The notes beneath the pieces were generated by a model. That model was given only the letters and a program-made list of their open reading frames with translations, did no database searches and was not told where the DNA came from. Shown one piece after another: positions 1 through 29,933 of a stretch of 29,933 nt of DNA. The stretch spans positions 1 through 29,933 of IMG/VR virus record IMGVR_UViG_3300048825_000099, one strand, 5' to 3'. Source of the stretch: a virus. Numbering within the stretch: position 1 is the stretch's first letter; each line of letters starts with the position of its first letter. The position numbers were made by a program, and so were the translations under genes.

Positions 1-355
1 GGGTCAAGGCATCCTCAAGCTGCTCCCGCTTGTAGGCCACCATCTGCGGCGAGATGGCATTGATGGCGCTCTCACAGGCCGCAATGATGGGCTTGCCTAC
101 GCCCCGGATGCGGTCGGCCTCGGCGTCGAAAGGCTTTGCCTTTTCCATGCAAATTTTTTTGACCAGGGTTTTGCTTTTTTGCAGATTATTGACGCTCTCT
201 GCGACTTTGTTGTAGCCCTCGATGCTGTCGATTTTTAAACTCGCCACGCCCCGGATGATGGCCTGTATCTGCTCGATGGTGGTGGCGGGCAGAATAACAA
301 GCGGCCTGGCGAGGTTAGGCGAGGGTGTCAGGATGATATCTGCTGTGTCGCTCAT
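1..355 (-). CDS. Helical phage protein, N-terminal part (partial at left edge)
   Basis: An open frame starts with ATG at 355 and runs off position 1, giving 118 residues beginning MSDTADIILTPSPN. The visible part is mostly helical and charged (around residues 38-118), with a VKKICMEKAKPFDAEADRIR segment. It resembles small coiled-coil proteins found near recombination or nucleic-acid genes in phages, but no family can be assigned. The start overlaps the stop of the upstream gene by four bases (ATGA), so the two are probably translationally coupled. The frame leaves one spare base at position 1, which matches the frame of the heptapeptide-repeat gene at 29569-29933 if the molecule is circular. 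The full protein would then be 239 residues. Function unknown. Confidence 0.75.
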   Translation of the reverse strand, partial: MSDTADIILTPSPNLARPLVILPATTIEQIQAIIRGVASLKIDSIEGYNKVAESVNNLQKSKTLVKKICMEKAKPFDAEADRIRGVGKPIIAACESAINAISPQMVAYKREQLEDALT

Positions 356-618
356 TTGTCGGTCTCCTTGAGGGGGGGGAGCACGGCAGCCCAAGCCTTG
401 TCGATGGGCTGCTGGCCAGCAGGCGCGTAGATGCCGCAAGCCACGGCGCGCAGCTTCTGCGCGGCCACCATGAGCGCGTTGCTGGCCGCGCCGACGGCCA
501 CCTGCTCAGCGGCAGAGAGTTGTGCCCAATGCAGGCGCGCCCCGCTCTGCATATTGTCGTGCTGCTCAGTCAGGGTCTCGGCGATGTCGCCGAACTCGCC
601 GCGGAACTCTTTGGTCAT
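352..618 (-). CDS. Small hypothetical protein, first gene of the leftward operon
   Basis: This encodes 88 residues beginning MTKEFRGEFGD. I chose ATG 618 because GGAGG at 626-630 lies seven bases upstream. ATG 624 is only one base from that site, and a longer frame back to 726 would run through the promoter at 698-726. The N-terminal half is acidic (GDIAETLTEQHDNMQ) and the middle is alanine-rich and helical (LSAAEQVAVGAASNALMVAA). No known domain is recognised. Transcription would begin near 690, giving a leader of about 70 bases. The stop overlaps the next start by four bases. A small soluble early protein is likely, but its role is unknown. Confidence 0.7.
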   Translation of the reverse strand: MTKEFRGEFGDIAETLTEQHDNMQSGARLHWAQLSAAEQVAVGAASNALMVAAQKLRAVACGIYAPAGQQPIDKAWAAVLPPLKETDK

Positions 619-697
619 TGTCATGCCTCCAATGTTATGCCCGCCCAGGGCTGCACGATGGAGCCACTTCCGGGCGGGCGCCGCGGTTAATGGCCAG

Positions 698-726
698 ACT
701 ATATCATTGCTAGCGTAACTTGTCAA
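698..726 (-). promoter_or_regulatory. Sigma-70-like promoter for the leftward operon
   Basis: On the minus strand TTGACA (721-726) is separated by exactly 17 bases from TATAGT (698-703). A TG one base before the -10 hexamer gives an extended -10. The start of transcription would be near 690, about 70 bases before the ATG at 618. It faces away from the plus-strand promoter at 765-793, and the 38 bases between the two -35 boxes are the natural place for a shared operator, though I see no convincing palindrome there. Confidence 0.85.
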
Positions 727-764
727 AACAAATCAACGCTGGGATATATTTTTCCCCGCCCCCC

Positions 765-793
765 TTGACACGCTCCCCCTACTGCCCTATATA
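765..793 (+). promoter_or_regulatory. Sigma-70-like promoter for the rightward genes
   Basis: TTGACA (765-770), a 17-base spacer and TATATA (788-793) make a near-consensus promoter. Transcription should start around 799-801, practically at the ATG at 802, so the first message may be leaderless. TATAGT at 790-795 is an alternative -10 with a 19-base spacer. This would drive the replication and packaging genes. Confidence 0.8.
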
Positions 794-801
794 GTGGCGG
801 C

Positions 802-1068
802 ATGACAAACAAAACTCACAAATTGGTCCCGCTACCCGGCATCCTGCCGCGCCTCACGCTGCCAGGGGAAAAACGGTCCATATCGCAGGCGGCCGTGAAT
901 GCCTGCTACCTGCCCGCGCTAAAAATCAAACCTGTCAACATATACGGGCTGCCAAAATCGCGCACCGAGCACGCCTACATCACCGCAGCGCAGGCGGATG
1001 ACATTGTGCGCTTGTTCCGAATTCTCAACTGGCGCAGTTTCCGCGCCGCTGGGTTAGATTGGCTTTGA
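802..1068 (+). CDS. Small hypothetical protein directly behind the rightward promoter
   Basis: This encodes 88 residues beginning MTNKTHKLVPLPGILPR. ATG 802 lies only about 8 bases after the -10 box. Just the weak GGCGG at 796-800 precedes it, so translation is probably leaderless or nearly so. The protein is basic, with a proline-rich N-terminus and a possible helical C-terminal part (ITAAQADDIVRLFRILNWRSF). No helix-turn-helix or other family motif is clear. Its place as first gene of the rightward transcript suggests an early regulatory or host-takeover role, which is inference only. The alternative is a non-coding leader. Confidence 0.6.
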   Translation: MTNKTHKLVPLPGILPRLTLPGEKRSISQAAVNACYLPALKIKPVNIYGLPKSRTEHAYITAAQADDIVRLFRILNWRSFRAAGLDWL

Positions 1069-1126
1069 TTGCATTTTAGCGCCTGGGGTGATATACCAGC
1101 CCGAGCGACGCACTTTTGGAGGCCAG

Positions 1127-2095
1127 ATGATAGACGAGCATGAGCAAGAGCGGCAAATCCGGTTCCGGGCATGGGCGCAGGTCCCGGTGGAACTTTTGGC
1201 ATCTCGGCTCTCGATGGAGGCCAAGGCCCTATACGCCATCATGCGGAGCTTTGGCCCCGAGAGCCGCGCCAGCATCAAGGGCCTGGCCGCCCGCATGTAT
1301 GCCGACCGTCCCACCATTACGCGCAGGCAATGCCTGAACGTCAAGCAAGCCCAGCATGAGCTTGTGGATGGCGGATGGATCGAGCTTGAGGCCGAGGGCA
1401 CCGGCAAGGGCAAAGGCCAGAAAGGTGTGCCTAGAATATGGCGTATTCTTGATATGCCCCCCAATTTTAAGGGGGCTCGTTTTTGTGCTACCACAAATTT
1501 GAGGGGGCTCAAAAACGGACCCCCTAAGCAGATAAGTAAAAGCTCTTCTAAGCATCTAAAAAAAGAAAAGAAAAGTGTGTGTATGACGCATAGCTTAGTT
1601 AAGCCGACCGCTGAGAAATCAACGCCCAAAACCACACACACCTCTTTGGCTTCGCCAAGCCCCAAAGACCAAGCAAAAACGCCCACTCTGATTCATCCGC
1701 TTCAAGCGCGTCTTGAAGCCATAGCCCAATCAAGCCCGGGCGCCGGAACTCCCCACGCCGCAGAACTGCCCACGCAGAGCGAGAGCTATGACCATCTCGC
1801 CCAGGCCTATGCGCTCTTTTGCAATGATTCGTTTTGGCGAGCCCGCAATCTACCCTGGCGCGGCTTCGTCAAGCAGCTTTCGCAATTCTTGGCGCTCGCC
1901 AAGAAACCACCGGCATCCCAAAAGCCCACCAAGCCAGACCCCAAGACCTGCACACATCCCAAGCGCCTGCATCGCCTACCCGTACGACACCTAGATCCCA
2001 TTCGCGGCTGGACTGACACCACGCGTTGCGCCTGCGGCCACATCGTCCATGTGGACTACGAGTACCCAACCCCACCCGAGGAGCTGCGCCCATGA
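1127..2095 (+). CDS. Phage replication initiator-like protein, winged helix plus C-terminal Cys motif
   Basis: A protein of 322 residues beginning MIDEHEQERQIRFRAWAQ. Residues about 28-108 look like the helix-turn-helix/winged-helix domain of phage replication initiators (lambda O / HTH_36 style), with LSMEAKALYAIMRSF, a recognition-helix region and the wing GGWIELEAEGTGKGKG. A lysine/serine/proline-rich linker follows, then residues about 240-270 (YALFCNDSFWRARNLPWRGFVKQ), and a C-terminal CTHPKRLHR...CACGHIVHVDY that could bind zinc. I chose ATG 1127 because GGAGG lies at 1118-1122; an earlier in-frame ATG at 1088 has no ribosome site. Repeats inside the gene (1457-1524) suggest it carries its own origin. 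The stop overlaps the next start by four bases. Confidence 0.75.
   Translation: MIDEHEQERQIRFRAWAQVPVELLASRLSMEAKALYAIMRSFGPESRASIKGLAARMYADRPTITRRQCLNVKQAQHELVDGGWIELEAEGTGKGKGQKGVPRIWRILDMPPNFKGARFCATTNLRGLKNGPPKQISKSSSKHLKKEKKSVCMTHSLVKPTAEKSTPKTTHTSLASPSPKDQAKTPTLIHPLQARLEAIAQSSPGAGTPHAAELPTQSESYDHLAQAYALFCNDSFWRARNLPWRGFVKQLSQFLALAKKPPASQKPTKPDPKTCTHPKRLHRLPVRHLDPIRGWTDTTRCACGHIVHVDYEYPTPPEELRP
1457..1600 (+). other. Candidate phage replication origin inside the initiator gene
   Basis: Two near-identical 16-base elements, AATTTTAAGGGGGCTC (1463-1478) and AAATTTGAGGGGGCTC (1495-1510), lie 32 bases apart. Each can form a hairpin: C-run 1457-1462 with 1471-1475, and G-run 1503-1507 with CCCCC 1520-1524. 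An A-rich stretch with poor G+C follows (about 1530-1582), as expected of an unwinding element. Lambdoid and many other phages carry iterons within the initiator gene; this assignment rests on that parallel and on the repeats. Confidence 0.55.
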
Positions 2096-2310
2096 ACAGC
2101 ACCCTGGATTACGCCGCGGACCTAGCAGCCAAAGCCCGGGCCGCCTGCAGTTGTCCACCCGAGGCCCTGGGCTACAACGACATGCATCAAGTGTGCTGTA
2201 CTGCCTGCGGGAATGTCATCGAGCTATGGAATCCACAAGCGTGCAGTCTAGCCGAGGTCACCGCGCAGCTCATCAAGAACTCCATGAGGGCTAATCATGC
2301 GAGTGCATAA
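2092..2310 (+). CDS. Small zinc-ribbon-like protein
   Basis: This encodes 72 residues beginning MNSTLDYAADLAAKARAACSCP. ATG 2092 overlaps the stop of the initiator gene (ATGA) and GGAG lies just upstream at 2080-2083. The cysteines (C-S-C near residue 20 and CC-TACG near residue 40) form a likely structural zinc site. The layout resembles the C-terminal cysteine segment of the preceding initiator (C...C-A-C-G-H-I-V), so this may be a detached or duplicated copy of that module. No enzymatic motif is seen. A nucleic-acid-binding accessory role is possible but unproven. Confidence 0.65.
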   Translation: MNSTLDYAADLAAKARAACSCPPEALGYNDMHQVCCTACGNVIELWNPQACSLAEVTAQLIKNSMRANHASA

Positions 2311-2590
2311 GCGCGGCGGGAATCACGGAGGCTTTAGAACTACGGCAAAGGTTCACGCTCACATCGCCGAGCTGATGGAGATGGAAAACACCGGTCGCAC
2401 GAATTACAAGCCCGCGCTTATGGCTATCTATTTGCTTGAGCTATTGACCGGGCATAGCGAAATTGCTATAAACTCTTGCCCATCCAAAAACGGCGACACC
2501 TGTTTTATGATTTGCTCGCTAGGTGGACCCGTGAAACACCTCACCCCCGCTGAGTGGGAGCAGACCAAATGCCCGCCAAAGGAACCCTAA
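2297..2590 (+). CDS. Hypothetical small protein with KHLTPAEWEQ C-terminus
   Basis: This encodes 97 residues beginning MRVHKRGGNHGG, overlapping the previous gene by 14 bases, with GAGGG at 2286-2290 as ribosome site. The basic, glycine-rich N-terminus is followed by a helical segment (TTAKVHAHIAELMEMEN) and a hydrophobic stretch (MAIYLLELLTG). A cysteine-containing tail ends in GGPVKHLTPAEWEQTK. That last motif recurs, out of frame, at 2655-2695 before the terminase genes, which shows that this segment has been duplicated. Family not recognised. Confidence 0.6.
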   Translation: MRVHKRGGNHGGFRTTAKVHAHIAELMEMENTGRTNYKPALMAIYLLELLTGHSEIAINSCPSKNGDTCFMICSLGGPVKHLTPAEWEQTKCPPKEP

Positions 2591-2751
2591 AGTTTCGGGT
2601 CACCCCAGCGGTCTTAGAGCGGTCGGATCGCTGCCCATTTACGAATGCTGCTCCGGCGGAACCCGCAAACATCTCACGCAAGCGGAATGGGAGCAACTTC
2701 CCACGCTGGGAAGAGCACACGGGCTTGAAAGCCGAAGCAATTAGAGGCTGA
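2569..2751 (+). pseudogene. Decayed, frameshifted duplication in front of terS
   Basis: The frame from ATG 2569 reads MPAKGTLKFRVTPAVLERSD, matching the start of the small terminase at 2762 (MPAKGTVRFVLTPTMLEK). After about residue 20 the sense changes. A different frame of the same stretch reads ECCSGGTRKHLTQAEWEQL (about 2643-2697), matching the C-terminus of the gene at 2297. A frame change near 2625-2632 would join the two parts, so this looks like a broken paralogue rather than two genes. It may still be translated as a 60-residue peptide from 2569, since GGGAG precedes it. Confidence 0.5.
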
Positions 2752-2761
2752 GGAGACTGCC

Positions 2762-3292
2762 ATGCCTGCCAAGGGAACCGTTCGATTCGTCCTCACCCCA
2801 ACTATGCTGGAAAAGGCAGGGGTTGCAGCATCGCGTGGGCTGGACCATGATGACATAGCGCGGGTGCTGGGTATCAGCGTCACCACGCTCTATGAGCACA
2901 AGGCAAAGAATGAGGAGTTCGCGGAGGCCATACGGAGGGGCAAGGCGAAGGGGCACCTGGCCATTGCGGATGCTGTATACAACAAAGCCAAGGCCGGGAA
3001 TATGGATGCTGCGCGGCTGATTTTGAGCAGGCGCTATGGCTGGCAAGAACATCAAAAGATTGAAGTCGAGGGAATGCAGCAGGGCGCCATCGGCGGCGAG
3101 GTGATGATTGACGCGCGCACGCTGAATCTCCACGCCGGGAATGGCAATGGCTCTAAAGGCGGCACCGATGCAGCAGATGAGCAGCACAGCGATGATGACC
3201 TCCGAGCAGAGATACTCAGCAGCTTGGACCGCATTGCTGCCGCGAGCCGAGCGCCAAGCGTGGTTATCGACCAGAAGTCACGCTCAACTTGA
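2762..3292 (+). CDS. terS: Terminase small subunit (DNA-recognition, HTH)
   Basis: This encodes 176 residues. GAGGAG lies just upstream of ATG 2762. Residues about 20-60 (AASRGLDHDDIARVLGISVTTLYEH) are a helix-turn-helix of the kind seen in small terminase subunits and transposase-like DNA-binding proteins. They are followed by helical EFAEAIRRGKAKGHLAIADAVYNKAKAG and RLILSRRYGWQEHQ, a typical TerS oligomerisation segment. The acidic C-terminal tail overlaps the start of the large terminase, which fits a coupled packaging pair. It would bind the pac/cos site and load DNA onto the motor. A shorter HTH homologue lies on the other strand at 25389-25655. Confidence 0.85.
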   Translation: MPAKGTVRFVLTPTMLEKAGVAASRGLDHDDIARVLGISVTTLYEHKAKNEEFAEAIRRGKAKGHLAIADAVYNKAKAGNMDAARLILSRRYGWQEHQKIEVEGMQQGAIGGEVMIDARTLNLHAGNGNGSKGGTDAADEQHSDDDLRAEILSSLDRIAAASRAPSVVIDQKSRST

Positions 3293-4556
3293 ACTGCTGA
3301 AACACGATTGGAGATTTTGGGCGCGAGCTGACCAGCGGACACCCATGGGCGAGTGGTCGCAATGGGTGGCGCTGGCGGGCCGAGGTTGGGGCAAGAGCCG
3401 GGTGGGCAAGGAGTGGGTGCGCGAGGAAGTGAACGCCGGAGCCCGGCGTTTTGCTTTGGTGGGAGCTACCAATTCGGACGTCAGGAACGTGATGATCGAG
3501 GGCAGCGCCGAAAGCCCTGGCTTGCTCGATGTGTTCCCGGACCACCAGCGCCCGGTCTACATCCCGAGCAAGCGCCTGATAAAGTTCCACACTGGTGCGG
3601 TGGGCTATACCTACTCGGCAGAGACGCCCGCCCGACTTCGCGGTCCGCAGCATGACCGCGCGTGGTGCGACGAGCTGGCGGCGTGGGAGGAGGCTGGACC
3701 AGGGCGCATGCGGCACACTTGGGACATGCTCAAGTTTGGCTTGCGGTTGGGCGCGCATCCACGAGCTTGCGTCACCACCACGCCCAAGCCGCTGAAGCTG
3801 CTTAAGGAATTGCTGGCAGACCCCGGCACGGCCATCACGCGGGGCCGCACGTTGGACAACGCGGCCAACTTAGCGCCGAGTTTCTTGGCCGAGATTGTGC
3901 GGCTCTATCAAGGCACGCGGTTGGGCCGCCAGGAGCTGGACGCCGAGGTGCTGGCTGACATCGAGGGTGCGCTCTGGATGCTAGAGACCATCGAGGCGCA
4001 CCGGGTGCGCACGGCACCGAATGACATGGCGCGCATCTACGTTGGCGTAGACCCATCGGTTGCTGGCCAGGACTTCACCGAGGACCGCAGCAAGAAACGC
4101 GATGACTGCGGCATCGTGGTCTGTGGACGGCGCGGGCCGAAGCGGTCTTTCGCCGAGCGGTATGTGTTGGGCGATTACAGCATGAACGCCGCTCCCGACA
4201 AATGGGCGCTGGAAGTGGTCCGCGTGTTTTGGTTGCATCAGGCGGATGCCGTGATAGCCGAGGGCAACAACGGCGGAGAGTTGGTGCGCATGGCCATCAA
4301 CCATGTTGACCCACGCGTTAAGGTCAAGATGGTGACGGCGACACGTAACAAGGCGACCCGCGCAGAGCCGGTGGCCATGGCCTACCAGCGCGGCGAGGTG
4401 CATCACGTCAAGGAAGCGAAGCTGCAAAAGCTCGAAGAAGAAATGACAACATGGGTGCCGGATGGAAAGAGCGGCTCACCCAATCGGGTGGACGCCTTGG
4501 TGTGGGCTATCATCGAGGACATGGAAGGTGTCGCCAGCTACGGCACCATGGCATAA
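3141..4556 (+). CDS. terL: Terminase large subunit (packaging ATPase and nuclease)
   Basis: Up to 471 residues. The ATPase domain shows Walker A GRGWGKS (residues 80-86), Walker B with acidic pair D177-E178 in AWCDEL, and the coupling segment VTTTPKP (211-217). The RNase H-like nuclease domain shows D304 in GVDPS, E374 in IAEGNNGG and D451 in NRVDALVWA. It translocates DNA into the prohead and cuts the concatemer. The start is uncertain: ATG 3141, 3147, 3168, 3177, 3192 and 3195 are all in frame and none has a strong ribosome site. Family members begin shortly before the ALLPRAERQAW helix, so 3195 is also reasonable. It overlaps terS by 98-152 bases. Confidence 0.95.
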   Translation: MAMALKAAPMQQMSSTAMMTSEQRYSAAWTALLPRAERQAWLSTRSHAQLELLKHDWRFWARADQRTPMGEWSQWVALAGRGWGKSRVGKEWVREEVNAGARRFALVGATNSDVRNVMIEGSAESPGLLDVFPDHQRPVYIPSKRLIKFHTGAVGYTYSAETPARLRGPQHDRAWCDELAAWEEAGPGRMRHTWDMLKFGLRLGAHPRACVTTTPKPLKLLKELLADPGTAITRGRTLDNAANLAPSFLAEIVRLYQGTRLGRQELDAEVLADIEGALWMLETIEAHRVRTAPNDMARIYVGVDPSVAGQDFTEDRSKKRDDCGIVVCGRRGPKRSFAERYVLGDYSMNAAPDKWALEVVRVFWLHQADAVIAEGNNGGELVRMAINHVDPRVKVKMVTATRNKATRAEPVAMAYQRGEVHHVKEAKLQKLEEEMTTWVPDGKSGSPNRVDALVWAIIEDMEGVASYGTMA

Positions 4557-4565
4557 GGGGGCAGC

Positions 4566-6842
4566 ATGGCACAGACAAAAGGTTCGACGCGGCTACTGAA
4601 TCCCATGGGCGTCATCGGCGGCATGGGCGCAGCGGCCAAGGCATTTGCCCAGGGCCAGGGCGTGCAGGGCGCGGGCAAGGTATTCTGGACATTTACCACG
4701 GACTATTACGTCCCTAACAAGCAGCAGTTCCAGGCGGACGGTGGCCGCTACGGTGCGCGCTATGATGCCATCACCGAGATTGAGCGCGCCCAGGAGTTCA
4801 GCATCGCCGTCAACGCCATCGCCCGCGAGATTGGCGGCGCCAAGCGCATGCTGGAGATGGAGACGCAAGGGCAGGACCCAGTGCCGCTCACCGACCGCAA
4901 TCATCCGCTGGTCAAGCTCATGGAGCAGCCCAACCCGCTCCACACCTGGCAGAGCTTCATCGAGACATCCGTGATGCTGCTCTTGCCAACTGGCAACTGC
5001 TATTGGCTCATGGACCCTCTGAGCGTGGCGGGCACGCCCATGGCGATATGGATACTCAGGCCGGACCGCACGCGCCCGGTGCGCCTCGCCGACCCCTTGC
5101 GCCCTGTGCAGGGGTATGAGCATTTCGCCGAGGATGGCACGCGCCACATGTTCCCGAGCGACCGTGTCATCCACATCAAGCTGCCCAACCCGCTCACCGA
5201 TTATCAGGGCCTGGGCTTGGTGCAGACCTTGGGCCTGACGTTGGAGATGGACGTCAGCTCCATGCAGAGCAACATCAACCTGTTCCGCCAGGGCGGCAGG
5301 TTGTCCACGGTTATTGAGGGCTATGACGATGGCGACCCGCTGGCCGAGAAAGAGTTTGTCAACAAAATCAAGGCCTCGCACATGGGCAGCGAGAACGCGC
5401 ACAAGGTGCTCATTCTCCACGGCACCGCCAAGCTGAATACGCAGGCATCCGCAGCCACCAAGGAAGTGGATTACAAGACCACGCGCGAGGACTTGAGCCG
5501 CGCCACCGGCGGCATGATGGGCGTGCCGCCGCTGATGATGGGCCAGCTCGACCAGATAAACCGCAGCACGGCCACCGTGCAGCAGCAGCAGTTCAACAAG
5601 AATGCTGTCTGGCCGCACATGAACCGCTTCGAGCCCGCGCTCAACATCATCGCCCGCAAGTTCGGCCCCTATGCTTTCCGTTTCCCACGCGTGGATGCCC
5701 TGGACACCGACACCGCATACAACTACATCTTCCACGGCTCGCAATCTGGTGCGCTGTCGCCCAACGATACCCGCGAGAAATTCTTGGGGCTGGCGCGCAG
5801 CAAAGACCCTGACATGGATAAGTGTTACATCCTCAACACCTACATCCCTCTCGATACCTCGGGCAAGCAGCCGGTTCCAGCATCTTCGCTGCCAGCCGCG
5901 ATGCCGGGGGCCGCGCCTGCTGATGCCGTGGCCAAGCCGGCCGTCACGCCGCATGTGCCAGCAACGCCAACAGCGCCACCACACAAGGGACCGCTGACAT
6001 CGCTTTCATCCCTGGGATCAAAGGCGCTTACCGACAAGGATGGCCGCCCTTTTCCTAAAGGCACCCAGGAGCAACGCCGCGTCCTCGCTGCCGTCCTTGC
6101 TGCGCGGCCCAAGATAGACAAGGCGCTTGCCGCTCCCATCGAGCGCCATTTCCGGGCCATCGCCGACAAGGCCGTGGCCGAGCTTGAGAAACGCGGCAAG
6201 GGCAAGGCCGTGCAGAAGGCCAGCATCCCCGGCCTGCTCGATGGCATCCGCAAGGCCTATGACCCCACCGGCACATCCTCGGGCTTGCAGCAGAACGCCG
6301 GGAGCGTCTACGCCGCGCAGGTGGTCTCGGCTACGCAAGATGCCGCCATTATCTTCGGCATCAGCATGGACGGCTTTGCTGAAAGCAACACAGACTTTGC
6401 CAACGTGCAGCAATACCTGGCCCAGCGCATCACCGGAGTGGACCAGGAGGTCAAGAATCAGATAGCCAGCCTCATGCAGCAAGGCGCTGAGATGGGGCTG
6501 TCGCCCTGGCAGATTGCCAACGGCACCACGCCCGCGTGGAGCGAGGCCAACGATGGCGCGAGCTTTGACGGCATTCGCACCATGGCAGACGACATTGCCC
6601 AAGAGCGCGCCATGCTGATTGCCCGCACCGAGACCGCGCACCTTCAGGACGCCGTGAACCTGGAGGCCTACAAGCGCATGGGCGTCACCGCTTGCGATGT
6701 CCTAGGCTGCGAGGATTTCAAGGTGATGACCGAATGGGGGCAGAGCTACGGCTGCAATAGCCAGAACGTGCCCATCTCAGCGCAGCCCATCCAGTTCCAT
6801 CCCAACCATGCCGGTGCTGTGGTGCCGCGTCCGGTCAGCTAG
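4566..6842 (+). CDS. Portal protein fused to a MuF-type minor head domain
   Basis: A protein of 758 residues. Residues about 60-430 match HK97-family portals (AQEFSIAVNAIAREIGG, NPLHTWQSFIETSVMLLLPTG, FRQGG, MMGVPPLMMG, QQQFNKNAVWPHMNRFE). A proline/alanine-rich linker covers about 430-500. A helical region then leads to a MuF/SPP1-gp7-like C-terminus: RAMLIARTETAHLQDAVN at 681-698 and a terminal FHPNHAGAVVP in place of the usual HP-N-C-R motif. Portal and MuF are normally separate neighbouring genes, so this is a fusion. The portal forms the dodecameric DNA channel; MuF domains are minor head components. GGGGG lies just before ATG 4566. Confidence 0.92.
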   Translation: MAQTKGSTRLLNPMGVIGGMGAAAKAFAQGQGVQGAGKVFWTFTTDYYVPNKQQFQADGGRYGARYDAITEIERAQEFSIAVNAIAREIGGAKRMLEMETQGQDPVPLTDRNHPLVKLMEQPNPLHTWQSFIETSVMLLLPTGNCYWLMDPLSVAGTPMAIWILRPDRTRPVRLADPLRPVQGYEHFAEDGTRHMFPSDRVIHIKLPNPLTDYQGLGLVQTLGLTLEMDVSSMQSNINLFRQGGRLSTVIEGYDDGDPLAEKEFVNKIKASHMGSENAHKVLILHGTAKLNTQASAATKEVDYKTTREDLSRATGGMMGVPPLMMGQLDQINRSTATVQQQQFNKNAVWPHMNRFEPALNIIARKFGPYAFRFPRVDALDTDTAYNYIFHGSQSGALSPNDTREKFLGLARSKDPDMDKCYILNTYIPLDTSGKQPVPASSLPAAMPGAAPADAVAKPAVTPHVPATPTAPPHKGPLTSLSSLGSKALTDKDGRPFPKGTQEQRRVLAAVLAARPKIDKALAAPIERHFRAIADKAVAELEKRGKGKAVQKASIPGLLDGIRKAYDPTGTSSGLQQNAGSVYAAQVVSATQDAAIIFGISMDGFAESNTDFANVQQYLAQRITGVDQEVKNQIASLMQQGAEMGLSPWQIANGTTPAWSEANDGASFDGIRTMADDIAQERAMLIARTETAHLQDAVNLEAYKRMGVTACDVLGCEDFKVMTEWGQSYGCNSQNVPISAQPIQFHPNHAGAVVPRPVS

Positions 6843-6851
6843 GGGGTGCCC

Positions 6852-7037
6852 ATGGTCCAGACCGTCAAGTCACAGTCGGAACTGTGCTGCAAATGCGAGC
6901 AGCCGGTCCGCGCCGCAGGGCAACGCTACTGCCTCTATCACCACGCCATGCACGAATATATCTATCGCGCAAAGGCGCAGATACAGGCTGAGGCTGCGAG
7001 CAAGCAGCTGGCGCTCAAGTTCCGGCGGAAGCCCTGA
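6852..7037 (+). CDS. Small CxxC zinc-finger-like protein
   Basis: This encodes 61 residues. ATG 6852 is preferred over GTG 6846 because GGGGG (6842-6846) lies five bases upstream. Residues about 11-30 read CCKCEQPVRAAGQRYCLYHH, a C-x2-C...C-x2-HH arrangement that could hold one zinc ion. A charged helix rich in A, Q and K follows (IYRAKAQIQAEAASKQLALKF). It sits ten bases after the portal gene, so it is probably made with the packaging proteins. A small DNA- or protein-binding partner in head assembly is possible; no family is recognised. Its stop codon lies within the first copy of a 16-bp tandem repeat. Confidence 0.65.
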   Translation: MVQTVKSQSELCCKCEQPVRAAGQRYCLYHHAMHEYIYRAKAQIQAEAASKQLALKFRRKP

Positions 7038-7060
7038 CGCGTGGAAGCCCTGACGCGTGG
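7029..7060 (+). repeat. Perfect 16-bp tandem duplication covering a stop codon
   Basis: AAGCCCTGACGCGTGG occurs twice back to back (7029-7044 and 7045-7060). The first copy contains the stop codon of the gene ending at 7037. The second copy leads into the conserved block before the -35 box at 7070. A similar duplicated gene end occurs at 22821-22858. Confidence 0.9.
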
Positions 7061-7069
7061 AACAGCTTT

Positions 7070-7099
7070 TTGACAAGAGCCGGGTGGATGTGGTTATAT
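7070..7099 (+). promoter_or_regulatory. Sigma-70-like promoter before the head genes
   Basis: TTGACA (7070-7075) and TTATAT (7094-7099) are separated by 18 bases. The block just upstream (7048-7074) is nearly identical to that before the promoter at 22873-22901, suggesting common regulation. Transcription would start near 7106 and cover protease, capsid and later genes. Confidence 0.7.
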
Positions 7100-7192
7100 C
7101 ATCTCGGCGAGTGAAAAAACCAGAGCAGGTGCGCAATGAGGGTGGCTCGGACGATTTCACCAGAGCCACCCTCTATCAGAGCAAGGCGGGCC

Positions 7193-8215
7193 ATGAGCAA
7201 AGACACGCGATTCATCGGAGCCCATGTTAAGGCAGTCTCGGCACCCGGCGAGGCTGCGCCTGATGCTCCCTATGGCTGGGTTGAGGGCATTGCCAATGCC
7301 TTCGAGGTGGACCGCTACGGAGACCTGGTGCTGCCGAGCGCCCTGGCCGGAGCCATCGAAAAGTTCATGCTCAACCCTGTGCTGAGCTTCGGGCATGGAA
7401 TCGATGGCAACCCCACCAACGGCACGTTGCCAGCCGGAACGGTCTTGAGCATCAAGCAGGACCTCAAAGGCAATACAACTTTTCGGGCTCGCTTCGCGAA
7501 CACTGCAGACGCGCAGAAGGTGCGCCAGCTTTACGCCGATGGCGACATGCGGGCCTTCAGCATCCACTTCTTGCCCTACGGGTCAAGCCTGGAAGTGCGG
7601 CCTCCCACGCCAGAAGAGTTGCAGCAGTTCCCTGGCACCGAGCGGGTCATCAGCAAGATGGAATTGATCGAGATTGCCTGCGCCGTGGTCCCGGTCAACG
7701 CCGGGAGCCTGGCCAGCGGTGCCAAGAGCCTCAACCACGGCAAGGGCAAGATGTCGCCCATGCCTACACTCAAGCAAGGAGCAAAAGCCATGGCTAAGAC
7801 CATCCTGACCAGCGAAAGCCGCAAGGCCATCGCCAACGCGGCGGGTGCCTATGAGAAGCATGTGAAATCCATGGAGGGCCTCAAGGACCAGCTTGAGGAG
7901 CTCTCCGAGAGCCCCGAGGGTGCCGAGGACGATCATCCGGGCATGGCCTCCAAGTGCTCCAAGGCTTTCCAGGCCGCGACTGAAAGCCACGGTCAGCTTG
8001 GCGAGGCCATCAAGGCCATGCACGTCAGCATCAACGGCGGCAACGAGCCTGCTTCGGATGGCGATGAAGACCCTGATGCCGAGCCTGGTGATGACGCTGA
8101 TGCCGGTGCTGCCGGTGGCGAGGCCGTCACCGATGGCGGCACTCCCCCGCTCCCTGAAGACCCTGAAGCCAAGGCCCTCGTCTCTGCGTTCCGCGCGGGG
8201 CTGGCGAAGAAGTAA
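7193..8215 (+). CDS. Prohead protease (HK97/U35 type) with C-terminal scaffold-like region
   Basis: A protein of 340 residues from ATG 7193. Residues about 25-170 match the U35 prohead protease fold: GWVEGIANAFEVDRYGDLVLPSAL, then LSFGHG with the probable catalytic His68, and RAFSIHF with Ser123, followed by ELIEIACAVVPVN. It cleaves scaffold and capsid during head maturation. Residues about 190-340 are helical, then strongly acidic (DGDEDPDAEPGDDADAG), like a fused scaffold. An in-frame ATG at 7136 would add 19 residues. I prefer 7193 because the added codons (AGG, TCA, AGA) differ from the rest of the gene and the family starts near the domain. Confidence 0.88.
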   Translation: MSKDTRFIGAHVKAVSAPGEAAPDAPYGWVEGIANAFEVDRYGDLVLPSALAGAIEKFMLNPVLSFGHGIDGNPTNGTLPAGTVLSIKQDLKGNTTFRARFANTADAQKVRQLYADGDMRAFSIHFLPYGSSLEVRPPTPEELQQFPGTERVISKMELIEIACAVVPVNAGSLASGAKSLNHGKGKMSPMPTLKQGAKAMAKTILTSESRKAIANAAGAYEKHVKSMEGLKDQLEELSESPEGAEDDHPGMASKCSKAFQAATESHGQLGEAIKAMHVSINGGNEPASDGDEDPDAEPGDDADAGAAGGEAVTDGGTPPLPEDPEAKALVSAFRAGLAKK

Positions 8216-8217
8216 GC

Positions 8218-8232
8218 GAGCCGCTACGGCTC
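8218..8232 (+). other. Hairpin between protease and capsid genes
   Basis: GAGCCG, a three-base loop CTA, and CGGCTC form a 6-bp stem right after the protease stop. There is no T-run, so it is not a terminator. A message-stabilising or processing hairpin upstream of the strongly expressed capsid gene is possible. Confidence 0.4.
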
Positions 8233-8269
8233 ATCACCGAGGCGCTCGCCTCCAACTCAAGAGGGCACC

Positions 8270-9556
8270 ATGAAGCTGACGGACATCGCAAGCCTGCTTG
8301 CCGCTGAAGTGCAGCGTGGCTTGCAGAACAGCAAGGCTGAGACCGCGAAGGAAATGAAGGCCATGACCAAGGGTCTGGTGGCTGATGCCCTGGGCACCGG
8401 CACGCCGGGCTACAAGGCCTTGGCGGAACTGATCGAGAAGGAAGTGTCGATGCGCATCCCCACCGCTGCGCTGTTCTCGCCCGACAAGGGCAAGGGCTAC
8501 GACCCCGAGAAGGGCTTCAGGGGCATGAGCAAGGATTTTGCTGACAGCCTGGCAAAGAAGACGCTCTTTGCCATCAGCACCGACAGCATCCGCGCCCGCA
8601 TGTTCGCTGGCGAGACCGCGAAGGCCATGAGCGTTGGCACCGGCTCCTCGGGCGGCTACCTGCTGCCCGAGGAGTTCGTGGCCGAGGTTGCCCGCAAGCT
8701 GGTTCACACCAGCGTCTTCCTTGGCTCTTGCCGGGTGTGGAACGGTGTGGACATGATCGGCAAGATGCCTCGGGAAACCGGCACGGTGAACGTGACCATC
8801 GGTCCCGAGCTGACCACGCCCACGCAGACCCAGCCGACCCTGGGCCAGCTGACCTGGGCGTTGCAGAAGCGCATCGCGCTCACCAACCTGCCCCAAGAGT
8901 TGTGGAAGTTCAGCGGCGTGGATGTGCTAAACCTGCTGGCGACGATGTTCGCCGAGCAGTTCCAGAAGACCGAGGACTACTACTACCTCCTCGGCTCGGG
9001 CAGCAACCAGCCCATGGGCCTGCTGACGCAGACAACGGGCATGACCAGCCTGCCCATTGCGGGAGCGGCCACCGTCTGGCAGGACTTGTTCGCACTGAAG
9101 CACAGCGTCAAGAGCCAGTATCGCGTTGAGAAGGCCAATTGCGTCTACATGGCCAACAACGCCACCATTGAGCTCTTGGCCACGCTCACCGATGACCAGA
9201 ACCGCCCGGTGTTCCTTGATCGCGGCGCGGACGGCATCGGCTCCGCCAACATCCCCCCGCAGACCGTGGGCTTCATCGCTGGACACGCGGTGCTGGAGAA
9301 CCCCTACGTTCCCGGCCCGCAGTGCGAGACCCTGAACGGCACCATCATCACCAGCACGGCGACCACCAGCCAGGTCGTCTTCGGCAACCTGGAGCGCGGC
9401 TACTACGCCTTCAAGGGTCCGCAGATGGAAGTCAAGACCAGCGACCAGGCGTATGACGCCTTCTTGAACGATGGCCTCTACACTCGCGCCATCGACTTCC
9501 TGGACGGCAAGCCTGCGATTCCCGAGGCCATCGCCATCCTGACGGGCGTGCGGTAA
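8270..9556 (+). CDS. Major capsid protein, HK97 fold
   Basis: A protein of 428 residues. GAGGG lies five bases before ATG 8270. Residues 1 to about 115 are charged and helical, like the delta/scaffold domain that the prohead protease removes. The mature part begins near residue 119 (AMSVGTGSSGGYLLPEEFVAEV), a classic HK97 major capsid start. It continues with the E-loop/P-domain motifs KRIALTNLPQELWKFS, EDYYYLLGSGSNQPMGLL and the C-terminal GYYAFKGPQMEVKTSDQAYDAF. It forms the icosahedral shell. Its order after protease, the length and the motifs all agree. Confidence 0.95.
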   Translation: MKLTDIASLLAAEVQRGLQNSKAETAKEMKAMTKGLVADALGTGTPGYKALAELIEKEVSMRIPTAALFSPDKGKGYDPEKGFRGMSKDFADSLAKKTLFAISTDSIRARMFAGETAKAMSVGTGSSGGYLLPEEFVAEVARKLVHTSVFLGSCRVWNGVDMIGKMPRETGTVNVTIGPELTTPTQTQPTLGQLTWALQKRIALTNLPQELWKFSGVDVLNLLATMFAEQFQKTEDYYYLLGSGSNQPMGLLTQTTGMTSLPIAGAATVWQDLFALKHSVKSQYRVEKANCVYMANNATIELLATLTDDQNRPVFLDRGADGIGSANIPPQTVGFIAGHAVLENPYVPGPQCETLNGTIITSTATTSQVVFGNLERGYYAFKGPQMEVKTSDQAYDAFLNDGLYTRAIDFLDGKPAIPEAIAILTGVR

Positions 9557-9631
9557 GCCAAAGCTGAATCACCCGGACCCTGCCAGGCGGCGGGGCCGGG
9601 TGGTCCAACCCTTCCAAACTCCGAGGTCATC

Positions 9632-10153
9632 ATGGGCAGCGCAACTGGGGTTGTGGGCTACGGCTCACTCCCCGAACAGATCCAGTTCGTGGGCGCATCG
9701 AGCGTGGCGGGCACCAAGCCCACCACCCTGGGCGTCCCCACCCTTTCCCCTGCTGTGCAGTCCGCAAGCTTCAACACCGGCGGCATCCAGCGCAAGGGTG
9801 CCAACGTGGCCATTGCCAACATCCAGGCCGGTGCCATCGTGGCCAGCGGCTTGTTCGCGGTCAAGGTGCAGCACAGCAACGACGATGGCGTGACCGATCC
9901 CTACACCGACCTGGCCGCTTCCGCCCAGGGCAACATCAACTGGACCGACATCGCGGGCACCGCTCATGCGGCCTCGGTGACGGCCTCGGTCGGCGGTGCG
10001 GCCGCCAACACCGATACCCAGCTGGTGACGGACCTGCGCGGTGCCAAGCTGTGGGTGCGCTACGTCTACACCCTGTCGAGCGGCACCAGCGTTCTGCTGG
10101 GTGCCAGCACCCTGCTGGGCGCTTATGACACCCTGCCGGCCAGCGGCAACTAA
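9632..10153 (+). CDS. Probable capsid-associated (decoration-type) protein
   Basis: A protein of 173 residues, beta-rich, beginning MGSATGVVGYGSLPEQIQ. The pattern VQHSNDDGVTDPYTDL...TDLRGAKLWVRYVYTL...STLLGAYD resembles small beta-sandwich proteins encoded just after the capsid gene in many HK97-like phages, where they decorate or stabilise the head. No catalytic motif is present. It is followed by a strong terminator (10163-10211), so capsid and this protein form one high-output unit, which fits a structural role. The family assignment is inference from position and pattern. Confidence 0.65.
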   Translation: MGSATGVVGYGSLPEQIQFVGASSVAGTKPTTLGVPTLSPAVQSASFNTGGIQRKGANVAIANIQAGAIVASGLFAVKVQHSNDDGVTDPYTDLAASAQGNINWTDIAGTAHAASVTASVGGAAANTDTQLVTDLRGAKLWVRYVYTLSSGTSVLLGASTLLGAYDTLPASGN

Positions 10154-10162
10154 GACAACCCT

Positions 10163-10211
10163 GGGGATGCGGCCCTAGCTTTCAGGCGAGGACCGCATCC
10201 CCATTTTCCTT
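10163..10211 (+). terminator. Rho-independent terminator after the capsid unit
   Basis: GGGGATGCGG (10163-10172) pairs perfectly with CCGCATCCCC (10193-10202), followed by ATTTTCCTT. A ten-base G+C-rich stem with a short T-run is a good intrinsic terminator. It may be partly read through, because no clear promoter precedes the next gene at 10224. Confidence 0.8.
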
Positions 10212-10223
10212 GGGAGAACGTCA

Positions 10224-10697
10224 ATGCGCACCGAAGCCAGCGAGAAAGAAGAAGCCGAGTTCAACGCCCCTGGCAAGCCGATCAGGCTCAAGGCACCGGC
10301 AGGCGGCCCGGACATCAAGGTCATCGTCGATGGCGCCAAGCGGCTGATTCCTGCAGGCACGGTGTTCGTGCTTGGCCAGCCCAAGCGCGCCAGGCAGCTC
10401 ATTGAGCTGGGGCTGGCCCATGAGACCACCGAGCCAACCGCTGAGGAAAAGGCCAAGTCCGCTGCCGAGGATGAGGTGGCGACTGACCTAGTGATGGCCG
10501 AGATGCGCGCCAGGGCCGGGAAGATCGTGGCCGAGCGCAAGGAGAAGCGCGCCAAGTTCGAGGCCGTCATTCGCAAAATGAACGCTGAGACCCTGGATGC
10601 CGAGCTTGAGAAGCGCGGCCTGAAGAATGTGCTGCCCAACACCGAGGCCAAGGTGTCGACCATTGTGGCTGATGAGCTGGCCAAGGTGTCGGAGTAA
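10224..10697 (+). CDS. Hypothetical head-region protein
   Basis: A protein of 157 residues. GGGAGAACGTCA precedes ATG 10224. Residues about 15-60 are beta-like (KPIRLKAPAGGPDIKVIVDGAKRLIPAGTVFVLG). A highly charged helical middle follows (EERKAKSAAEDE-type, then MAEMRARAGKIVAERKEKRAK). The C-terminus TLDAELEKRGLKNVLPNTEAKVSTIVADELAKV resembles a small SAP/HeH-like helix-loop-helix. It lies between the capsid unit and the connector, a spot usually held by head completion or accessory proteins. Function not assigned. Confidence 0.6.
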   Translation: MRTEASEKEEAEFNAPGKPIRLKAPAGGPDIKVIVDGAKRLIPAGTVFVLGQPKRARQLIELGLAHETTEPTAEEKAKSAAEDEVATDLVMAEMRARAGKIVAERKEKRAKFEAVIRKMNAETLDAELEKRGLKNVLPNTEAKVSTIVADELAKVSE

Positions 10698-10700
10698 GGC

Positions 10701-11342
10701 GTGACGACCGCCTATTGCACAACTGCTGATGTGGCTATGGCGGCGGGCAAGTATCAAACCTTGTCCGCCGCTGAGACCACGGCAGCATCGGCGTCTATCA
10801 TCCAAGCGCAGGCCATCATTGAGAAGGCCACCGGCACCTTTTTTTACCAGGCACACTTGCAGGTGACGACCGAGCCGGTGAACCGTGTGCAGACCCGCCT
10901 TTTCTTGCCCGCACCCTGCTTGAGCATCGACAACAACACCATCACCGAGAACGGCTCTGTGCTGACCTTGGGCACGGACTTCTTGCTCTACCAGCCGAGC
11001 CCTGGCGGTATTCCCACCGGTCCCGGCTACCTCGAGAAGATGGCGGACAGCGTGGCCGATTGGGTTGGCCCTGCCGCCATTGCTCCATGGGTGAAGCTCC
11101 AGCAAAGCGTGGTGGTGAGCGGCGTATTTGGCTATGCCTCGGTGCCTGCCGACATCAACAAGCTCTGCGCTTGGAAGGCCGCTGAACTCCTGGGCTGGCT
11201 GACCATCGACTACTCGGACGGTGGCGGCATCAGCCATCAGGTGGGCAAAAACGGCATGCCTGATTGGGCGCTGCGCATCCTGCGCGGGCGCACGGTGAAC
11301 TTCTTGGACGAACAGTATTTCGGCATCAAGGTGCTCTCTTGA
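10701..11342 (+). CDS. Head-tail connector (gp6-like adaptor)
   Basis: A protein of 213 residues starting with GTG 10701 four bases after the previous stop; GGAG at about 10691 is the ribosome site. The N-terminus TTAYCTTADVAMAAGKYQTLSAAETTAASASIIQAQAIIEKATGTFF is the helical start seen in phage connector/adaptor proteins (gp6/YqbG-like), with later residues forming the beta insertion and IKVLS end. It would form the ring under the portal through which the neck is joined. The assignment rests on the N-terminal helix pattern, size and position; no single diagnostic residue exists. Confidence 0.65.
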   Translation: MTTAYCTTADVAMAAGKYQTLSAAETTAASASIIQAQAIIEKATGTFFYQAHLQVTTEPVNRVQTRLFLPAPCLSIDNNTITENGSVLTLGTDFLLYQPSPGGIPTGPGYLEKMADSVADWVGPAAIAPWVKLQQSVVVSGVFGYASVPADINKLCAWKAAELLGWLTIDYSDGGGISHQVGKNGMPDWALRILRGRTVNFLDEQYFGIKVLS

Positions 11343-11812
11343 GCGCCGCCGCCAATCTCATGGCGGAGTTGGTGGACCTGCTCTCTACCGCCGCGCCAAC
11401 CCTGGCGATTCCCATCGACCCTGCCCGCGTGTTCCAGATGCAGCCGGACGCCAACGGGCAGACGCCTTACCTGGTGGTGGTGCTCCCCAATCCGTTCTTG
11501 GTGAGCGAGTGGTCGGGGTCAGGCCAGCTTGTGGATACCCACTTCTTCGCCGAGGTTCAGGTGGTGACGCAACTCCCGCGAGGCGTAGCACACATCCTGG
11601 GAGACAACACCCAGCCCGGAGAAATGAACCTGGTTGAATCTATCATCGATGCGCTGGAAAACAACTTTGCGGCTTTCAAGGCTGCCGCGCCATCCCTGGT
11701 GGATTACCGGGTCAAGGCCGGTGGCGCGTTGGTAGATGCCGCTACCGGCTGGCTCATCCAATGCCCCATCACCATCGATTTCTGGACCCGCACTACTGCG
11801 GGCAACCGCTAA
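11339..11812 (+). CDS. Neck / tail-terminator-like protein
   Basis: A protein of 157 residues. I chose TTG 11339, which overlaps the preceding stop (TTGA) and has AAGGTG five bases upstream. ATG 11360 is an alternative without a ribosome site. The alternating hydrophobic pattern (TPYLVVVLPNPFLVSEW, HFFAEVQVVTQLPRGV) and a helix (NLVESIIDALENNFAAFK) suit the small alpha/beta fold of tail terminator or head-closure proteins. The terminal WLIQCPITIDFWTR strand agrees. A role in closing the tail tube or neck is inferred from position between connector and tail tube. Confidence 0.55.
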   Translation: MSAAANLMAELVDLLSTAAPTLAIPIDPARVFQMQPDANGQTPYLVVVLPNPFLVSEWSGSGQLVDTHFFAEVQVVTQLPRGVAHILGDNTQPGEMNLVESIIDALENNFAAFKAAAPSLVDYRVKAGGALVDAATGWLIQCPITIDFWTRTTAGNR

Positions 11813-11826
11813 CTGGAGGCGCATCA

Positions 11827-12021
11827 ATGCGCATCTTCTTTGAGCCCGAGAATAGCGACCTGGAAGAAATCAACGTCCTGCACCGTGGGCGGCTGGTCCT
11901 GCTGAAGCGTGGGGTGCCGAGCATGGACTTTGCCCAGGACTTCGCCGATGAGCTGCTCCGCGTCCACGCCGGGAAGTTCCGCGAGGCCGCGGCTGACGAA
12001 CTGCCCGAGGCGCCCCAGTGA
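11827..12021 (+). CDS. Small hypothetical protein in the neck region
   Basis: This encodes 64 residues beginning MRIFFEPENSDLEEINVL. GGAGG about eight bases upstream supports ATG 11827. The sequence is acidic, with a beta-like N-terminus (RGRLVLLKRGVPS) and a short helix (AQDFADELLRVHAGKFREAA). The stop overlaps the GTG start of the next gene (GTGA), so they are coupled. No family is recognised. Confidence 0.6.
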   Translation: MRIFFEPENSDLEEINVLHRGRLVLLKRGVPSMDFAQDFADELLRVHAGKFREAAADELPEAPQ

Positions 12022-12368
12022 GCGCCCTGCTGGATGAGATGCGGGCGGTGGCGCATCAGGACGCCGCGCACATCGTGGATGACTTCTACGCCTTCCTGGT
12101 CTCGGGCCGTGACGAGGTGCAGAGCCTTTTCGCCAAGGTAGCTGGCGTCAAGAGCTTGGCCGATGAGGCGCGCCTGCTGGCGTTGCCCGAGGCCGAGCGC
12201 AAGGCTGCGCTAGAGACCGTTTTCCGCGACACCAGCGAGAAGGTGGCTGCTGGCGTCCTGATAGCCCGGTCCGCGCTCGACATGCCCGCTCCGGTGGCCT
12301 CCACGGCTCCCACAAGCCATTCCGTAGGTTTTGAGGCCCCGGCGGGGCCATCCGCACCCCAAGCCTGA
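12018..12368 (+). CDS. Hypothetical helical protein before the tail tube gene
   Basis: A protein of 116 residues with GTG 12018 as start, in a GTGA overlap with the previous stop. Most of it is helical and charged (LLDEMRAVAHQDAAHIVDDFYAFLV, AKVAGVKSLADEARLLALPEAERKAALETVF), with a low-complexity A/P tail. Its position just before the tail tube would fit a neck or small assembly factor, but nothing diagnostic is visible. Confidence 0.55.
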   Translation: MSALLDEMRAVAHQDAAHIVDDFYAFLVSGRDEVQSLFAKVAGVKSLADEARLLALPEAERKAALETVFRDTSEKVAAGVLIARSALDMPAPVASTAPTSHSVGFEAPAGPSAPQA

Positions 12369-12403
12369 CATTGAGGGCTTAAAACCCTTTTTAGGAGTTC
12401 GCC

Positions 12404-13387
12404 ATGCCCGCTCTTGGCCACAACGGCAGTTTACAGATGGTAAAAGAGGTGACTTGGGGCACGGACCCTGGCAGCGGCTACACCGGCCAGCCCGTCACCG
12501 GCGAGACCCTTGAAACCAAGCAGGCTTACCTGTGGGGCACGCCCGTCCAAGGCACTCGCGAGGTCACCGCGCAGAAGGTGCTGGCTGGTGTGACGGCCAG
12601 CGGAGGCATCAGCTTCGATGCTGACGTCGAGGGCATTCTTGGCATGTGCCTCAAGGGCATCCTCATCGGCGAGACCTACGCCACCAATGGCTCAGGCAAT
12701 GGCGGCACGCACACCTTCGCACCGACCAGCGAGCCCACGGCGGTTCCGAGCTTCAGCATCCTGGTCAACCGGGACAACGTGATTGGTGCCGCTGGCAACG
12801 TGTGGGATTACGTTGGCAGCACGGTGGACAAGCTCTCGCTCTCAGCATCCGAGGGTCAGCTCCTGAAGGCCAGCGCGACCTTCAGCAGCAAAAGCGGCGC
12901 ACCTTCCGCCACCGCCGTGACACCCACCTACGCCACGCAGATGCCCCTGGTCTACCGCAACGGGACTTTCACTGTGGGCGGTGTTGCGACTGCGCTCAAG
13001 AGCTTCAAGCTGGACATCGACAGCGGCAACTACAACAAGCGCGGGCAGCTGGGCTCGCAATACATCCAGCAGCAGCAGCCGGGCGCGCTCAAGGTGACGG
13101 GCAGCTTGTCCGCCTACTTCGATAACATGACCCTGCTGACCGATTACCTCAACGGCACGGATGCCATCCTGAGCATGGCTTTCACCGGCGCGGCGCTGGG
13201 CACTAGCACCAGGGGCCTCACCATCCTCATCCCGGTGGCGCAGTTCACCGGCAAGACCCCCAACATCAAGGGCGCGGCCAGCGAGATCATGCTTGACCTG
13301 CCTTTCACCGCCTGGCTCTCGGGCTCGGGCAGCCCCAACCACCTCATCCAGGCCACGCTCATCAACTCGCAGCAGTCCGCCTACTAA
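12404..13387 (+). CDS. Major tail tube protein
   Basis: A protein of 327 residues. AGGAG six bases upstream sets ATG 12404. The start MPALGHNGSLQMVKEVTWGTDPG and the beta-rich body (KVLAGVTASGGISFDADVEGILGMCLKGIL, YVGSTVDKLSLSASEGQLLKASATFSSK, KLDIDSGNYNKRGQLGS) match phage tail tube proteins, which start with a 'KE-T-WGT' segment and then form a beta barrel. It polymerises around the tape measure. Its position upstream of the tape measure supports this. The length is normal for the family. Confidence 0.85.
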   Translation: MPALGHNGSLQMVKEVTWGTDPGSGYTGQPVTGETLETKQAYLWGTPVQGTREVTAQKVLAGVTASGGISFDADVEGILGMCLKGILIGETYATNGSGNGGTHTFAPTSEPTAVPSFSILVNRDNVIGAAGNVWDYVGSTVDKLSLSASEGQLLKASATFSSKSGAPSATAVTPTYATQMPLVYRNGTFTVGGVATALKSFKLDIDSGNYNKRGQLGSQYIQQQQPGALKVTGSLSAYFDNMTLLTDYLNGTDAILSMAFTGAALGTSTRGLTILIPVAQFTGKTPNIKGAASEIMLDLPFTAWLSGSGSPNHLIQATLINSQQSAY

Positions 13388-13400
13388 GCCGGGGCGCGCC

Positions 13401-13904
13401 ATGGCTGACCTTATCACCATCACGGTCCCACCCGAACTGACAGCCCTGCTTGAGAAATTAAGCGGGGCTGATCAGCTTAAGGCGTCCACCGATGCCGCCA
13501 AAGCCGCTGGGCCGGTGCTCACTCGCCAGCTCGTCGAACAGGCGCAAAGCTCGGCGGGCAGCGGCCCTTTCGCGTCCGGCTGGCTGGCCCAGCCTGCGGG
13601 GCCAGGGCTCTCCGTTACCAACAGCATGGGCGTGTCGGCGTTCATCGAGTTTTCCACGCGGGCGCATAAGATTCAGGCGCGTCCTGGCGGCGTCCTCGCC
13701 TGGGTGCCGGGGCGCGGGGCTTTCTCGGCGGTCAATGCCAGCAAGGCCAAGGCTGGGGCGGGTTGGGTATTTGCCCAGAGCGTCAATCACCCTGGCACCG
13801 TGGGCAAGGACGTGTTCGGCATCACCATTCGCGGCAAAGGTGGCGACACAATCTTTGATGCCATGACCACCGAGGCCACGGAATACTTGGAGGGCGCGCC
13901 ATGA
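13401..13904 (+). CDS. HK97-gp10-like neck / tail completion protein
   Basis: A protein of 167 residues from ATG 13401; a longer frame upstream overlaps the tail tube gene and lacks support. The pattern GPFASGWLAQPAG...FIEFSTRAHKIQARPGG...W-V-F-A-Q-SVNHPGT...AMTTEATEYLE follows the HK97-gp10 family, with the HPG motif near residues 131-134. Such proteins join head and tail. Most phages encode this before the tail tube, whereas here it follows it. It overlaps the next gene by four bases. Confidence 0.7.
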   Translation: MADLITITVPPELTALLEKLSGADQLKASTDAAKAAGPVLTRQLVEQAQSSAGSGPFASGWLAQPAGPGLSVTNSMGVSAFIEFSTRAHKIQARPGGVLAWVPGRGAFSAVNASKAKAGAGWVFAQSVNHPGTVGKDVFGITIRGKGGDTIFDAMTTEATEYLEGAP

Positions 13905-14140
13905 AAAAGCACCAGAAGCCCACCGTCACCACGCTCATCCCCAGCAAGAAAGAAACGGGCCGCCTGCTCATGGCGCTCAAGGATGGCGAGGAACCCTCTG
14001 CGCTTCGCCTCTTGCGCGGCCTCGCCTATGAGGGCCTCTTGGCCCAGCGGACACCCGCCATGGATGCGCGCAAAATGGTCTTAGGCCCTGCCATGGAAGA
14101 ACTCGCCAAGCGCGTGCGCTTTAACGTCACCTTCGAGTAG
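13901..14140 (+). CDS. Small protein in the tail-chaperone position
   Basis: This encodes 79 residues beginning MKKHQKPTVTTLIPSKKETGR, starting in an ATGA overlap. It is basic and helical (LRLLRGLAYEGLLAQRT, ALRLL). It occupies the slot between tail tube and tape measure where tail assembly chaperones (gpG/GT type) are normally found. It is short, and I see no slippery sequence leading to a -1 product. A chaperone role is inferred from position only. Confidence 0.5.
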   Translation: MKKHQKPTVTTLIPSKKETGRLLMALKDGEEPSALRLLRGLAYEGLLAQRTPAMDARKMVLGPAMEELAKRVRFNVTFE

Positions 14141-14143
14141 GCC

Positions 14144-16366
14144 GTGGCCGACAACACCGTTCAATTTAATGTGGTCTTCAACAAGGACACCGGCGAGCTT
14201 GTCTCGGCGGCGTCTGACGTTCAGGCTCTGTCTGATGCTGTCGCCAGTGCCGGTGGCCAAGCGCGTAATGCCAAGGGGCAATTCACTTCATTGGGCGATT
14301 CCGCGAATGATGCCGGGGCCGCCATGGGAGAGCTTGGCGATGCCGCAGAAGGCGCTGGCGATGCCGTGGAGGACGCGGGCGACAAAGGCCCGGATGTCAT
14401 GGACAAGATGGAGCACCACATCACGCGCGCTGTGCTGTCTCTGGTGCTCATGCAGGCCGCGCTCGAAGGCGTGATGGGCGTGGTCAAGCAGGATGAGGGC
14501 TTCCAGCAATTACAGACCACCTTTGAGGATGTGGCCGCGTCTATCCTGGGCTCAGATGGCCTTGGCCCTGCGTTGCACACGATGTTTGACGGCTTGAGCG
14601 GACTGGTGCAGGTGGCTGGCGGCATCATCGTGGCGCTGTCGCCAGTGGCGGACTTAATCAAGGATACGCTCTCTGCGGCCTTTACGCTCATCACCCGCGA
14701 TATCATGGTGGTCATTGACCTGCTCACCGGGCAATGGCGGGCGGCTTGGAATGATGCCAAGGATGGCGTCAAAGAGTTCGGCGATAGCTACACTGGCCTT
14801 GGCGACCACATTGTAGATTCCACAACCAAAGCCAATGAGATGATGAGCAAGGGCCTGGACCAGATGGCCGGGACTCAGAAGGTTTACACCAAGCAGATGG
14901 AGGATGTCGACAACGCCGCCCTGGCCGCCAAGATTACCCACAACGAGGCGATGCTAAAGGCCGAGGAAGAAGCTGACAACGCCACCAAGGCACTTGCCAC
15001 CACTACGGGAGCGCAGAAGCTGGCGTTGGTCGAGAAGGACTTGGAGGCCGAGACCAAGACCATTCAGGCCAATCTCACCATCCAAGAGACGGAGCTGAAG
15101 AACAAGCTCGCCTCGCGGCAGGTCACACAGGCACAGTATGACCAGCAGATGGCAGCCGCCATCGAGAAAGCCGGGGACGCACAGACTGCTGCGCAGAGCA
15201 AGGCCAGCGCCGAGGCCGTGAAAATCAAGGCCGAGGAGCTAAAGCAAAAGGTGGCGCTGGAGAACGAGGCCCTCACGGACGAGGAGAAAAACAACGACGT
15301 CCAGGCAAAACTTCTTGTCACCAAATATGCGGCCATTGCCTCGGACACAAAAAAAGGTGAGGCCGATAGGTTGGCGGCAGTCCAGGCAGAACTGGCGGCT
15401 GAAATAGCTGCGCTCCAGGCAAATGAAAAGCTGGAAGAACAGGCGTTGAAAAACAAGCTGAACTCGCGCCAGATCACCCAGGCGCAGTATGACCAGCAGT
15501 TGATTGCGCTGAACAAAAAAACGCAAAATGAGATCAACCAGGACACCGCCAAAGCCACAACTGAAAGCGCAAAGATTCAGGAAGAGGCGAACAAAAAAAT
15601 AATGGATAGCATGGAGCAGGTGGGAGAGGCGGCGGAGAAGGCGGCAGAGAAGCAGATCGCATCCGGGCACAGTGCCGGGGATGCCGCCAAGGCCGCTGGT
15701 GCCCAACTGATCGAGACAGCCGCAGACACGGCGGCAAAGAATATTACAATCATGGGAGCGTCCGCTGCCGCCACGGCCTTCGCCTCGGCTGGCAATCCCT
15801 ACCTTGGCGCTATTGAGGCGGCGGCGGTCTTTGCTTGGTATGCAGGCCTTGCCGCCATCGTGGGTGGCGTGGGGGCTGAGATTGGCTCGGCTATGATGCC
15901 GTCCGATTCGAGTTCTTCAAGCAGCAGCTCATCCTCGGGGTCAAGCAGCTCATCGGGCACAGATAAGAGCACCGTCTCGCACGAAATCAGCGAGACCACG
16001 AACAAGGACGGGAGCGTCACCACCACCGACACCGCGACCACCAAGACCACCAATTCAGACGGCACCACGTCCACATCGACCGAGACCACCAAGACCACTA
16101 CGATGAACGGCGTGCAAATCAGTCAGACGTCCACCGATTCAAGCGGCAGCTCGACCACCACCACAGGGACGGCCGCAACAAGCGCGGCCACAACCTCAAC
16201 GGCGGCATCTTCAACAACGGCGGCATCTTCGTCAGACACCAGCTCGGGTGTCAGCGGGCAGCTCACGGTCAACGTGCTCCTTGATTCCAAGGTGCTGCTG
16301 ACCATGATTCGCAACGCCAGCTTCAACGGGAACTTGGTCATCTCGGCCAACGCCATTCAGAGCTGA
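14144..16366 (+). CDS. Tail tape measure protein
   Basis: A protein of 740 residues from GTG 14144. It has long helical stretches, hydrophobic segments near 95-115, 150-175 and 560-585, and much Ala, Lys and Gln. An internal duplication is clear: LKNKLASRQVTQAQYDQQ (about 318-335) and LKNKLNSRQITQAQYDQQ (about 435-452), 117 residues apart. Residues about 587-706 are a long Ser/Thr tract, unusual in a tape measure, before a beta-like end (GQLTVNVLLDSKVLLTMI). It sets tail length; at about 0.15 nm per residue the tail would be near 110 nm, less if the Ser/Thr part is not stretched. Confidence 0.85.
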   Translation: MADNTVQFNVVFNKDTGELVSAASDVQALSDAVASAGGQARNAKGQFTSLGDSANDAGAAMGELGDAAEGAGDAVEDAGDKGPDVMDKMEHHITRAVLSLVLMQAALEGVMGVVKQDEGFQQLQTTFEDVAASILGSDGLGPALHTMFDGLSGLVQVAGGIIVALSPVADLIKDTLSAAFTLITRDIMVVIDLLTGQWRAAWNDAKDGVKEFGDSYTGLGDHIVDSTTKANEMMSKGLDQMAGTQKVYTKQMEDVDNAALAAKITHNEAMLKAEEEADNATKALATTTGAQKLALVEKDLEAETKTIQANLTIQETELKNKLASRQVTQAQYDQQMAAAIEKAGDAQTAAQSKASAEAVKIKAEELKQKVALENEALTDEEKNNDVQAKLLVTKYAAIASDTKKGEADRLAAVQAELAAEIAALQANEKLEEQALKNKLNSRQITQAQYDQQLIALNKKTQNEINQDTAKATTESAKIQEEANKKIMDSMEQVGEAAEKAAEKQIASGHSAGDAAKAAGAQLIETAADTAAKNITIMGASAAATAFASAGNPYLGAIEAAAVFAWYAGLAAIVGGVGAEIGSAMMPSDSSSSSSSSSSGSSSSSGTDKSTVSHEISETTNKDGSVTTTDTATTKTTNSDGTTSTSTETTKTTTMNGVQISQTSTDSSGSSTTTTGTAATSAATTSTAASSTTAASSSDTSSGVSGQLTVNVLLDSKVLLTMIRNASFNGNLVISANAIQS

Positions 16367-16367
16367 C

Positions 16368-17192
16368 ATGTATATCTACGCAGATAGCATTTCAAATCTT
16401 GCGAAGTCTGGCGCGGGCATCACGGCCAGCAGCAGCAATCCCTATTTCCCGGTGGCCAACATTTGCGGCAATCCCTTAGCCTGTAAGACCTGGCGCAGCC
16501 TGACACAAAATGCGGCCACCGAGACCTTGAGCATCGACCTGGGCGGCACGGTGACGGGCGCGCAATACCCAAGCGGCCTTGACTTGCTGGTGGACTATTG
16601 GAACGCCAATGCGACCTGCTCAAGCGTGACCTGGGCTGTCTTCAACGGGGCATCCATGGGGTCAAGCGGGACGGTTTCTCTGCTTGGTTCCGCTGGTGGC
16701 CCAGGCTGGATTAACATCCCATCAGCTGCGCTTGGCGCTGGTCAGACAAGCCTGCAGCTCACTTTCAACCGCACGGCCAGCACCACAAGCTATATCGAGG
16801 TGGGCAAGCTGCTCTTGGGTGCGCGCCTGGATACCGCAAGCGTGGGCATGAATCAGGGCGGCTTTACGCGCACCTTCGGCGAGATAAAGAACAACGCCTT
16901 GGCGGTCCTGGGCCAGGATTACAGCGAGAAGGTGGCCACCTACTGGCAGGGTGCGCTGACCATCGCCTTTTCCACCGAGGCGGTAGAGACCCAGCTTCGC
17001 GCGTTGTTTGCGGCCAACGGAACCTACAACCCTTGGTGGGTCACCATCCTGCCGGGAGACACCAGCACATCGGAGTTCGGCTTTCCGCGCTATGTCAAGG
17101 CCGTCACTATGCCATCTGAAAAGTCGGTGTTCTACATCGGCGGCGGCCCCGCCATCTGGTCCCTATCCCTCTCGCTCAAGAAGCAACTATGA
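16368..17192 (+). CDS. Tail tip protein, distal-tail-like
   Basis: A protein of 274 residues starting one base after the tape measure stop. It is beta-rich. Residues about 20-140 (NPYFPVANICGNPLACKTWRS...TETLSIDLGG...LDLLVDYWNA) resemble a galactose-binding-like or F5/8-type sandwich. The C-terminal part (YWQGALTIAFSTEAVETQLRALFAANGTYNPWW) resembles the distal tail/adaptor proteins coded after tape measures. It likely links tube and tip. The stop overlaps the next start. Assignment by position and fold pattern. Confidence 0.6.
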   Translation: MYIYADSISNLAKSGAGITASSSNPYFPVANICGNPLACKTWRSLTQNAATETLSIDLGGTVTGAQYPSGLDLLVDYWNANATCSSVTWAVFNGASMGSSGTVSLLGSAGGPGWINIPSAALGAGQTSLQLTFNRTASTTSYIEVGKLLLGARLDTASVGMNQGGFTRTFGEIKNNALAVLGQDYSEKVATYWQGALTIAFSTEAVETQLRALFAANGTYNPWWVTILPGDTSTSEFGFPRYVKAVTMPSEKSVFYIGGGPAIWSLSLSLKKQL

Positions 17193-19216
17193 CGATGCCC
17201 GGCCAATACATCGACCCCAACCCGCCAACCACGCTGGCCCAGGTGTTGGCCAGCACAGACGCCGCGCCTATCTTCCTGCTGGAGGTTGAGGCTGGTATCA
17301 CCATGCACGCCTGGTATCCCCTGGTGGCCAATGGCCACACCTACGGCAGCGCCTACGCCCACGTGCTGGGCGATGGCTCGGGCCAGCTCAACGACAGCGT
17401 AGACATCATTACCGGCGTCATCGTCAACGGCGTGGAGCTGACAGCCGGGGCATCGGTGGATGACGTGGTCAACCACAACGGCTATTGGTTTTGGGATGGC
17501 GCGGCAAGCCAGAGCCTTATCATCAGCATGCCGGACGGCAGCAATCCCATGGCACGCGGCGTAACCGTCGAGGCCATGGCGACCATGTATTTCAGCGATG
17601 GTCCCACGGATGCCGGGGGTTTTGCCTGGCAGGCCCGCATCAGCTCATGGCCCGGCCTCTCGCGGTCGGTGACGGCGGATTTCAGCAGCATCACTCAAGT
17701 GGGCGGAGGCTCCATTGAGCTTGCCAACGCGGACCATTATTTTGACCAGCGCCGCACCTACAATTGGGATGCTGGCTGGGCGCGGCTCATCATGGGCGCA
17801 GCCGGATTGCCCTGGGACCAGTTCGTGCCCCTGGCCACTTTCGTGGTGAGCTCGACCAAGGCAGAGCTGGGAAAGTTCACGCTCAACGTGCAAGACCCCA
17901 AGGTCTTGTGCGACACCCTTTTCCCGACTGCGCTTTACGCGCTGGCCGATTACCCAGCCATGGATACTGGCAGCGTTGGCAAGCCGTTACAGCTCTCCTA
18001 CGGCGTCATCGTGGGGGCCTCGCCGGTCTGCATCGATACCGTTAACGGGGTATTCAAGCTTGCGGGCCATCCCATCACCAGCGTGCAGCAGGTGCGCGTC
18101 AAGGATTCATCGGACATCTGGCAGGTGGCGGCATTCTTTGACCTGGACGCGGTGAACGCCACTATCACCATGGACCCCGGCGTGACATGGGAGGCTGGCC
18201 AGGACATCGTGATGGACTTCACCGGCAAGCCCTTGCCCAACGGCCAGCCCATGATCAACCCCGCAGATATCGTGCAGGACATCATTGAGCAGCTCGGTTT
18301 TGATGCGAGCACGGCGGGATTCCTGGCGGCTCACAACTGGTATGACATCGGCTACTACTGGCCCAACCCGCTCAACCGGGCGGTCACCCATCAGCTGGGC
18401 ATCTACATCGACAGCCAGGGCCAGGCCATCACCACCATCAACGAGATTTGTGTCAACGTCCGCGCCTATCTCCAGACGGCTACGGATGGCACTTTCACGT
18501 TGACCCCCTTTCGCAGCTACCGCCGCACCGAGTGCCTGCAAATCACCGACACCAACAACTTGCAGCCCGGCGTGGTCATCGACGGCAGCGGGACCACCTC
18601 CACGATGGTGCAGGCCGGGACCAAAATCAGTCAATGCGTTGTCACCTACGGCGTCAAGAGCTCAGAGAACACCCAGCAGGTGGCGACCATCACCGACATG
18701 GCCAACCAATACTCTCGCGGCCTCGCTGCGCCGGTGCAAGAGACCGTGGACGCCTTGTTCTCGGGCCAGGATGATGCCGCGTGGCTGGGGCAGGCCATCG
18801 TCAATCAGGACCGCGTGGACCAGTCTTTCTGGACGGCGCAGACCATGTGGAGCGCGTGGACCCAAATGCCGGGCCAGGGCGTGCAGATATATAGCACCCT
18901 GCTTTGCGTGGACCAGGTGAACGAGATTATCAAGGTGGACCTGGACCTCAATAAGCGCCAGGTCACTTTGACCATGGACAACCTGCGCGGCTTTGAGCGC
19001 TCGTCCGGGTTCTGGTGCCTGAGCACGGACACCACGCCGCTTGGCAACCCGCTGGCCTGGAACGGGACCGGCGAATTGAACGACGCCAGCGGCGAGGGGG
19101 AATACAAGCGGCAGCAGGCAGGGCATTGGGTGGACGGCAATGATTTTGCGGTAAATACACAACAGCCGGGAGCCCTGTATTCCGAGCTAGATTATGCGCC
19201 TTCGAGGTGGCAATAA
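17189..19216 (+). CDS. Large tail tip / hub protein
   Basis: A protein of 675 residues. ATG 17189 overlaps the previous stop (ATGA); ATG 17195 is an alternative. The N-terminal domain IFLLEVEAGITMHAWYPLVANGHTYG and the conserved YTADFSS-type elements (SRSVTADFSSITQVGGGSIELAN) suit the central hub/baseplate proteins that follow distal tail genes. The long C-terminal half is beta-rich with many aromatic residues and ends in SELDYAPSRWQ. It likely forms the tip that carries the receptor-binding proteins encoded next. No enzymatic motif is clear. Confidence 0.7.
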   Translation: MTMPGQYIDPNPPTTLAQVLASTDAAPIFLLEVEAGITMHAWYPLVANGHTYGSAYAHVLGDGSGQLNDSVDIITGVIVNGVELTAGASVDDVVNHNGYWFWDGAASQSLIISMPDGSNPMARGVTVEAMATMYFSDGPTDAGGFAWQARISSWPGLSRSVTADFSSITQVGGGSIELANADHYFDQRRTYNWDAGWARLIMGAAGLPWDQFVPLATFVVSSTKAELGKFTLNVQDPKVLCDTLFPTALYALADYPAMDTGSVGKPLQLSYGVIVGASPVCIDTVNGVFKLAGHPITSVQQVRVKDSSDIWQVAAFFDLDAVNATITMDPGVTWEAGQDIVMDFTGKPLPNGQPMINPADIVQDIIEQLGFDASTAGFLAAHNWYDIGYYWPNPLNRAVTHQLGIYIDSQGQAITTINEICVNVRAYLQTATDGTFTLTPFRSYRRTECLQITDTNNLQPGVVIDGSGTTSTMVQAGTKISQCVVTYGVKSSENTQQVATITDMANQYSRGLAAPVQETVDALFSGQDDAAWLGQAIVNQDRVDQSFWTAQTMWSAWTQMPGQGVQIYSTLLCVDQVNEIIKVDLDLNKRQVTLTMDNLRGFERSSGFWCLSTDTTPLGNPLAWNGTGELNDASGEGEYKRQQAGHWVDGNDFAVNTQQPGALYSELDYAPSRWQ

Positions 19217-20433
19217 TGAATCCTCCCAGCATCGGACAGGGAACTTATTTGGATGTATTCGCCGCTCCGGTCTTGACTGAACTGAATGCCTTGATTGCAC
19301 AACTCCAAATCGGGCAAGAGATAAATATATCCAACGGGAGCTTTGAAAATGGAAGCGGTGCCAATGTTGCTCCGCAGAATTGGATACTGGCGCTTGCCTC
19401 GGGCAACTCCTGCAACATTGAGACGATAGCCGCTAATGTACAGGATGGCGCGCAGTCGTTCTCGATGACCACGCCGGGGAGCGTGAGCGGTGGCGTGAGC
19501 CTGACGACTTCCGATTATTACGCCATCGGGGAATTACAAAAGCTGACGTTCTCCTGGTGGATGCAATCAACCATTGCAACGATTAGTAACTCCGTGTATG
19601 TTCAGTTTTTTGATAACACACAAACTCTGATTTCAACTTCGACACTCTACAATAACAGCACCACCAATGACACCGCTTGGGCCTGGAAGACGGTGAATTT
19701 CACGGCTCCAACAGGAGCCCGTTTTTTTAAGCTCCAGCTAGTGGGCGTTAACAACGCTACCGCTGGAACAGTCTATTGGGACGGCATCGATGTGATTTTC
19801 CAGAATCAGCCAGCTACCAGCTTCAGCGGGTCTCAGCGGGTGTCCATGTTTACGGCCAGCGGGACTTATACGCCCAGGTCTCAATTTGTACGGTGCCTCG
19901 TTCTTGGCGGCGGGGGCGGCGGGTCGGCTGTAGATAGCTTGGGCAATGGAGCTGTTGGTTCGCCCAGCTATGTGCTGTCATCTTCTTTTTTGGCGCGCGG
20001 TGGTAATGGCGGCGTGGGCTCGGGAGGGCAAGGGATTGGTGGGGCTAAGGTTGCGCCCATCACATCCTATACCGGCGGAGCTTTTGGGTTGCAATGTGGA
20101 AACATGGCTGGTATCAGCGGCAACTCAGGCGGAGCGGCGGGCGCTGGCGGTGGGGATTATTGGGGATCATCCGGTGGGACCGCTGGCAATTCGTCCTCGC
20201 ATAATGGAGGCACACCAGCGGCCAATAGTGGCGGAGGCGGCGGCGGTGCCTGGTTCACATCGGTTAATTGGGGTGGCGGCGGCGGGGCATCGGGGGAGTA
20301 TGCCGAATGGGTGATATTAGTGACACCGGGAGTTGCTTTCCCGGTGGTTGTAGGCGCTGGCGGGGCTGGTGCGACAGGACTTAGCAGCACCGCAGGCAGC
20401 GGTGCAAGCGGCTTGGTTATCATCATCGACTGA
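19216..20433 (+). CDS. Receptor-binding adhesin 1: sandwich domain plus glycine-rich domain
   Basis: A protein of 405 residues. ATG 19216 shares a base with the preceding stop, with GAGGTGG upstream. Residues about 35-195 form a carbohydrate-binding-module-like beta sandwich (NGSFENGSGANVAPQNW ... [21 protein letters not shown]). Residues about 210-405 are glycine-rich, starting [20 protein letters not shown] followed by a run of glycines and ending GASGLVIIID. This is the layout of phage glycine-rich (polyglycine II-type) tail adhesins. Codon use is more AT-rich than in the head genes. It is paralogous to the next gene. Confidence 0.82.
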   Translation: MNPPSIGQGTYLDVFAAPVLTELNALIAQLQIGQEINISNGSFENGSGANVAPQNWILALASGNSCNIETIAANVQDGAQSFSMTTPGSVSGGVSLTTSDYYAIGELQKLTFSWWMQSTIATISNSVYVQFFDNTQTLISTSTLYNNSTTNDTAWAWKTVNFTAPTGARFFKLQLVGVNNATAGTVYWDGIDVIFQNQPATSFSGSQRVSMFTASGTYTPRSQFVRCLVLGGGGGGSAVDSLGNGAVGSPSYVLSSSFLARGGNGGVGSGGQGIGGAKVAPITSYTGGAFGLQCGNMAGISGNSGGAAGAGGGDYWGSSGGTAGNSSSHNGGTPAANSGGGGGGAWFTSVNWGGGGGASGEYAEWVILVTPGVAFPVVVGAGGAGATGLSSTAGSGASGLVIIID

Positions 20434-20445
20434 TTAGGAGGGGCA

Positions 20446-21693
20446 ATGAGCTATATTTCCATCAATCCGCCAAATGTAGGGGACCCAACGCGCTTAGATG
20501 CTTTTGCCGCTCCCGTAGTTTCCAATATCCAATATTTTCAGGGGGCCGCGCAATCGGCCCTTGCCGTTGGCATCAGCAATGGGAGCTTTGAGGCCGGTTC
20601 GGGTGCCGGTGTCGCACCCTCGAACTGGACCCTGGCGCTTGCCTCGGGCAACTCCTGCAATATCGAGACGGCGTCCGCCAATGTTGACCACGGTGCCCAG
20701 GCCTTTAGCATGACCACGCCGGGGAGCGTGAGCGGTGGCGTGAGCCTGACGACTTCCGATTATTACGCCATCGGGGAGCTTGGATGGTTGACCTTTAGCT
20801 GGTTCATGAAATCTACGGTGGCCGGAATCGCAAATGCGGTCAATGTTTTGTTTTACGACTGCAACAAGACATATCTTTACACTGCTTCGATTTTTTCATC
20901 CTCCGCGAATAATACATCTTGGGCTCCCAATATTGCCGGAGTGCAAGCCGCAGACACGGTTCGGTTTTTCCAGCTCCAGCTAGTGGGCGTTAACAACGCT
21001 ACCGCCGGAACAGTCTATTGGGACGGCGTTACCTATTCCTCGGGAGATTTCACTGTCGGCGCATCCATCTTTGTGTCCAGCGGCACCTATACTCCGCGTT
21101 CAAATATGATTTATGTGCGCGAGTTTGGCGGCGGCGGAGGCGGTGGTGGGGCAACTGTGGCCGACATAGGCATTATAGCTAACGCCCAACCTGGAGTAGC
21201 CGGAAACCCTAGCTGGGTTGTGTCTAGTGCATATTTGGCGCGCGGAGGAAATGCGGGGACGGCAGGCTCTACAAGCACCGAAGGCGTTGGTGGTGCATCC
21301 GTGGCATCCATTTACACCGCTCCGCCCAATCTCGGCTCTCAAAAAGGGACTACCGCCGGATCTAATCCGGTGCTGAATGGTAGCTATTATGACGGTGGTC
21401 CGGGAGGAGCCAATTATTTTGGGGGCGCTGGTGGTAGCGGAGGGATACAGACCGGCGCAGCTGGCGGCATAGGCCAATTGGGAGCTGGCGGCGGGGCCGG
21501 AGGCGGAGTAACTGCGGGCGGCGGCGGGGCATCGGGGGAGTATGCAGAGTGGTATATCCCAGTTACTCCTGGCGTGCCAGTGCCCGTAACGGTGGGCTCC
21601 GGCGGGTCTGGTGGCGCTGGCCAGGTGGCATCGAGTGGTACTGGGGCCGCCGGTGGCCCGGGTGGCTCTGGCTTGGTCATCATCCAGGGCTGA
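20446..21693 (+). CDS. Receptor-binding adhesin 2 (paralogue of adhesin 1)
   Basis: A protein of 415 residues with AGGAGGGG (20436-20443) before ATG 20446. The domain order is the same: N-terminal attachment segment ([20 protein letters not shown]), a beta sandwich ([17 protein letters not shown]...YWDG), then a glycine-rich domain ([19 protein letters not shown] and glycine runs) ending [11 protein letters not shown] 68-bp block (20710-20777) is identical to 19465-19532 in adhesin 1, and other blocks match closely. The surface loops between glycine runs differ. Two paralogues suggest two receptors or a hetero-oligomeric tip. Confidence 0.82.
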
Positions 21694-21725
21694 TTTGTTG
21701 TCATACATTTAACCGAGGCGCGTCC

Positions 21726-22835
21726 ATGAAAAAGTATCTCGCCATCCTGCTCCTGCTCTGCGCGGTGTCTGCCCATGCGGCTATTAGCTGGGCGGGCTGG
21801 TGCGTTACCACCACGGCTGCGGCAGGGACTGGCACCAGCTTCAGTCAGTGGATTACCACCACGGCGGGAGCTAATCGCTGCCTGGTGTTTTCCTGCACCA
21901 GTTCCCAAAATGGGAGCACCAACAGCGGATTTATTTCCGGCATTACTTTTGGCGGCAACAGCTTTAATTATTTGACCGTAACCATCACCTCACCCGGCGG
22001 CACATCGAACACGCAATCCGAAATTTGGGGTCTGGCCAATCCCCCGGCGTCTACATCGGGCACGCTGGCCATCACCATGAATAGTACCGCCAACTCTCCG
22101 GCACATTTATTCATGGCCATGGAGTTTGATGGCATCAATCAAACCACCCCGTTTGGCAATCAGGTCATTTTGAGCAACGGCACCTCGGCTTCTGGCGTGT
22201 CCACCATCAGCCCAGCCTATACCGGCAGCTGGTTCTTTCAGATGGTGGGGGCCGCGAGCGTGGGTTCGGTGGTAACGCCGGATTTAAAAACCACGCCCGT
22301 CTCAAACGCCTATTACAGCAACGCGGCAATCTCCGGCTCATTCAGCTACACCACTTGGACCGCGGCTTCGACCGCGTTTACCTACACCTGGGGCGGCGAC
22401 TCCGCCAACGGGCAGATAGTTGGTGAGCTGGTTGCCGGCCCCACTTACACGGTCACACCAACGCCATCCCCCACGGCCACCATCACGCCCACCGATACCC
22501 GCACGGGCACACCAACGCCCACGTTCACCATCACGCCAAGCGCGACACGGACTTACACGTTCACCATCACGCCAAGCGCGACACCGACTTACACGGCCAC
22601 GCCCACCGATACCCGCACGGGCACACCAACGCCCACGTTCACCATCACGCCAAGCGCGACACCGACTTACACGGCCACCATCACGCCAAGCGCGACACCG
22701 ACTTACACGGCCACCATCACGCCGACCCTCACCATAACGGTCACGGCCATCCCCATCCCCTGGGCGGTACAGAGCGTGGTCATCCCGCAACGCCAGAAAA
22801 CGCCGGGGTGCTATTTCTGCGGCTTGTATCCCTGA
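21726..22835 (+). CDS. Exported protein with Pro/Thr-rich repeats
   Basis: A protein of 369 residues. GAGGCG five bases upstream supports ATG 21726. Residues 1-18 ([18 protein letters not shown]) are a clear Sec signal peptide. Residues about 20-235 form a beta-rich, Ser/Thr/Gly-rich domain. Residues about 240-338 are repeats such as [20 protein letters not shown] and [20 protein letters not shown]. The C-terminus ends with CYFCGLYP. No catalytic motif is seen. A Sec-exported protein in the tail/lysis region is unusual. It could be a host surface or superinfection factor, or a virion part exported from the cell. Pro/Thr repeats of this style are common in secreted bacterial proteins. Confidence 0.75.
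22485..22712 (+). repeat. Tandem repeats coding for the Pro/Thr stalk
   Basis: A 64-bp unit occurs identically at 22485-22548 and 22599-22662 (period 114). A 36-bp unit coding [12 protein letters not shown] occurs at 22563-22598, 22641-22676 and 22677-22712. Such identical repeats can expand or contract, so stalk length may vary between isolates. Confidence 0.9.
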
Positions 22836-22858
22836 GCGGCGGCTGGTATCCCTGAGCG
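22821..22858 (+). repeat. 18-bp duplicated gene end with stop codon
   Basis: GGCTKGTATCCCTGAGCG is present at 22821-22838 and again at 22841-22858 with one mismatch. The first copy carries the real stop (TGA 22833-22835). It parallels the duplication at 7029-7060 and also leads straight into a promoter. Confidence 0.85.
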
Positions 22859-22872
22859 CGTGGAACAAGTTT

Positions 22873-22901
22873 TTGACCCAGCAAGCCCAGTGTAGTAGGA
22901 T
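22873..22901 (+). promoter_or_regulatory. Sigma-70-like promoter for the 22954 gene
   Basis: TTGACC (22873-22878), 17 bases, TAGGAT (22896-22901). The upstream block 22850-22877 nearly equals 7048-7074 at the head-gene promoter, including GCGTGGAACA and TTTTTGAC. Expected transcript start is near 22908, leaving a 46-base leader before ATG 22954. Confidence 0.7.
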
Positions 22902-22953
22902 TTAGGCATCTTCCACCCAGCGGCCTTGGCCGCATAACGAAAGGAAAAAGACC

Positions 22954-23457
22954 ATGAAAAACATCGCCCGCTTAATCTGCGGCCCCTGGGTGCTCGTTGC
23001 TGCCCTGGTGCTCATCGCTGGCCTCGCGCTGGCCAACAGCTCGGCTGTCGGTGCTCCCGGCTACTCAGGCCGCCCGCAGGCCGACGTGTTCACCAACACC
23101 CGCTTGCAGAGCAACTTCGACCACGGCTGGGGCGATGCCAGCCTGGGCCAGAGTGTGAGCGGCGTGGCCTCCGCGGTCAGCGCGCCCATCAACATCAGCA
23201 CCACCGCCGGGCTTGCTGCCGGTGCCAGCAACTACACCGGTCCCTTCGGCATCTACGTCGTCAACACCAGTCTGTCCTCGCTGGTGGCGTTCCTCTCCAT
23301 GACCAAGACCCCCATTACCTCAAGCACCCCTGCGGGCGCGGTGGTGGCCGCTGGCAGCTCGGTCTTCATCGAAGCACAGCCCCGCTCCGGGCTGACCCTG
23401 CACTTGCAGGGCCTCACCAGCACGGTCAGCGCCAATTACAGCGTCTGGAATCAGTAA
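22954..23457 (+). CDS. Small exported or membrane-anchored protein, separately transcribed
   Basis: A protein of 167 residues with AAGGA eight bases before ATG 22954. Residues about 1-28 (MKNIARLICGPWVLVAALVL...ALA) form a signal peptide or membrane anchor with a plausible cleavage after ALA. The rest is polar and beta-like (APINISTTAGLAAGASNYTGPFGIYVVNTSLSSLVAFL...VFIEAQPRSGLTLHLQGL). It has its own promoter and a strong terminator, forming a single-gene unit with a promoter block shared with the head operon. So it is likely made late and in quantity. No family recognised; virion, envelope or lysis-timing roles are all possible. Confidence 0.72.
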   Translation: MKNIARLICGPWVLVAALVLIAGLALANSSAVGAPGYSGRPQADVFTNTRLQSNFDHGWGDASLGQSVSGVASAVSAPINISTTAGLAAGASNYTGPFGIYVVNTSLSSLVAFLSMTKTPITSSTPAGAVVAAGSSVFIEAQPRSGLTLHLQGLTSTVSANYSVWNQ

Positions 23458-23484
23458 GCGCACCCAAGAAAAGTTGGCACACAA

Positions 23485-23529
23485 AGAGGGCGGTGCCCAT
23501 CGTATGGCGGGGCCGCCCTCTTTTCTTTT
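23485..23529 (+). terminator. Rho-independent terminator after the 22954 gene
   Basis: AGAGGGCGG (23485-23493) pairs with CCGCCCTCT (23513-23521), followed by TTTTCTTTT. It has a nine-base G+C-rich stem with a T-run, so it is a strong intrinsic terminator that closes the single-gene unit. Confidence 0.9.
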
Positions 23530-23578
23530 AGCGCCGATGCGCGCTGGGTGCGGGGAAGATTGACCGCTTGAGGACACC

Positions 23579-23965
23579 ATGCCGCTTCCAAATCAGATCC
23601 CTTCGCAACCCCACAACTGGCCGGATATTGTCATGGCCGCTTCCTCGGCAATCGGTGTCGCCGGGGGTTTCGGGGCTTGGGTTGCTCGGCGCAGCGGCAA
23701 GCGAGCTGAAGCCCATTCCCAGCGCGTAGAGAGGGTGGAGGAGCGTGTTGGAAAACTCGAAAGCCGCGCTCAACACCTGGAGGACATTTCCATGACCCGC
23801 GCTGAAATGACGGCCAGCATTGAGCATATCGCAACCGCGCTCACATCGGTGATGCAGCACACCAGCGACAAGATGGATAGCGGATTTTCGGACGTGCGGA
23901 GCGATATCAGGGCTGTGCATGAGCGCCTGGATGATCACATTGACAAGGGGGCTGGTCATGCCTAA
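23579..23965 (+). CDS. TM plus coiled-coil protein of the lysis region (spanin-like or holin accessory)
   Basis: A protein of 128 residues. GAGGA at 23570-23574 precedes ATG 23579. Residues about 15-37 (PDIVMAASSAIGVAGGFGAWVARR) are one membrane segment, followed by a long coiled coil (RVERVEERVGKLESRAQHLED ... SDVRSDIRAVHERLDDHID). An N-terminal anchor and a coiled coil is the layout of inner-membrane spanins and of some holin-associated proteins. It overlaps the endolysin gene by eight bases. Without a recognised outer-membrane partner the exact role is uncertain. Confidence 0.65.
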   Translation: MPLPNQIPSQPHNWPDIVMAASSAIGVAGGFGAWVARRSGKRAEAHSQRVERVEERVGKLESRAQHLEDISMTRAEMTASIEHIATALTSVMQHTSDKMDSGFSDVRSDIRAVHERLDDHIDKGAGHA

Positions 23966-24491
23966 TTTCGCGGTAGAGTTCCAGCGTGTCATGGGCGCAG
24001 AGGGCCGGGTGCTAGAGGACGTGCCGGGCGACCATGGCGGCCGCACCTATTGCGGCATCAGCGAGGTCTTCAACTCCACCTGGCCCGGCTGGGCGCTCAT
24101 TGACAGCGGCGTGGCGCTCACCGACCCTACGCTTCTGGCCCTGGTGCGCAGCTTTTACCTGGCCAACTACTGGCAGGCTTGCCGCTGCGACCTACTGCCG
24201 GACCCGCTCGCTGGCGCTGTGTTCAGCGCGGCCATCAACTGCGGGCCTGTGGTAGTCGTCCAATGGGTCCAGCGGGCGCTCAACCTGGCGCTCGACCTGT
24301 CGCTGCCCGTTGACGGCGTCATGGGCCGGGATACCCTGTCGGCAGTCGGGCAGGAGAGGTCCGCTGACATCGAGGCGCAATTCCTGGGCTACTGGCTCCG
24401 CCACTACATTGACCTGGCCGAAGTGGACCCCACGCAGCGCAAGTTTTTCATCGGGTGGGTGCGCCGTGCATCTGCCTATTTCGCGGCCTAG
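23958..24491 (+). CDS. Endolysin, GH108-like with peptidoglycan-binding domain
   Basis: A protein of 177 residues from ATG 23958. The N-terminal catalytic region reads FQRVMGAEGRVLEDVPGDHGGRTYCGIS (residues about 7-35), the GH108/ZliS muramidase pattern with a probable catalytic Glu in AEG and a D-x-GG-T-GI core. Residues about 90-140 (FSAAINCGPVVVVQWVQRALNLALDL...VDGVMGRDTLSAV) match PG_binding_3. It cleaves the peptidoglycan glycan strands. No signal peptide is visible, so release would need a holin. Its neighbours on both sides are membrane proteins. Confidence 0.88.
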   Translation: MPNFAVEFQRVMGAEGRVLEDVPGDHGGRTYCGISEVFNSTWPGWALIDSGVALTDPTLLALVRSFYLANYWQACRCDLLPDPLAGAVFSAAINCGPVVVVQWVQRALNLALDLSLPVDGVMGRDTLSAVGQERSADIEAQFLGYWLRHYIDLAEVDPTQRKFFIGWVRRASAYFAA

Positions 24492-24511
24492 CCGCACACT
24501 CGGAGAACCCC

Positions 24512-25384
24512 ATGAACCCCATCACCACCACGGCCCAGGCGCTTTCTGTCATCAACAGCACCGACTGGCTGGGCATTGTGCATCTACTCCCCGGCCTGGC
24601 TCTATCTGCTCTGCTGGCCTGGCTCTTGGCCACTCCCGTTCAGGCGGCGATTGAGACCGCTATCGCTGCGGCTCTGCCTGTGTGGGCCTTCCCGATCAAG
24701 GCTTTGCTGCCGACCATTTTCAGCGCGGCCATTGGCTATCTCGCCCATGCGCTCGGCGGGCTTTCTGGCGTGGACGCTGTTACCGGCGCTGTGGTGCTGA
24801 CTCAGGCAACCCATTGGGCAAATGAACAGCCGTGGGCTGTGGAGTTGGAGGGCAAGTTTCCCAAGGTCTGGGCATGGATTGGCAAGGGCGTTTCTCCCAC
24901 GGCCAAGATGGTCATGCTGTGCGGCCTGCTGCTGGGCCTGGGTGCGGGGCTGTCTGCCGATACCACCACTACTGCGCGCGGATTTATGGCCACGCCGTCC
25001 CTGCTGGCTCAGGGCGCGCTCTACCAGCTCAACACGGACGGGACTTTGACGCCGACCGCTGAGAGCGTGGCGGGGATGCAGTATAGTTTTTATTGGGGCA
25101 CCTACACCGAGAGCACCGAGGGCAAGATTAATTTTGAGCCCTTGGTTTTCATCACGCCATTTTCCATCGGCGTCTCGACCGGCACCGGCTCGACCCGCCC
25201 CGTTTATAGTGTCGCGGTGGGATACAAATATTTTGGCGTCTCGGCGGCGTGGAATCTCGGAGCCAATCAGGAGCGCCCACTTGTGGGCTTCATGGCCAGC
25301 ATCCCGCTTGACCCGCTGCTCAATGGCCTGGTATGGGATATCAGCGGCACGGCGGCCAAGTATTTCCCCGGAGCGTCTTTCTGA
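24512..25384 (+). CDS. Holin-like multi-TM protein with beta-rich C-terminal domain
   Basis: A protein of 290 residues from ATG 24512, with GGAG at 24502-24505. Membrane segments: about 21-43 (GIVHLLPGLALSALLAWLLAT), 57-83 (WAFPIKALLPTIFSAAIGYL) and 130-148 (AKMVMLCGLLLGLGAGLSA). From about 150 to 290 the sequence alternates like outer-membrane strands (YSFYWGTY, FEPLVFITPFSIGVS, YSVAVGYKYFGVSAAWNL, LVGFMASIP). Small membrane proteins beside endolysins are usually holins; the long beta tail is not typical of holins and could reach the outer membrane. Exact role is uncertain. It ends just before a terminator. Confidence 0.65.
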   Translation: MNPITTTAQALSVINSTDWLGIVHLLPGLALSALLAWLLATPVQAAIETAIAAALPVWAFPIKALLPTIFSAAIGYLAHALGGLSGVDAVTGAVVLTQATHWANEQPWAVELEGKFPKVWAWIGKGVSPTAKMVMLCGLLLGLGAGLSADTTTTARGFMATPSLLAQGALYQLNTDGTLTPTAESVAGMQYSFYWGTYTESTEGKINFEPLVFITPFSIGVSTGTGSTRPVYSVAVGYKYFGVSAAWNLGANQERPLVGFMASIPLDPLLNGLVWDISGTAAKYFPGASF

Positions 25385-25388
25385 TTTT

Positions 25389-25655
25389 TCACTTCCGCGC
25401 AATTTTAGCCGTGGCCCTGCTATCATGCGGGGCCACGGCTTTTAACTTTCCTCTCTTTAAAGCATCCGAAAAATCAGGATATTCTTCTCTAACTCTTGCA
25501 AGAGTGTCGACCGACATTCCAAATCTCGCCGCTATTGCTCCGTAGCTAAATGCTTGAGTAGCTATGGCCTCAGCTTTAATGATATCCTCTTCTTTTGGAA
25601 CAAAGGGCTTCGGCCCTGGTGTTGATGGAGTCCTATTCTTAGTCTTATTGGTCAT
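25389..25655 (-). CDS. TerS-like HTH protein in the AT-rich cassette
   Basis: An 88-residue protein from ATG 25655, with GAGGG five bases upstream. After a basic, proline-rich N-terminus (MTNKTKNRTPSTPGPKPF), residues about 26-70 (KAEAIATQAFSYGAIAARFGMSVDTLARVREEYPDFSDALKRGKLK) form a helix-turn-helix. It parallels TerS at 2762 (ASRGLDHDDIARVLGISVTTLYEHKAKNEEFAEAIRRGKAK). It is shorter and on the other strand. The coding end runs through a terminator hairpin of the other strand. It overlaps the ASCH gene by 11 bases. It could be a TerS homologue, or a DNA-binding protein that competes with or replaces TerS. Confidence 0.7.
   Translation of the reverse strand: MTNKTKNRTPSTPGPKPFVPKEEDIIKAEAIATQAFSYGAIAARFGMSVDTLARVREEYPDFSDALKRGKLKAVAPHDSRATAKIARK
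25408..25443 (+). terminator. Rho-independent terminator ending the rightward genes
   Basis: GCCGTGGCCC (25408-25417) pairs with GGGCCACGGC (25430-25439), then TTTT. It marks the end of the rightward late region. The hairpin DNA also codes for the last residues of the leftward gene at 25389-25655. A minus-strand reading shows no T-run. Confidence 0.85.
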
Positions 25656-25959
25656 GATTGCCCTCAAATTCAAAAATACCCAATTTTCCTTTTATCTTTT
25701 CCGGCTTAACCAATTGTATATTCTGAAGTTCAAAAACAAAAAGCAAGGGAGAAAAATCAACACAGGAAGCCTTTTCGTCCTCTTTTATCATTTTCCGACA
25801 ATTAACAATTTCGGCTGTACAAACTGTTTCCCCTTGAGGCTGAGAAGCAGCAATAATAATAGGTCCTCTGTATCTTGTTGCCCAACTCCGCGTTTCAAGA
25901 GTTTTCACCCCATCTGCTATAAGATTAGCCCATTTAGGCTTAAGCATTATTGCTTTCAT
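25645..25959 (-). CDS. ASCH-domain protein
   Basis: A protein of 104 residues. AGGAGG four bases before ATG 25959 is a strong ribosome site. The sequence MLKPKWANLIADGVKTLETRSWATRYRGPIIIAASQ is the hallmark of ASCH/PUA-like domains (P-x-W-A-x-L-I...G-x-K-x-x-E-x-R-S-W...Y-R-G). These small domains bind or process modified nucleosides and RNA, and are common in phages. The C-terminal half (FELQNIQLVKPEKIKGKLGIFEF) completes the barrel. It shares 20 bases with the GNAT gene upstream and is strikingly AT-rich. Confidence 0.88.
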   Translation of the reverse strand: MKAIMLKPKWANLIADGVKTLETRSWATRYRGPIIIAASQPQGETVCTAEIVNCRKMIKEDEKASCVDFSPLLFVFELQNIQLVKPEKIKGKLGIFEFEGNHDQ

Positions 25960-26476
25960 AAATCCTCCTAAGTCTTCCTGCCGTTTGTCTTAAACCAACT
26001 TTTACAAGGATGATTGTCTTTAAATTTCTGCCTGGAATTGGCTCTCCAATCCTTTCGTATCCTCTTTTTTCAAACCATGGCCCCATTTGCTCGGTCGCTC
26101 TAACAAATGAAGAGTTTAAAAATCTAACTATCTTGTCCCCGAATCCGCGGCCTTGATATTTTCTCGAAACAGCCAAAGTTAAAAGCTGGTTTCTCCTTGG
26201 ATTTGATATGCTTATGGCTATTCTTTCACCAGAAAAACAATAAAAATAACACCCTCCATTTTTTGCGTTTATCGACCAATTATTTTCCCCAACAAATGCA
26301 GGATATCTTGCACTATTCAACAGTTTCTTGGCGATTCTATACTCTCCAGGCCTGCCTAGAACAACTTCAAAATCATTTTTGCATACGCAAATGGACTCTC
26401 CCGCAATTAAGACATTTGCAGGTTTCTGAATTTCCTGGTGTTGCTCGACTAAATTCATCGGGAGATTTGTATTCAT
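25940..26476 (-). CDS. GNAT-family acetyltransferase-like protein
   Basis: A protein of 178 residues. AAGGTGAT lies about seven bases before ATG 26476. Residues about 75-165 show the GNAT fold: a strand ERIAISI, then LLTLAVSRKYQGRGFGDKIVRFL with the acetyl-CoA loop Q-G-R-G-F-G at 108-113, then a helix and WFEKRGYERIGEP near the end. The substrate is unknown. The start overlaps the ParB-like gene by 104 bases, an unusually long overlap. AT-rich codon use sets it apart from the rest of the phage. Confidence 0.8.
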   Translation of the reverse strand: MNTNLPMNLVEQHQEIQKPANVLIAGESICVCKNDFEVVLGRPGEYRIAKKLLNSARYPAFVGENNWSINAKNGGCYFYCFSGERIAISISNPRRNQLLTLAVSRKYQGRGFGDKIVRFLNSSFVRATEQMGPWFEKRGYERIGEPIPGRNLKTIILVKVGLRQTAGRLRRIYESNNA

Positions 26477-26903
26477 CTAGCATCACCTTCAACTTGTCAT
26501 CAAATTCAAGAACTTCTTTCAAAATTTGTTTATCTAAATGAATATCTATTAAAATTTCGTCTGGCAAATCAGCCAAAAAGGGAGCGATTAGTTCTGCCGG
26601 GGGGTCTCCGTGAATTGTATTTAAATTCATGGCAATTCTTTTGCATTGCATCTCTGACATATCAATCAAAACAACGGGATATTCTGTCATGCCTAACTCT
26701 TTCCCAGCCATAAATCGATGATTTCCGCTGACTATTTCGTACTCATCGTTTCCAATTTCTCTAACTACAATAGGAGCTAAAAAGCCGTCTCTTTCAATAC
26801 TTCTTTTTAGACTATCCATTTGTTTAGGCGTTAAATATTGCGGGTTCTTTCTAAGAAGTCTTAATTTCTGGGCCTCTATTTCTAGGTATTTAGGTTTTAT
26901 CAT
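26373..26903 (-). CDS. ParB-like nuclease/partition-domain protein with Cys-rich tail
   Basis: A protein of 176 residues. The ParB/Srx-type domain covers about 20-115: LTPKQMDSLKRSIERDGFLAPIVVRE, then EYEIVSGNHRFMAGKELG with the conserved G-x-HR (60-63), and MNLNTIHGDPPAEL. In phages such proteins act in DNA binding or NTP-dependent clamping and are often near modification or packaging genes. The tail TCKCLNCGRVHLRM (161-174) looks like half of a zinc site; it is encoded in the part overlapping the GNAT gene. A consensus promoter lies at 27002-27030. It is the first gene of the AT-rich cassette. Confidence 0.85.
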   Translation of the reverse strand: MIKPKYLEIEAQKLRLLRKNPQYLTPKQMDSLKRSIERDGFLAPIVVREIGNDEYEIVSGNHRFMAGKELGMTEYPVVLIDMSEMQCKRIAMNLNTIHGDPPAELIAPFLADLPDEILIDIHLDKQILKEVLEFDDKLKVMLDEYKSPDEFSRATPGNSETCKCLNCGRVHLRMQK

Positions 26904-26974
26904 TTATCGCCATGCCTTTCTTTTGGGGCGTCCAGAGCTTCAGCTATTCGCCAAGCCGTGTTTTGTTTTTATTG

Positions 26975-26987
26975 TCCCCGATGGGGA
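26975..26987 (-). other. Hairpin in the leader of the ParB-like gene
   Basis: TCCCC and GGGGA around a 3-base loop form a short stem in the leader between the promoter at 27002-27030 and the start at 26903. There is no T-run. It could influence translation or message stability, but the evidence is only the inverted repeat. Confidence 0.3.
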
Positions 26988-27001
26988 ACGCCCGCAGTTG
27001 A

Positions 27002-27030
27002 TTATAACCCGTTTAAAAATATGAATCAAG
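27002..27030 (-). promoter_or_regulatory. Consensus promoter for the AT-rich cassette
   Basis: On the minus strand TTGATT (27025-27030), 17 bases, and a perfect TATAAT (27002-27007). The transcript would start near 26995, about 92 bases before the ParB-like start. This gives the cassette its own, possibly constitutive, expression, typical of a cargo (moron) unit. Confidence 0.85.
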
Positions 27031-27103
27031 CGGGATTATGAATACCGCCTCCAACTCATCCTCCGTCCAGTCCGCGCCCTCGATTAGTTTGACCAGCCAC
27101 CAG

Positions 27104-27307
27104 TCAGGCGGCATGGGGCTGGGCTAGTATGCAGACAGCGGAGTGATTCGTGTTCTCCCATATCAGAGCGCCGCAGCCCGCGCACTCAATTTTGATTTGC
27201 GCGCCGCATTGGCAGCGCGTGGTGTTGCGGTGCGCCAGGGGAGCGGGCGCGAAGCCGGAGCCCTTGGTGTAGGCGCAGTTTTTGTGGTGCTTGATGTGCT
27301 GAATCAT
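27104..27307 (-). CDS. Small zinc-ribbon-like protein
   Basis: A protein of 67 residues from ATG 27307 with AAGGAG eight bases upstream. RCQCGAQIKIECAGCGALIWE (about residues 31-51) has C-x-C...C-x2-C, a likely zinc ribbon; extra His and Cys lie at both ends (HIKHHKNC, NHSAVC). It is separated from the leftward operon by 83 bases holding nested inverted repeats (27338-27392), so it may be attenuated or separately regulated. Its function is not known; small ribbons often bind DNA, RNA or host proteins. Confidence 0.7.
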   Translation of the reverse strand: MIQHIKHHKNCAYTKGSGFAPAPLAHRNTTRCQCGAQIKIECAGCGALIWENTNHSAVCILAQPHAA

Positions 27308-27337
27308 GGCTTGGGCTCCTTACCCCTGTGGGCGGCC

Positions 27338-27392
27338 AACTGTCAAGGGATTCTTGACAGTTCAATCGCTGATTTAATTACTTGAATCCCTT
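27338..27392. promoter_or_regulatory. Nested inverted repeats, candidate operator or attenuator
   Basis: AACTGTCAAG (27338-27347) and CTTGACAGTT (27353-27362) form a perfect 10-bp inverted repeat with a 5-base spacer. A second pair, AAGGGATTC (27345-27353) and GAATCCCTT (27384-27392), overlaps the first, so the two stems exclude each other in RNA. Both arms of the first repeat also hold TTGACA, one on each strand. There is no T-run, so it is not a plain terminator. Confidence 0.6.
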
Positions 27393-27726
27393 ATAAGACG
27401 GGACCAAGTCGACAGGAATCTGAATGCGATTTACAATTCGACTTCTTCCTCAGCGCTTGTGTCCCAATGCAAATCTGCCTGCTTCTGCAGGGCGCGCCCG
27501 AGCTCCCCCCGCTGACATCTCGATGGGCAGGGCATGGGGCTGGACAGTCTGCGCTATGGAGCCCATTGCCTCCCCGCCTCAAACTATTTAGGCAAGCATC
27601 AAAATACCCCGCCCTGGTTATCGTTTCGCTCGCTTGCTGGGCGAAGAACTCTCCGGCTTTGCGCTGGCTTTCGTTGGAGACCGCAAAAGCCTTTGCTTGC
27701 TCATCCCGCATGGGCAGCATATCCAT
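27391..27726 (-). CDS. Small protein with conserved C-NSL-RGG-GLH-DCP-PCP motif
   Basis: A protein of 111 residues beginning MDMLPMRDEQAKAFAVSNE, with AGGTG upstream of ATG 27726. The first 40 residues are helical. Residues 45-67 read CLNSLRRGGNGLHSADCPAPCP. The same motif with the same Cys spacing occurs in the 57-residue gene at 28536-28709. The C-terminal 40 residues are low-complexity and Ser/Arg/Cys-rich. Overlap with the previous gene is 109 bases, which lowers certainty about the exact start. A metal-binding function is inferred; the family is not recognised. Confidence 0.6.
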   Translation of the reverse strand: MDMLPMRDEQAKAFAVSNESQRKAGEFFAQQASETITRAGYFDACLNSLRRGGNGLHSADCPAPCPAHRDVSGGSSGAPCRSRQICIGTQALRKKSNCKSHSDSCRLGPVL

Positions 27727-27881
27727 TCAGTCACCTGAGATTGGGTTGGGCCGTGCCATTGAAAATGACAACCTAGATTGTTGTGGTTGTCCGTATCCTT
27801 GTGATGCGCTGCGCTGTGTCCGCACTTGCAGATGATGCTCTTGGGGTCTGGCTTCCTGTCCCGCCTCTCTTGCGTGGTCAT
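27618..27881 (-). CDS. Cysteine/histidine-rich small protein (MTTQER type)
   Basis: A protein of 87 residues. AGGAG five bases before ATG 27881; the start overlaps the previous stop by four bases. Residues about 18-60 (CKCGHSAAHHKDTDNHNNLGCHFQWHGP...WICCPCGMSK) have enough Cys and His for a zinc site. The last 28 residues are basic and overlap the next gene. The first seven residues, MTTQERR, recur at the end of the 28706-29239 protein, a sign of gene shuffling in this operon. Confidence 0.62.
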   Translation of the reverse strand: MTTQERRDRKPDPKSIICKCGHSAAHHKDTDNHNNLGCHFQWHGPTQSQVTEWICCPCGMSKQRLLRSPTKASAKPESSSPSKRAKR

Positions 27882-28357
27882 TGGGGCTCCTGAGTAAACT
27901 TAATGCAATCGGAGGAACCGAGTAGCTGATTCTCTAACGCACCCTTCTCCGCCTCAAGCGCAGAGACGCGGGCGGCGAATGTCCGCCACGCGCAAAGCAG
28001 GGGATACCATTCCTCTCGAGGATACCATAGTTGCATGTCGCCATATTCAGGAGCGTCAATATCCGCCGCTGGCTCCATCCTCCCATCCGCCAGGTTGGTG
28101 TATGGTCCATCTGAAAACTCATCGGGCTCCCACGCTTCGCCCTCGTCCTCCCCTTCCTCCGTCCTCTCGGCGGCTGGCTGGGCGCGGGCGTTCCATCTTG
28201 AGGCTGCCTCGCCTAAACCCGCAATGCCCTCTCCCTCCAAATAGCATAGGCAGGTAGGGCACCCGATGCGATATATCGTCGCATCCGGATGGGGGTAATT
28301 TTTGGATATGTGCGCCTCGCTCCCGCAGAAAGGGCATCGCTTCAGCGCTTCGCTCAT
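27878..28357 (-). CDS. Lar-like zinc protein (restriction-alleviation type N-terminus)
   Basis: A protein of 159 residues. AGGAGG seven bases before ATG 28357. Residues 1-60 (MSEALKRCPFCGSEAH...IGCPTCLC...GEAASRWNAR) follow the Lar/phage-zinc-ribbon pattern: two C-x2-C pairs (8/11 and 33/36) and a final W-N-x-R. In coliphages Lar lessens type I restriction; many phage relatives are of unknown role. The acidic middle is followed by WYPREEWYPLLCAWRTFAARVSALEAEKGALENQLL, a helix. Whether it acts against restriction here is inference. Confidence 0.78.
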   Translation of the reverse strand: MSEALKRCPFCGSEAHISKNYPHPDATIYRIGCPTCLCYLEGEGIAGLGEAASRWNARAQPAAERTEEGEDEGEAWEPDEFSDGPYTNLADGRMEPAADIDAPEYGDMQLWYPREEWYPLLCAWRTFAARVSALEAEKGALENQLLGSSDCIKFTQEPQ

Positions 28358-28539
28358 TTGTTTGCCTCCTGTTTGATTGCGCGGTCATCCCGCGCGGCCT
28401 CGTACCGCTCATCGCCGTCATCGTCCACCCAGCCGCCCTGGCCGCTGCATCGCTGGCAGATAGTGGTATCTTCCGCGGCCTCGGGTTCCTGCTCTCCGCT
28501 GCCCTCGCAGTCCGGGCATGTTTTCCATCTCTGGCTCAT
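28354..28539 (-). CDS. DnaJ-type zinc-finger miniprotein
   Basis: A protein of 61 residues. ATG 28539 has GGAGG seven bases upstream; an in-frame ATG at 28554 is less well placed. Two CxxCxGxG elements are seen, CPDCEGSG (C8, C11) and CQRCSGQG (C28, C31), the DnaJ central zinc motif without the J-domain. Stand-alone forms occur in phages and may bind host chaperones or nucleic acids. Start and stop overlap its neighbours by four bases. Confidence 0.75.
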   Translation of the reverse strand: MSQRWKTCPDCEGSGEQEPEAAEDTTICQRCSGQGGWVDDDGDERYEAARDDRAIKQEANK

Positions 28540-28709
28540 TCTCGGTCCTCCCATCGGCCCGCAAATGGGCAGGGCTGCGGGCAGTCCAGGCCATGTAGGC
28601 CGTGGCCACCACGATGCAGGCTATTGGGGCAGGCATCCAGCCGCGCCTGCCAGCTTAGATGCTCCTCGCGGATAGCTGCGAGGCGGTTAACGATTTCGAT
28701 GGCGGTCAT
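28536..28709 (-). CDS. 57-residue protein with C-NSL-RGG-GLH-DCP-PCP motif
   Basis: ATG 28709 has GGAGG eight bases upstream and overlaps the previous stop. A helix (MTAIEIVNRLAAIREEHLSWQARL) leads to CPNSLHRGGHGLHGLDCPQP (from C27), with C43 and C47 at the same spacing as in the paralogous motif at 27391-27726. It is likely a metal-binding or disulfide-like fold; the family is not recognised. Confidence 0.68.
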   Translation of the reverse strand: MTAIEIVNRLAAIREEHLSWQARLDACPNSLHRGGHGLHGLDCPQPCPFAGRWEDRE

Positions 28710-29239
28710 TTTGCCATCCTCCGCTCTTGCGTAGTCATGCCGTCCCCTCCGTCCGCCGTGTAGCCAAGCACCCATGGATGCTCCCTACGCTCGTTCTCTG
28801 CCAGCATCATTGAGAAGTTTGCTATATCAGCGCAGTCACGTTGAGCTACTGCGTGCAGACCTGCATCTAGGTTGTGGCGCAAGTCCCTGAGATTGATTTC
28901 AAGCTTTTCCAAAAAATATGCGCGGCAGCAATTATCCCAGCCGCCTCTGTGTTCATTGCGCCTTAACTGGGCTTCCATCATTTGAGCCATGTTCTTGACG
29001 GATTCCCTGGCCTGCACCGCCTTATCCAGCTTGGCCTTGAGCGCGTCCCGCTCGGCCTCAAGCTCGGCCACTCGGGCGGCGTGGTCGGCCTTCATGCGGC
29101 ACCAAGGACACTCTGGAATAGGGTGCCCTGGTATGTCCCAAGCTTGCGCGGCATCAGGCATATAGCCATTTCTGCACCCCATTGGGCAATCATCCTCCTT
29201 TTGCTCTGGCGGCTGGGCTTCCTTCAGCTCTTCGCTCAC
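28706..29239 (-). CDS. Coiled-coil protein with N-terminal zinc motif
   Basis: A protein of 177 residues starting with GTG 29239, chosen because AAGGAGG lies seven bases upstream; the frame could extend to 29371 but without a ribosome site and over another gene. After MSEELKEAQPPEQKEDD come CPMGCRNGYM and ECPWCRMKA (two C-x-x-C-like pairs), then a coiled coil (ARVAELEAERDALKAKLDKAV) and a polar C-terminal half. The last residues MTTQERRMAK copy the start of the gene at 27881. Function unknown. Confidence 0.7.
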   Translation of the reverse strand: MSEELKEAQPPEQKEDDCPMGCRNGYMPDAAQAWDIPGHPIPECPWCRMKADHAARVAELEAERDALKAKLDKAVQARESVKNMAQMMEAQLRRNEHRGGWDNCCRAYFLEKLEINLRDLRHNLDAGLHAVAQRDCADIANFSMMLAENERREHPWVLGYTADGGDGMTTQERRMAK

Positions 29240-29415
29240 GGCTTGACCTCCTTGTAGGGGATGCAGCGGACTCTCTTGCTGAATGCGAAGCACCTCATCT
29301 TCACATCGCTGCACCAGTTTTTCTCGATGTCGTCTGAAAACTTTTTTTCGTGCGGTACGCCGTGAGGACAATTAGCGCACGACTTCCCTGCGCTGTCACA
29401 GATATATTCAGGCAT
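29236..29415 (-). CDS. Cys-rich miniprotein of 59 residues
   Basis: ATG 29415 to stop 29236: MPEYICDSAGKSCANCPHGVP... with six further Cys/His positions (C-x6-C-x2-C, then C, C, C near the C-terminus). It overlaps the gene before by eight bases (ATGCCTGA) and shares four bases with the GTG of the next, as expected of a coupled operon gene. It is below usual gene-finder length limits. Likely a small zinc-binding protein; role unknown. Confidence 0.62.
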   Translation of the reverse strand: MPEYICDSAGKSCANCPHGVPHEKKFSDDIEKNWCSDVKMRCFAFSKRVRCIPYKEVKP

Positions 29416-29572
29416 CGGGGGCCTCGGGCGCCGCGTTCAGGTGGTGGAGCAGGATGGATTGCTGAGACTGGATGCAAAGATGTTTGCTTGCATCACGCAT
29501 TGCCCTCATGTGTTCGCTTGCTGGCTTGCCACACTCGGGGCACTTCAGGCTCTTCAGCGCCTCTTCGCTCAT
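29408..29572 (-). CDS. 54-residue protein with CPECG motif
   Basis: ATG 29572, with GAGGTG five bases upstream, reads MSEEALKSLKCPECGKPASEH and ends NAAPEAPDA. It has one CxxC pair and a helical middle (MRAMRDASKHLCIQSQQSILLHHL). Its start overlaps the stop of the repeat protein (ATGA). Its first residues resemble those of the genes at 29239 (MSEELKE) and 28357 (MSEALKR). Function not assigned. Confidence 0.62.
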   Translation of the reverse strand: MSEEALKSLKCPECGKPASEHMRAMRDASKHLCIQSQQSILLHHLNAAPEAPDA

Positions 29573-29933
29573 GCCTTCACCTCGCTCTCTGCCTCTGGCT
29601 TCAGGTCGCCCGTGATGCCGCTCAGGTCGCCGCTGATGCCGGTCAGGTCGCCCCTGATGCCGCTCAGGTCGCCCCTGATGCCGGTCAGGTTGCCCGTGAT
29701 GCCGGTCAGGTCGCCGCTGATGCCGGTCAGGTTGCCGCTGATGTCGGCCAGGTCGCCGCTGATGCCGGTCAGGTCGCCCCTGATGCCGCTCAGGTCGCCG
29801 CTGATGCCGGTCAGGTTGCCGCTGATGTCGGCCAGGTTGCCCCTGATGCCGGTCAGGTCGCCCCTGATGCCGCTCAGGTCGCCCCTGATGCCGCTCAGGT
29901 CGCCCCTGATGCCGGTCAGGTTGCCCGTGATGC
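29569..29933 (-). CDS. Heptapeptide-repeat protein, C-terminal part (partial at right edge)
   Basis: The frame enters at 29933 and stops at 29569-29571. It consists of 16 copies of a seven-residue unit G-I-x-G-(D/N)-L-(S/T/A), ending GDLKPEAESEVKA. Such GxxGDLS repeats occur in phage proteins of unknown role and suggest a regular beta-solenoid or extended fibre. It lacks its start in this window. If the molecule is circular, the start is ATG 355 and the N-terminal 118 residues are those at 1-355, giving a helical head and a repeat tail. It overlaps the next gene by four bases. Confidence 0.78.
   Translation of the reverse strand, partial: ITGNLTGIRGDLSGIRGDLSGIRGDLTGIRGNLADISGNLTGISGDLSGIRGDLTGISGDLADISGNLTGISGDLTGITGNLTGIRGDLSGIRGDLTGISGDLSGITGDLKPEAESEVKA
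29599..29933 (-). repeat. Tandem 21-bp repeats, 16 units to the window edge
   Basis: The unit is close to CAGGTCGCCCCTGATGCCGGT read on the plus strand, repeated without interruption. Variation is confined to a few positions (ggt/gct, cgcc/ttgcc, cctg/gctg/cgtg), all keeping the reading frame. The array coincides with the assembly edge, so copy number should be treated with caution. Confidence 0.95.

Follow-up and report, generated by a model that had tools for sequence, protein, structure and literature searches.

A very probably relocated ParB-GNAT-ASCH module with a clipped small terminase gene in a phage genome

Introduction

The four AT-rich genes at 25389-26903 of a 29,933-nucleotide viral sequence (IMG/VR record IMGVR_UViG_3300048825_000099, positions 1 to 29,933; hereafter the window) are very probably a relocated pre-terminase module in which the small terminase (TerS) gene has been clipped. 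In other phages, the ParB-GNAT-ASCH-TerS module is found immediately upstream of TerL. The copy described here would have been acquired horizontally and placed in reverse orientation at the terminator that ends the late operon, where TerS was cut to its HTH domain. In the simplest history, this insertion would have cost TerS its 3' part and removed TerL altogether; the phage kept its own TerS-TerL pair. As an overall explanation, we lean, with confidence just short of an even call, toward an acquired module whose working part is ParB-GNAT-ASCH and which would acylate nucleic acid. What the data show is the gene order, the joint divergence, the folds, the TerS truncation, and the foreign base composition; transfer direction, expression, substrate, and biological effect are inferred.

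The trio offers a compact two- to three-gene target for testing predicted nucleobase acetylation, and it gives a reason to examine phage DNA for base acylation or terminase for acetylation. The form of the module without EVE or PIN has so far been found only in uncultured viruses, where it moves as a unit before unrelated terminases.

Composition and borders of the AT-rich segment

The segment and the elements within and beside it are as follows.

25440-27043, no strand: acquired AT-rich segment (change-point fit and G+C content)
27001-27029, minus strand: promoter-like site TTGATT-17-TATAAT upstream of ParB (consensus match only)
26373-26903, minus strand: ParB/Srx-domain protein, 176 aa (Pfam ParB_N, phrog_620)
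25940-26476, minus strand: GNAT acetyltransferase, 178 aa (AlphaFold GNAT fold; alignment A9)
25645-25959, minus strand: compact ASCH (PUA-like) protein, 104 aa (Pfam ASCH)
25389-25655, minus strand: N-terminal HTH domain only of TerS (phrog_309), the 3' end replaced by terminator antisense
25407-25440, plus strand: intrinsic terminator of the late operon, a 14-bp stem followed by TTTAAC

A two-change-point fit (LLR 113) delimits a segment of ~1.6 kb with a G+C content of 0.389, compared with 0.608 outside it. The four-gene stretch itself stands at 0.391 against 0.608 for the remaining window, in which every other 1.5-kb stretch reaches at least 0.554, and GC3 amounts to 0.29-0.34 in the cassette genes versus 0.58-0.88 in the phage genes. 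An earlier sequence-only reading of this DNA had proposed a foreign, AT-rich origin from 60-nucleotide G+C counts of 19 (26221-26280) and 43 (8641-8700). Both counts are exact, and the drop in GC3 and the sharp change-points bear the proposal out. It had also described four overlapping leftward genes, and all four indeed lie on the minus strand, with overlaps at 26373-26476 (ParB/GNAT), 25940-25959 (GNAT/ASCH), and 25645-25655 (ASCH/HTH). Pfam, PHROGs, and the AlphaFold fold agree with the families that it had assigned to them (ParB, GNAT, ASCH, and a TerS-like HTH).

Both borders coincide with recognizable elements. The left edge is the last stem base of the strong rightward terminator, which also supplies the final part of the truncated TerS ORF, and the right edge falls just outside the promoter-like site. 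That site, read from 27029 to 27001, matches the consensus at 10 of 12 positions and is the sole one upstream of ParB. The consensus promoter that the earlier reading gave the cassette corresponds to this single promoter-like site, and an enrichment across the region is not clear (6 sites versus 3.8 +/- 1.6 in shuffles). Each of the four ORFs is preceded by a Shine-Dalgarno-like sequence (AGGAGG for ASCH), and the genes may well be expressed. No convincing direct repeat or target duplication was found at the segment borders, an RNA family search found no RNA families, and PADLOC returned weak matches only.

The ParB-GNAT pair in other viruses

The relatives of the cassette are loci from viral contigs, labeled with L-numbers, and they comprise about 14 non-redundant contigs with synteny and full-length homologues. 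Scans of the viral contigs with single window proteins (GNAT, ParB, HTH) gave no match; the link emerged only in a search with a three-sequence ParB alignment, and a scan with the GNAT alignment yielded further relatives. In the relatives first found, the GNAT gene overlaps ParB as the next gene, and its product is 33-39% identical to that of the window over the whole domain. Among all relatives, identity to the window proteins is 39-51% for ParB and 33-44% for GNAT, with ParB directly preceding GNAT wherever upstream sequence exists. The pair, or the GNAT gene at a contig end, is located directly before terminase genes in L019-L024, L099, L100, L102, L103, L107, and L112. It is followed by TerS and TerL in L019-L024, L102, L107, and L109, by TerL in L112 and L100, and by other terminase types in L099 and L103. 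The TerLs (Pfam TerL_ATPase/nuclease and GpA_ATPase) fall into six groups without a BLAST link to one another, which means that the module has become associated with different packaging machineries.

ParB and GNAT have diverged together: across 12 pairs, sequence distances for one protein track those for the other (rho 0.75, Mantel p 0.0005). Outside the module group, the GNAT partner was found in none of 71 control ParB loci from phages (L028-L098). The window carries the same arrangement, with an A6-type ParB overlapping an A5/A9-type GNAT on the same strand. Here, however, the pair does not directly precede a complete TerS and TerL: TerS is clipped and no TerL follows. The closest gene order to that of the window is seen in L019 (ParB-GNAT-small ORF-TerS-TerL).

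The sequence-only reading had made its idea of a set depend on the four families occurring together elsewhere, and a neighborhood search shows that they do. It was right about a coherent set placed after the late genes and overlooked that this set normally stands immediately ahead of the terminase genes. Within the openly readable literature covered, no paper describes ParB-GNAT-ASCH beside terminases.

A location directly before six BLAST-unrelated types of TerL would suit a packaging-linked regulator, with ParB and GNAT targeting either TerS/TerL or the site where packaging starts (e.g., by terminase acetylation or pac marking). Nonetheless, we consider this role unlikely. TerL lies within ~5 kb in 48 of the 71 control loci, so phages commonly have a ParB gene close to or ahead of their terminase, which tempers any view of this placement as a special trait of the module. 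Furthermore, the module stands away from terminase genes in the window and in L101 (no terminase within 5 kb of the pair, phage-like genes before it), a placement that speaks against strict linkage.

Some neighboring genes, all recognized by eye, deserve mention. ABC-transporter genes follow the pair in L101. C5 DNA methyltransferase-like genes are located just upstream of ParB-GNAT in L019 (3413-4576) and L024 (4024-4854), and a glycosyltransferase-like gene recurs near ParB-GNAT/terminase in L021 (7766-8515), L022 (4046-4798), L023 (8020-9048), and L024 (7900-8814).

The clipped TerS gene and the late terminator

The phage also has terminase genes of its own, elsewhere in the window.

2762-4556, plus strand: intact TerS (2762-3292) and TerL (3141-4556) of the phage, not preceded by ParB-GNAT

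The TerS-like ORF of the cassette starts at an ATG with a Shine-Dalgarno-like GAGGG (an alternative TTG start at 25673 is also possible). It matches phrog_309 (TerS; E 4e-9) over profile positions 124-194 of 319 only, whereas the intact TerS of L020 matches positions 129-274. It thus shares a homologous N-terminal HTH with phrog_309 proteins (e.g., the relatives of Pasteurella phage Pmp13 TerS, to which it is 39% identical over 54 aa) and lacks everything that follows the HTH in full-length TerS. Identity to the phage's own TerS is 28%. The similarity to both the relatives' TerS and the phage's own stops at RGKLKA (alignment A7), where the terminator stem begins. Because homology ends at the segment end, the codons beyond that point (VAPHDSRATAKIARK) are in essence terminator sequence read on the opposite strand; the terminator itself is predicted to fold on the plus strand at -32.4 kcal/mol (z -7.3). 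With the relatives' TerS as queries, no remainder of the cassette TerS was found in the window.

The resemblance to a small terminase noted by the sequence-only reading therefore holds for the HTH, which matches phrog_309, and is confined to the N-terminal part, cut off at the late terminator. Its further suggestion of packaging interference is not supported. Such a weapon would require the clipped domain to compete for pac, either that of a rival phage or that of the host phage, and the intact HTH, the ribosome-binding site at the ATG, and the expressed-looking operon would be compatible with that. On the other hand, only the 5' portion of a TerS gene is present, with terminator antisense as its final codons and nothing after the HTH; its product is just 28% identical to the TerS of its own phage; and the relatives carry an ordinary, complete TerS at that very place. 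As the block appears to have been inserted against the terminator with loss of the TerS end, we deem packaging interference by the HTH protein very improbable. Most likely, the gene is a remnant.

Proteins of the module

The window ParB (Pfam ParB_N, E 5e-14; phrog_620, 3e-21) carries the N-terminal domain that characterizes the ParB/Srx superfamily. It is 45-50% identical to the proteins of L019-L024, with C162, C164, C167, and H171 invariant, and the family has a conserved C-terminal CxCx(2,3)CGxRH knuckle. Its structural model (pLDDT 65) is weaker than that of GNAT. The modeled N-terminal domain matches CTP-binding ParB/Noc, the serine kinases SerK/SbnI, and sulfiredoxin, and SGNHR is found at the position of the nucleotide-binding motif; the protein is thus a predicted nucleotide-binding ParB/Srx protein.

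For GNAT, the Pfam match (E 2e-4) is weaker than the Pfam cut-off, and the fold is confirmed by the AlphaFold model (pLDDT 84), a plain GNAT fold with low confidence for residues 1-31. The protein is a single domain without an EVE match and retains an intact acetyl-CoA motif (QGRGFG). Its family alignment (A9) has 14 members, and the closest to the window's is that of L099 (44% identical). None of seven members scanned matched PHROGs, and tblastn of 50,697 phage records and 72,556 plasmids gave no member with the queries used. Across deposited phages, plasmids, and genomes, the only relative found was one generic GNAT.

The window ASCH (Pfam ASCH, E 4e-9) has the human ASC-1 ASCH as its closest solved structure, and it is 43% identical, ungapped over 97 aa, to the ASCH adjoining the L099 GNAT on the opposite strand. 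A second clear ASCH is found beside the pair in L103, and among the relatives only L099 and the L103 group have one above the Pfam cut-off. L101 and L021 give weak, sub-threshold matches, and L019, L020, L023, and L112 have a small ORF nearby that is ASCH-like by motif only; profile matches in L019, L020, L021, and L023 are circular, since those proteins are part of the profile. With so few clear cases, ASCH is a frequent neighbor of the pair rather than a proven constant.

Escherichia coli YqfB is an ASCH amidohydrolase for N4-acetylcytidine that uses K21, T24, and R26 (PMC6972931). With its ASCH domain, it would be the natural model for an eraser of acetylated cytosine. The window protein, however, reads GVKTLETR, which by eye places Glu at the Thr24 position, as in ASC-1-type domains. 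A YqfB-like deacylase role was ruled out for the window ASCH, given this replacement of the catalytic Thr.

A small ORF upstream of ParB in three relatives (L020:685-996, L023:4733-5032, L112:4212-4565) contains GEKTDT(I/V)R, in which K, T, and R follow one another as in the YqfB active site (K-x-x-T-x-R). It has no Pfam or PHROGs match and, judged from this motif, could be a diverged ASCH deacylase.

Known systems and putative function

Mom of phage Mu is a GNAT-fold DNA modifier. The window GNAT, also a phage protein of this fold, might by analogy be one too. Mom is nonetheless absent among the named fold and sequence matches of the window GNAT, which differs in having a ParB partner and a kept acetyl-CoA motif.

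The intact ParB-GNAT-ASCH most resembles the published (PIN-)GNAT-EVE operons, which almost always carry ASCH, are common in prophages (GNAT-EVE), and have been proposed to act on modified nucleic acid and to acetylate nucleobases (PMC7641849). In both, GNAT has an ASCH neighbor in the same operon. Yet the window cassette is not a GNAT-EVE system: its GNAT is a single domain without EVE or PIN, and GNATs of its type have a constant ParB/Srx partner and are linked to terminase genes. According to the 2020 survey, no GNAT plus ASCH module had been experimentally characterized (PMC7641849). A second precedent is 7-deazaguanine DNA modification, in which DpdB is a ParB-like ATPase; ASCH/PUA domains serve as readers of modified bases (PMC12839542). 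In the Dpd system, a ParB-like protein works with a base-modifying enzyme, as is proposed for the module, whose genes include no TGT/DpdA.

The core pair of GNAT and ParB probably modifies nucleic acid or protein. In the mechanism that we favor, the nucleotide-binding ParB/Srx protein would place or drive GNAT on nucleic acid, GNAT would acylate an amine of a nucleobase with acyl-CoA as the donor, and the PUA-like protein ASCH would recognize or reset the mark. Phage DNA could thereby be protected or distinguished, or host RNA could be modified. Nucleic-acid (DNA) modification is the best-precedented, putative function for the trio. Owing to the precedents of the GNAT-EVE/ASCH operons, DpdB, and the ASCH/PUA readers, we rank nucleic-acid acylation above the acetylation of protein or tRNA and above a terminase-directed role; as an activity of ParB-GNAT-ASCH, it is a serious possibility, short of probable. 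Several points count against the overall explanation: the shared ParB-terminase position of 48 of 71 control loci, the lack of the EVE domain on which the published base-acetylation proposals are built, the RimI-like character of other phage GNATs, the restriction of clear neighboring ASCH genes to L099 and the L103 group, and the occurrence of the cassette in one assembly. A more specific version, with a ParB-type NTPase that loads a dedicated GNAT on DNA, an ASCH that reads or removes the acyl mark, and a mobile pre-terminase unit that passes among phages with unrelated terminases and possibly marks DNA for packaging or protection, we regard as rather unlikely.

Protein-directed or toxin-like action is the main competitor, and we consider it doubtful. 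GNAT would then acetylate a host protein or charged tRNA, with ParB as a nicking nuclease or regulator, in a host-takeover or toxin-antitoxin-like moron. The GNATs in phage polyvalent proteins were judged RimI-like and likely protein modifiers (PMC5512222), and GNAT-EVE systems have also been read as toxin-antitoxin (PMC7641849). The Foldseek neighbors of the window GNAT include the protein N-terminal acetyltransferases Naa50, Ard1, and RimI, but such matches are generic for the GNAT fold. While the promoter-like site and foreign composition would suit a moron, the block holds no antitoxin-like family and the ASCH neighbor points to nucleic acid.

Surroundings in the phage

The cassette follows the lysis genes, with its own genes on the opposite strand. 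Three contigs assembled from other samples (L119-L121) align at 99.95-100% identity with parts of window 1-13553 and do not reach the cassette. Since the segment is known from one contig and its near-identical companions stop short of it, an assembly chimaera or inert passenger DNA has to be weighed. We find either scarcely credible, as both segment ends lie inside the contig, the ORFs stand in the expected order with ribosome-binding sites, and conserved residues are kept.

L120 extends 5.9 kb past the left end of the window with leftward genes. Rearranged pieces of window 28025-29271 recur at its far end (95-100% identity), which suggests a genome of ~34 kb in which about 5 kb separates the two window ends. 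The cassette would then occupy the junction between the leftward early genes and the end of the rightward late genes.

Several minor features were noted along the way. The leftward genes of L120 include, by eye, a single-strand binding protein and a RecA-like ATPase. A Lar-like restriction-alleviation gene is found in a cluster of small Cys-rich genes (window 27878-28357, L120:1-1120), which is rearranged between the window phage and the otherwise identical L120 into pieces of 95-100% identity, as if shuffled by recombination among repeats. At 29601-29933, ~16 copies of a 21-bp repeat run off the contig end and probably stopped the assembly there; the repeat is open in several frames on both strands (a GIRGDLSGIRGDL-type repeat protein). 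Finally, 36-bp and 114-bp tandem repeats at 22484-22723 code for a Thr/Pro-rich stretch of the protein encoded at 21549-22835.
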